Assembly (NCBI RefSeq): GCF_910596095.1
Contig: NC_056548.1
Span: 4,551,151-4,615,150 of the forward strand
Source of the DNA: Thunnus maccoyii
Taxonomy: Eukaryota; Chordata; Actinopteri; Scombriformes; Scombridae
Reading direction: 5' to 3'
Length of the DNA: 64,000 nucleotides
Of the stretch, positions 1 to 64,000 are shown in pieces. A program made the translations under genes and the position numbers. Below the pieces are notes generated by a model, which saw nothing but the letters and a program-made list of their open reading frames with translations, searched no databases and was not told where the DNA came from. Numbering within the stretch: position 1 is the stretch's first letter; each line of letters starts with the position of its first letter.

Positions 1-71
1 CATGGGATTAGTGGACTATAAGAAAAATATAGAACATGACCAGCCTTTAAATCGCTTGTAAATAAACTTAC

Positions 72-198
72 CTTGAGGACCTCATGTACAGGGCTTAGTA
101 AATACATGTGAGCAGATTGTTTCATGTCCATCAGAACAGACAAACAGCTTTCCCGAACATCCTCTGGGAACAGATCACTCTTCTTAATGAGGAAGTCC
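72..198 (-). CDS. Gene 1 coding exon 8 (last one in window)
   Basis: 127 nt, begins RDFLIKKSDLFPEDVRESCL after acceptor GTCTGCAG and ends KVLK-type at donor GTAAGTTT. Equivalent to gene 2 exon 17821-17947. Remaining exons are left of the window. Confidence 0.85.
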
Positions 199-3100
199 CT
201 GCAGACAGACCACAGGAAAACCCTCAAATTAGCTGATGTTCAAGGACAGGTTCGCAATTTTTCAAGGCTGTCTGAAAACAGTCAGGAGCCCAAATGAACA
301 TTGAAACATGTTTTTCTTGCTGTAATCATTCCTCCTGTTCATACTGACCATTAGAAGATCCCTTCATAATGCACTTACAATGTAAGTGATGGGGGACAAA
401 ATCCAGAGTCCTCCTTCTGTGCAAAAATGTATTTAAAAGTTTATCTGAAGCTAATATTAAGCTTCAGCATCCAAATGAGTCAAATCAAGTAGATATCTTT
501 CAACGTTACAGTCTTTTTAGTGCTAAAGTTCCTCTTTTTGTTACTATACTTCCACCGCAGCTCAACAGGGAAACACAAAGAGGGAATTTGATGCCAAAAT
601 GACTGTGTGGACACACTGTGGATTTTGGCCTCCATCACTTACACTGAAAGCACATTTGAAGGATCTTCCTTATTTTTTTTGATATGGACAATGCAATTCT
701 ACATAGTTCCAATACAGAGCATGAAACTGATGTGCTGCACATCAGAGAGTTTATAGCTATTGCTAATATACAGTTTTTATCATCATAAAACCACAGTACA
801 CCACAGATATGGAAGTACAATAAATGGTTAATAGCCGGTATGAACAGGAGGAATGATTACAGCGAGGAAAACCTCTTTCACTGTTCATATGGACACCTGA
901 CTGCAGTTTTAAGACAGACTTGAAAAAAAAGTGAACCTGTCCTTTAAACTGTGAGTTTGTATAAATGTCAGAAAAGTACCTGAAATGTTCAATACAGCTG
1001 AGTATGGCCTTGATGAACGGCTTGCTGTTCGGTTTGCTTCGCTTCATGATGTCGTCTTGGAAGATCCTGAACCTGCAGGAGTTTGTATTTGAAGTGTTGA
1101 TATCATTAAGAATAGAACTAATTGCATTTATAAATGACAATATTTAGAAACAAGTAATCAGTCTTGTTACCTTTGTAGTAAATCTTTCAGTTGGTACGTT
1201 AAATCCTGGGCCTTGCTTTGGTCTCCCACAACTTTTACAGTTGTAGTCACAATACCATTGATGGGCTAAAGACAGATAGAGGACACGAATGAATTACTGC
1301 ATTTAAAAATGATAATTGATTTAACATTATGTTGTGTTGATAATACTGTACCGGAATGAGATCGTAGGCCACAGGACTGACAAAGCAGCCGTCCTTTCTT
1401 GACGGCTCCTCTCCGTCATCCCACTTTTGCTTTGCTTCCTCCAGGACGTGGTCGATGCAAGTCGTCAGCTCACTCTGGATGTACAAAAAACAACATGCAG
1501 CTGTTACTTTTAACACACATAACACTCTACTACTCTACTCTACTTTTTTGTTTAAGGCATGAATTTCTATGATTCTACCAGGGTGGCACTAGCGAAAATG
1601 TCATCAGGTCAATCAAATTAAAATTGATTATTGTGCAAAGGGTATACAAATGTGGCCTGTTGCTGGAGCTCGAGATTAGATCATCTAAAATCATCCAGAA
1701 AGCAACAAGTATTATAGTTTAATCTGGGCTTGTTCTAGCAAGTGAATGTTCTCTGTTGCCATCAGGGCGTCGTTATGTTTTACCTGCTTGTAAAACTAAC
1801 CGCTATTTTAAATTGTTCATTCCTTCTGCAATTGTCATTGTTGGTAGATGATCTTTTTTATTGTGTCTGTTAAGCTTATTTATTTATTTATTTATGGATT
1901 CCACATACAGCTCCTTTGTGTTTTTTACTCCTTTTGTGTTGTATATTGCATTATTTATTTCTATGTTATTGTGTTGTGTTAACCACAAGCTGCTCCAAAC
2001 AAATTGCCCCTAGTGAGATTAATAAAGTCTTATGTACTGTATTGTAAAACATTGAGATTCATCTACTGGGGACCATGAATATCCACAACAAGTGTAACAA
2101 CAATCTAACCCGTAGTTGCTGCAATATCTCACTCTGCACAGAAGTGTTGATCATACTGATTGACTGAAGTTTGAGTAAAACTACCAAACCCAAACACACT
2201 AAAACTATAAACTGTTATACTGACTAAAATATAATGAATCTACCTGTTGTTTGCTCAGGTACTGTTCCTCCAGAGGTTCCAGTAACTTTTCAGGCAGCAG
2301 CTTTCCCAACGCTTCGTGATCGATCTCACTGGCCAGCTCTGGCTTTCGAAGGATTCTTACACAGAGAGCAAACATCACATTCACAGTCATTAACAATTCA
2401 AGACACATGAACTCTACAGATTAGGATTTCATGTGAATTTTGCACACATCCAGATAACAGGAAGTAATAATCATTATGTCAGATAATTATTGGGAATCAT
2501 CCTCTGGAGATCATGAATATTGATGCTAAATTTACCAGTGGTGGGTGAAGTACTCAGATCTTTTACTTCAGATCTTGCATTCAAAATTTTATTGAAAGAA
2601 AGGTACACAAGTATTAGCATCAAAATATACTTAAAGTACCAAAAGTAAAAGCACTCATTATGCAGAATGGCCCAATTCAGGATAAAATTAAATAATATAT
2701 TGTTTGATTATTAATTATTGATTTATTATGTGTAAGGTAGGGCCAATTTTAATTACTTTATATAATCTATAATAATATATGTTCATTTAGTTGTTGATTA
2801 TATTTCTATTAATAATATATATCTGCAAAGTAACCATTAACTAAAGCTGACAAATAAACATAGTGGAGTAAAAGAGTACAATATTTACCTCCAACATATA
2901 GCGGAGTGCAAATATAAAGCTGGAGAATGCTGGAAAATGGATACTTTACATACTGTATACTTTCCACCAATAAAATTACTGTTGTCTGTCAAGTAGTTGT
3001 TGAGAAATCTTGGTCTGATACGTTGGACAGAGGATGGACTGATGGACCAACACATGGACAGACATCATCATGTTTGGGCACTGCTACCACCAGAACAAAA

Positions 3101-6100
3101 ATACACCAATATAGAACAGAATGGATTCAGAAATATAAGATTATTCACCAAATGTTGATTTTGAACCCTGTTATTGTTTTATAATAATAAGATACATTGA
3201 ATTAATGACTCACTCTGGATAATAGTCGTTCACCCAGAGCAGGAGGGAAGTGCAGTCTTTGTCATCTAGACCAAACTCTGCAATCTTTTTGAGTCTGGCA
3301 CTGAAGGTTTGGTGGTACCACCTGGCGTAGGAATTACAGATGTGCAGCTCCGGTGGGTAGCAGCTCTTCACCACCTCCACCACCCACAGCAGGTCCTGCT
3401 TCAGCTGCCTGCCCATGCTGCAGATGTCTACCTGAAGAGACGGCTTCTCCACCTGGTCTGCAGGGCGGCTGGAGGAGGTGTTGTCCATGCGCTCCTCCAC
3501 CAAGCTGCAGAGCGTTGAATCGTGGAGCTTCTTCCAGCCGCTGGGCCTCCAGGCCGGCGGTGTCCCATCTCTCTGCTTCCACTGCTTGTCCTGCTCCTCC
3601 TCCTGCCAGACGGCCTTCACAGCAGATGTTAGAGCCTCAACGTTGACTTCTGTGCTGAGAGACTGTTTCAGAATCTGCACTACGAGGTCCTTCAGGGCTC
3701 TGCGGTCTGCATCAAACCTGTCTACTTCTTCCTCCTGATGTTTAAGTGCCTCTGCTTCTGTTATCTCCCCAAACAGACGCTCCTCTCTCCCTATCAGCAG
3801 CTGGCTGGCCTCAGACAAATGGTTTGCCTCAAGGAGTTCCTCAAATGTGAATATCACTGAGGGAGAAAAGCAAAGAGCAGACCTTGTTTTGAACTGTTGG
3901 AGATGGTGTTTACAATAAAGTGTGGCATAAAACTTCCTGTGATAACTTTCCAAAATACAGATGATATTTATGCTCATTACAAACCCTTCCAATTGCTTTT
4001 TAGTGTGACCAACAGTCCAAAATTCAAAGATATGGTATGAATAAAAACTATTCATAGCATTATTTTTGAAAGCAGTACCAGTAAAATGTTTCTCAGTATG
4101 TATGTATACATATAGTGTTTGTGGCCTTGAACACATGTTTATTGTAGAAACAGAATTCAACCATTAACTTTATCTCTGTTCCTAAAATATTTCTGTTTCT
4201 TCCTGTTTTCTGCAGGGAAATGCAGTCCTATTCAAACATTAACGGTTAATGGCTGGCTAATGGCTAGCTAATGGCTGGATGTTTCTGATGTTAGCTCCAT
4301 TAACTGACCATTTTGGGGTTCCTTATCGCCAGGTGAGAGGTGTCCATCAGTTACAGAGATGGTGTTTGGACCTGCTTGAGCTCTGTTGCCTCTAAATAAC
4401 TTTTGGAACTGTTTCCTCAACCACCTTCCTCCTGCAGGTCTGCCGCTTGGTTCCTCTCCTGTGGAGACAAAATACCACCAAATGTTGCTAATAAAAAATG
4501 TAAAGACAGATAGACAAGTCCCTCTGGACTCAGCATCACTGTAAGTCCAGACAAAACTGAGAGACATATTGACAATGTTGCAGTGAGAGAGTCTGAAGAA
4601 AAAGAGTCAGAAAAGACTGATGGACATGTGTTTCCAGCTCTCTCCCGAGCAAAACGAACTGTGAACTCTGTTGTGTTTGAATGTCCCATTGACAGATGTA
4701 AAGTAAATGTTATGTTGCATATCCCTTAACTTTTTCTCGAGGTAAATGGTGATGGACCACAGATGATAAAGCCCTAACTAAGACAAAGCAGAGTGCACCC
4801 AGGTTAATGAAGGTAACGTTCACACCTACTGTATCTTTGACCAGACCTCTGGAATTGTGGTGTTTCTCCAAACAGTAGCTGAAAAGTTATCCTGATTGTA
4901 GACTGTGAGGTGTTAATTTTCATGAGGGTACGGGAGAGCTGAAAAGCTGTAAGATCAGTGGGAATGATGAAACTGATGAGGATGATAGTTATCTCTGGAG
5001 TGGTTACTTTGCATCCATAAACACAATTGCAGCAGCTGAATCTGAACCAAAGGTGCGTGTAACTGTGGACACTACAGCTACTAATAATGTGGGTACGAGG
5101 TATTATGTTTTGCAGACTTCCATGAGTGGATTCAGCGCCTTGACCTGGATGACATTCCTTCAGAGGAGGAAGATGAGGAGGAGGAAACTTCAAACCTGTA
5201 AAAAACACTTCTAAAAGGTTCTAAGTGGAAATTAAACAGAGAGCTGAATAGAATAGAGGTATGTTTGTCTGTACTGAATAAAGTTGAAAAAAAAACATAT
5301 CATTTTCTATTTGCAGGCAACATCTCAACATAGCTTTTTGATGATTCTTGCTTTGATGGTGTGTGTAATTGTTGATCTGAATAAAGAAAGTAAGTCTAGT
5401 AATCAAGTGGATTAGTAATTTTAGTAATCTGTTTAAGATCTAGATCTAGAACTCATATTTTTCATAGACATGATTGTATCTTGATTATCGTGAAATGTTT
5501 GTGATTGATAGTTGATGAACGTGAAGATGATTGCTCCACGAGGATGGACCATGCATCGTATGTGCTAGTAACCTCTCCATGGTGGTGACCCTCTACTGTA
5601 CGTAATGCATATGGGTTGAAGACTTCACAATGTGATTTATTATGATGATGATGATTGTTGTAATTGATTTTGTATTTGATTGAAGTTGGTCATCTCGATT
5701 GTTTAATCATTTGTTTTATTGTTCTGATGTAATCAAGTATGTTTGTGTGAACCCCCTTTACATTGCCAGGGTTTCATCTAGTAGGAGGCAGAAAGTGTCT
5801 TGGCCTCTGTCTGTAGGTTCATGTGACCGGTGACCTCTGTCATGACCTCCTTTAACACCTTGGTGTTTCAGGGGATCTTCTTTGAGGATTTGCCTCATAA
5901 CTGCCCTTGGTGGCCGGAAGACGGAACTCATGAGTGCTGAGGGGGTACACCAGAGGGGTTTTATCGAACTTACTGATTGTATGTATTGATCTTAACTGAA
6001 TTATGATTTCAAAAGATTCTTGATGACTTTTGTTTTATGTAATAGTTGATTTATATATATACTCTTGGTTTCCTGTGTGAAAGAATGATTCTGTAATGTG

Positions 6101-7506
6101 CATGTTGTTTCTGCTCTGTAGATGCACTCTGACGGTCTGTAAATCTAATGATTAATTGGTATTGATCTTATGATCAATAAGAGGGGATTGTTAGGGAATT
6201 TTCCATCTTTTTGAGTTACACTGGGTCAAGCCTGGGCCTTGAGGTCACACTGTAATTCTTAAGCAGAAAGGGGACATTTTCTCCTCTCCTTGAGAGTCCA
6301 GCTGTCTGTGATGTTTTGGGGAAAGCAGAAACCTCTCTGATAGAGGGTAAATCAGCATTGCCATGGTCACCAAGGTCGGGGGAGGCCTTCCTAGACAACA
6401 CAGATAGGTGAACGCGTAGCCAGAGTGTGACCTGACAGCGACCTGAAGTTCCGTGCAACGTGACCTGAACTGACACGGGTAAAATGCAGTTCCCCATTTA
6501 GAAACTAGTGAACCAATTAGACTAATTTTCATATTGTAGGTTGATCTGCTGAGGTTAAAGACTAAGACTCAGACTTTCAGGGGTAAAACAGAAAGAGACA
6601 GCATCCGAGTTGCAGATGACTTCAATGTTCGCTATTTCAGTTCTCCTCGGCCAAGTACTTCAATAAACATTTTCAGCTTTAAGACATCAAAGGCTCGTGT
6701 GCGCTTTTCTCCACTGAGGTGCTGACCATCACTCAAAATATCCACAACACTTATGTGTATCAACAGGAGTACTTTTGGGTTTTTTTAAGGATGTTGTACA
6801 GTAAAAGTGACCACCAGTAATGTGTGTATCAGGCAGAGTTAAAACATACAGAAAAGCGACTGTAGTTTATATAATATGATGTCATACAATCTCAAATATT
6901 TTAAGGAGGCAGCACCACAATGCGTCTGATTGCTAGTATATACGGCATTAGTCTGCTTAGTGAAAATGTCATTCTTATATCTGTTCCTGTAAAAATAAAC
7001 AACTAAATAATAATTAGTGTTAAAAGTAACACATAGAAAATAATCTATTAACACATATATATATATGCTACACATATATCTTATGATACACTTATATGAA
7101 CATACAATGTCTGTGTATTTTATCATTTCATACAGATACAGATTTTATACATTATGCTTACTCAATAGAGTAATTAATGTACTAGACCAGTATATCATAC
7201 AGTATACAGTATTTTTAGAAAACATGGGATAATGATTATAATTTTGTAACTAAACTAAATCAGAATTAAAGTTATAATGGTCCTATGTAGTAATGACATT
7301 TTTCAGTATGTATGGTTCTAATATAGATTATGATATCTTTGTCAGTTAGTCGCAGTAAAATCACATCAGCCATGTTCATCATCACTGACTATGTGTTTTG
7401 TGATCAGTATGAACATGTAACCTCCATACAACCTGTTTATAACTTAAATAACCTGATTATTATTGTGTTGTAAACAGTTTTTCTTACCTTTTGCTCTGCA
7501 ACTCAT
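72..7506 (-). CDS. Gene 1: Sec6/TNFAIP2 (M-Sec)-like protein, 3' end outside window
   Basis: Eight coding exons read leftwards: 7488-7506, 4309-4458, 3214-3856, 2244-2355, 1352-1474, 1171-1265, 980-1072 and 72-198. All joins keep phase and have GT/AG ends, and no stop interrupts them. Exons 3-8 have exactly the same lengths as those of gene 2 (643, 112, 123, 95, 93, 127), so the two are recent tandem duplicates. The family resembles exocyst subunit Sec6; TNFAIP2/M-Sec acts at the plasma membrane in actin-driven protrusions and tunnelling nanotubes with RalA and the exocyst, and EXOC3L proteins are close relatives. Visible traits are a basic N-terminal stretch (WLRKQFQKLF), an acidic and leucine-rich helical region, and the YPPELHICNSYARWYHQTF block. 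The start is an ATG at 7506 in a tiny first exon (MSCRAK). Four more exons are expected left of base 1. Whether it is tnfaip2 or an exoc3l type cannot be decided here. Confidence 0.8.
243..956. repeat. Foldback MITE family M1, in gene 1 intron 7
   Basis: The two ends are imperfect inverted repeats: left end GGACAGGTTCGCAATTTTTC and a TCCTGTTCATACTGACCATT block, right end the reverse complement (AACAGGAGGAATGATTACAG). The middle carries an extra ~150 bp (about 665-835) absent from the gene 2 copy. The same element sits at the same intron site in gene 2 (18008-18655), so it predates the gene 1/gene 2 duplication. Confidence 0.65.
980..1072 (-). CDS. Gene 1 coding exon 7
   Basis: 93 nt between acceptor CTCCTGCAG and donor GTACTTTT. 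Encodes FRIFQDDIMKRSKPNSKPFI and on to SCIEHFR. Phase 2 in and out, as in gene 2. Confidence 0.85.
1171..1265 (-). CDS. Gene 1 coding exon 6
   Basis: 95 nt, begins PINGIVTTTVKVVGDQSKAQ after acceptor TGTCTTTAG and ends in phase 2 before donor GTAACAAG. Confidence 0.82.
1352..1474 (-). CDS. Gene 1 coding exon 5
   Basis: 123 nt, phase 0 at both ends, acceptor TACATCCAG-type (here TACATCCAG preceded by TTTTTTG) and donor GTACAG. Encodes SELTTCIDHVLEEAKQKWDD and on to VAYDLIP; 41 codons as in gene 2. Confidence 0.85.
1600..2040 (+). mobile_element. L2/Rex1-type LINE 3' end fragment in gene 1 intron 4
   Basis: Plus-strand translation contains the typical C-terminal reverse-transcriptase ORF motif LLPSGRRYVLPACKTNRYFK, followed by a 3' tail ending TAGTGAGATTAATAAAGTCT. 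Strongly 5'-truncated. A related fragment lies at the same intron position in gene 2 (19300-19600), so insertion predates the tandem duplication. Confidence 0.6.
2244..2355 (-). CDS. Gene 1 coding exon 4
   Basis: 112 nt encoding ILRKPELASEIDHEALGKLL and on to YLSKQQ, donor GTAGATT. The acceptor reads TGTGTAAG rather than TGTGTCAG as in gene 2, a less favoured -3 base. Confidence 0.8.
2540..2915. repeat. hAT-type MITE fragment
   Basis: Begins AGTGGTGGGTGAAGTACTCA, the familiar teleost hAT MITE end, followed by AT-rich filler with 'aagtaccaaaagtaaaagca'. A truncated start of the same family is at 21147-21185 in the equivalent intron of gene 2, which lacks the rest. Confidence 0.55.
3214..3856 (-). 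CDS. Gene 1 coding exon 3, main N-terminal Sec6-like exon
   Basis: 643 nt between acceptor CTCCCTCAG and donor GTGAGTC, open throughout. It encodes FEDLLEANHLSEASQLLIG, a charged helical region and ends WVNDYYPE, where the last codon is split. It matches the gene 2 exon at 21202-21844 almost residue for residue. Confidence 0.88.
4309..4458 (-). CDS. Gene 1 coding exon 2, basic N-terminal segment
   Basis: Acceptor TTTTGTCTCCACAG precedes GAGAGGAACC. The exon encodes GEEPSGRPAGGRWLRKQF and on through a basic stretch to DKEPQN. The donor is the weaker GTCAGT, in phase 1, and joins to TG of exon 3 to make valine. It contains no methionine, which supports the upstream start. The gene 2 counterpart is longer at its 5' side. 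Confidence 0.65.
4800..6189. other. Possible internal remnant of the LTR-like element
   Basis: This stretch of gene 1 intron 1 has no counterpart in gene 2 and lies directly upstream of the LTR-like block at 6190. A purine-rich AAGAGGGGAT run just before 6190 fits a polypurine tract. Taken as a fossil; family not assignable and no intact coding region claimed. It could instead be unrelated intronic sequence. Confidence 0.3.
6190..6742 (+). mobile_element. LTR-like fossil (3' or solo LTR), retrovirus/LTR-retrotransposon type
   Basis: About 550 bp starting TGTTAGGGAA and ending CCACAACA, that is TG...CA with a short TGTT/AACA inverted end, an AATAAA signal near 6661 and a purine run immediately before its left end. 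Absent from the same intron of gene 2, whose sequence resumes at CTTATGTG (copy in gene 2 at about 25977), so it inserted after the tandem duplication or was lost there. No second LTR was found in the window. Broken, relatively young by position. Confidence 0.5.
6750..7480. other. Intron 1 segment shared by genes 1 and 2
   Basis: AT-rich, non-coding. Aligns by eye over its whole length with 25977-26718 in gene 2 intron 1. No other feature seen. Confidence 0.6.
7488..7506 (-). CDS. Gene 1 coding exon 1 (MSCRAK + 1 nt)
   Basis: A 19-nt coding exon: ATG followed by five codons and one base, then donor GTAAGAA. The split glycine codon (G|GA) joins in phase to the exon at 4309-4458. The same exon with the same donor exists in gene 2 (26724-26742, MNCSTK). 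Conservation of start, length, phase and donor in both copies is the reason for choosing this start; transcript data would be needed to exclude others. Confidence 0.6.
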
Positions 7507-8500
7507 CGCTCCTGAATGCAGCAAGACTCACAGGTGCGTAAAGCTCGTCCGTCTCTGCAGCAGGTTGACTGAAACTGAACCGAGAATAACTTGCAGAATA
7601 CCATTTGATGTCAGGATGTTGGTCACACCATGTGAAACTGTGCTCTGCTTTACCACGTATCCACATTTCCTCTGGAACATACTCTTATGATGCGAGAATT
7701 AATGCATCAACTCTTTCAAAACTGCACCTATGTGTGTATGTTTAATTTTAAATGTCGGCCAGTTTCTGACACTGATCAAGCTCACTGTGGGTGAGGGTGA
7801 TCAGTTTTTCAAATCAAATCAGAGATTAATTTCAAGCCAGTAAATAAATTTGGTCGTTTGTTACTCTCCATAAAACAAGGTCTAAATGCCTCTATACAAC
7901 TTCCAATCACATATACAAACTTTTTTAAAGCATCTAACAAAAATGAATACAGTTCACAGCACAAACTACCCTCATATATTACAAATACATCTGTTAAAAG
8001 GTTTTCACTTCCTCAGAAAACAGAGAAGTCCAACACCAGTTTAGGTTTAAATTTATTTCCTCTGCTCTGGCCACAACTTTTACCACAGCAGTTTGTTGAA
8101 CACCTTGCTGATTTATGAGTTATCAGTGTGATTTTTAGCACCTCACATACACACAGCTGACTTCCAAGATCACTCAAATAGAATGAAATTACCATTATAC
8201 ATCTGATCTGATGATGATCTGAAACATTTCGCTTCCTGTGACTTAAAGGAATAGTTCAACACATTGGAAAGTACACTTATTTGCTTTCTATTATGGTGTT
8301 TTCAAACCTATAGTTTGTTTGCTTTGGTCTGAATCAGTGGATGAGTTTGTAAACCTTGTTCAGTTTCTTCTCACAAAGAGAAAACGCATTAAAAGCCAGG
8401 TGAGATCATTCTCTCTGCTCATTGGTCAGATGTGTCTGGGGTAGCAGCAACGACGTGAACACAGGAAGAAGGTCCTAAAGAAGACTTTGTTGCACTAGTC
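7507..8500 (-). promoter_or_regulatory. Gene 1 5' leader and proximal flank
   Basis: Upstream of the ATG at 7506 this flank aligns with 26743-27690 upstream of gene 2, so the duplication included the promoter region. A GAAACTGAACC motif at about 7568-7580 resembles an interferon-response half site but is not kept in gene 2 (changed to GAACACTGAAC). No TATA box or start site could be fixed. Confidence 0.4.
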
Positions 8501-8504
8501 CAGA

Positions 8505-9255
8505 GACCTGTACTACGAAGCAGGATTTGGGCGTAGTGGAGTATTTTTTGCTATTTAGTTGGATGCTGAAGAAAACATTCTGAATATGTCACATTAAAAA
8601 ACCTTAAAAGTAATGTCAGACTGTCTCTGCTACTGAGCAAAGAGTTTAAAAGTAGTTAATGACTGATGGGGTTCATCTGACCCAAATATTGCATTTATAA
8701 TCATTATTTTTTCTAATAAAAGACAATCTTTGGTTTTTATTTCCAGTTATCATCACACAGTTGTCTCATGTTATTCTGAGCTGCAGTGATGGAATCAGAG
8801 AGTAATATCATTCAAGCTGTCAGCTGTCACTCTGGGGATAAAATAAACTCTTCACAATTAAAATGCAGCTAAAATCATCATTATGTGTTTAGTGTCGTAA
8901 ACGATCTCTCTGTTTGTTAGAAGCTCTGTTTTAAAACCAGAGTGGAAACAGAAAGCCTGGAACAATAAAATGTTTCTACTGACCTATAAAAATATATATT
9001 GCTCTTTTCTACTTGTCACTTTGTTGTAATTCAGTTCTGTTGTCCATGTTGAGATCCTGTTGGAATGATCTTTTTTTTTGAGTGATCTGATCTGTCAGTG
9101 GTCGCGTTGTTGACAGACTGTGATCTGATGCTCCAGAGCAGCTTAACTGTTACCATGGTGATGTACCCCGTTAAAAGTGAACCACCGTCGTAGGACTGAA
9201 AATCCAGTGTTAAACCTGAGGTTAACTCACTAACCCCAAATCTAATTTTTTGACA
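8505..9255. repeat. Non-autonomous DNA transposon (Harbinger-like MITE)
   Basis: Left end AGACCTGTACTACGAAGCAG and right end whose reverse complement reads TTGGGGTTAGTGAGTTAACC with TCAGTCCTACGACGGTGGTT nearby: the common teleost 'tacgaagcaggatttg' element. A second, half copy is at 51115-51300. Family assignment from memory. Confidence 0.5.
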
Positions 9256-9259
9256 GAAA

Positions 9260-10885
9260 TGTAGATAAAAGAGAAGCAGACGGGGTGGACAGAGGGTTTT
9301 TTATAAGCTTTGACACAACTGTGATTAGGATTGTGCGCAAGAGGCTGCTAATGAGTTAGTCTATATGTCACTGATTTCCTTTTAGGTGTTGTTGACATTT
9401 CAGGAAAGGTAAACTAGATTTTCTTTTTTAAATCTTGCTTGCCAAAATTTCTTTCAAAAATTCCTTTTACATTTTATGTAAAAAGAAAAACACATGCTGT
9501 ATTTCAGTGCTTCTGTCACTGCAATTTTATCCTGATTTATCTTTGCTTCACAATGCAGTGGAATTGCTACGATGCTAAGCTATGCATGGATAGGTGATAG
9601 GTGTTTTTGTCCCTATAGCTTAAAAATCAACACAAACGTCAGAAGAAAAAACAAAATATATGTTGGTTTTATATGTTGTTAAAGTTTCATGTACGTTTCT
9701 AAATATTTAGGTTCTTTTTTTTAAGTCTTTAGGTAGATTATGGTTGAGGGAAATATGACATGATGCTTCAAGATGTTTTTCAGTTTTTAAGGATTTAATA
9801 GTAAATTTGGTTTTGTGCAAAAGACCAAAGTGATATTTTAGCTGAACTTTAGCTGTATTATATTTATAAAAGCAAAGATTTGTATGTTTAGCCCTATCTA
9901 ATGCTAAAAAGAACATAAACAAGCACAAACAATTTAACTGGGTTAAATTAAAGGTAAGCTTAGCTTTGTTTTGCACTCTTGCTCAGTTTTTTGTTTACTT
10001 TTGTACTTATTTTCTTTTGCTTTGTGTACTGTTGGTACGGAAAGTAAAAAAATAACTGCACTGATGAAGGTGCACTCTTTATCCACTGTTACAATTTGTT
10101 GAAATTTTTACATTATTATAATTATTTTTATACTATTTATTAAGTTTTAATTTACTTATTGATATAAATGTACAGCATACATTTTGCAAAAATGTTCAAG
10201 TTTTCACCAAGTTACGATTAATCACACAATATCAAACTTTACTGTTAAAAGCAACAATATCTCTGTTTTCCTCTAGTTCAGGGGATACTTACGGGTATTT
10301 TGTTAACTTGTTTAAGTTGAGTGTTTCGGTGTTTAATCTGTGGTACATTAGGGTTTACTTTTTGACATTTGACTTAATACTGTGCTGGTTTACTTATTTT
10401 AATTCTGACTTTATTCTCAATAAGTTCAGCCTCAATGTAAAAGTTGATGTTTGTGTATTTTTTAAATTTTTTGTTCATCCTGCCACCACAAGATGGAGAC
10501 TAAGACGCACTTACTAAAATAAGACTTGATGGGAAATGCTCCACACCACTGACACTGACACATCCCACTTTCAGACTTGGACAGAAAAGATCTTGAAATT
10601 TTATTGATTTATTGATATTTCATTGCACAGGTTAGGTAAAGACCATCATATTTAATATTCAACTAAAACTCCACAACCTGACCTTTGATCAGAAAGGTCA
10701 GAGTGAAAGCTTCAACTATGTTAAAGGCAGAAGTTTTTAGACTCTTGGCTGATTTTTAAAATCTATTTTCCTGTTCAATTTATCTGTTTTAGTTTATTTT
10801 AATTATGTATTTTATTTTACTCTTTTTAGATCCCATTGATATGCAACTTTTGTATATCATCTTGTGTTTCTTTTATACCATGTTT
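9260..10885. other. Intergenic, no gene seen
   Basis: AT-rich sequence with long T runs. No conserved coding segment, RNA gene or clear repeat boundary was recognised. Confidence 0.6.
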
Positions 10886-10887
10886 AA

Positions 10888-11115
10888 AGGACGGCTTCAC
10901 ATTTTTCTTGCTGTAATCATTCCTCCTGTTCATACTGACCATCAGAAGATCCCTTCATAATGCACTTACAATGTAAGTGATGGGGGACAAAATCCACAGT
11001 TCTCCTTCTTTCCAAAAATGTTTTTAAAAGTTTATCTGAAGCTAATATGGAGCTTCAGCTTCAAATGAGTCAAATCAAGTAGATATCTTTCAATGTTACA
11101 GTCTTTTTAGAGAAA
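10888..11115. repeat. MITE family M1, left part
   Basis: Starts AAAGGACGGCTTCACATTTT, then CCTCCTGTTCATACTGACCA and the 'gatgggggacaaaatccacag' region found in the intron 7 elements; the right inverted end is missing. Confidence 0.6.
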
Positions 11116-11214
11116 AAGTCCAAAAACTGAAAACAGATTTGTGTATCAGAACTTTGTTTTTTCTTCTTTCCTCTCCCATTAATCATCTCACGACCCCTCA
11201 GATTTATCTGTTGA

Positions 11215-11525
11215 CCCTTTGGAGGGGCCCGACCCCTAGGTTGGGAACCACTGGGCTAAACTAGCTAACTGTATATAAAGTAGTGTAAACTAGCTCCACC
11301 TCCAGCAGCTACAACAGTAACATGCTGCTCTAACACTGATGCTTCAGTATTAATGATGTCATATATATTAATATATCGGTCAGAGGGACCAAACCACTAC
11401 TTTTACTACAATACTTTAAATACATCAAGCTCATAATGCTTATGTACTTAAGTAGGATTTTAGATGCAAGACTTTTACTTGTAATGGAGTATTTTTACAT
11501 TGCTGCATTGGTACTTTTACTGTGG
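11215..11525. repeat. hAT MITE-derived sequence
   Basis: Contains AGGTTGGGAACCACTGGGCT, a hAT end motif, and then TACTTAAGTAGGATTTTAGA and TTGGTACTTTTACTGTGGTC-like sequence that matches the end of the 'agtggtggaagaagtactcag' family. Looks like two nested or adjacent elements. Confidence 0.45.
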
Positions 11526-11539
11526 TCCTGATTACTGAA

Positions 11540-12290
11540 AACATAACAGTAGTCATCTCTGGGTTGGTGGCTCACAGCAGGAAAGCACCGTGGATTTCCA
11601 CCAACCAGCTTCCAGTTATTTATCAGCCTGGTCATTCCCAGCACAGTTTACAATCCACAGCTTTGAATAGTTTATCTTCCATCCCTCTCCAATGGGAATT
11701 TGTAGCTATGACCCGTCTTCCTGAGCACATCCTTTTCCTTCAGTGATATACAAACACTGACAGACTTTCAGGGAAAAAAGTAGCCAGTCATGTGCTTCCC
11801 CTGCTTTGAGCAACAGCCATTAACTGCAGTTATAACTAAATAATAATAAACTAGGAAACACCTCAATCCAGTTGTCATGGAAATTGGCTGAAAACACTAA
11901 ACACACATATGAAATAATACACAAAATACTGCTGGGTTGAAGATGAATAACTATTATTGTACAATAAGGAGACAGAACACACAAAGATTTACATCAGTTC
12001 GTCTCAGCGAACAACAAGCAAACCTAATCTTTTATAGTTGAAGAAGGAACAAAGAAATGATCTGTGGTTGGTCAAATCATGCAAGCTTATGGATTACAGC
12101 CAATGGCAAACAGCCACCAGATACATTTACATGCACATGTATGTTAACTTGGAGCCACATCACCTAAAGACACAAATCAAGGAAGAGCCTCGAACCATAT
12201 GTGGCCTTCGACCCCTCAACATGTCCTGTTTACTGCAACGTTGCAAGCCATCCACCAACCCCTCCACCTCCTAATAAAAAAGTGAGCTTA
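11540..12290. other. Intergenic, no gene seen
   Basis: No coding or RNA feature recognised. Confidence 0.5.
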
Positions 12291-12560
12291 TATAGATGTC
12301 ATGTGAAGTACATCACTTCAGAAATGATCATATGATACGTATTGTTGAAATGTTAATATGCTGCGTATTACAGGCGTTGAAATGTACATATTCAACGTGT
12401 CTGTGGTTTGCAGAAACGTACAATGCCAACGTTTAATTCTGGCGACCAGACTGAAATTTGTCACCTTATATAGACGTCATCGGTCTTATGGCGTCTATTT
12501 GTGGGAGTTCAACAGAAGTCTATCGGACTATCCTAAAGGGGTACCCAGTGCGTTAAAAAC
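12290..12560. repeat. Foldback MITE family M3 (partial)
   Basis: Shares TGTTGAAATGTTAATATGCT and CTGTGGTTTGCAGAAACGTA with the element at 35463-35765. Only the right half is recognisable. Confidence 0.45.
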
Positions 12561-12599
12561 GAGGAGTGAGAATGGACTGTAAAATGATAAGACAATCCT

Positions 12600-13500
12600 T
12601 TGGTCTTTGATTACCTTCGCACAATGTACAACGCTTCTGTTCCTGCAAACAAGGGCCAATAATTTCCTGCTATTGTACAAGACTGGCTAGGCTGTTTATG
12701 ATGTTGGTGAGTCAGTCACTTAATGGAAAACTTCACAGTCCGCAGATGATTGGTAGTTCCCTGCAGAGCCTATGATCAAGAATCTGAATTACAAGCCCTG
12801 ACCACTGACATCAATTTGGGAAAATTTCTTCAAAAACTTTATTTTTAACTGCCATGTTGTTGTTTTTGACTCATAACTCACCCTGATAGGTTTGTCTGCT
12901 AACTTCCAAAATACTGTTTATATCATTTAGTGTCAAAATGCAGCTCTACGTTGTTGGTTCCTGCACTAAATGTTCATATATTTTGTGCTCTAACTCATGA
13001 ATGTGAATGAGTAAAAACATGTTTTCATGAACCTGCAAAAAAAAAGGTCATCTACTCAAAGACTTTGTGTGTGAATTTTATTTAGATTGAATTTGTTGGT
13101 ACTGAGAGTTACTCTTGTTTTGTTTAAAACCCTTAAAAACTCAGTTATTTGTTTCTTTTTGTACTTAAATTCATGAACTCTGTGTACTGTAGGCACTAAA
13201 AGTTAAATATGCACTTTCTCCATAATTAAAAGTTGTTATATAATGTTGCTAATAATGTCATTTATTAAGTTTTAATTTATTTATTTATACAAATGTATAA
13301 TAAGTAATATGTACATAAGAGGTGTGTACTTTTTAACTGATTAAATCTGTATTTAATGTGGCATGTCTTTAATGTCAGGCTTTACTTTTTGACATAAAGC
13401 TCTTCCAGTGAAACCACAGAATGTATTTGTGTGAAGCGTACTGGTTTAATTTTCCTATTCATTTTCAGTAAATTGTTTTTTTAAAATTTTATTTCTGCCT
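12600..13500. other. Intergenic, no gene seen
   Basis: AT-rich, no recognisable gene or well-bounded repeat. Confidence 0.5.
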
Positions 13501-13504
13501 CTAT

Positions 13505-13800
13505 GAAAGTGGTTCTCAACCTTTGTGGTGTCAAGGACCCACAAATTGATACACATCCCGGCACAAACCTGTATTTGATAAGCTGTAGTCTCAGGGATCC
13601 TCATCTGATAAGATTTAGTTATTCCATAACTGTCTATACTGTAGATCGGCATATTAACAATGAAGAGTATGAAACCTATAAACGGAGTCATTCTTACACA
13701 TTCTCTCACTGGACTAACTTTTAGTCAATGAAATAGTGAAATGTAAGTATTCCCCATTTTTCTGGGGACCCCCTGCAACCCCCTTGAGAACCACTGCTCT
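13505..13800. repeat. hAT-type MITE with inverted ends
   Basis: Left end AGTGGTTCTCAACCTTTGTG and right end CCCCTTGAGAACCACTGCTC are inverted repeats of each other, a classic hAT terminal motif. About 300 bp, non-coding. Confidence 0.65.
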
Positions 13801-13884
13801 ACGTAACATTTAATGCTTTTTTTTAATCACCCTGATAAGGTGATGAACAGAAGAGCAGATGAACATAAAATATATAGATTTTTA

Positions 13885-14452
13885 GCAAATTTTATTTATA
13901 AACTTAACTTATATTTAACATTTTGTACAGCAGATGACAAGAAACAAGCATTTTTAAAACATAACATTAAAGTTCAATGTCTCCCTTTATTGTACAGGTA
14001 AGTCAAAATATACAGCACATTAAATTAAAAAAACAGTAACACTGATTTGATATAAAAATACATCTTCAAAATATTACACATACGAACACTGACCTGGTTC
14101 TCATTTCCCTAAAAAACAAAACTCACAAGCACACATACAGGAGAAGCACCACGTTTCCCAGCACTAATGTGAAGTCTAGCGTACACATTTATACAGTGAC
14201 TCTCTTTTTATATTATTATTATATATCATATTACACAATAATCTTTCCAGCTTAAGTTCATTATAAAAGTAACATTTAATCCAAGATTAGACTTTCAATG
14301 CAGATGACATTTGCTTCGTACAGACACGGTGATCATGTACATATCAATGTGTTCATCATACTAATGTAAAACAAACATTATGATACATTATATTGGACAA
14401 CTCAACTTTTAAACGACTGAAATGAGGAGAATGTATCACTGGAGTGAACATC
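13885..14452 (-). other. Probable 3' UTR of gene 2
   Basis: Sequence downstream of the stop at 14453. Minus-strand AATAAA hexamers occur at 13986-13991 and 13891-13896, either of which could end the transcript. No further feature seen. Confidence 0.4.
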
Positions 14453-14600
14453 TCATTTGATGGGAACTCTGGAGAAAAAAGGGCGAGCGCTGACGACGTT
14501 GGTTTCTTTCAAAGCGTCTGACAGAATTGCTTTGACGATTCTCCTGTCGGCCTTGGTGAGGTTAGTCTTGAGCTTGAGCAGAGCCGAAACGTGTTTTTCA
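14453..14600 (-). CDS. Gene 2 coding exon 12 with stop
   Basis: 148 nt after acceptor TTCATCCACAG. Encodes SEKHVSALLKLKTNLTKADR and ends FFSRVPIK then TGA at 14455-14453. Conserved C-terminal Sec6-type block. Confidence 0.88.
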
Positions 14601-17600
14601 CTGTGGATGAAAGAAGGGAAACATTAGAAATGAACTTTTTTAATCCAAGACAACATTAATCTAATTAATAGAAGATTACTATAACAAAGGTGGATAAAAG
14701 GTAAAGTAGATTATGGTGTGGAAGTATACAGTATATTCCTTCTCCTGCACATACTTGACAATAGTTAGATGGGAAGATTGATACTGTTTTCATGTCTTCA
14801 TGTTAAATATGAAGCTAGAGCCAGTAGACAATTATCTTGGTTTAGCAATCAGACTGTGCAAAGGTAAAGATGATAAAAAACAGCTCTGAAAATATTGATG
14901 TTTTTAAACATAGACTAAAAACCCACCTGTTTAGCCTGGCTTTTATGTAGTATCTTATTATTATATATATGTGTCTTTGATTTCTTGTACTTTCTTTTAC
15001 TATTTTAACTGCTCTCTTACCATTCATTTATCTTTTATTGTTGTCTTATTCAATTCATTCTTTTAAAGTAGGTTTCATTCAATCTTTTTCTGTCTAATCT
15101 ATTATTATCTTGAATTAGTTATTTTATTTACATTTTACAAGTCACCTTGTTTTAATTTTTGCTATTTTACTTGTATCCTGGTGTGCACTGGTGTCCCAGT
15201 CCATATTTACCATCCTGTGTGTTTGTCAGTCACTTCTAAAGTACTTTGAATTTCATTCGACTTGTATGGAAAGTGCTATATAAATAAAGTTTGGGTGATT
15301 GATTGATTGATTCTTAAGCTCACTAGTGCCAGCACATGACCTGTGAAACCACTCATTAAACAAAAGAGATCCAACATGTTATTTTGTGAGTTTTAGAGGT
15401 GCTGGTACCTTTGGATTGAGCTAGGCTAGCTGTTTCCCCCTGTTTCCAGGCTTTGTGCTAAGCTAAGCTAACCAGCTGCCAGCTCTAGCGTCATATTCAC
15501 AGTAAAAGTGGTATCAATCTTCTCATCAAACCACAAGAAAGCAAAAAATATATATTTCCCATAATGGTAAACTATACTATTCTTTGGTTTGCATGTGAAA
15601 GTCTTACAACACTGACTCAGAGAGCAGAGGAAGAAAAACAAGACAGTTTACTGTCAAAGTAAACATTTGGAAGTAAACCTCATCCTCTGTAAACTGTTGA
15701 CTCTAAATGTTAACATAACTGACTGTCGTAGCAAGCTTTCATTTAACAGCAGCACTTTTCTTTGTTTCAGTTCTGTTTTTCTTGGTAACTCCTCCAGAAA
15801 ATTGAGCCTCTGCCTTTCATAATAATATCATAATATCATCCTCCTACCAGGAAACATCTGAACTCATGTCAGAGGTTTTAGCTCAGTTCACTTCCTGCTT
15901 CCTCTCAGCTCTTACTGAAAAATATGTTTGTTAATGTTCACCCTAATGTCAAGTAAACCATGTTTAATGATTCTGTCTTTATTAGGTCACTCACAGCTAA
16001 ATAAGGACAGCTGCACATTTGCTTTTGCTAATAATAATAATGAAATGATTACCTGAGGTCAGGATAATCAGTTCCCAGTAATACTACTTGCATCTGTATG
16101 GCAGGGAGGTCTTGGAGTTTCAGCACTTCTGCAATCTTGTTCAAGATTTCCTTCAACCACTCCTCCTTTGATCCCTGTGAAGTAATTTAGTTTAGTCTTC
16201 AAGTTTACTTCAACAGTAATATAAAAGTCATGTGTTTTAGGGAGGATTTAATAGTTTTTACAGTGGATTTTCCAAGGAACACATTAATCACACTCTGCGG
16301 TCAGTTCAGTGACATATTTTTTCCTTGGAGTTTCTGATGTTGAACGTAAGATGTTGCAACCAAAAATGAATGTTTTGTAAAATCTAATACTTTTAGATTT
16401 TGTGCTTGAGTCTCACCATTTTCACGAATAAACTGTGCAAACTCTCCGCATTGTTTTTCACAGTCATGTAGGCTTTCTCCTGACGCTCCTTGTTCTTCAG
16501 TTTGACTTCCCCTCTCAGGAGCCTCTTCACATATTCTGCTGTCACTTCCTGATGAAGCTGGCCCATCAGATCCTGCAATCAAATCAGTAATCAGGATAAA
16601 AAACAACATTGTTTTAGCTTCAAATTAAGCTATTTTGTGCTTGTTGAAGAACTACTGGATTTAACAGATAATTTGTGAATCTATAGAACTATACCAGTAA
16701 TTATCCATGTTTTACTCCTTTTACTACATAAATTATGAATATTTTACATGTTACTAACTATTTTGCAAATCATACTGTAGTCTGCATTTTTCCCAACATT
16801 CAGGCAGCCATTGGTTTCCATTAACTTTTGTACAGTTCTAAAATCTTTGGCAGGCTCTTGAATCTTGCTTGAGTTGTTTTATCCATCAAGGTTAACTTCA
16901 ATTTTTTGTGTTCTGCTAATTGATTTTCATACTGTATATAAATGTAAAATTTCTCTGAATGTAAATTAATAGAAACCAATGGCCACCTGAAAGGTAAAAT
17001 ATATTCAAAACATTTAAACTGTAGTCCGCTTTGGAAAATGGTCTGTAGTAATGTACAGTCAACATGATTTAACATGTAGTTAAAAGTATACTATGCAGGA
17101 TTTTCCTAAAAAAAACAACAACATATAGACTCATACAAAAGTAATCCCTCTCAATCAAAACAAACAAAAAAAAACAGTGGCTTGTCCTTTAATATGAATG
17201 GAAGAATGTGTGTCATGGTTTCTGTGGTTTACCTTGTGACACGATTCAGCTGCACCTTGAAGATCCTGAATCTGTTGTTCAATGCTGACCAGCAGATTCT
17301 CAAACACTGACTTATTCAGCCAGTCACTGGTTCCCAGCTTGCGGTACTGTGGCTGTGTGAGATACAAATATGATGCATGAGACATTGAATTATTTTTTCT
17401 CTAACTTTTACCACAAACAGATGTAGGGGTCCACAGTCGCACAAAATTTGTAGTAAAAATTCTTTGGCTAAGGATTAGGGTCAAAATTTGAGTTATTATC
17501 CATCTACACGGTAGACAACACCCATGAGCACATTTTATGAATTGTGTCCAAATAGTAACTAAAATTCAGTAAATCCCCGTGGATGTGGTTGTTCCCAGAG

Positions 17601-20600
17601 CTCAAATAAAAATGAAAGGAGGCCAAACAATGTAACAAGACTGACCTTTTTTTAAAATTCTTTTGTTAATTCATGTTTTTTTGTTTGGTTCTGGGCGTCA
17701 ATGACACAGAGGACTAAGATATATCTGGATACACAAATCTTTTCATGGGATTAGTTGACTACAAGAAAAATATAGAACATGACCAGACTTAGCCTTTAAA
17801 TCGCTTGTAAATAAACTTACCTTGAGGACCTCGTGCACAGGGCTTAGTAAATACATGTGAGCAGATTGTTTCATGTCCATCAGAACAGACAAACAGCTTT
17901 CCCGAACATCCTCTGGGAACAGATCACTCTTCTTAACGAGGAAGTCCCTGCAGGCAGACCACAGGAAAACCCTCAAATTAGCTCACAGCGATATTTTTTT
18001 CTGTGATGTTCAAGGACGGGTTCACAATTTTTCAAAGCTGTCTGAAAACAGTCAGAAGCCCAAATGAACAGTGAAACATGTTTTTCTTGTTGTAATCGTT
18101 CCTCCTGTTCATACTGTTCGTTAGAAGATCCCTTCATAATGCAATTACAATGTAAGTGATGGGGGACAAAATCCACAGTCCTCCTTCTGTGCAAAAATGT
18201 ATTTAAAAGTTTATCTGAAGCTAATATGAAGCTTCAGCATCCAAATGAGTCAAATCCAGTAGATATCTTTCAACGTTACAGTCTTTTTAGTGCCAAAGTT
18301 CCTCTTTTTGTTACTATACTTCCACCTGCAGCTCAACAGGGAAACACTGTCCGAGGAAACACAAAGAGGGAATTTGATGCTAAAAAGACTGTAAATGTGT
18401 CAGATATCCACTTGATATGACTAACTCAGACTGCTGAAGCCTCATATAAGCTTCACATCAACTTTTAAATGACTGTGTGGACACACTGTGGATTTTGGCC
18501 TCCATCACTTACATTGAAAGCACATTTGAAAGATCTTTTAATATCCAGTATGAACAGGAGGAATGATTACAGCGAGGAAAACCTCTTTCACTGTTCATAT
18601 GAGCACCTGACTGCTGTTTTAAGACAGACTTGAAAAATTGTGAACCAGTCGTTTAAGCTTTGAATTTGTCTAAATGTCAGAAAAGTACCTGAAATGTTCA
18701 ACACAGCTGAGTATCGCCTTGATGAACGGCTTGCTGTTCGGTTTGCTTTGCTTCATGATGTTGTCCTGGAAGATCCTGAACCTGCAGGAGTTTGTATTTG
18801 AATGAAATGTTGATATCATTAAGAATAGAACTAACTGCATTTATAAATGACAATACTTAGAAGCAAGTAATCAGTCTTGTTACCTTTGTAATGAATCTTT
18901 CAGTTGGTAACTTAAATCCTGGGCCTTGCTTTGGTCTCCCACAACTTTTACAGTTGTAGTCAAAATACCATTGATGAGCTAAAGACAGATAGAGAACACA
19001 AATGAATAACTGCATTTAAAAATGATAATTGATTTAACATTATGTTGTGTTGATAATACTGTACCGGAATGAGGTCATAGGCCACAGGACTGACGAAGCA
19101 GCCGTCCTTTCTTGACGGCTCCTCTCCATCTTCCCACTTTTGCTTTGCTTCCTCCAGGACGCGGTTGATGCAAGTCGCCATCTCACTCTGGATGTACGAA
19201 AAACAACATGAAGCGGTTACTTTTAACACACATAACACTCTTTCACAGGCACTTAATGTTCTTGGCTACTACTTTTTTTGTTCATGGCAAGAATTTCTAT
19301 GATTCTACCAGGGTGGCACTAGCGAAAATGTCATCAGGTCAATCATATTAAAACTGATTATTGTCTAGAGGGCAGAAAAATGTGGCCTGATGCTGGAGCT
19401 CGAGATTAGATCATCTAAAATCCTCCAGAAAGCCACAAGTATTATAGTTCCATCTGGGCTTGTTCTAGCAAGTGAATGTTCTCTGTTGCCATCAGGGCAT
19501 CTTAATGTTTTACCTGCATGTAAAACTAACCGCTAGTCTAAATTGTTCATTCCTTCTGCAATCCGACTACTAAATGCTGTGCTGTGATTTCTCACTTTGC
19601 ACAGTTTTTTCATCATGCTAACTGACTGACAAACATCCCGATTGCTAGACATTGCTGCTAATGTAAAAAAAACCCCACCAAAACGAGACCTGAAGTTTGA
19701 CTAAAACTACCAAACCCAAACAAACCGAAACTAAAAACTGCTATACGTGACTAAAATATAATGAATCTACCTGTTGTTTGCTCAGGTACTGTTCCTCCAG
19801 AGGTTTCAGTAACTTTTTAGGCAGCAGCTTTCCCAACGCTTCGTGATCGATCTCACTGGCCAGCTCTGGCTTTCGAAGGATTCTGACACAGAGAGCAGAC
19901 ATCACATTCACAGTCATTAACAAGTCAAGAAACATGAACTCTACAGATTAGGATTAGGAGTAACAAACATTATGTCGGATACTTGTATATTGTTCTACAA
20001 CAGTAATCTGTGATGCTCAGTGTGTTACTGGAGATATAATTTGCTTTTTCATTTTTCCTCAATTTGCTTGTTTCATTTCTTCCACTTCAGTTAGTGAGCT
20101 TCTATATTTCAACAACAAAGACAAGCAGCGACTTGTTTTGAATAAAAAGTGTGTAACCAACTGGTTTGTGAACTCCAGGGTGTGACTCTGTAAAACCATA
20201 CTCGATCTGTCTTTTTGCAGCATTATATTATGGTGTAGTTTGTACTGTGCTGCCTTTCCTGAACGATTACACAATTTTAGGGCGAACCGCTTTGTCCATG
20301 AATCAGCCTGAGCAGTTGAGGGTGAAAGTGGTGCTTCCTCTTTCACACACTTAGATCTTAGATAGTAAAGACACTGATTGTGGACAATAAGGCCCAATTA
20401 CACAAGGAGAGATTCATGATATTTTGTACATTTTGTGCACATTTCTTCATAACATCATGGTTTGGTCTCCAACGGACATTCAACACAAGACAAAAAAATC
20501 AATTTAGTCCTGTTCCCTTTAGCAGTAGTTCCCAAGCAATGTCTGCTTTGCACCCCTGTTAACCAGTTGCATGCATCTACTGATTGTGACCAGTTCTACC

Positions 20601-23600
20601 AAAGAGTATTTTTCCTGAAGAAGTAAAATTAAATTCAATGATTCTCAAAAAAAAAAAAAGCAAAGATTGGAGGAAACATTTTGTAAAAAATAAGCACAAA
20701 TTGAGACTGAAATGTTCCTTCAACTGCATAATATGAACGCAATAAGCAGAATGAACGGAGGTAGAGGGGTTGATAATGCTAAATTGAAGTAATGTGGTAT
20801 CCAAAATTCAAAGGGTTTATCCTCTGGGGAGCATCAGAGGAAATGTCAGCACATGTCATGGCAATCTGCCAGTTAAACTGTAAGATTTCTGTGGTACCTG
20901 TGAAAGTTTTGTCCCTACTGTGGTGAGTGAGAGAGGTGAGCACTAAACACACCAGGATTCATTCTCTGGAGAACATGAATATCCACAACAAACTTCACTT
21001 GTTTTTGAGATACCATTGTGGACTATGCCTTTGGTATCATGGACCAAAGTGTTGATCGAGAGGAACGTTTGACCTACAGACCACATGGTCACCAAAATTA
21101 TTGGGAATCATCCCCTGGAGATCATGAATATTGATACTAAATTTACCAGTGGTGGAAGAAGTGCTTAGATCTTTTACTTAAAAGTTGAATTAATGACTCA
21201 CTCTGGATAATACTCGTTCACCCAGAGCAGGAGGGAAGTGCAGTCCTTGTCATCTAGACCAAACTCTGCGATCTTTTTGAGTCTGGCGCTGAAGGTTTGG
21301 TGGTACCACCTGGCGTAGGAATTACAGATGTGCAGCTCCGGCGGGTAGCTGCTCTTCACCACCTCCACCACCCACAGCAGGTCCTGCTTCAGCTGCCTGC
21401 CCATGCTGCAGATGTCCACCTGGAGAGACGACTTCTCCACCAGGTCTGCAGGGGGGCTGGAGGAGGTGTTGTCCATGCACTCCTCCACCAAGCTGTAGAG
21501 CGTTGAATCGTGGAGCTTCTTCCAGCCACTGGGCCTCCAGGGCGGCGGTGTCCCATCTCTCTGCTTCCACTGCTTGTCCTGCTCCTCCTCCTGGCAGATG
21601 GCCGTCACGGCATATGTTAGAGCCACAACATTGACCTCTGTGCTGAGAGACTGTTTCAGAATCTGCACTACGAGGTCCTTCAGGGCTCTGCGGTCTGCAT
21701 CAAGCCTGTCCACTTCCTTCTCCCGATGTTTAAGTGCCTCTGCTTCTGTTATCTCCCCAAACAGACACTCCTCTCTCTCTATCAGCAGCTGGCTGGCCTC
21801 AGACAAATGGTTTGCCTCAAGGAGGTCCTCAAATGTGGGTATCACTGAGGGAGAAAAGCAAAGAGCAGACCTTGTTTTGAGCTGTTGGAGATGGTGTTTA
21901 CAATAAAACTTGGCATTTAAACTTCCTGTAACAACTTTCCAAAATACAGATGATGTTTTTATCTTACCATGTAACTTTTAACTGGGAGAACTTTAGCCTG
22001 ATTATATACTAAAGTACTATTAATGTAACAGAAGGGTTCCATGAAGCGTGAGCAGATAAAGACAAATGTCTTAGTCTTTGGGAGTGCAAGCAGGGAGTCT
22101 GTAAACTGTTCAGTGTTTAGAAAGCCCACATCCAAAGTGTAGATAAGAAATTGAGGGAAGGTACTTGGAGGCTCCCCAGGAAAGAAACATGACATGTAAT
22201 AAACAATGGGCTAGCTGCTGACTTTTAATTGCTTCTAGGTGTGACGGAACGTTTGACGCTTTCATGACGGGTAACTATATATATCTCTGATTCACTTTGC
22301 CTTTCCACTCTTTCTCTAACAGACACTGAGTCCATGTGCATTTGATTTGATTGGTACTGTAACTTACATACATATGTATATATACATATATTAATATATA
22401 TGTTATATATAGGGACTTGTAGTGTTTGTGGCCTTGAAGACATGAAAATTATATTTTATTGTAGAGACAGAATTCAACTGCTAACTTTATCTGTCTTCCT
22501 AAAACTTTTCAGTTTCTTCCTGTCTTTCAGTTTCAATGGTTTACGGTTGGCTAACGTTTGGCTAACGGTTGGATGTTTCTGATGTTAGCTCCATTAACTG
22601 ACCGTTTTGGGGCTCCTTATCGCTGGGTGAGAGGTTTCCATCAGTCGCAGTGATGGTGTTTGGACCGGGTTGAGCTCTGTTGACTCCAAATAACTTTTTG
22701 AACTTTTTCTTCAACCCCCTTCCTCCTGCAGGAAGGGAGTTGAAGCCATCTGTCTCCATCAAATCTGAGCGGGTCCTCATCGCTGTCCAAGCGGAGAAAC
22801 GTGACCAGCAGGCTAAGAAAGGTGCTGTCAAACCTGTAGAGACAAAAAAAAACCCCAACTGTAAATATTTGTTGGCAACATTAGCAAGCAACACTGTTTT
22901 TGCATTATAGACTATATAATGGTATTTTCTTTTATTTTAGATAAAAAGAAAGCAAAAAAAAATTAGCTTAACAATTCATTAACTGCCAAGGTTGCCAGAT
23001 CTTTGTGACAAAACCAGCGCAATGATCATTAAAAACCAACTCCAAAACCAGCCCAATGTCAGAGCTCAAAATATGCCTCTGCTAAACCATATACACTGCT
23101 TTTAAAGTCCAACAGCATTGCTATAATGCATTGTCAAATGTATTGTAATATCTATGGATTTTTATTTATAGAGATTATTCAAGTAATTTGCATGCAAAAT
23201 AGGTCTATCAAACCAGCGAACAAAAAATTCAACCAGCAGCAACACCTCAAAAGTAGTCCAATTTTGTGGCAAAACTGAGGACCTGGTAACCCTGGTAACT
23301 GCTCCTGGCATAAGTTGCTTCCCGTGTTATTTTGAAAATGAAAGCCAGTTCGAAGAGTAATGAAAACATAAATTAAAAGTGGAATCTGTAATACAAGACA
23401 TGCAATTTATATCAATAAATTAAATTAGATTAAGTTAAATCACAACATAATTACACAAGAGAGCTAGTTTTTAATTTAATTTTGTGTAATACTCTTGCTT
23501 TCCCATTTTTTAATGTTTAAGTTAGCTATTTTTAAAACTGTGAATACTGTCTTTGCATTTTGAATTACTAAAAAAAGGTATTTTCTCATATTTTAAATAA

Positions 23601-24327
23601 AAAGAAAGCTTAAAATTTGGCTACTTAATTCACTAACACTCCTAAAATTAGTTGCTTCCTGTGTTATTTTCAGATAAAACTCCAACAAACACATTTTAAT
23701 CTTTTGAGCAAAAAAGTGGAATGAAAACATATTAAAAGAGGAATCTGTAATTAAACTGTTACTGTTTCAATCAAAAATAATAAGATAAATGAATAAATAA
23801 ATCTGATTAAATCGTAACACAAAGCATCATCTGGCATCCAGTTTTTCCACATCATCGCCATTTTTCCACATGAAGAAACACACCATGCGAAAAACACATG
23901 CAAAACCGGGACACGGAAATGACAGTAAATAAGAATACTACTTTTGAGTGACAACATTCACCTTTCAGCTTCTCTAATTAATAACTAAAAAGAAAGCTTG
24001 TTGGTGATTCAAATAATAAGAAAGTTCAAATAAAAGTATCAGCCTTTCCCTGCATGTCACATTTAACAAGGTAATGTGAGGAAACTTTCTTAAGAGAAAA
24101 AACACTCTACAACACACACTATCAACCAGTCCAGACAGGCAGACACATATCCGTCGTACAGTGTTTTTGTCTAACTCCTCCAGCAGTGTTACTCACCCCG
24201 ATCTCACAGTCGCTGCTCTGTCAGAAACAGTATACAGCTGCTGTGAGTGGGTCTTTTTAAAGCAGCGATAAGCTCCTCCTGCTCTAGTTGATGCATTGGT
24301 AAATGACTTCCCAGAGTGGTGGAAACT

Positions 24328-24377
<50 letters not shown>

Positions 24378-26742
24378 CAGGCTTTATTTAGACACATAAG
24401 CAGTGAGGCAATGTTGGCCAGTATGTCAGACCAGTACTTTAATTCAGAGTGATTTACCTCAACAACTGTTGGATGGATTGTCATGACATTTGGTACAGTA
24501 AACGGCTGCAACTAAGGATTGTTCTCATAACTGATCAATCAAACAATTATTTTTATGATTAATGCTTTAAAAGGCATATATTATGCATGTTTACAGGTTT
24601 ATATTTATATTACTGGAGCTCTACTGTTCAAAAAATGTAATAAAAAACAAAATAATCATCCTTCTCGTTCATAGTGACCATTAGAAGATCCCTTCATAAT
24701 GCACTTACAATGTAAGTGATGGGGGACAAAATCCACAGTCCTCCTTCTGTGCAAAAATGTATTTAAAAGTTTATCTGAAGCTAATATGAAGCTTCAGCGT
24801 CCAAATGAGTCAAATCAAGTAGATATCTGTCAACGTTACAGTCTTTTTAGTGCCAAAGTTCCTCGTTTTGTTACTATACTTCCACCGCAGCTCAACAGGG
24901 AAACACTGTCCGAGGAAACACAAAGAGGGAATTTGATGCTAAAAAGACTGTAAATGTGTCAGATATCCACTTGATATGACTAACTCAGACTGCTGAAGCC
25001 TCATATAAGCTTCACATCAACTTTTAAATGACTGTGTGGACACACTGTGGATTTTGGCCTCCATCACTTACATTGAAAGCACATTTGAAGGATCTTTTAA
25101 TATCCAGTATGAACAGGAGGAATGATTACAGCGAGGAAAACCTCTTTCACTGTTCATATGAGCACCTGACCAACAGTTGAATCTTTCACCAGTCAGGTGA
25201 CAGATTTTCTTCTAAGGGACTCTCTGAGATTGTCTTTAGTTCATCATTCTGTCAATCCTGGACAGTCCCAGACCAGTACCTCCCTCTGGGGATAATCCTT
25301 GTTTCATCATGCTCTCATGTTTCACTTCTTAAAAGTACTGTGTACAGTTTATTCTTTTTCCATTTACAAAGTCAAAATACTTTTTATGGCTGAAACATTA
25401 CATCAGATTTCTTGTGTATCACTTTATGCACATTTCCCCAGAAATACTATTTTCTACTGCATGTCTCAGCAATGTAATTATACAATATCATCTCTGAGTA
25501 AACATAGTTACCAGTATGCTCTGTTAGGACTGCTTGTGGGATGGTTAAATAGCTTCCAAAACCCCCCCTTCTCCCACATCTTTCCAGTTTTGGATTGGGG
25601 GGGACTGTGTCTGACTGTGTCAATCTTACTTTTCACCCACTTACGCTGCAGACCAGATTGGTCAGCTGTGTGGAGGCAAGAAAGGAGCCAGCGTTCCCTT
25701 TTTTCATTCTTGACACGAACTGTTTCACTTTTACTGTGAACAGCTGAGTGCAACACCATGAATGCCTTCCAGGAGAGACATTATCCCTGTGTTTATCAGA
25801 CACCTCTGATTTGTACAAACTAGTTGTGATTGATTATAAACCGACTCATCTCAGTGATGATCAAAATGTAGAAGAAGTGAAGGTGTCTGAAAATAAATCC
25901 CCCACTAGGATTTTTAAAAATCTCAATATCCATATTTTTTTTCTCACCTTTATCAGCCAGCAGCAGTAATGGTACTTATGTGTACCAACAGGAGTACTTT
26001 TGGTTTTTCTTTTAAGGATGTTTTACAGTAAAATGGACCACCAGCAATATATGCATCAGGTAGAGTTAAAACATACAAAAAAGCGACTTTAGTTTATATT
26101 ATATGATGTCATACAATCTCAAATATTTTAAGGAGGCAGCACCACAATGCGTCTGATTGCTAGTATATACGGCATTAGTCTGTTTAGTGAAAATGCCATT
26201 CTTTAATCTGTTCCTGTAAAAATAAACAACTAAATAATAATTATAAAGTAACACATAGAAAATAATCTATTAGAACATATATATATGCTACATATATATG
26301 TTATGATACACTTATATAAACATACAATGTCTGTGTATTTTATCATTTCATACAGATACAGATTTTATACATTATGCTGATTCTACGGTGCATATTTTGC
26401 CAGTAAATCATACAGTATACAGTATTTTTTTTATTTTTTTTTAGAAAAATTGGGATAATGATTATAATGTTGTAACTAAACTAAATCAGAATTAAAGTTA
26501 TAATGGTCCTATGTGGTAATGACATTTTTCAGTATGTATGGTTCTAATATAGATTATCATATGTTTGTCAGTTAGTTACAGTAAATTCACATCAGCCATG
26601 TTCATCATCACTGACTATGTGTTGATGACAGTTTTTTGATAAGTATTAGCACGTAACCTCTATACAACCTGTTTATAACTTTAATTATCTGATTATTGTT
26701 GTGTTGTAAACAGTTTTTCTTACCTTTTGTGCTGCAATTCAT
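14453..26742 (-). CDS. Gene 2: complete Sec6/TNFAIP2 (M-Sec)-like gene, 12 coding exons
   Basis: Exons: 26724-26742, 22603-22833, 21202-21844, 19771-19882, 19065-19187, 18884-18978, 18689-18781, 17821-17947, 17233-17352, 16417-16572, 16053-16174, 14453-14600. They total 1989 nt, 663 codons with the stop, giving 662 aa, close to human TNFAIP2 as remembered. Every splice has GT/AG ends and phases agree. The N-terminus has a polybasic stretch (residues about 47-55, LKKKFKKLF), similar in kind to the PIP2-binding basic region of M-Sec; the rest is helical, Sec6-like, ending in the conserved YPDL-SEKHVSALLKLKTNL region near the C-terminus. No transmembrane segment. The role (membrane protrusion, exocyst-related trafficking) is inferred from the family. 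A later in-frame ATG at 22780 would give a 638-aa form. It could equally be named exoc3l4-like. Confidence 0.87.
14860..15312 (+). mobile_element. L2-type LINE 3' end in gene 2 intron 11
   Basis: Contains plus-strand FKHRLKTHLFSLAFM then stop, the usual end of an L2-like ORF2, followed by a 3' UTR ending GTGCTATATAAATAAAGTTT and a GATT microsatellite tail (15297-15312). Confidence 0.65.
15313..16052. other. Gene 2 intron 11, remainder
   Basis: Non-coding; nothing recognised beyond short hAT-like 'gctaagctaagctaac' sequence near 15455-15475. Confidence 0.5.
16053..16174 (-). CDS. Gene 2 coding exon 11
   Basis: 122 nt after acceptor TTACTTCACAG, encodes GSKEEWLKEILNKIAEVLKL and on to GTDYPDL. 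Ends in phase 2 before GTAATCA. Same length as the gene 3 exon at 50577-50698. Confidence 0.87.
16417..16572 (-). CDS. Gene 2 coding exon 10
   Basis: 156 nt, phase 0. Acceptor TTTGATTGCAG, donor GTGAGACT. Encodes DLMGQLHQEVTAEYVKRLLR and on to LHSLFVKM; aligns with gene 3 EFASHLHYHVVREYIGQLMK. Confidence 0.88.
16573..17232. other. Gene 2 intron 9
   Basis: 660 nt, AT-rich. A short inverted pair (GCAGCCATTGGTTTCC at about 16803-16819 and its complement at about 16970-16986) suggests a small MITE-like insertion. Confidence 0.4.
17233..17352 (-). CDS. Gene 2 coding exon 9
   Basis: 120 nt, phase 0, acceptor TATCTCACACAG, donor GTAAACC. Encodes PQYRKLGTSDWLNKSVFENL and on to GAAESCHK. Confidence 0.87.
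17690..17790. repeat. Fragment of foldback MITE family M2
   Basis: GACACAGAGGACTAAGATAT and ACAAGAAAAATATAGAACAT resemble the right end of the 41690-42425 element. The same tail is at the very start of the window in gene 1, so it predates the tandem duplication. Confidence 0.5.
17821..17947 (-). CDS. Gene 2 coding exon 8
   Basis: 127 nt, acceptor CTGCCTGCAG, donor GTAAGTTT. Encodes DFLVKKSDLFPEDVRESCLS and on to LSPVHEVLK. Confidence 0.88.
18008..18655. repeat. MITE family M1, full-length, gene 2 intron 7
   Basis: Long imperfect inverted ends: left AAGGACGGGTTCACAATTTT, right complement AAGACAGACTTGAAAAATTG / GTGAACCAGTCGTTTAAGC. Contains the internal 'ggattttggcctccatcact' block seen in all copies. 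Confidence 0.7.
18689..18781 (-). CDS. Gene 2 coding exon 7
   Basis: 93 nt, acceptor CTCCTGCAG, donor GTACTTTT. Encodes FRIFQDNIMKQSKPNSKPFI and on to SCVEHF. Confidence 0.87.
18884..18978 (-). CDS. Gene 2 coding exon 6
   Basis: 95 nt, acceptor CTGTCTTTAG, donor GTAACAAG. Encodes LINGILTTTVKVVGDQSKAQ and on to KDSLQ, phase 2 out. Confidence 0.85.
19065..19187 (-). CDS. Gene 2 coding exon 5
   Basis: 123 nt, acceptor TACATCCAG, donor GTACAGT. Encodes SEMATCINRVLEEAKQKWED and on to VAYDLIP. Confidence 0.88.
19300..19600 (+). mobile_element. L2/Rex1-type LINE fragment, gene 2 intron 4
   Basis: Same remnant as 1600-2040, with CLLPSG...LPACKTNR and IPSAIRLLN readable on the plus strand. Shorter at the 3' side than the gene 1 copy. 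Confidence 0.55.
19771..19882 (-). CDS. Gene 2 coding exon 4
   Basis: 112 nt, acceptor CTGTGTCAG, donor GTAGATTC. Encodes ILRKPELASEIDHEALGKLL and on to YLSKQQ. First base completes the split glutamate codon. Confidence 0.87.
19935..21145. other. Gene 2 intron 3 interior
   Basis: Non-coding. About 1 kb here has no equivalent in the shorter gene 1 intron 3; no insertion boundaries or family were recognised. Confidence 0.45.
21147..21185. repeat. hAT MITE stub
   Basis: AGTGGTGGAAGAAGTGCTTA and CTTTTACTTAA, the start of the element that is longer in gene 1 at 2540. Confidence 0.5.
21202..21844 (-). CDS. Gene 2 coding exon 3, main N-terminal Sec6-like exon
   Basis: 643 nt, acceptor TTCTCCCTCAG, donor GTGAGTC. 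Encodes FEDLLEANHLSEASQLLIER, then a strongly charged helical segment with likely coiled-coil character (KHREKEVDRLDADRRALKDL), then YARWYHQTFSARLKKIAEFG and WVNEYYPE. Confidence 0.9.
22603..22833 (-). CDS. Gene 2 coding exon 2, polybasic segment
   Basis: 231 nt, acceptor TTTTTTTTGTCTCTACAG, donor GTCAGTT in phase 1. Encodes GLTAPFLACWSRFSAW, an internal Met at 22780, then GRGLKKKFKKLFGVNRAQ and DKEPQN. Reading on past the donor meets a stop, so the donor must be used. Confidence 0.7.
22988..23300. repeat. MITE-like repeat in gene 2 intron 1
   Basis: Starts AAGGTTGCCAGATCTTTGTG and ends GGACCTGGTAACCCTGG; these are imperfect inverted ends. 'aaccagc' motifs recur inside. Looks like a teleost hAT-type MITE. 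Confidence 0.45.
23301..24195. other. Gene 2 intron 1, AT-rich part
   Basis: Two loosely similar AT-rich blocks (about 22920-22990 and 23575-23660, both with 'ttttctcatattttaaataaaaagaaag'-like sequence) suggest a local duplication. No gene seen. Confidence 0.4.
24199..24260 (-). promoter_or_regulatory. Possible alternative first exon/promoter of gene 2
   Basis: Minus strand has GACTGTGAGATCGGG followed by a strong donor GTGAGTAAC at 24198, and a TTTAAAAAG TATA-like motif about 60 nt upstream (near 24251-24259). It holds no ATG, so a transcript from here would start translation at the Met at 22780. Not found in gene 1. Speculative without RNA data. Confidence 0.3.
24329..24374. repeat. CA microsatellite
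   Basis: About 23 CA units, uninterrupted. Confidence 0.95.
24655..25170. repeat. MITE family M1 copy in gene 2 intron 1
   Basis: Nearly identical to the interior of 18008-18655, including GGGGGACAAAATCCACAGTC and the right-hand AACAGGAGGAATGATTACAG, but lacks the outermost ends. Confidence 0.65.
25171..25976. other. Gene 2 intron 1, unassigned
   Basis: No conserved coding or RNA feature. A 146-codon open frame on the plus strand (25299-25739) has no recognisable domain and is probably chance. Confidence 0.4.
26724..26742 (-). CDS. Gene 2 coding exon 1 (MNCSTK + 1 nt)
   Basis: 19 nt, ATG then five codons plus G, donor GTAAGAAA. The split glycine (G|GT) joins in phase to 22603-22833 across a 3.9-kb intron. 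Same position, length and donor as gene 1 exon 1. Confidence 0.6.
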
Positions 26743-27690
26743 CGCTCCTGAAGGCAGCAAGACTAACAGGTGTGTAAAGCTCGTCCGTCTCTGCAGCAGG
26801 TCGACTGAACACTGAACTGAGAATAACTTGCAAAATACGATCTGATGTCAGGATGTTGGTTAAGTCACGCTCTGAGAAACTCCCATTTATGCACTCATGC
26901 ACATTTCCCCTGACAACAAACACTTATGATGTTAGTATGATTGCATGAATGCTTTCGAAATGGCACCTATGTGTGTATGTGCAATTAAAAATATCACCCA
27001 GTTTCTCGCGCTGATGAAGCTCACTGTGGGGTGTGAGATGTTATTATGGAGGCGAAAATAAGGTCTAACTGCCTCCATACAACCTCCAATCATATATACA
27101 AACTTTTCAAAGCATCTAACAAAGATGAATACAGTTCACACCACAAACTCCCCTCAAGTACTACAAATACATTTGGGAAAAGGTTGTCATTTCCTCAGAA
27201 AGAGGAAGTCCAATGCCAGTTTAGGTCTACATTTATTTCCTCTGTTCTGACCACAACTTTTATCACAACAGTTTCTCACCTTGCTGATTTATAAATCATC
27301 AGTGTGATTTTTAGCACCTCACATACACACAGCTGACTTCCAAGCTCACTCAAATGGATGCAATAATCAGATTTTGCTGCACGAAATGACCGAAATACAT
27401 CTGATCTGATGATGATCTGAAACATTTCACTTCCTGTGCCTTAAAGGAATAGTTCAACACATTGGAAAGTACGCTTATTTAATTTCTGTTATGGCGTTTT
27501 CAAACCTATTGTTTGTTTGCTTTGGTTCAAATCAGTGGATGAGTTTGTAAACCTGGTTCAGTTTCTTTTCACAATGAGAAAATGCATTAAAAGCCAGGTG
27601 AGATCATTCTCTCTGCTCATTGGTCAGGTGTGTCTGGGGCGGCAGCAAGAATGTGAACACAGGAAGAAGGTCCTGAAGAAGACTTTGTTA
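26743..27690 (-). promoter_or_regulatory. Gene 2 5' leader and proximal flank
   Basis: Aligns with gene 1's flank. A minus-strand GGGGAAATGT at about 26902-26911 is an imperfect NF-kB-like site not shared by gene 1. Otherwise nothing diagnostic. Confidence 0.35.
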
Positions 27691-27699
27691 CGCTAGTCC

Positions 27700-28845
27700 G
27701 GGTCAGATCTCAATTTATTCTCCAGCTAGTTGCTAACAACTGTTGACTTCACTCATCCGCATCCCAGCATGCAAAGCACACCTGACTAGCAGCAGCTGTT
27801 TAGCTCAAACTTTTAGAGTACGCCATGTAGGTGGATCAGTTTGAGTTCTTTTGGGACCGCACTGAGACCACTTCCTGTAAAGGGTCTCAGTAGGGTACAA
27901 TTGTTGTTTTCAGTCCGAATCCGATGCAACTGTACTAAAAAGCTCAAGTCTGAAAATGCCCTTAGAGAGTAAGATAAGAAGATTTATATCAGTCTCATGT
28001 TGGTGCGTTAAAGGACAGGATTGTGTTTTGTCTCTACCCCTTGTGTCTCCTCTGTCTTTGGATCAAGTATGTTGTGTGTAAAGTTCTCTATAAATAGTTG
28101 AGTGTTTGTGTGAGTGGTGGGTGACTGTGGTTATGCAGAAGTAAACAGCACGACCACTTACAGGCCGTGTCTTTATGTTATATAGCTCACAGTAAAAAAA
28201 GAAAAAAAAAACCTTGAAATCTCAGTCAGAGAAATATTTCCACAGACAAAACTGATAAGTTTTAGTTGTACTGTACATTAAAAACCAGATTTTTGTATTC
28301 ATATAAACTTATGAACACTAAACAAGCTAAATGTACATTAGATAAAATGTGATTCTAGATATTTGTCAGTTTTTGATCATGAACAGCAGTGTCTATTTGT
28401 TTTTGTTCACAGAAAAGGAAGTAGGATATCTTTTCGTTTTTTCTCTTAGTGGTAACATTTACATGAAAAGGGTTTTTTCAGACAGTATTTCATTCCAAAA
28501 TGTCACAAGAACCTCTAAATTTGACATTTAACCACTGCAGAGTTGGCAAACAAGCTTTGCAAAACATCTCAGCAAAATGAAAAGTGAAAGTATCTGAGCT
28601 GCAGTTGCTTAAACTTGACTCCGCACCAAAAGTGAAGGGTAGACAAATCTAAAACTGGAGGTGTCTGAATGAGAGCCTTTATAGGAATTACAGTATTTAT
28701 TACATGCTGCTGCCTCTTAAAGACATTTTCAGTATTTCCACAGAGATGTCCAGGGTTTTGTCAGTGATGAAGCTGTGATTGCAGGAAGTGTGACGTTCTG
28801 AACCACAGGAGTTCAACTTGAGCAAAAGTACTGGAAAAAGTATTC
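27700..28845. other. Intergenic, between gene 2 and the U3-like array
   Basis: No gene seen. From about 28735 (CAGTGATGAAGCTGTGATTG) the sequence starts to resemble the flank of the U3-like units. Confidence 0.5.
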
Positions 28846-28851
28846 AAAACT

Positions 28852-29047
28852 AAGACTATACTTTCAGGCATCGTTTCTGTACTTCTCAACTTGAGAAATG
28901 TGTTTCTAAAGAGTTTGGTCTCGCTGACCACAATGACGAGTTAAGATGTTTCCTTCAGAGCAAGAAACTGGTGGGAAGACTTTATTTCTCCTCCACTCTC
29001 TGAAACAAGACTCCTCAGTGGTTCTCATGGGAAAACATGTTGTGTAC
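28852..29047 (+). ncRNA. U3-like snoRNA copy 1, diverged
   Basis: Starts AAGACTATACTTTCAGG but box A is altered (GCATCGTTTCTGTAC). Keeps GAGAAATGTGTTTCTAAAGA and the AGAAACTGGTGGGAAGACTT block; the 3' end lacks the TCTGAGTGG terminus and the PSE-like flank is degraded. Probably a pseudogene of the family. Confidence 0.55.
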
Positions 29048-29445
29048 AGCTGTCAAAAAAACTTCCCCAAGACAACAGATGTAGTGCAAAAGTCACTCTG
29101 TTCACCCAGCACTTTTCTCTGGAGTAACTGAACAACTACAGGGCAGATTGACATAAAAATGTGTTAAGAATATTTGTCCCAAGAAGAGGAATCATAATAA
29201 ACCCCCAGACCTTTGCTCTAGTGCCACAAGTTTGTGAAATTCTTATAATACTTGTGCTAAAACAGAATTTTAACTAGCAGATTTCCATGAAATATATCTG
29301 GCACGTTCACTCTGATGAATATTGGCTTGACCTTAATCAGTCACTGATGACACTGTGATTGAAGGAGGAGTGTCTACAGGGGATCACCTGGAGTACGAGT
29401 GCTCGTCTCCAGACATAAGACCCTGAGAAACATCCAACACAAACC

Positions 29446-29651
29446 AAGACTATACTTTCAGGGATCATTTCTTTAGTTCTTGACTTGAGAAATGTGTTTC
29501 TAAAGAGTTTGGTCTCGCTGCCCACAATGAAGAGTTAAGATGTTTCCTTCAGAGCAGGAAACTGGTGGGAAGACTTTGTTTCTTCTCCACTGTTGAAGAC
29601 TGTTCAGTGTTTCTGAATGAGACTCTGATGGAGGAAACATGTTCTGAGTGG
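29446..29651 (+). ncRNA. SNORD3-like: U3-like snoRNA copy 2
   Basis: 206 nt. 5' end AAGACTATACTTTCAGGGAT then CATTTCTTTAG: box A'/A of U3 with one substitution from remembered vertebrate U3 (TATAG to TTTAG). A small hairpin (GAGAAATGTGTTTCT) follows, as in the U3 5' domain. GAGCAGGAAACTGG resembles box B, TTGAAGACTGTTC resembles the box C segment TTGATGATCGTTC, and the end TCTGAGTGG is the U3 box D terminus. PSE-like element about 62 nt upstream. Human U3 is about 217 nt. Confidence 0.75.
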
Positions 29652-30784
29652 ACTGTTGAATCTCTTCAAGCCGCATTAACTTAAAGTTTCACTTCTGACA
29701 AAACTAAAATTGTGTCTGATATGTAAATTCCACAAAAAGTTTAAATGGCTCTTTACAAACCCTTAAAAAACTTCCACTTTCTCTCTCCCACTAGAAAACA
29801 AAACTATGCAAGAAACAAGATGTCTCCTACTTCAATGTAAAGTCCATTATCAGTCTATGTGCACTGGAGGCTTCAAGTTTCCACATCACACTTGTTTAAG
29901 TTGGCTCCAAAGTTGTTGTGACATTACAAATCATGCTGGTAGGTACGTGTCTTAAACTGAGATATAAGACGAGCACAGAGAAACTTTCCTCCTTCAGCAG
30001 ATGAATGTGAAAACAAACCTTCATTCTGCACAGTGAAGTCAAACATCCAACAGAAAGAACAAGAAGAAAAACACATTTTTTGACTTTAAATACAGCAGTT
30101 TTAGATCAATATTCAAAAGGTTTTGTCATAGTTTCTCCAGGCTCGTTAGCCTCCGTTTGCTCAAATAACAAAATGAAGATGCTCTCAAAGTAGAGTGTAA
30201 ATGCAAATTTAAAGACAAACAACATTATATATATACACAAAATAGAATAAAGATAGAAATGTTTATCCATGTGAGCAACAGCTACAAATGTCAGTTTTTC
30301 TTGTTGACATTTGCTCCCAAAATTTACCTGATTTAAATATTTTTAATTAACTCAGATTTGTTTCTTATCTCTTTTCCTCTTTGATTGACATATTGATATA
30401 TTGGAAGAAGTGTGATGGAGGGTGTTTATGTCCATCTCAGAATATTTTTGAAAATATTTGTATATTTATTGGCACAGTCAACTCATAATACAGCAACACT
30501 GGTGATGAAATAAACATTTATATGTTGAGCTGCTGCTAAATTCTGCTGCTTCATGGATGATGACACCTCTGAAATATATTCACAAGTTCCTTTATAAACA
30601 CTCATTGAAAACATATTTATAACAGAACAAAGACACAAAAAATTAGTTTATCTGTTTCAGTTTGTTATCAATTAATGTGTCAGTGAGGATGCAGTTATTG
30701 TAGGAGGAGCGTCTACAGGGGATCACCAGGAGTACGAGTGTTCGTCTCCAGACATAAGACCCTGAGAAACATCCAGAACAAACC

Positions 30785-30990
30785 AAGACTATACTTTCAG
30801 GGATCATTTCTTTAGTTTTTGACTTGAGAAATGTGTTTCTAAAGAGTTTGGTCTCGCTGCCCATGATGAAGAGTTAAGATGTTTCCTTCAGAGCAGGAAA
30901 CTGGTGGGAAGACTTTGTTTCTTCTCCACTGTTGAAGACTGTTCAGTGTCTCTGAATGAGACTCTGAAGGAGGAAACATGTTCTGAGTGG
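30785..30990 (+). ncRNA. SNORD3-like: U3-like snoRNA copy 3
   Basis: 206 nt with intact U3-type 5' and 3' ends. Has a perfect box C'-type ATGATGAAG at about 30863. Flank with GATCACCAGGAGTACGAGTG upstream. Followed by AGTTTGCACAATGGTAAAAG, the same downstream type as copies 7 and 9. Confidence 0.75.
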
Positions 30991-31668
30991 AGTTTGCACA
31001 ATGGTAAAAGAGGAAGTGCCATTTGAAGGCCCAAAGCTTTAAGCCTAAAGACAGAAAATCTTTCACTGCAGTGAAATATTTAGCAGAATAGTAACTATGA
31101 AGTTCAGCTGTATATCTTGTGAATGTTCTTTGCTCTGTTGAACACTTCAATTTGGGGTGAAATATCTTAACAACTGCATTCAAGGTGACATGAACTCTGC
31201 TGTGGATTTAAAAAGTCCCCAGAGGAAGAATGTTTGACAACTTCACAACCTTTCCTCCATTGTTACAGCTCATTATTTCCACTTGTACACATACATAATT
31301 TAATGGGGAGAGTTCCATGAAATTTACTGATTATATTCAACAAACACTTGGTCTGTTCTGTAGTCCCTCTGCTGCTCTGTACAGAAAACACTCTGCACTG
31401 AATATTTATTTAAACCCCAAAGAATTTGACCTGTGGCCATCAACAGGCTTAGGTGGATGTGCACTGAAAGGTCACAACAAACAAGGTCAAAGTTGTAAGT
31501 GAATTGTGGAAAAAGCCTTAAAGCTACACTAGCTTTTCTCCAGAACTAACACAAGTCAATCAATCATTGACGATGCTGTGATTGTAGGAGGAGTGTCTAC
31601 AGGGGATCACCAGGAGTACGAGTGCTCGTCTTCAGACATAAGACCCTGAGAAACATCCAGAACAAACC

Positions 31669-31874
31669 AAGACTATACTTTCAGGGATCATTTCTTTAGT
31701 TCTTGACTTGAGAAATGTGTTTCTAAAGAGTTTGGTCTCGCTGCCCACAATGAAGAGTTAAGATGTTTCCTTCAGAGCAAGAAACTGGTGGGAAGACTTT
31801 GTTTCTTCTCCACTGTTGAAGACTGTTCAGTGTTTCTGAATGAGACTCTGATGGAGGAAACATGTTCTGAGTGG
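31669..31874 (+). ncRNA. SNORD3-like: U3-like snoRNA copy 4
   Basis: 206 nt. U3-type ends intact. An internal stem can form between 31763-31777 (ATGTTTCCTTCAGAG) and 31846-31863 (complementary apart from a 3-nt bulge). PSE-like flank present. Downstream ACTGTTTATCTTGTTAAATG is shared with copies 11 and 12. Confidence 0.75.
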
Positions 31875-32194
31875 ACTGTTTATCTTGTTAAATGAGTAGG
31901 AACTTGTAAAAACTTCTCTTAAGTGTTTCCAATGTTTGTTGCTTTATATCTTTGCTGCTTAGTTTTAAATTGGGCAGAGGTTTGCAGGGAATCCACCTGT
32001 ACACAGTGACCCCCTGTACCAAAAACATGATAAAAGTTGAAGTTTTCTTGCTTTAAGAAGTGCAACAAAACTATCAGAAGAGTGAAGCAGATTTCAATCA
32101 ATTACGGTCTGCACATGACCAGAGAGGAAGTCTGATCAGGCAACATAAGTGGGAACACATGTGTGGATGTTCAGAGTTGTTTGAAGTCGGCAAT

Positions 32195-32282
32195 CCTGGG
32201 AAGACTTTGTTTCTTCTCCACTGTTGAAGACTATGCGGTGTTTCTGAACAAGACTCTGATGGGGGAAACATGTTCTGAGTGG
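32195..32282 (+). ncRNA. U3-like snoRNA fragment, 5'-truncated
   Basis: Only the 3' ~88 nt remain (GGGAAGACTTTGTTTCTTCT to TCTGAGTGG). No promoter. The upstream neighbour (32100-32190) matches sequence at 45375-45500 in reverse, so truncation arose during a duplication. Confidence 0.65.
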
Positions 32283-32480
32283 ACTGTTTAATCTCTCCTG
32301 ACAAAAAAGATACTGTGTCTAATATGTAAATTCCACGAAAAGTTCAAATACGTCTTTAGAAAACCCTTAAACCTCCACTTCCTCTCTTTCATTGAAAAAC
32401 AAAACTATGCAAGAAACAAGAAGTCTCCTACTTCACTGTAAAGTCTATTATCAGTGTTTGTGCACTGTAAGTCGGCTCCA
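32283..32480. repeat. Third copy of U3-like downstream sequence
   Basis: Matches 29653-29900 and, reversed, 34610-34814 (for example AACTATGCAAGAAACAAGA and GTCTCCTACTTCA). Confidence 0.65.
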
Positions 32481-32497
32481 AAATTGTTGTGACGTTT

Positions 32498-32517
32498 CAA
32501 AAAAAAAAAAAAAAAAA
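32498..32517. repeat. Poly-A run
   Basis: About 19 consecutive A, interrupting the duplicated sequence. Confidence 0.9.
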
Positions 32518-32519
32518 GT

Positions 32520-33520
32520 TATTCAAAAAATATGTTGTGCTTGTATTACAACTCCAGCAACATCTCAAAAAACTAAGAAGCATATACATCCTTTTTTCAC
32601 AAAATGCAGTTTTTCTGTGTCTTCCAGCAGCACACACATTGTATAATTCTCAGACATTTCAGTAATATTTCATATAAGCACCAAAATAGCTCACTATCAT
32701 ACTTCATTACTACATAAACAGTGTGTGTAACTGTTTCCAGAGGTCAACTCTGAGCCCGTCAGGATTTCTAATAGCTAAAGTACAGTTATGTTTTTCAATC
32801 CTCTCTTTGGCAATCACTTTTATTCTGAGAGCTTCAGGCGTTCATAAATCAAAACAGTGATTAAGATATTGATTGATTGATAAACAGGGAGAGCTGCAGC
32901 CTGCCAAGACAAGTCAGAGTGTTACTCAAGAGCTCTTCAGCATGTCGACTCCTGTGAACAGACTCATTACAAACTAAACAGAACCAGGTCGACTCTTAGG
33001 ACATTGTGGAAGGAAACCAACATGAGAGCGAGGCTTTGTAAAGGAAACGGAAACTGTTAAAACACTTGAAACTGCACTTCCTCTGTTGGGAGCAGAAACA
33101 CGTGAACACGACACTGATCAGTGACAGAAAATGAGAAATATTCAAAATTGTGTCTTTATTGAAGATCCAAATGTAAACACACTGATGGACACACACACAC
33201 ACACACTTACTGTTTTTCATTATAGGTCATACAAAAGCCTTCAATGTTGTGGTGCAGAAAACAGCTTCTACACACATGAACAACAATGAAAGATGCCAAA
33301 CAACAGTCTGAGATCATAAAAATTACAAATGATTTAAAGGTTAGAAGGTCTTTATTTTTCTAAAGTAAGTGAATTTTATTAGTTAAACATGTTTTAGACT
33401 GTGGGTTTGCATCCCCTCATAAAAAAATTCTTAATACAACAGCTTGATTAATGTCTTGGTAAAACAGGTTCCAGACAATTTATGACACAAACCATTTCAT
33501 CTTTAACTTCTTACAAGGCA
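32520..33520. other. Spacer of the inverted duplication
   Basis: No gene seen. A short CA run lies at 33189-33204. Confidence 0.5.
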
Positions 33521-33526
33521 CAAAAC

Positions 33527-33732
33527 CCACTCAGAACATGTTTCCTCCATCAGAGTCTCTTTTAGAAATACTGAACAGTCTTCAACAGTGGAGAAGAAAC
33601 AAAGTCATCCCACCAGTTTCCTGCTCTGAAGGAAACATCTTAACTCTTCATCGTGGACAGCGAGACCAAACTCTTTAGAAACACATTTCTCAAGTCAAGA
33701 ACTAAAGAAATGATCCCTGAAAGTATAGTCTT
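33527..33732 (-). ncRNA. SNORD3-like: U3-like snoRNA copy 5
   Basis: 206 nt on the minus strand, U3-type 5' end at 33732; the box D end is CTGAGTGG. C'-type CACGATGAAGAG. Downstream GTTAAAGATGAAA about 24 nt past the end resembles an snRNA 3' box. Upstream flank is the 'gtgaactacaggagttcacc' subtype. Confidence 0.75.
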
Positions 33733-33774
33733 GGTTTGTTCTGGATGTTTCTCAGGGTCTTATGTCTGGAGACG

Positions 33775-33794
33775 AGCACTTGTACTCCTGGTGA
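33775..33794 (-). promoter_or_regulatory. PSE-like element of copy 5
   Basis: TCACCAGGAGTACAAGTGCT at -62 to -43 from the RNA start. Vertebrate snRNA/U3 PSEs sit near -55 and often begin TCACC. No TATA box near -25, consistent with Pol II use. Confidence 0.5.
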
Positions 33795-34814
33795 ACTCCT
33801 GTAGTTCACAAAGAAACTCCTCCTACAATCACAGCATCCTCACTGAAACTGATACAGATAAACTGATTTGTTGTGTCTTTGTTCTGTTATAAATATGTTT
33901 TCAATGAGTGTTTATAAAGGAACTTGTGAATATATTTCAGAGGTGTCATCATCCATGAAGCAGCAGAATTTAGCAGCAGCTCAACATATACATGTTTATT
34001 TCATCACCAGTGTTGCTGTATTATGAGTTGACTGTGCCAATAAATATACAAATATTTTCAAAAATATTCTGAGATGGACATAAACACTCTCCATCACACT
34101 TCTTCCAATATATCAATATGTCAATCAAAGAGGAAAAGAGATAAGAAACAAATCTGAGTTAATTAAAAATATTTAAATCAGGTAAATTTTGGGAGCAAAT
34201 GTCAACAAGAAAAACTGACATTTGTAGCTGTTGCTCACATGGATAAACATTTCTATCTTTATTCTATTTTGTGTATATATATAATGTTGTTTGTCTTTAA
34301 ATTTGCATTTACACTCTACTTTGAGAGCATCTTCATTTTGTTATTTGAGCAAACGGAGGCTAACGAGCCTGGAGAAACTATGACAAAACCTTTTGAATAT
34401 TGATCTAAAACTGCTGTATTTAAAGTTTCCCTCTGGTCAAAAAATGTGTTTTTCTTCTTGTTCTTTCTGTTGGATGTTGGACTTCACTGTGCAGAATGAA
34501 GGTTTGTTCTCACATTCATCTGCTGAAGGAGGAAAGTTTCTCTGTGCTCGTCTTATATCTCAGTTTAAGACACGTACCTATCAGCATGATTTGTAATGTC
34601 ACTACAATTTTGGAGCCAACTTAAACAAGTGTGATGTGGAAACTTGAAGCCTCCAGTGCACATAGACTGATAAAGGACTTTACAGTGAAGTAGGAGACAT
34701 GTGGTACGTATCTGGCATAGTTTTGTTTTTCAATGAGAGAGAGAGAGGAAGGGGAAGTTCTTGGAATTTATGTATTAAACACAGTATCTTTTTTGTTAGG
34801 AGAGATTAAAGAGT

Positions 34815-35015
34815 CCACTCAGAACATGTTTCCTTCATCAGAGTCTCTTGCAGAAACACTGAACAGTCTTCAATAGTGGAGAAGAAGACTTTCCACCAGT
34901 TTCCTGCTCTGAAGAAAACATCTTAATTCTTCATCGTGGACAGCGAGACCAAACTGTTTAGAAGCACATTCCTCAAGTCAAGAACTAAAGAAATGATCCC
35001 TGAAAGTATAGTCTT
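34815..35015 (-). ncRNA. SNORD3-like: U3-like snoRNA copy 6
   Basis: 201 nt, inverted partner of copy 2. U3-type ends intact; a 5-nt shorter middle (AAGAAGACTTTCC region). PSE-like flank at about 35058-35077. Confidence 0.7.
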
Positions 35016-35462
35016 GGTTTGTTCTGGATGTTTCTCAGAGTCTTATGTCTGGAGACGAGCACTTGTACTCCTGGTGAACTCCTGTAGACACTCCTCCTAC
35101 AATCATAAAAGAGTTTGTGGATGATTAGCTTACTTTACTTTGAGTGACCTTTTACACTTTCTAGTGTATTAAAAAAGTGGAGATACGGTTTGGTTGACAT
35201 CCAATGTCATGATGTTCACAAGCATACAGTAAAGTACATTTTTTAATAACTGCCCAAATAGTGCACGGACAAGAGTTTAGGAATGCACAGATATAATTTG
35301 CACTGGGAGAAAGAAAGAGATATGTCTCCCCAAAAACTTAATGTAAATAATTTCTACCCCTAAAATGCTTAAATCTATTAGTTATAAAGGTGAAAGTACG
35401 AATGAGAGACTTTGTAGTTCACGTCACATTTATGCACCGTTAATGTGTTGCTGATCAACCCA

Positions 35463-35765
35463 ATCACCAGAATAAAACGTTGGCATTAAACGTTTCTGCA
35501 AACCACAGATACATTGAATGTCCACGTTTCAATGTTGGCCATTATCCATTGAATAATGATGTTTTATGATGTGACAACGCTGTAGTTAAGGTCTGGTTAG
35601 GTCCTCCTCCTAATAAGAAAGTCAGCTCATATAGGTGATACATATTGTTGAAATGTTAATATGCTACATATTACATGTGTTGAAACTATATATGATGATA
35701 TGATATTAAACGTTTCTGTGGTTTGCAGAAACATACAATGCCAACATTTTATTCTAGCGACCAGG
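35463..35765. repeat. Foldback MITE family M3, full-length
   Basis: Left end CCAGAATAAAACGTTGGCAT with CTGCAAACCACAG, right end CTGTGGTTTGCAGAAACATA and CAACATTTTATTCTAGCGAC: inverted repeats at the ends of a ~300-bp unit. It ends just before the flank of copy 7. Confidence 0.65.
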
Positions 35766-35881
35766 TTGTGCTGATGAGGCTGTGATTGAAGGAGGAGTGT
35801 CTTTGTGGACAACAGGAGTTCACCAGGAGTACGAGTGCTCGTCTCCAGATATAAGACCCTGAGAAACATCCAGAACTAACC

Positions 35882-36087
35882 AAGACTATACTTTCAGGGA
35901 TCATTTCTTTAGTTCTTGACTTGAGAAATGTGTTTCTAAAGAGTTTGGTCTCGCTGCCCACGATGAAGAGCTGAGATGTTTTCTTCAGAGCAGGAAACTG
36001 GTGGGAAGACTTTGTTTCTTCTCCACTGTTGAAGACTGTTCAGTGTCTCTGAATGAGACTCTGAAGGAGGAAACATGTTCTGAGTGG
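35882..36087 (+). ncRNA. SNORD3-like: U3-like snoRNA copy 7
   Basis: 206 nt, U3-type ends intact. GATGTTTTCTTCAGAG still pairs with the downstream stem through a G-U. Flank subtype with 'ttgtggacaacaggagttcacc'. Together with copy 8 it is a direct duplicate of the copy 3-copy 4 block. Confidence 0.75.
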
Positions 36088-36680
36088 AGTTTGCATACTT
36101 GTCAAAAGAGGAAGTGCTATTTAAAGTCCTAAAGCTTTAAGTCTGAAGACTCATTGTAGTGAAATATTTAGTAGAATAATAACTATGAAGTTCAGCTGTT
36201 TATCTTGACAGTGTGACGGTTCCTTGCTCTGTTGAACACTTCAATTTGGGGTGAAATATCTTCACAACTGCGTTCAGGGTGACATGAACTCTGCTGTTGA
36301 TTTAAAAGGTCCCCAGAGGAAGAATGTTTAACAACTTCACAACCTTTCCTCTATTGTCACAGCTTATTATTTCTACTTGTACACAAACATAATTTTATTG
36401 GGAAGAGTTCCATGAAATTTACTCATCATATTCCAGAGAACAAACACTTGGTCTGTTCTGTAGTCCCTCTGCTGCTCTGTACAGAAAACACTCTGCACTG
36501 AATATTTATTTAAATCCAAAAGAAGACATCCTGTGACTATCAACAGGCTTAGGTGGATGTGCACTGAAAGGTCACAACAAACAAGGTCAAAGTTGTAAGT
36601 GAATTGTGGAAAAAGCCTTAAAGCTTCACTGGCTTTTCTCCAGAACTAACACAAGTCAATCAATCATTGACGATGCTGTG
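36080..36680. repeat. Spacer duplicated from 30990-31590
   Basis: Runs parallel to 30986-31590 with landmarks TGAAATATTTAGTAGAATAA, CCCCAGAGGAAGAATGTTTA and GGTGGATGTGCACTGAAAGG. Confidence 0.75.
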
Positions 36681-36706
36681 ATTGTAGGAGGAGCGTCTAC
36701 AGGAGT

Positions 36707-36726
36707 TCACCAGGAGTACGAGTGCT
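36707..36726 (+). promoter_or_regulatory. PSE-like element of copy 8
   Basis: TCACCAGGAGTACGAGTGCT at -62 to -43 from the RNA start at 36769. This 20-mer is the family's commonest form. Confidence 0.5.
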
Positions 36727-36768
36727 CGTCTCCAAATATAAGACCCCGAGAAACATCCAGAACAAACC

Positions 36769-36974
36769 AAGACTATACTTTCAGGGATCATTTCTTTAGT
36801 TTTTGACTTGAGAAATGTGTTTCTAAAGAGTTTGGTCTCGCTGCCCACGATGAAGAGTTAAGATGTTTCCTTCAGAGCAGGAAACTGGTGGGAAGACTTT
36901 GTTTCTTCTCCACTATTGAAGACTGTTCAGTGTCTCTGAATGAGACTCTGAAGGAGGAAACATGTTCTGAGTGG
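36769..36974 (+). ncRNA. SNORD3-like: U3-like snoRNA copy 8
   Basis: 206 nt, U3-type ends intact, C'-type CACGATGAAGAG. Downstream GTAATAAGCTAAAGATGAAT could contain a 3'-box-like element. Confidence 0.75.
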
Positions 36975-36989
36975 TTTTTGTGTTTTGTA

Positions 36990-37675
36990 ATAAGCTAAAG
37001 ATGAATTGTTTTTTGTCATAAAATATCTAGAGCTTGTGTAGTTATTAAAAAATGTCAAGTTCATTGCTGATTTCCTCAAGTAAATGTAGATGTTGTGTAA
37101 TTCTTCTTAGCTGGTTGTAGTTAGGAAGAGATTTGCTGACAACACCAGTGTTACTGAACAATATGTTTTACCAGAATAATAAAGATTAAAGGTTACATAG
37201 CTCTGGTTCTGCAGTCAGGAAAGATTTTGTCTCCCTAACCTTTCTATGTGGTGTCCAGAGTTCAATCGGATTGAACTTTAACACACTGGCTCTCTATTGT
37301 CCAGCTAGTTTGACAGAGTGTTGAGATTGACCTCTCGCTCAGGACAGTGTTTATTTTCCTGTTTCAAAACTGCATGATGAAATAATTCAAGCAGCAGATA
37401 AGGGAAAATGTTGTATAGTGGGTGCAAGGATGGTAACAGAGGTTAATGACAATAAAATGTCTGATAAAAAGTTGCATAATTTGCAACTTTGTGGGCTGCT
37501 TTTGTTTGCCTGCCAGCCATCTCCAGCAGTTTCTCTTCACAATCCTACTCACGCTATTTCCTGTCATCTCAGCTTTTGGCCACAACATGCAAATAAATTT
37601 CTCAGGCAACATAATTGAAAACACCTGTGTGGGCGAACCATGATTTTATAACAGCTTAAAAGTATTTGGCTGGCG
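36990..37675. other. Unassigned stretch after copy 8
   Basis: Non-coding, no repeat boundary recognised. It includes an octamer-like ATGCAAAT at about 37588 that is not placed upstream of any U3-like copy. Confidence 0.45.
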
Positions 37676-38900
37676 ATTTTCTATATTTATCTTATCGTCA
37701 ACAAATCTCATGTGCAGAACCAAACCAACAATGGACTCATCCTATTAAGTATTGTGTGTGTATCCAAAGCCTGATATATATTATTCCTCTGTGCTGTAGA
37801 CCTCCGTTGTTGTCCAAAAACTATTAGAAACACACAATGAGCCACACACTGCACCGGGCGACATGTTCCTTCATACCTGAAGACAGAAGTTACTGTAGTT
37901 TTATAGAAACAGCTCCCAAGACTAATAATTGCGATCACGTTTTCAGTCTCAGGAGAGTAGTTTTGTGTACAGCAGACGCCACTGAGCATTTGCGGGAACT
38001 CACTTCAGGCTGTATACAAACCATTTCAGGTGTTGTGGCGCCCCGCTGCAGGTGTGAGCAGAGGTGTGTTGGTGTGTTTGTGCTCCAGAACGTAACCGCT
38101 GTTAAACAATCAGAAAATAACATTTTATTGATCTGATTCACCGGCTTTCTCACTACCATTGCTCCCTCCCTTCATTCCCTCTCTAGCTCGCTCGACCACA
38201 GCTGCTCTCTGTCTCTCTTTTTTTCTCATAATTTTTAAAATGAGTTTGTTTTTTTTAATATTATCAAAAGAAGAGAAATGCCCTCCCCTCCTCCTATAAA
38301 CATCTTCGTCTTCCCTCATGGCAGAGTTGACAGCTCCGATAAGTCTGATTGCCGGCTGTTGGCCACTGCAGCATGACGTTGGATTGCGTTTCTCCAAAAA
38401 TTGACTCTGGATCAACTTTCTCACTGCAGGCCGGTACAGCAACCCCCTCCCCGAGCCTAAACGCACTACCCCCATTTAAATGAATAGGAGTACTGGTGTT
38501 TTCGCTGCACCGCCTTATTTGGTCTGAATACACCCTTAGCTTGTTGTGCTACATATCACAACCTCTTGACTTTGTACTGAAGTACTTCGAGAAATGTACA
38601 AGAAGCACAAAGTCGAAAGATTATTATGTAGCTCAACAAGCTAAGAAAGCTGTAAACAAAACTGAGTTCCTGCACATGCTCAGTGGCGTCTGCCATTCAA
38701 GGAACCTCTTTCCGGAAAGTTTCAATCTTATCGATGTTATTCATCTTTGGAGACTCATCTTTCTAAACAAACTACGGAAGGAACATGTCACTCAGTGCGG
38801 CGATGTGGCTCATTGACATGTTTTTTGGACAACAACGGAGGTCAACGGCACAGAGGAATAAGATATATCAGGCTTTGGATACATACACACACAATACAAA
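37676..38900. repeat. Foldback MITE family M2 with an internal insertion
   Basis: Left block (CTTATCGTCAACAAATCTCA to 'gtccaaaaactattagaaaca') and right block (38780-38897, with TTTTTTGGACAACAACGGAG and AGATATATCAGGCTTTGGAT) are inverted repeats. The middle, about 38040-38530, is a GC-richer unrelated insert ending near TTTGGTCTGAATACACCC. Confidence 0.55.
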
Positions 38901-39563
38901 GCATTTTTCCCATACACAATCACTAGAAAAGGAGCGGCCACACTTGAATACAACAGATCCATCATTCATTTTATCGGTAACATCTGTGCTTTTGGTGCCT
39001 TCACATGACATTTCTGTTCTCCGGAAGTTCACCTCCGAAAAAGGGTGTGATGTCACATTTGTGTTAAATAAATATTGATGAGAGCGATCGCAAACTCTAG
39101 ACAGTCTATAAGAGAGAGACTACAGTTTGTAGTCAGGTAGTGAGATAATTTACTAAAAACTGTGATGAAACACACAAGAATAATAACTTCTCCATTTCCA
39201 AACATGGCGCAGCAGTTTCTATTGGCCAAGTAAGCATATCCGCTAAAATTTAAACAAAGGGGAACTTTGACCTGTGAAACCACCAGAGCGGGCTAGACAT
39301 CGCACAAAACAGGAAACTAACTCTTACTTTATTTGTCAGCCAGGCTTCAGTAGAACTGAAGAGGAAAGTGAATATTTGTCATGTCAAAATGTCCACTGTG
39401 AAAAAGAACTTCTGCAGTTTTGCTCCATCACCAAAAAAAGAGGCCTATCTGTCAATGATGACACTGATTGAAGGAGGAGTGTCTTTGTGAACTACAGGGG
39501 TTCACCAGGAATACATGTGCTCATCTCCAGACTTAAGACCCCGAGAAACATCCAGAACAAATC

Positions 39564-39769
39564 AAGACTATACTTTCAGGGATCATTTCTTTAGTGCTTG
39601 ACTTGAGAAATGTGTTTCTAAAGAGTTTGGTCTCGCTGCCCACGATGAAGAGTTGAGATGTTTCCTCCAGAGCAGGAAATTAGTGGTAAGACTTTGTTTC
39701 TTCTCCACTGTTGAAGACTGTTCAGTGTTTCTGAAAGAGACTCTGATGGAGGAAACATGTTCTGAATGG
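39564..39769 (+). ncRNA. SNORD3-like: U3-like snoRNA copy 9
   Basis: 206 nt, 5' end intact; 3' end TCTGAATGG, one change after the CTGA of box D. GGAAATTAGTGGTAAG replaces the usual GGAAACTGGTGGGAAG. Flank subtype 'ttgtgaactacaggggttcacc'. Downstream matches copies 3 and 7. Confidence 0.68.
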
Positions 39770-40095
39770 AGTTTGCACAGTGGTAAAAGAGGAAGTGCCA
39801 TTTGAAGGCCTAAAGCTTTAAGCCTAAAGACAGAAAATCTTTCACTGCAGTGAAATATTTAGCAGAATAATAACTTTGAAGTTCAGCTGTATATCTTGAC
39901 AGTGTGAATGTTCTTTGCTCTTTTGTCTAAAAAGCTTTAGTTTTTTTGGTTTCTTTGCAGCTATTTCATGCTAATTCATTATTGACCTAGTTATTGACTC
40001 TACCTCAGTATGTTCCACAACAGGATTTTGTCTCATTATTCAGAGTGTCCATAAATATTACGTGGCCTGATATCATCAGTACAAAGGCTACACAA

Positions 40096-40166
40096 AACTT
40101 CCTGCTCTGAAGGAAACATCTTATAACTTCCTGCTCTGAAGGAAACATCTTATAACTTCCTGCTCT
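40096..40166. repeat. 29-bp tandem repeat derived from the U3-like unit
   Basis: About 2.4 units of AACTTCCTGCTCTGAAGGAA + ACATCTTAT, which is the antisense of the box B region of the U3-like copies. A local slippage product. Confidence 0.75.
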
Positions 40167-40169
40167 TAT

Positions 40170-41685
40170 CGCTTCATTGCTGGTCGACATCCAAATATAT
40201 GCGCTCCATCTGTAATCTCTAATTTAAATGCATATTAGTAAAAGCTTATAAAATGGCAGCAGAATTCATTAAAACTGGCAAATGAACTTTTGTGCTTTTC
40301 TACATACTAGACTGGTGACTGAGGAATCTTGTTCTGAGTGGGTTTCATGCACAGCTCAAGTTAAAAATTAAATCTTTTGAGTCATGCAGATTTTAACATC
40401 TTCAGCCAAAATTAACCAGCCAAAAAATTTTAAGCAATCACTAGAATGATCATCTTCAGACTTCCATTTTTTTTCCTTTATCTACTTAAAGTTGTATTTG
40501 AAAACCTGTCAAATTCCCAAAAAGCATAATTTTTCAGTGTCTGCAGATACATCATTCTGCCAACATTGTGAACCCACATTTCCCAACTTTGTGAAGTCTG
40601 CACAATTTCATACATTTTGAAGTCACCCCCTTTTTCCCAAGAAAATGATATTTCATCTCTGAATTAGGTAAAGCTGTCCAGACTGTCTCTTTGACGAATG
40701 TTTGAGGTAGGAAGATCCGGATGTTAGACTCACTGAGAAGGATTGAGGGGAGTTTATTCACTATGTCCACTCATCCTCTCTGTGAGCCGAACAAGGATTC
40801 ATCCAGTGACCAAACTTGCCTTTTTACTTTAATACACAAACTCTGATCTTTTCCACTATTACAATGCATTCTCAACAAAGTCCTAAGTCTTAAATACGAG
40901 ATTTGAATATGAGAGAAGAGCCAAAAAAGATTTGACTATTTTCCTAAAAAAAACGTACAACTATTTATTAGTTCTTATCAAGGTTGACAAGCGTCTTGAT
41001 TAACATACAGTTGTGTACAGTAATATGCACATATTCATGTTAACATTTGATATATTTTAATACAGAAAAGATTAAATAGTGCCAAGAAAATTTTCCTGCA
41101 GCTGTGGCCAGAAAGGAACATCTGGAATATGAGATTAAATTAAAAAGGAGGAAAAAAAGCAGAGTAAGGGGACCCATATTTCACTCTGAAAGGAGTTCAG
41201 AGGACTAAATTCCCTGTACAGAGTCCTCAGTTCCTGGCTCAATAGCACTTAACAGATACATGGCGCAGGCACTTGAAGAGTTACAGTTTCTTACAGTTTT
41301 TGTCCGCTGATCTGACACTAAAAACTCAAACTAAGGTACAACACAGCCTTTAAAGAAGACACATTTTGCAAAAAAAGGTCAAATTCTATTGCAAAATAAA
41401 GTGCTGTTGAGAAAACTCGGCACAAAAACCTGCCTTTTATTAGTTACATATGTTGACAGACTTCATCTGAACACAAAGTTTCACAATTGTTTTTCTTCCC
41501 TCCTGAAACTTTTAATTACATCCAGATTATCTTGGGAGAAGTTTTACTTCCCAGAAACAAAAGCATCTCCTTCCTTACAATTCTATGTGTCTAATGTGTT
41601 ACATAGGTTATAGGTTTTGTAAACAATATCACATTTCTACATTTGTCTGTGTTAAAGGAGATATTAAAGGAAATGTTTGACAGTT
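40170..41685. other. Unassigned stretch
   Basis: No gene or RNA recognised. A weak TTGTTCTGAGTGGGTTT at about 40329-40345 may be a worn U3-like terminus. Confidence 0.4.
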
Positions 41686-41689
41686 TTCT

Positions 41690-42425
41690 ATAATTCTTCT
41701 TATCGTCAACAAATCTCATGTGCAGACCAACCAAACCAACAATGAACTGATCTACTAAAAAGTATTGTGTGTGTATTCAAAGTCTGATATATCTTATTCC
41801 TCTGTGCCGTAGGCCTCGGTTGTTCAAAAACTATTAAAAACACACCAATGAGCCACACTGCTGCTTCATAATGTTCCTTTGTTATGAAGTTTGGTCACAT
41901 TAGTTTGTTTAGAAACAGCTCCAAAGACTAATAACAACAATCGTGTTTTCAGTCTCTGGAGAGTAGTTCCTTGTAAAGCAGTTGTGCTACATATTTCAAC
42001 CTCTTGACTTTGTACCTCATTGTAAATTTCTCGAAGACTTTAGTACAAAGTCAAGAGGTTGTGTTATGTAGCACAACAAGCTAACAAAGCAGTAACTAGA
42101 ACTGAGTGCTCAACAAGCTAGCAAAGCTCTTTAAACGCAGTCCTGCATATTCTCAGCAGTGTCTGTCTTGCACAGAACTACTCTCCTGAGACAGAAAACA
42201 TGATCGCTTTCATTAGTCTTTGGAGCTATTTCTAAACAAACATTATTAAACTCTTCATAATAAAGGCTCATGTCACCCAGTGCAGCTGTGTGGCTCACTG
42301 ATGTGCACAGAGGAATAAGATATATCAGGCTTTGGATACACACACACACAATACTTGTTAGTAGATCAATTCATTGTTGGTTTGACTCTGCACATGAGAT
42401 TTGTTGACAATAAGAAAAATATAGA
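41690..42425. repeat. Foldback MITE family M2, complete
   Basis: ~735 bp with long inverted ends: left CTTATCGTCAACAAATCTCA, right TGAGATTTGTTGACAATAAG. The centre holds a second palindrome (ACCTCTTGACTTTGTAC near 42000 and GTACAAAGTCAAGAGGTTGT near 42045). Confidence 0.65.
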
Positions 42426-42711
42426 AAATCACCAGACTTATATCACATGTGGCAAATGCAGAAATGCCACATGTTTACCACTTACAAAACCTATTAAATG
42501 TGACACATGCAACATGCGTGTTACATATTAGAATTGTGAAGAACAGATGTTTTGGAAAACGGAAAACAAGCTCATCATCAGTTTATTTATCAGAAATCTG
42601 TCAGGCCAGAGAATTAAAAGTGCATTTTGTAAAAATGAATGAACAGATGTTTTAAAGTTTTATTTTAACTTTGTTTAAAGGATAAAACTGATGTAACTCT
42701 ATTTTTTTCTT

Positions 42712-43000
42712 ACTGTCAACAAATCTCATGAAAAAAAACAAAACCAACAGTGTGTTAGTCCGTCTCCCAGTACTTCACTCCCCTGTCTGCGGCCTTCAGC
42801 TTCAAGCCCATTGGTCCCTGTTGACAACTGTTAATCTTTAAAACAGTATATAAATATATAGTTCAATTGTTTAAAACTGCTCAGTCATTTCCTCAAAAAG
42901 CTGGGCACACGGAAATGGTCCATTTGTTGGGGACTATTTTCAGCAGCATGTATCTGATTCTGCACAAAAATGCTGCAGTTGGTTTGAGTTTACATGGCTG
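42712..43000. repeat. MITE M2-related fragment
   Basis: CTTACTGTCAACAAATCTCA then 'gtgttagtccgtctcccagtac' and TTGTTGGGGACTATTTTCAG, matching the longer version at 62995-63560. Confidence 0.5.
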
Positions 43001-43140
43001 TGCTTGAGAGCAGGGTCCTTAATTTTTGTCAAAATATTTCAAACCAGCTTAGGAAAACTGCGACTGTCAACCTTTTCTGTGACCTCTTGTGCTTTCCATT
43101 CTTCTTTCATGCAGCGATGCATGCAGTCCATCACATTTCA

Positions 43141-43360
43141 CTAGTGGTCGGGCAGCAAGAAGTTGAGGCATGGGAAAGGCAGATTGGACAGGCAGTCTGT
43201 GTTGACGGTGACCTGCATGTCACTAAATAAAGCTTGGCTCTTGTCGCCGGCAGCACTTCCTTGTTTCTTCTTCAGCTCTGTGAGTCGCTGGAGGATCAGC
43301 TGGTGCTCACGGCCCCTCACCAGACCTCTGAAATTCAGAACAGCAACCAGGTGCTTCCTG
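43141..43360 (-). CDS. Gene 3 last exon with stop
   Basis: 220 nt after acceptor TCTCTACCTGCAG. The first base completes a split glycine codon from 50577-50698, then RKHLVAVLNFRGLVRGREHQ, a lysine-rich LTELKKKQGS, and a tail ending NFLLPDH and TAG. The tail is about 24 residues longer than in gene 2. Confidence 0.78.
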
Positions 43361-46300
43361 CTGCAGGTAGAGAAGAAGAAAAGACTAATTATACCCATGA
43401 ATTTCATACCTGCCACAACTGTGGGGGTTTTTTGCAGGGTTATTAAGGCATTTGAGGAATGTTTTCTGATATACTTGAGTGTCATGGCAGCGATGACCCA
43501 CAAAAATAAAAAGTTAATTTGTCACTAATTATAGGAGTGTCTTTGTGAACAACAGGAGTTCATCAGGAGTACGAGTGCTCGTCTCCAGACATAAGACCCT
43601 GAGAAACATCCATAAGAAACCAAGACTTTCCTTTCAGAGATAAAATCTTTAGTTTTTGACTTGAGAAATGTGTTTCTGAAGAGTTTGGTCTCACTGCTCA
43701 TGGTGATGAAGTGTTAAGATGTTTCCTTCCAAGCAGGAAACTGGTGGGGAAACATTATTTCTTCTCCATTGTTGAAGACTGTTAAGTGTTGCTGAGAGAG
43801 ACTCTGTTGGAGGAAATGTTTTCTGAGAGGTCTTTTTACTTAAGCAACAGTACAAACTCTTTGTCATCTATCCTTTATTGCATTGTTTAATGTTCCAAGT
43901 ATGAAAAGTAAAAAACCTTTAGCTTCAAACTGTCACAAGTTGGATAAAATGAAGGAAATATTTGGAAGTGTTTACTCACTTGAGCAATCTCTGCAAATGT
44001 ATTTAATTTTCTCTGAAATTTGCTGCAGGAATGTTTATGACACTGAGTTCATGGTTTCACTGATGAAGGAATCCTGTTTCAAGTGGACTGTTTTGTAGAT
44101 CTAACAACAAGGCTCTGTTCACTTTAGTTGACTTTTGCTGTTGTGCAACATCATTCAGCAACTCACAGCAGTGACCAGTCGAATATTAATCATACTCAAG
44201 GGGAATTGTTACTGTTATAATAACCTTCCAGAGTTGTACAATCTTGTCTCATGCAAAGTTTTGGCATCTGATTAGCTTTTAAACTCATGGATGTGTCACG
44301 CAGACTGGACTTTCTGGATCATATTTAATCTTCTCATACAGTAGGCAGCTGTAGCAAAATGCTCAGACCAGTGTAGCTCTTTGTATTTTTATTGACCCAG
44401 TTCCATTTTTTATCTCAAGGCGGCCTAACAGCAGTGACAGTTGTTTGTCTGATTGAAGGAGGAGTGTCTCTGTGAACAACAGGAGTTCACCAGGAGTACG
44501 AGTGCTGGTCTCCAGACATAAGACCCTGAGAAACATCCAGAACTAAACAAGACTATACTTTCAGGGATCATTTCTTTAGTTCTTGACTTGCGAAATGTGT
44601 TTCTAAAGAGTTTGGTCTCGCTGCCCACAATGAAGAGTGAAGATGTTTCCTTCAGAGCAAGAAACTGGTGGGAAGACTTTGTCTCTTCTCCACTTTTGAA
44701 GACTGTTCAGGGTTTCTGAAAGAGACTCTGATAGAGGAAACATGTTCTGAGTGGACTGTTTATCTTGTTAAAAAATATCACTCTTTTTTTATATGTGTGT
44801 GTTTTTAAAGTTATATTTCTCCTTTTCAACACACATAGAAACTACAACAAAAAGAAAACCCCAAACTAAACAAACTCAGGACAGCAGCTAAATCAAGAAT
44901 TGCCATGTGACTACATACATTTCAAGACTAGTGCAAAACAAAAAAAGGGATCTGCTGCTTTCCAGTATTAGGACACTAGTTTTCAGAGAAAGAAGATAGG
45001 AAACAAGATAAATTGCTAACTATCTTTATCGCGTCACTCAAACAGTAATTCACCAAAATGTTGTAGCAAAGTGCTTTCCAATTAGCTCTTGTTAAACTGT
45101 TCTTGGTATCTTATTTTTTGTTATCAGTGAATGTTGCAGCCATTTTACGCTCATTCATTACCAAACTTGTTTACCAATTTTCCTCAGTTTATGCTACAGG
45201 ATTTTGTCTCATGATTCAGGTTTTAAATAAATATATTTGTAATCTGGTATTCTCAGTAGAAGTCTCTACTGTGAAACCATCTGATGTGAATAAAATGTCC
45301 TGAGGACCACAACATATCTTCAGACATCTTTTCTTTAAACAAATCTCCAAACACCAGTTTCAGGGTTTTCTTAAGAATCAAAACTCAGATGTTCTTGAGT
45401 CCACATGGCAAAGGATTGCCGACTTCAAACAACCCTGAACATCCACACACGTGTTCCCACTTATGTTGCCTGATCAGACTTCCTCTCTGGTCATGTGCAG
45501 ACCGTAATCGATTAAAATCTCCTTCACTCTTCTGATAGTTTTGTTGCACTTGTTAAAGCAAGACAACTTCAATCTTTATCATGTTTTTGGTATAGGGGGT
45601 CACTGAGTACAGGTGGATTCCCTGCAAATGTCTTCCTAATTTAAACCTGAGCAGCAAAGATATAAAGTAACAGACACCAGAAACACTTAAGAAAAGTTTG
45701 AAAGACAAGTTCCTACTCATTTAACAAGATAAACAGCCCACTCAGAACATGTTTCCTCCATCAGAGTCTCTTCCAGAAACACTGAACAGTCTTCAACAGT
45801 GAAGAAGAGACAAAGTCTTCCCACCAGCTTCCTGCTCTGAAGGAAACATTTTAAATCTTCATCATGGGTAGCGAGACCAAACTCTTTAGAAACACATTTC
45901 TCAAGTCAAAAACTAAAGAAATGATCCCTGAAAGTATAGTCTTGGTTTGTTCTGGATGTTTCTCAGGGTCTTATGTTTGGAGACCAGCACTTGTACTCCT
46001 GGCGAACTCCTGTTGCTCACAAAGGCACTCCTCCTTCAATCAGACAAACAACTGTCACTGCTGTTAGGCCGCCTTCTGATAAAAAATGGAACTGGGTCAA
46101 TAAAAATACAAAGAGCTGCACTGGTTTGAGCATTTTGCTACAGCTGCCTACTGTATGAGAAGATTAAATATGAACCAAAAAGTCCAGTCTGAGTGACACA
46201 TCCATGAGTTTAAAAGCTAATCAGATGCATAAACTCTGCATGAGACAGGATTGTTCAACTCTGGAAGGTTATCACGACAGCAATTCCCCTTCCGTATCTA

Positions 46301-49300
46301 CAGTATGATTCATATACGACTGGTCACTGCTGTGAGTTGCTGAATGATGTTGCAATGCACCAAAAGTTGATTCAGGTTCAATTTTATTTTTTTAATTTTT
46401 TTTACAGAAGTTTTCTGTGACAGTTAAATACTGAAAATGTCAGATTTGAAAATAGTTCCCTGTACTGTGATGACAAAATAACATAAACTGCAACTAAATA
46501 TGTCGACACCAAACGGTGAGTTTATGCTATTTTGAGCATCTGGCTTCTACAGTTCATGTTCAAGCATCTGAAATGAAGTCAGGCAGAAAAAAAACTTTAG
46601 ATTAACTAAAGTGAACGGAGATTGGTTGTTAGGTTCTTTATATCAGTGAAACTATGAACTCAAAGTCATAAAAAGTTCTGCAGCAAATTTCAGAGAGAAT
46701 AAATTACATTTGCAGAGAGTGCTTAAGTGAGTAAACACTTATAAGTCCTGTCCTCATTCCATCCTGTGCATATGTACATGTGAAGTACAGGAACAACATT
46801 GAGTGACTCAACCAACAAAAGGAACCTACTACTTAGTATTTTACATTGCTAAGCTAAACAGTCCACTCAGAATGTTTCCTCCTTCAGAGTCTCTTCCAGA
46901 AACACTGAACAGTCTTCAACAATGGAGAAGAAACAAAGTCTTCCCACCAGTTTCCTGCTCTGAAGGAAACATCTTAATTCTTCATTGTGGACAGTGAGAC
47001 CAAAATCTTTAAAAACACATTTCTCAAGCCAAGAACTAAAGAAATGATCCCTGAAAGTATAGTCTTGGTTTGTTCTGGATGTTTCTCAGGGTCTTATATC
47101 TGGAGACCAGCACTCGTACTCCTGGTGATCTCCTGCAAAGACACTCCTCCTACAATCAGACTGTCATCAGAAACAGATTAAAATATTGTTGTGAATTTCT
47201 GCTGAATGTTTTGATGTGACAGCGAATGTATAATTTCTGTAAGAACACAACTCAAAACTTTCATCTAAATCATGAACTACTACTACTTGCAAATTTTCAT
47301 TCAGCGTTTTCAGGAGGAGTATCTTTGTGAACAACAGGAGTTCACCAGGAGTACGAGTGCTCGTCTCCAGACATAAGACCCTGAGAAACATCCAGAACAA
47401 ATCAAGACTATACTTTCAGGGATCATTTCTTTAGTTCTTGACTTGAGGAATGTGTTTCTAAAGAGTTTGGTCTCGCTGCCCATGATGAAGAGTTAAGATG
47501 TTTCCTTCAGAGCAGGAAACTGGTGGGAAGACTTTGTTTCTTCTCCACTGCTGAAGACTGTTCAGTGTTTCTGAAAGAGACTCTGAAGGAGGAAACATGT
47601 TCTGAGAGGACAGTTGAGTTGTCCAAAAAAAACAGACCTGGTTGCCTAGTAATCAAGTGGTTTTATAGCTGACTCATTTGAGCAAGTTAACACATGATAA
47701 TTCGCATGTGTTATTCCATTCTGTAGTGTGTCACTTGAAAATTGTTGTTATTGAGCTGCAGTCTGAGTGTTGCAGGAAGGGTCACTGTAGTGTGAACCAC
47801 ATGAAGCTGATCCCTTTCATTCAGGTTCACTTCCACTCCAAACAATCATGCTTTATCACCTCTTCATTCAGACAGGAATCAAAGGTCACACATCACATCT
47901 TCTGTGTTTTTATCTTACATTCCTCCACATATGCCATGTTTGTTTACTACTGTGGTCATGGAAACGCTCTCCAGCCTATATCACCTGCTTGAGGATTGAG
48001 ATTGATCACCTCCACCGTTGTGTAAGAGCGCACCTTAAGTATGTTCACAGGGGTTGTGTGTTTGCTGGCTTTGTATACCTACGTGAAGCATGTTTATGGC
48101 CAAAGAGTTCATCACCAACATAACATTAGTTTGTTTGTTTTTCCTGTTGCCTGTTTGATTGACCAATCCCATCACATGTCTCCAGTTTTTTGCTCTACTT
48201 AACACATGACTTCACAGCAGAGGTCAACATCATCTCACGGGGCATGAACTTAAAGAGGACATATCCTGCACATTTCCAGGATATTAATATGGGACTTTAC
48301 TGGAATATATATATGCATGATTTACAGTTTATCTTATACTGGCCTTTACAACGCCCCTAAGTTCAGCCTCTGTGTGAAACAGGCTGTTTTAGCTCCTGTG
48401 TCTTTATGACTCGCTTCCCGATGAACCCACTCTGCTCATCATGCTCAAATGTAAATTACACACAGTGTGATCTTGAGCATTTTAATCAATAAAAGTATGA
48501 AAATCATAGATAATAACAGCACAGATGCCACATGCTAAGCTCCTTTCTCATCTATCAGAGCAAAAACTGAAAATATTTCCTTTGAGATCCATCTGCAGAG
48601 CAGAAGTTTTGTCTGTCTGTGTTTAACCTCTCGGTTAAAAAGTCCATCGGCCAACATATCAGGCCAGGATCAATGCTGTGGATGCTCTTTAACCTTTCTG
48701 ATAAAATATGTGGCTGGATATAAGTAAAAGCTGAGGAGAAATCTATAAAAACACCCTCAAGGTGTGACAGAATCATGTTAAGTAGGGTGCCCGTCGCATC
48801 ATCAACACCCCTGCCAGACCTGTAAGCAAATTGAAGCAGATCCAAATTTGCCTGCACTGTGTTCAGAAGCTCGTCCTTCACAATCTTCTCAAGTCATTTC
48901 ACAACCAGAGATGTAATTGCCACAGGCCTGTGGTCATTAAGTGTCTTTGGAGAATTGTTTTTTGGCACAACACACAAGGAACCCTATGGAGTTGGAGAGA
49001 CTTAAAAAGAACTTAAAAATAAAACAGAATATATCTGCCAACTGTTCGGTATAATTTTTAAGGATACAACCTCCAAAACCATCAGGACCGGGGCTTTTCC
49101 TTTCCTTTATACCCCGTAAAAGTTTCAGAACCCTACTCCTGTCTAAGTGCACGCTGCTCTGCTCGGAAACAGCATTTTTATCAACTGACAGCACCTTGCT
49201 AAAATCATGGATGTTAAAACAATTATAAAAAAAAGTTCAGTTCATTTGAAAGGTCTAGATCAGGGGTGCCATTAAGGGAGATGAGACATTTCTTGGACTG

Positions 49301-52300
49301 CATGGCAGGTGTGAATTCCACTGGAAATTTCCACTGGAGTGGAATCCATGAAGGGGATGTGGTCCAAGGAGTGTCTCATGTCTCTGTTGATCTTTCTCTC
49401 CTCCACCTTTGTCTACTACTTCCTCAATAAAAAAGGGGAAGCAGTGACACTTTTTAGGCTTTTAAAATAGAAATTGAAAGCAGGAATTTGTGTTTAATGT
49501 CATCACTCTGGGTTTTTGCGATGATGCTTTCTTATGTCTGTTGATTTTGACATGTTTAACTCGACAAAAGTGCCGCATTTCAACACAGAGATATGTCACG
49601 GCGCTCAGGTTATCTCCATGTGTGTTTCACTTCAACATCACTGCCTGATTTATTAGAAACTGATGGGAAAAGCCCCCCTCACTAATCTGTATGACCATGG
49701 CTGACTCTGAGCTGAGCTGCACATAAACGGATAAACCAAACAAAACCCCCTTAGGTCTGACACCATTATCATCACGAACATGCAGGATTTCCTGGGCAAT
49801 TACTTTGTCTGCTGTTATTGTAAAAACTGATGTCAGTGTAATTAGTCTGAAAGCCTGACACAATAAGATTACATCGAAACTATAAAAAGACCCACGTAAA
49901 ACATCCAAATAGAGCAGGCCTGTCTTTTCAGCCTCTTATTAAAACCTTTTTTTGTAGATCGTTAAAGACAAAAAAATTAATACACTTATGGTGGAGATTA
50001 TGAGCTAGTATATACAATTGTGAGTTATTCAGTGTTTAACCTTTTTTATTTAATCGAAAGAGCTTTAAGTCTGCATGCTCTCCTGGTGTCTTTAAGGGGT
50101 TTTTTTCTCTTGCAATCCAAAAACATGTAATACTTACTGTTCACATGTTTGAATATGAGTATGAATGTATTTGTCTGTCTCTGTTAAGCCACATTCAGAA
50201 TAAAAAATAGCACTACATCATAAAAATGCCGCCCCCTCATTAGGGATGAGTTTCGATTGTAGGTTCCATCTCTAAATATGAACACTAACAAATATCTTAG
50301 TGAACTTGTATCTTTCCCCTTTATTTTTTTTTCTTAGCAAAGAGCAATAGAAACACAAACTGTGAGTGGACTGTGTGTTTTTGTAGATTCACAAGTGGAG
50401 ACTCTTCTCTTCTGTTGTCCTCGGGTCAATTTTGACCCGGGAGGACAACAGGTGTCATTATGTGCTGTCATCAAAAAAATTGAAATGGTTTTAAAACAGT
50501 ATTCTGACAAAACTAGGTTAACAAAACAGGTTTAACATACAGAACGATTTTAAATTGTTGAGTGATAAATGCTTACCCAAAGTCTGGGTAATGCTCCACT
50601 AAAGGCTGCAGATGGTTCTTTATGTCCGCTTTGTTTTTCTGTCCGATGATCTCGCACAGCTCGTCTCCTACATGGTACAGCCACTCATGAACCGACTTCT
50701 GCATAAGAAACATACAAAACAGAGAAAAGAATAATGAATCCGCTGCTTGTAAGCAACAGTGTGACTGTGTGTCTTGTGATTTTCACTTGATGAATTCGTG
50801 CTGCTCATATCTATTATTAAACCCAATTCCAACATATTAATTTTAAGTATACTGTTATTATTGTGACCATGACTTTAATATGTCACTATCACCAATTAAG
50901 AAATATATGCTTGTGCAACAATCCAACTTTATCATCACTACAGATGTTGAAAAAATGTAAACATTGTTGTTTTCCAGACTAAACATGGAAAAAAAAGTTC
51001 TTCAGTTATTCAGTTACAATATTGACAGCTAACTTTATTAAATCTGACCAGTTGTGTGACACATCTTTTGAGTTGCATCATGAGAAATGAAGGATCCAAA
51101 CTGGTTTGCTCTGGTCTGGTGTTAGCTCAGAGGCCTGTATTATGAAGCAGGATTTGGGGTTAGCAAGGTAACTTCAAGTTTAACTCTGGGTTTTCAGTCC
51201 TACGATGGTGGTTCACTTCTTACCGGGGTACATTGCCATGGTAACTTAGGCTGAACAGCTAACCTGCTCCAGGTTATCTGTTCCCATAAAAAACAAGTTT
51301 GATTTGATTGGACTAAAAAAACAGGTTTGAAAACACCCTAAAAGTCTGGATATCTTGGCCGTCTGTTGTCTTTTTTTAAAAAATCTCTCTCTTGTCATTT
51401 TTCACAACTTTACACCAGATTTTGTTGCAGAAGTTTGCTGCATCAAGACAGCTTATATTCTGAGAAATTATTATCAGCTCCAAATAAATGTCTCCTATCA
51501 TGTGCGGGCCAAACAGAGAAGATGCTTTCCATGTTGATGGGGAAGTAAAGAGGTCAGTACCATTTCCTCAAACAGTTCAACGAGTTTAGCCCACTGACGG
51601 CGGATCTTGCTTGCTGCATTCTCGTGTCTCCGGTTCTTGCACGAGAAGTTATTTTTCATCAGCTGGCCAATGTATTCCCTCACCACATGGTAGTGCAAAT
51701 GGCTCGCAAACTCCTGTTGCAAGAAAAACAAAGACACACGCACAGGGAGTGATGTGGCAGAGCAACAGGATAGGCACAAAAAAAAAAGGGAAATATAAGT
51801 CACACGACCAGCCGCCTGCAGATCATCTGAGCAACACCTTCACTACTTCCACCTATTCTTTTGTCCCATTTGCCCTCTCACTTCGATGTTTTCTGCAATC
51901 ACAGCATCCATACAAAAACAATGGTGTCTAAATTGATTCATTGGAACTTTTAAGAGGATCAACAGAGAGCACCTAAGGATTTCCCCTGCAGACCTCCAAA
52001 GAAATTTCATATCAGTGTGGAAGTTTATATGCAGCTATTTTTTTTTTGGCTCTTTTATGCTCATTAAGTCAATTTTAATCACTAAACCTCATGGCTGCCA
52101 GGCATAATGTTTCCTGTTTAGTCTGATTTGTTGGATGTCCCAGTGACATGAGATTTCTCTAATCAGGATGTGACAAAGGCCATTAAATCTTTGCCCTCAG
52201 TTGGGTGCTTTATCAGATTATAGCCGACACTTTTCCAAGTAACCAATCATTTTAATGTTTGGCCGTATTTCCCGTAAGCAAAATGATTTAGCTGGTTAGT

Positions 52301-55300
52301 TTAAAAAGTTGTGGGAGAGTGCTGGAATCCCCTGACAGCGTTTTCCTGTCTGTCTCTTCCTAACCTGGACGTGTGGAGGCCTCATGAGAGCGCAATGCTG
52401 GGAAAGCTGCTCCGTCTGCCTGTAAAGCTGCTCAAAGTCGTCATCGTTGGTGAGCCACTTCCTCGTCATCATTCTCCTCAGGTACGGCTAGAAAACAGCA
52501 TATGTTCAAAGTGAAAAACATAAAACACATCTCTCAAAAGACTTAATATTAAAGGGGAGGCACCATGCACATTTACATGTCTATATTTTGAATCTGGGGC
52601 TTTACTGTAATATCTTTGCATGATTTACAGTTCAAAAAGCTCCTTATTTATCTTACTGGCCCTTTGTGCAGCTCCTCAGTTCAGCCAGTCAGTTTGGAAC
52701 TTTGACAACGTTTAACATCCGACATCATATCAATATAAAAATGACAGAAAGTCACAAAAAGCACAATATGTCCCCTAAAATAATGCATTTTCGGTTTTAT
52801 TTGCCATTAATTTGAGTGATGTTATCCATGTTTTTTTCTTTATAATACCACATTAAGGCTGATCCATAATCCTTGACATTGGAAACAGCAGTTGCCAGAA
52901 CAATCTCCACTCAATATCCACTTAACTCACTTGTTTGGGAGCTTTTGACTGTGTCACATGGTTGCAAGCTTGTCTTTTTGTTATCCATTTTCTGATTTCA
53001 TAACTATATCATCTATTATTGCGTTTCATAAGAAGGTCCCCATTAGCTTCCACTGGGGCAGTTCCTACTATTCCTGTTTTCACAAATATACATAAGACAA
53101 GATATATACATTAATAGTTATTAAAGAACAAAGATATAAAATAATAACCTTCATTGCAGTTAACTAAAATTTGACAAAAGGTTAAATTAAAGTGATATGA
53201 GATTATCAGATTAGGAATGTACCGTACTTTCTAACATTACGTTTCCACATATCCTTGTACGTGATATTTTGTGATCTTTTACAGTAAAAGCATTGAGCAG
53301 TGCTTTCGAAGGGTGGTTGAGGAAAGTAGAATCCTTTTTTCAATTCTCCTTTTAAGAACCACGAAAGCTAATGTTTGCTCTGTGTGAGGAAATGAATCAA
53401 TGAAAACAGGAATCAGGCTTTCAACTAAAATCACCCGTGTGTATTAACCCAGTATGACGCACTGGATACTGTACCTTGACGTCTTCCTTGAACCGGTCCT
53501 CCAGGCCCTGAGTGAGCCTGATGATCAGCCCCTTCACCTCTTGTCCGAACCCTTCCACCTGATGTGGACAGGTGTCCCGGTACTCCTCCATGTGCTGCCT
53601 GCAGGAGGGAAAAAAAAAATCAGGGTTAGGGTTAGGGTTAGGGTTAGGGTTAGGGTTAGGGTTAGGGTTAGGGGTTAGGGTTAGGGTTAGAGACTGACGT
53701 TATGAAGTGAAATTTGACTTTTGTTAAACCTGCAATAACAGATTTTTTGGCTACTTGGGGGCAGCAGAAACAAGTTGTGAACAAATTATAATATCACCTT
53801 TTTAAGATGATATGCTGACTATGTGCTTATTTTCCCATCTAATAGTTACGGAGCAACATTATCATTCATTTGGAGTCGTGTTTCTGTCCACCTGGTGAAT
53901 GTAAGTCCAATATTCACTCTCTTCTAGCTCTGTTTTTGCTCTCTACCAACTCCTGAGAGAAATATCTGGCTCTTTAACTGCTAAATGCTCCACTATGTTC
54001 TCCAGCCAGTCTACAGCTAACTGTGTCTGTTTGCTGTTTGATGCTGAGCAGGTAGTGTACAGTGAGTTTTTACAGCTTTTTCTCTGAAAACAGCTGCCTG
54101 CTGTGGCCTAAAACAACACTATGAGAGCACTGAGAGTGAACCAAAACAGTAAAGTTGCAGCCAGACAGCTAAACAATGAGCTGAAACTCTCTATAAAGCT
54201 CCATAAAACTGAGGGGAGCTGCAGAGTCGCTGATAATTTTCTGTAGGTTTATCACTATGAGCCACGACCAACACATTCTCATTTTATAGTTATTATACAA
54301 AATATTGTTTATAGTTGCTTTAAGTGATTGGGGTTTTTTTTGTTTGGTTATTTTAGCAACAGATGTGCTTATATATATCTTTTAGAAATACTCAGTTGTT
54401 TTCCCTTCTTAACCTTTTTCACATTGGTTTTCATCTGGTTTGTTTTTCAAAGCCTTACTGGTCAGTCAGTTTTTGACACCAGACTTCATGTGCTACCTCA
54501 AACCAACCTCAAACCATGCTCAAAGCACTTATTGAATGGCGCCTTGTGAATTCATATTTGAAGTTCTCATCCAAAATCTTGCAAAGGGCTCCAGCATAGT
54601 CAGGTCTGGCTCTGGGATGATGGAAATGTTTTTGCAGGTATTTGGTCATAAACAAAGTAACTAAGTTGAAATTTTGACCTGATGGTGGCACTAGATGAAA
54701 TGTTAGAGGATCACTAAAGTTTTTACACTTCATCCTGAATGGAACATAAATGTCTGTACAAAACTGAATGCCAATCCATCCAATAGTTGTTGTGGGAACA
54801 ACTGACCGGCATTGCTTCCCTAAATCTGTTTGATATTCATTAATGCACCACTTGTTAGTTCAACCTCATGTTCTCAATGTTTCCATCAATTTTTTCTAAT
54901 TGCCCCTTAAGTTTCCCTCCTGTATGAAGTCCTACACATCTATATATTCTTTATCTGATTGGGCTTTCAGAGGAAATATGCTTATATTGACTTAAATATA
55001 AAATGCTCTTTATGAATGTGCAGGTCTTGCACATAGTTTCTTGCATATTGGCCTCTGATTCATTATCATTTTTCTTTGTTTGTGTTTTGTAAACATCATG
55101 ATTTGGACTATACCCAAAAGAAGAGGTGTGGTTTAAAACTGTAATTATGCTTCTCTGCAGATATGAGTAAACATCTCAAACCTACGCAAACAAACAAAAA
55201 TAAACTTTGATGAAAACAGGTTTTAAAAAAAATAGAAGAAACGTGAACATATCCAAGAGACCCCCCCGTGCACGTTCACCTACCTGCAGCCCCGAGAATC

Positions 55301-55571
55301 TAGTTCAAGAGGTTAAAAGGTCAAGGGGAGCTTGTGTATGAGACACTATCAAACCACAGATTAGCTTGTGCTTCAAACATCACATGACAGCAAAAAATAG
55401 AAAGCAGATATCAAAACTGAAACCACACACACACACACACTGTCTGCGACACATCCTTGAATGACCTGCCACAGCTCACATCTGCTTCTTGTGTGACGGA
55501 CTGAAGCAGCTGCAGTGGTTTTGGTGGTTCAGCAGACATGTTATAACTACTTCCCCTCCCCCTTCCCCTCC

Positions 55572-55615
<44 letters not shown>

Positions 55616-58600
55616 ACACAGCAGCGTCTCTTACTCGCAGCACAGATTCCCAGAAATCATGTGAGGCAACACTCTCTCCAAGGCTGGCACATTCATCCTT
55701 TCACTAAATGCAAGTGGCACAACCTCGTTTTAAGGACTGTAACTCGCCTTTGCATGTGAAAGAAAGAGTCTCTTGATCCATTTCATGCTTGTGAAAGAAA
55801 GCTTGAATCTTATATAGAAGATGCTGGCACTAATGTTTGGAATCTCCCAGAGGAAGACTAAAATAGCTCCGAGATGAATCATCCAAACAAAAGCTCTTCA
55901 TTCCATCAGGAGTCTGAGCTTTTTAACCTCTTGTTTTCTCCTTTCGATTTTACTAGTGCAGTGCCCATTCAAGACAATGCCTGTTTGGAACGGGACAATT
56001 TCTCAACACCTAGAGAGAACAGTGCCCATCCCCTAAACACCTCTCATGCAAACTATCGGTAGACGCTACAATTTACTAATGATTCCTTAACGCCTCACAC
56101 GCAGACCATCAGTAGACACTGCAATTTACCGATGCTCCCTAAACGCCTCACACGCAGAATATGGGAGACTACAATTTTGAGTTGAGCTGAAGTTGATCGG
56201 ATGAACTGTAGTGCCCATTCAAAACATACCTGAGACATCCTGCATTATGTCTTGAACATACATACAAAGTTCCTGCTCGTGTGAAGAACAGGAATAGAGC
56301 TTAACTCTATAAACTTTTTTATATATTGTAAAGACAGAATTTAAAGTGTTTAAATGATCAAAACAGAAGGATAGGATTTAATAGGATTTAGCACACATCT
56401 TCTCATGAAAAACTGGAACTATAAATCCAACAAAGTGCATTTTAAATTGTAATTCTTTGTCAGCATCCTGATTTAAAATCTCATTTCTGCTTCAGGAAAC
56501 AAACAGTTAACACCACACAGATTCCCATTGGGTGACTCAGGTGACAGCTTTTTCTTTTCTTTTTTTTTTCAGGAGACTGGAGGCAGGCTGCCAGCTTTGG
56601 CAGGGTGATGTTATCGCGGGGCTTTATGGGTTTTTCTACGAAGTCATGTGACTTACTGTAAAGAGGTAAAGCTGTTGATGTATGTTATCTGATACTCTGC
56701 CCAAAGAGGCTGATTGAGAGCACTGCAGTGGCGTCTGAACTCTGCCTCAAACCTGCAGAGGGAAGAAGAGACGAATAAAAGTGAAGTTCATGACTGTATG
56801 GAGAACAAGCCTGCAGGGGGTGGACAAAATAATAAGAACATCTAACAATTCAGGAAAAAAAAACATAAAACACACTTAAAGAGACACATTTTCCATATTT
56901 TGTCATTTGTATTTAAGGGAACAGCCAAGAGATATGGTAACATCTGTAACATCTGCAGATAAATGTGTAAATGTCAGTCAGAAATCTGTTTCTTTATGTA
57001 TTCCACCTTTACTTTGTTAGACGCTGAGACCTTCTGCAAGAAGTGTTTCCTAAACTGTTGAAGTTTTATCACTTTTAGTGATTTATTACCTTTGTTGCAC
57101 ATTGTTCTTTGTGCTCCAAGAGATGAAACATCTCCAGAGGAAACATTTAAGTTTCTTCTGATCTTTCATACTTTTTTGAGAAAAAGATATGAAGTGTGAG
57201 GCGTGTATCAGTCATAAATCATGTGAAGGATTAGGAAGGAACATTCTCACATTACTCAACAGGAAAATCACTCAACACTGGTTTTCATACAGAGGGCAGC
57301 ATCCTGTTCTTGATTTTTGTTTTGTTTTTCTGTGTGGCTTTTCTACCTTCCTCTTCTGCTTCTTTAAGTAGATTTCTATATTTTGTAATAGGCTTCACAG
57401 AATGCTTTACTTATTCGTCTGGCCTTGTTTGACCTTTAACCTCCTCACTAATACATGAATCATCAGAGGATAAAAATGCTGGATAAAAATGCGTGTTGCA
57501 TATTTTAATAACTAAAAATAAAATTAAAAAATATGTTGCACAGCAGGAAAATTACCAGGATATTAAACATACACATATCACACAGTTTAAGCATTGTAAT
57601 TCATGTTACTGGGTGGAAGTCTGTTTAAGAAAGGTGACGGTGAATGATTGAGCTGCCGCTTAAGGTGGACGTTACTCTTAAACTCATACAGTATTCTATT
57701 CTATTCTAATCTATTTTATGAGTATGCGTCAGTCTGTCATTATTTCTGTGTTGCAGCATAAATAAAAAATAAAAGAGAAGATACAGAAACTGAAAATATG
57801 CAATCAGGAAAGTGATATTTCTGCCAGAAGAGATGAAGACATTAGAAGAGAAGAGGGAGAGGAGGAAGAAGACGACACAAGCTGGCCAATCTGTTGTTGA
57901 ATCAATTTGTGTGTAATTTAATTATCATCATCACTCATTTAACATCAAATGTCACTTAACGAACAACATCTGTGTTTATGTTAAATGTATAGACTTAAAA
58001 ATGAACAAAAACTGAAAGCTCAATTTAAATAAAACACGTAGTTTTTGGTTCCTGCTGCAGGTTTTAGAGCTTCTTAAGAGCTCAAAATAAACTATTATGC
58101 TCCTACAAATGTGTAGGAGTCACTCGTTAATCTACAATCACTTTCTCAAGAGCGTCTTCAGTTACAGTACAATGCTTTAAGGAAACACCTAAGATGGATA
58201 TTACAGTCGTCTTAGCCTTAAAGGACAAGTTCACAGTTTTTCTAGTGTGTCAGGTGTCCATGTGAACAGTGAAAGAGGTTTTCCTCACTGTAATCATACC
58301 TCCTGTTCATACTGGCTATTAAAAGATCCTTCAAATGTGCTTTCAATGTAAGTGATGGAGGCCAAAATCCATAGTGTGTCCACACAGTCATTTAAAAGTT
58401 GATGTGAAGCTTATATGAGGCTTCAGCAGTCTGAGTTAGTCATATCAAGTGGATATCTGACACATTTACAGCTTTCATTTAGCTTCATATTAGTTTCAGA
58501 TAAACGTTTAAATACATTTTTGCATAGAAAGAGGACTGTGGATTTTGGCTCCCAAGAAAACCTGTTTCAATGTTCATTTGGGCTCCTGACTGTTGTTTTA

Positions 58601-61600
58601 AGACAGACTTGAATAATAATGAACCCGTCCTTTCAGATGCTTTTGGGAGACAAGGCCCAGTGTTGGTTATATCTTTGTGTCAGTCTACGACGACGGTGCC
58701 CAGTCGCATACAGCATCAAAAGATAATTTCAAAAGAAGATTTCTCAGATGGAAATGGGTTGACTAAATTAAGTTAAGTCATGCTCTGTGTAAGGAAAAGC
58801 TTAAAACCTGTTTTAAGCTTAAAACCCGCTTAAAACCCTTTCAACATAAAAAGGAAAAGAATTAAAGTGTAATTCTCTTGTATTGTGTGTCTTTTATATC
58901 TTTTATGTGTCTCTATTTTTATTTGTTACTGGTGGACAAGTTTTCCTTTCTGGATTATGAAGTGGAAGTCTTTTTCTCTAAAATGTCTTAGTTAAGATTG
59001 TCTGTAAAATGTTTACATCAAATGAAAAACATGCAAATTATTCTAACATTCAGTATTTGTACAAATACAGTACACAGTATGTGTTTTTTGTGTTGATATA
59101 CCTTTTGGGGAACTCTTTCAGCTCTTCGAGGCATGAAGAAATTACTTCCTGCTCCAGTTGAGCATCAATTACTCGAGAGTTCTTGGCATTTCCTTTTACT
59201 TTCTGCAGAGAGAAAACAGAGCAGCAGACAGAACAGTAAACCTGCAGATCTGTGCTGCCCTCACCTGGCCAAATCACTGCACTGCATCAAGAAAAAAATC
59301 CCACTGATGAACAGCATCATCTAAGGTTTTGACTTCTGTAACTTATTTAAATTTCCCTGATTAATTAAAAAACATGTTCCACATAAAGAATATCACTATA
59401 AATATAATGAATATACTAAATAAATAATATTACAGAGCATACATGAAAAATGAAGTCAAAGGAGGGTAAAATGTCGTACCGTCCAGATGTCCATGTGAAA
59501 TTGAGAGATGAGGAAGCCCTCCTCCTTTTCTGGACTCTTTCTGTCCCTCCAGAACTCGTCATTTTCAAGCTCAGTAACTTTGTCCAGCGAAGATCTCGTG
59601 TCCCCCTTAAGTGACAAACACAAGTAGACGAAAACGTTTAAAAATTCAATAAAAAATACGAAACATGATTGAGAGTTAATAAATGCTAATAAATGCTGCT
59701 TGTTTTAGTTCATCTTTCGCAGCTAAAATTGAACTGTGTTTGCACTCTAGATGTACTCAGTCACAATCACACGAACAATATAATTATTTTCATTGTCATG
59801 TCCTACAGTGCCAGTTTAATTCCTCAGTGGAGAAAGTGAATGATAATGTGAACCTTTACTAATTACATTTATATGTATTTGATATATTTGGTATAATTAT
59901 GGTTTGGTTTTGTGACTGAAATGTGACCAAATATGACATTTCTTTGTTCTTTTTTTTAGCTAATGCCATATCTTTACAGTAGATAAACTGACGGAAGATT
60001 AAAAAAGTGCACTGACCAAACATGTTTGTTGTCTGGTTTTGGATTTCTAACTATCCAATTTTTGTATTATTTATTCTGAGGCTCTACTGGAATATCTTTG
60101 CATGATTTACAGTTAAAAATTCCTCATTTATCTTATATTGGCCCTTTATGCAGCCCCTCAGTTCAGCCTCTGTCTGAAGGCCGTTTTAGCTGTCTCTTTA
60201 AGGCCCGCCTCCTGATGAACCCACTCTGTACTGATTGGTCAGCTTCAGGAAGCTTCTACCAGCTCCGGAGGCTACGTAAACAAACAATAGTAGCAGGATT
60301 TCACTGCTTTTTCTTGTTCTTTACTCGAAATGGAAACTTCTCAAATACATCCGAACATGTTTGAGCTGAATCAGATCTGAAATATGAGAGTGAACAACGT
60401 GAGGAACCTTAGCAACAACAAACAGACGGCCACTTGTGGGCATGTGCGAACAATCTGATGTCATCACGAGGAGGAAGTAGACGTAACTTTGCAAACAAAG
60501 CATTCAGAGCAGGTTGAATCCCTGACTTTTGACTTGCAGGGAGCATTTTACATATGTTCACCTCAAGTTTTGAAACTTTAACCATGTTTAACTTAGATAT
60601 CTGACATTATAACAGTATATAAATGACAGAAAATCACAAAAAGCATATGTCCGCTTTAACATTTACAACACAAGCACACTTTTGATTGATTGTCACATTT
60701 TAGTCAGGTATTGTGTTGGTTTAACACGCTCTATCTTTACTCATCTTTTCTCAGAAGTACAAACAAATACCTCAAATGCTTATGTTCACCAGCATCATAC
60801 AGCATAACAAAGTTAAACATCAAATGTCTTATCTACTCTAGACATCTTGTTTTCACCTTCGCTCTGCAGCAGTACTTGTCTTTCAGCTGTTTCATGAAGT
60901 CGTCCTCCAGCTGGAGATCGGTGCCCTCATCTTTCATCTCCGGCTGCAGGGACAGACTTCCCATGATCTTCTCGCTGTTGGGGTGAAACATTGTACATTC
61001 AGATAGATTTCACAACATTTCACGTTGCTGCACATCTGTGGGCACTAAAGAATGCTGCAGACATGTCGCTTCGTGTCGGGGAAAAGAAGAAATCACGATT
61101 TAGATTTCACCAAACTTTTGTGATGTTGTGCGAGAAAATTTGGGAGACAAAATAGATGAAATTAGTCATGAAATTTAATAGTTGAGTAACAGAATGCATC
61201 TTTACTATAAGTTTCATGAAAATCCAATCACCAACAATCACAATTTAGCATGTATTGTAATGAAATGTGTTCTTATGTGTATGAAAATAAATGTCTGTTA
61301 TAGTAAATTGTATGTGTGACATACCGTACTTCATTAAAAAGTTTTCTTCAAGGATGCTACCTCACATAATCTGTGTGAGAAATGTGGACATGACCTGATT
61401 AAAATTTTCCATTTTGGCCTCAAGAGAGTTTTGTGTCTCCTTTTTTATCAGATCAGCTGTTTATTTCGGGGGCATGCACTTCTCCCAAATGTTGTTTTGA
61501 GCACAGTTTTTTGGATTGGAGTGGCCTGATTCAACAAATAAAGTCAGTGAGGCTGCATCTTCTTTAACTGCTCCCCCCACTCATGCTCACGCTGCTGCTG

Positions 61601-64000
61601 TGTTAGGTATCTTTTCAACATTTCCATCTGCACCATCTGTGGATACATCTTAAGGTGGGAGGTTTTTTTTTTTCAAGACTATAAACATGACAACAAGAAG
61701 ACAATCAGACCTATTTACTTTCTGGTATGTACATAAACAAACAAGTCATGACTGGCTGAGGACGTTAAATGAATGTCATTCCCTTCTTTCCCTGTCCTTG
61801 TTTTTCTGGTGTTAAACTGAAATAAGCCAAAAATGCATAAAACTCTACTAAAACTCTCTTTTATCAGTGTTAGCAAACATGATACCGCTGTGTTGTGCTT
61901 GTTGCTTGTGCTTTTGGGCTTCTTCAAGGGATGCTTCAATGACCCCAAACCTCATTAATCATCTCCATTCCACCCCTATTTTGGTGCAAAATCGCCTAAA
62001 ATGCCCAATTAAAATGGCTGTAGCTCCTGAACCACAGTGACTATATGCATAAACAAGCTCCCAAAGTCACTCTAGGTGATACAGAAAGAGACCAGAAGGT
62101 CTTTGAAGTCTGTAGAAACTGAAACATTTTGTCCACCTCAAATAAAAATACAAAGTTTCAGTCTAAATAACTGCTTTGTCTGTAAATTTCAGGGCAGCAT
62201 GAGGCTGTAAACTAAATAGCAGTGAATGCCTGTCTAAAATTTGAAGAAGAGAACACACAGTATGACAATTCTACAGTGTTTTCTTGATGAAAAGGTCCAG
62301 GTGGATCCCTAAAAGGATATTTTAGAGTCTCCATATTTTTGTAAACATGAGGTCTTCTTGATTACAGTGAAACCACATGGGGTGTGATGGAGCGAGGAGA
62401 GAAAGGGAGAGATGTCCAGCTGGCAGATGCTGGTGTCCAAGCAAAGTTAAAGAGGTTATTTATGTAGGTCAGGAAAAATGTATCATAACCCAAAGGTAAG
62501 GCTGGATTTACAGCTGGGTAAAGCAACAAAACCTCTGGGTTTAATGCATGTCAACTGGTTTTGATACTTTGAAATTTGCAGTTAAAGTACATTAATTTTG
62601 GGAGCTTTTGTTGTAGAAGGATGTTGTGTCAAAATCTAGTTTTATTTGTTTCTGTTTGCATATTCCTTATAAAGTTGTGCTTTGCCAAATTAAAATGAAC
62701 TAAGTATCATTTGACATTGAAAATAATATGTGTCTATGTAATGCACGATGTTGCTAACTGTCAGCTGGTGTGCTGAAGTATGCTCAATGAAGCAAAAGCA
62801 AAAAACATCAACAACTAAACACAAACTAAGTATTATTTCAGCACAAAAGTTCTGGTTTCCTTGGATAAAACTGGAACTTGAAGGCAACAGGGTACATACA
62901 TAGTGAGTAATATGGCCGTGCCCATATAGGAATAAAGGCAAACACTATTAAAATATGACTAATTTACAACACACATCAGCATTTTTATTCATTGATTTTA
63001 TTGTCAGCAAAACCCATAAAAAGCATAAACAATTTGTTAGTCCGCCTCTAAATACTTTCTGAATTACTACCCTGCCTGTGGCCTTAAGCTACTGGCCCAT
63101 AAGTCCCTAATGAAGATGTAAATCTCTATATTAATTATATACTTAATTTTTTTTCTAAAAAGGCTCTGTAATTTCCCAAAACAGCTGGGCACTGTAGTTT
63201 TTAGAAAACATTACTCAAGCAGGAGGAAATAGTGTGTTTGTTGGGGACTATTTTCAGTGGCGGATGAATCCACATTCCGTGCTTGAATGAGTATTTCTGG
63301 CTGCAGGAAGGTGAGTGTGAGATTGAGTCAAAATAAATTACAGTGTGTGTGTTCATGTTGATGAGAGAACATGTCACCAAGTGCAACGGTGTGGTTCACT
63401 GATGTGTTTTTAATAGTTTTCAGACAAAAATGGAGGTTTATGGCACAGAGGAATAAGATAAGATCAGACTTTGATGCACACACGGCACTTTTTAGTTGTT
63501 AGTTACTCGTTAGTTCATTGTCGGTTTTGTTTTTATCATGTCATTTGTTGACAATAAGAAAAATATAGAGTCAACAGATTTATTTTTTAAGAAACAAAGG
63601 GACAAAGAACACAATTCTACTATTCTAAACTCTATTTTTATACTATTTTAGTCACTTTAAAGTACGGTAATGTAGTTAGCTGGTTATGAAGATATCATGT
63701 GACTGTCTCTGAGGGATGCTGGTTGCGTTTTGTTAATTATAATAACCTTGTCATTTATGCAATCTAATCCACACTGAATATATATATTTTATGAACTCTT
63801 GCCTTCATCCACTGACCTCTTGTAGGTGTTGATGATCCAGTTTAGCAAAGCGTGCAGATCCTTTAGCTCCGTCACCTGCGGCTTCACCTTCTTCAGGTGC
63901 TGCCCAATGACTCTGTGGTAACTCTTCACGTAGGTGCTGAAGACTCTGAAGCTGGGCGGGTACGACCACTGCAGCTCCTTCTTCACCTTCTCCAAGTCCT
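43141..64000 (-). CDS. Gene 3: Sec6/TNFAIP2 (M-Sec)-like, 5' end outside window
   Basis: Ten exons in view: 63827-64000 (continues right), 60857-60974, 59480-59605, 59102-59202, 56657-56752, 53475-53598, 52365-52487, 51561-51713, 50577-50698, 43141-43360. All are open with GT/AG ends and matching phases. Exon sizes (118, 126, 101, 96, 124, 123, 153, 122) parallel those of gene 2 (112, 123, 95, 93, 127, 120, 156, 122), showing common descent, but the protein is clearly diverged. Conserved marks: YPPSFRVFSTYVKSYHRVIG, VEHYPDF before the last intron, and KHLVAVLNFRGLVRGREHQL in the last exon. Same inferred role as genes 1 and 2; which human orthologue (TNFAIP2 or EXOC3L4) it matches is open. The last intron is 7.2 kb and contains five U3-like units and a LINE fragment. 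Confidence 0.83.
43622..43830 (+). ncRNA. U3-like snoRNA copy 10, diverged
   Basis: About 209 nt. The 5' end is altered (AAGACTTTCCTTTCAGAGAT and AAAATCTTTAG), so box A is lost; the 3' end is TCTGAGAGG. PSE-like GTACGAGTGCTC flank remains. C'-type GGTGATGAAG present. Probably a decaying copy. It lies 262 bp upstream (intron side) of the gene 3 last exon. Confidence 0.55.
43860..44760. repeat. Arm of inverted duplication D
   Basis: Reverse complement of about 45738-46760, with copy 11 here and copy 12 in the other arm. Landmarks: AACAGCAGTGACAGTTGTTT (44428-44447) and its complement near 46044-46063. Confidence 0.7.
44549..44754 (+). ncRNA. SNORD3-like: U3-like snoRNA copy 11
   Basis: 206 nt, U3-type ends intact. 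CACAATGAAGAG at the C' position. Flank subtype 'tgtgaacaacaggagttcacc'. In gene 3's last intron, opposite in strand to the host gene. Confidence 0.73.
45375..45735. repeat. Inverted partner of 31875-32190
   Basis: Contains CGACTTCAAACAACCCTGAA, the reverse of the junction at 32170-32195, and ends at copy 12 as 31875 begins after copy 4. Confidence 0.7.
45738..45943 (-). ncRNA. SNORD3-like: U3-like snoRNA copy 12
   Basis: 206 nt on the minus strand, U3-type ends intact; same orientation as gene 3. C' position reads CATGATGAAG. PSE-like element TCGCCAGGAGTACAAGTGCT has one change. Inverted partner of copy 11. Confidence 0.73.
46863..47066 (-). ncRNA. SNORD3-like: U3-like snoRNA copy 13
   Basis: 204 nt, minus strand. 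5' end intact, 3' end TCTGAGTGG. Slightly shorter stem near the 3' end (GGAAACATTCTGAG). PSE-like flank begins GATCACCAGGAGTACGAGTG. Confidence 0.7.
47404..47609 (+). ncRNA. SNORD3-like: U3-like snoRNA copy 14
   Basis: 206 nt, 5' end intact, C' reads CATGATGAAGAG (canonical UGAUGA). The 3' end is TCTGAGAGG, one change outside box D. Flank 'gtgaacaacaggagttcacc'. Diverges from copy 13 (heads face each other, 337 bp apart). Confidence 0.72.
47610..48250. other. Gene 3 intron 9, unassigned
   Basis: No gene or repeat recognised. Confidence 0.45.
48251..48500. repeat. MITE family M4 (TTAA-type), partial
   Basis: TTAAAGAGGACATATCCTGC start, then GCATGATTTACAGTTTATCT and CAGCCTCTGTGTGAAACAG, shared with 52549-52778 and 60040-60659. 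TTAA end suggests a piggyBac-like non-autonomous element. Confidence 0.5.
48555..49194 (-). mobile_element. L2/Rex1-type LINE reverse transcriptase fragment
   Basis: Minus-strand reading gives KSPGPDGFGGCILKNYTEQL, then after a frame break DLLQFAYRSGRGVDDATGTL, FIDFSSAFTYIQPHIL and LICWPMDFLTERLN: RT domains in order, without the YADD region. Broken by stop and frame changes, both ends truncated. In gene 3's last intron on the host's strand. Confidence 0.75.
49200..50405. other. Gene 3 intron 9, unassigned
   Basis: A 93-codon open frame (49627-49908, minus) has no recognised domain. Otherwise AT-rich non-coding sequence. Confidence 0.4.
50413..50451. repeat. Near-perfect palindrome
   Basis: TGTTGTCCTCGGGTCAATTT followed by its complement TGACCCGGGAGGACAACA. 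Probably the fused ends of a MITE; similar 'gtcctcgggtca' ends are common in fish genomes as I recall. Confidence 0.75.
50577..50698 (-). CDS. Gene 3 exon, penultimate
   Basis: 122 nt, acceptor TTCTTATGCAG, donor GTAAGC. Encodes KSVHEWLYHVGDELCEIIGQ and on to LVEHYPDF; same length and phase as gene 2 exon 11. Confidence 0.85.
50700..51560. other. Gene 3 intron with half MITE
   Basis: 51115-51300 is half of the 'tattatgaagcaggatttgg' Harbinger-like element also at 8505-9255. Rest unassigned. Confidence 0.45.
51561..51713 (-). CDS. Gene 3 exon
   Basis: 153 nt, phase 0, acceptor TTTCTTGCAACAG, donor GTACTGAC. Encodes EFASHLHYHVVREYIGQLMK and on to VELFEEM. Confidence 0.86.
52365..52487 (-). 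CDS. Gene 3 exon
   Basis: 123 nt, phase 0, acceptor GCTGTTTTCTAG, donor GTTAGGAA (weak). Encodes PYLRRMMTRKWLTNDDDFEQ and on to MRPPHVQ. Confidence 0.83.
52549..52778. repeat. MITE family M4 (TTAA-type), internally deleted
   Basis: TTAAAGGGGAGGCACCATGC start, GCATGATTTACAGTTCAAAA, and end AGCACAATATGTCCCCTAAA, an inverted match to the start. Confidence 0.6.
52780..53470. other. Gene 3 intron, unassigned
   Basis: No feature recognised. Confidence 0.45.
53475..53598 (-). CDS. Gene 3 exon next to telomeric repeat
   Basis: 124 nt, acceptor TTTTTTTTTCCCTCCTGCAG, donor GTACAGTA. Encodes QHMEEYRDTCPHQVEGFGQE and on to RFKEDVK. The polypyrimidine tract abuts the telomeric tract. Confidence 0.85.
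53622..53690. repeat. Interstitial telomeric repeat (TTAGGG)n
   Basis: 69 bp, about 11 units with a single extra G in one. On the transcribed strand it is (CCCTAA)n, ending 23 nt before the gene 3 exon. Confidence 0.95.
53700..55400. other. Gene 3 intron, unassigned
   Basis: Non-coding. No gene or clear repeat boundary recognised. Confidence 0.45.
55421..55440. repeat. Short CA microsatellite
   Basis: About nine CA units. Confidence 0.85.
55573..55612. repeat. CA microsatellite
   Basis: About 20 CA units. Confidence 0.93.
56020..56160. repeat. Short imperfect tandem repeat
   Basis: Two to three degenerate ~57-bp units with 'cctcacacgcagaccatcagtagacactgcaatttacc' (written in pieces as CGCAGACCATCAGTAGACAC and TGCAATTTACCGATGCTCCC). 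Confidence 0.55.
56657..56752 (-). CDS. Gene 3 exon
   Basis: 96 nt, acceptor TTCCCTCTGCAG, donor GTAAGTCA. Encodes FEAEFRRHCSALNQPLWAEY and on to INSFTSL; phase 2 in and out. Confidence 0.84.
56760..58215. other. Gene 3 intron, unassigned
   Basis: AT-rich; nothing recognised. Confidence 0.45.
58219..58634. repeat. MITE family M1, opposite orientation
   Basis: AAAGGACAAGTTCACAGTTT start with CCTCCTGTTCATACTGGCTA, and end GACTTGAATAATAATGAACC / CGTCCTTTC, inverted to each other. Confidence 0.65.
59102..59202 (-). CDS. Gene 3 exon
   Basis: 101 nt, acceptor TTCTCTCTGCAG, donor GTATATCA. Encodes KVKGNAKNSRVIDAQLEQEV and on to LKEFPK. Confidence 0.83.
59480..59605 (-). CDS. Gene 3 exon
   Basis: 126 nt, phase 0, acceptor TTTGTCACTTAAG, donor GTACGACA. 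Encodes GDTRSSLDKVTELENDEFWR and on to QFHMDIWT. Confidence 0.83.
60040..60659. repeat. MITE family M4 (TTAA-type), longest copy
   Basis: Contains GCATGATTTACAGTTAAAAA, GCCCGCCTCCTGATGAACCC and right end AAAGCATATGTCCGCTTTAA. Left end not exact. Confidence 0.6.
60857..60974 (-). CDS. Gene 3 exon
   Basis: 118 nt, acceptor TTCACCCCAACAG, donor GTGAAAAC. Encodes EKIMGSLSLQPEMKDEGTDL and on to DKYCCRAK. Confidence 0.84.
60980..62990. other. Gene 3 intron, unassigned
   Basis: No coding or RNA feature recognised in about 2 kb. Confidence 0.45.
62995..63570. repeat. MITE family M2, long version
   Basis: Left TTATTGTCAGCAAAACCCAT, right TTTGTTGACAATAAGAAAAA. The interior includes TTGTTGGGGACTATTTTCAG and GGCACAGAGGAATAAGATA, linking it to 41690-42425 and 42712-43000. 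Confidence 0.6.
63827..64000 (-). CDS. Gene 3 exon, continues beyond window
   Basis: At least 174 nt; donor GTCAGTGG. Encodes EKVKKELQWSYPPSFRVFST, KSYHRVIGQHLKKVKPQVTE and ends NWIINTYK, equivalent to the 3' part of gene 2 exon 3. Confidence 0.82.

Follow-up and report, generated by a model that had tools for sequence, protein, structure and literature searches.

A cluster of 14 U3-like snoRNA units in inverted and direct repeats beside TNFAIP2-like genes of the tuna Thunnus maccoyii

The window analysed here is a 64-kb stretch of the Thunnus maccoyii genome. On its minus strand Sec6-domain exons, identified with Pfam, mark TNFAIP2-like genes, and the one solved structure that these neighbour genes match is TNFAIP2 (5b86). 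Gene A covers at least 1352-4438 (region 1-4438) and gene B 16052-22780; both are TNFAIP2-like, lie on the minus strand and are close copies of each other, their Sec6 exons being 90% identical in protein. Among 22 protein relatives found for the TNFAIP2-like neighbour the nearest reaches 81%, and the cichlid Haplochromis burtoni has a TNFAIP2-like protein that matches the neighbour gene at 58%. Gene C, a third and more diverged TNFAIP2-like gene, reaches the right end of the window. Its Sec6-like pieces are found at 63822-63989 (E 3e-5), at about 51.5-51.8 kb (51561-51713, minus strand, 27.3 bits, below the Pfam cut-off of 29.7) and, doubtfully, at 50582-50725 (E 0.22). The putative last exon of gene C, Table 1, is an open frame after a pyrimidine-rich stretch ending in CAG, and it closes with a TAG stop at 43141-43143. 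Sec6 is not matched within this exon itself, so its assignment to gene C is inferred. A search against solved structures gave no match for the 43-kb frame and a single unrelated match (E 1.4) for the 51.5-kb frame.

The whole window was scanned with cmscan and Rfam 15. Fourteen matches to the U3 model RF00012 reach its gathering cut-off of 34 bits, all of them between positions 28852 and 47610, and every match of gathering strength in the window is U3. Their E-values range from 7.8e-6 to 1.8e-31. We numbered the units u1 to u14 from left to right, see Table 1; ten are on the plus strand and four (u5, u6, u12, u13) on the minus strand. Twelve of them, called the better units below, score 116-140.6 bits, and the two others are u1 and u10. 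All 14 matches cover model positions 1-219 from end to end, which rules out a chimeric unit that is U3 at its ends only. The original prediction had recognised the units as U3-like and proposed a search of the region with RF00012; the identification is supported by the full-length covariance-model match at each start. A permissive Rfam search of the whole window (E up to 1) yielded no extra U3 match, and neither RF00012 nor blastn finds a full U3 unit elsewhere in the 64 kb. The exact 27-base U3 5' end has no match in viral genome contigs and none in prokaryote genome contigs.

According to these positions, gene C plausibly holds units u10-u14 within an intron, between 43141-43360 and the 51.5-kb piece, and u1-u9 would be located between gene B and gene C. 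The array had been placed inside and beside an immune-type gene family; the family is now identified as TNFAIP2-like, and the placing is plausible by way of the putative exon. We saw no sign of any connection between the U3 units and TNFAIP2.

Table 1. Coordinates of the U3 units, the U3 fragment, the repeated segments and the putative exon of gene C. Unit scores are RF00012 bit scores.
Feature	Position	Strand	Description
Putative last exon of gene C	43141-43360	-	open frame, stop TAG
u1	28852-29043	+	probable pseudogene; 41.5 bits
u2	29446-29652	+	U3 gene copy; 130.4 bits
u3	30785-30991	+	U3 gene copy; 132.7 bits
u4	31669-31875	+	U3 gene copy; 130.6 bits
U3 3' fragment	32197-32283	+	87 nt, 93.1% to the 3' part of the unit consensus (blastn)
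u5	33526-33732	-	U3 gene copy; 131.5 bits
u6	34814-35015	-	U3 gene copy; 5-nt deletion in apical loop; 130.0 bits
u7	35882-36088	+	U3 gene copy; 131.5 bits
u8	36769-36975	+	U3 gene copy; 138.6 bits
u9	39564-39770	+	U3 gene copy; terminal C'/D stem with one broken pair; 128.5 bits
u10	43622-43831	+	probable pseudogene (altered 5' end and box A); 60.3 bits
u11	44549-44755	+	U3 gene copy; 122.1 bits
u12	45737-45943	-	U3 gene copy; top model score, 140.6 bits
u13	46862-47066	-	U3 gene copy; 2 nt deleted 5' of box D; 116 bits
u14	47404-47610	+	U3 gene copy; terminal stem with one broken pair; 120.4 bits
Cassette u2-spacer-u3	29356-30996		inverted copy 33521-35105 (u6-spacer-u5); blastn 89.2%, 1665 columns
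Cassette u3-spacer-u4	30684-31874		direct copy 35772-36974 (u7-spacer-u8); blastn 91.4%, 1213 columns
u11 with 5' flank	44131-44772		inverted copy 45720-46367 (u12); blastn 91.1%, 651 columns
u13/u14 head-to-head imperfect palindrome	46854-47618		765 bp, 83%; self-inverted match (blastn)

Ten out of 14 units are 207 nt long (u1 192, u6 202, u10 210 and u13 205 nt). The 5' 17-mer AAGACTATACTTTCAGG is exact in 13 units and carries three mismatches in u10; in shuffled sequence, sites with up to three mismatches occur 0.29 times on average. It continues into the box A core GGGATCATTTCTTTAG in 12 of the 13, the exception being u1. At the other end, TCTGAGTGG is present in 10 out of 14 units, altered in u9, u10 and u14, and missing from u1. 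These counts agree with the original prediction, which had described 14 U3-like units and one fragment (located at 32197-32283), the same start in 13 units and its continuation in 12, a common end in most of them, a length of about 206 nt, and nine or ten units on the plus strand with four on the minus strand.

Boxes A' and A of U3 pair with 18S rRNA, and their sequence CTTTCAGGGATCATTTC is carried by all units except u1 and u10. All 14 units have ATGA in box C', and the CTGA of box D is found at the end of 13. Box C' begins with CG, TG or CA depending on the unit (alignment columns 83-84), which is the pattern of a decaying CpG. Boxes B and C deviate from the Rfam consensus: for the UGA of box B every one of the 12 better units has GGA or AGA, and for the UUGAUGA of box C they have UUGAAGA, or CUGAAGA in u14. 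In each of the 12 the departures hit letters marked as strongly conserved in that consensus. The defects of u1 are a changed box A, a 5-nt insertion before box C and a deleted box D region, and u10 has 31 differences from the unit consensus.

To describe the predicted secondary structure, the pairs of RF00012 were tallied on the most frequent letter at each position in the 12 better units, with u1 and u10 excluded. Out of 63 model pairs 58 could be placed, and five are absent because the apical stems of the units are shorter. Fifty of the placed pairs are kept, and in 20 of these both letters differ from the model; eight are broken, five of which belong to the 5' hairpin with its 16 model pairs. 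The 20 double changes are not independent evidence for the structure, since the alignment was fitted to the model. In most units the C'/D stem, CCgC/GcGG in the Rfam consensus, reads CCAC/GUGG; the outermost pair of the model is mostly broken here, and one further pair is broken in u9 and one in u14. The B/C closing stem is kept, with one pair changed from G-C to A-U. The double changes in these two stems, one pair each, adjoin fixed box letters and can be aligned without a gap. Within the set of 14 copies, covariation is no better than in shuffled alignments (one double-change pair versus 1.3), and RNAalifold run on the units prefers another 5' fold, with double changes in 0 out of 61 pairs.

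The similarity extends upstream of the RNA. A block of about 90 bases is conserved in 13 out of 14 units, and because of this block the units look like gene copies made at the DNA level. In u1 it has decayed, with 48.9-67.4% identity to the other units. Among the better units positions -75 to -1 are free of gaps and almost invariant, TCACC occurs at -62 in 11 out of 12, and the sequence up to about -110 can be aligned with a 9-nt gap in some units. Beyond the block, the flanks are unrelated for most unit pairs.

Vertebrate genes of the snRNA type, with a DSE, a PSE and a 3' box (PMC5493778), are likewise short and have a compact upstream region that is conserved, and the TCACC at -62 fits this likeness. 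When scored with the mammalian PSE consensus published there, the site at -62 agrees in 8-9 out of 12 positions in 11 of the 14 units; however, a score of 8 or more is reached by 1.6% of all window positions, and in 10 out of 13 units (u1 excluded) the interval from -130 to -20 holds a site that scores as well or better. No octamer is common to the units when searched to -450 with up to one mismatch, and the 3' box scores at the units, 8-9 out of 12, are the same as in random stretches. In the octamer and the 3' box the tuna units differ from that type, and their agreement with the PSE is partial. For fishes, a U2 study places a putative PSE at about -60 (PMC3544641), and a study of MRP-RNA promoters did not find the octamer in three species (PMC1796607). 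Four out of the 12 better units (u3, u8, u12, u13) contain an internal TTTTT, which argues against transcription by polymerase III. Animal U3 genes are RNA polymerase II genes.

We consider it likely that the locus is a cluster of U3 snoRNA genes that are transcribed independently, each consisting of an RNA of about 207 nt and an upstream promoter block of about 90 nt. Twelve of the copies would be functional, while u1 and u10 are probably pseudogenes. Every intact copy would have a promoter of its own, used by RNA polymerase II, and the U3 RNA would serve the early steps of 18S rRNA processing through pairing of boxes A'/A with the pre-18S rRNA. The many copies may meet a large demand for U3.

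The same units could instead be amplified U3 pseudogenes, that is, an old divergent copy duplicated together with its relatives while the genuine U3 genes are located in another part of the genome. Two clearly decayed units, the fragments, boxes B and C that are off consensus in all 12 better units, and mutual differences of up to 9.4% among these units would all fit such an origin. We nevertheless regard it as unlikely, as CTTTCAGGGATCATTTC is kept in 12 units, the CTGA end in 13 and most of the stems, and as the upstream block stays conserved where the flanks are lost. For several pairs the body is also more alike than the shared flank: 83.9% versus 67.2% for u10-u13, 93.7% versus 89.8% and 82.0% for u4-u12, and 97.6% versus 89.5% and 93.8% for u3-u7. 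This is not true for all pairs, the opposite being found for u3-u5 (95.2% versus 96.4% and 99.7%) and u11-u12 (92.3% versus 94.5%).

The 14 copies are packed into 18.8 kb, with spacers of 0.34-3.85 kb. Self-comparison with blastn reveals a 1.6-kb inverted repeat, a 1.2-kb direct repeat and a 765-bp imperfect palindrome, see Table 1, and each of these three has both its ends at U3 units. Further inverted pairs are u11/u12 with the 5' flank, and u4/u12 and u10/u13 with the 3' flank; here only one end is at a U3 unit. The other end of the u4/u12 repeat is, in one copy, the U3 fragment: the copied stretch downstream of u4 stops at 32197-32283, and 31579-32197 matches 46042-45412. For u10/u13 the other end is near a weak U3 remnant at about 44059-44104 (31 out of 46 letters, where the best unrelated sites of the window reach 26), and for u11/u12 it is at no known U3 piece. 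Smaller U3 remnants are found as 25-mers at 40099-40123 and 40128-40152, and at 40321-40341.

Inverted repeats are prone to error in assembly, and the palindrome is of this kind, so one or a few U3 genes might have been multiplied by mis-joining. This is the least probable of the explanations considered, since the 12 better units differ from each other by 0.5-9.4%, most of the flanks are distinct and the window contains no N.

We compared 340 bases on each side of all 14 units, accepting matches with E up to 1e-6. Four pairs have their 5' flanks in common (u3-u5, u4-u8, u11-u12, u13-u14) and seven pairs their 3' flanks (u2-u6, u3-u7, u3-u9, u7-u9, u4-u12, u5-u8, u10-u13). Not a single pair is alike on both sides. 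Copying of blocks with a unit in the middle would predict two-sided likeness, and therefore the homology of the flanks switches at the units. The switch may be read as inversion and exchange with U3 as the homology, although the exact joint, inside a unit or at its edge, cannot be fixed because all units are alike.

A mobile SINE-like element derived from U3 and spread as a sharp-ended unit of about 310 bp would also leave unrelated flanks in most unit pairs, and the common block does have fairly sharp ends (about -90 to -115 upstream and 0 to +17 downstream). We find it very improbable: no full unit occurs outside the cluster within the 64-kb window, the copying took spacers of about 0.7 and 1.1 kb along with the units, and the upstream sequence is included, unlike in an RNA retrocopy, with no long A-rich 3' tail visible by eye. 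Simple retrocopies are judged unlikely on the same two grounds, the copied upstream block and the lack of a long A-rich tail.

If the units are U3 genes, the cluster probably expanded as U3-spacer-U3 cassettes were duplicated and inverted, with the U3 units as the places of exchange. That the units also undergo gene conversion is likely, though less well supported. The 12 better units have pairwise identities of 90.6-99.5%, whatever their flanks do. In the direct cassette the bodies differ by 2.4% and 3.4% and the spacer by 7.8%, which is what selection alone would give. In the inverted cassette the bodies differ by 6.4% and 4.8% and the whole spacer by 4.7%, which is no difference (Fisher 0.29 and 1.0). 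The middle 800 bases of this spacer, a part chosen post hoc, differ by 1.1% (Fisher 5.7e-5 and 0.0018 versus the bodies), and its left 197 bases (29653-29849, next to u2/u6), likewise chosen post hoc, by 25%; edge and middle perhaps stem from two separate copying events. We do not count the divergence of spacer versus body as support for gene conversion, because it is significant only for the post hoc middle part.

The site patterns were examined in the 12 better units. Out of 120 pairs of sites 52 are incompatible, versus 54.3 expected for independent columns (sd 5.3), and the Hudson-Kaplan count gives at least seven exchanges. No effect of distance on incompatibility was found among these units, and recurrent mutation could produce the same patterns.

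A more specific and tentative proposal, which we rate as possible rather than probable, is that the U3 units are themselves recombination joints. The block of promoter and RNA, about 310 bp, would serve as the homology for inversions, cassette copying and exchange, each unit would join 5' and 3' flanks of different origin, and the variants would be reassorted into a pool of expressed U3 variants. It is weakened by the whole-spacer comparison, which does not support conversion.

The original prediction knew of no description of such a dense, two-strand U3-like array inside and beside an immune-type gene family. For human 17p11.2, U3 genes are already reported to be clustered in a complex inverted repeat (title of Gao et al. 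1997, cited in PMC2784804 and PMC4802181). The tuna array is for this reason not a new kind of thing. It resembles the human SNORD3 cluster, whose U3 genes are clustered in an inverted repeat structure according to that title, in having both orientations within repeated segments, with 10 plus and four minus units in inverted and direct cassettes; it differs in lying beside TNFAIP2-like genes, with its 14 copies in 18.8 kb. How densely the units are packed, and how the flanks switch around U3, might deserve the attention of specialists.

Multi-copy U3-U5 genes are described in Euglena gracilis (PMC2784804). There, too, U3 genes are many, and neighbouring spacers fall into families that were taken as traces of duplication. 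In the linkages described there, however, a convergent U5 accompanies each U3, whereas the permissive Rfam search (E up to 1) has no U5 match anywhere in the 64-kb tuna window. Among the listed titles and abstract openings of the open-licence literature we did not find a U3 array of a fish, teleosts included, which is no proof that none is in print.

If the preferred reading of the locus as a cluster of U3 genes is right, it would add to the human cluster a second vertebrate example of U3 genes in inverted repeats, and it would be a compact one-locus example of an essential small RNA family that stays alike amid reshuffled surroundings. Variants private to the units would make any expressed copies easy to tell apart.

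The window also contains other repeats. An interspersed repeat, probably a transposable element, occurs in both orientations at 37670-37997, 41684-41981, 42141-42435 and 63348-63569, with 72-80% identity. Another family, with members of a few hundred bases, is present at 239-606, 10902-11119, 18009-18656, 24653-25170 and 58217-58491, and some of its members match their own reverse complement. The frame at 48555-48893 weakly matches reverse transcriptase (RVT_1) with E 0.0017, short of the Pfam cut-off, and is probably a decayed LINE. At 53622-53690 there are 11 copies of AGGGTT, a telomere-type repeat internal to the sequence.
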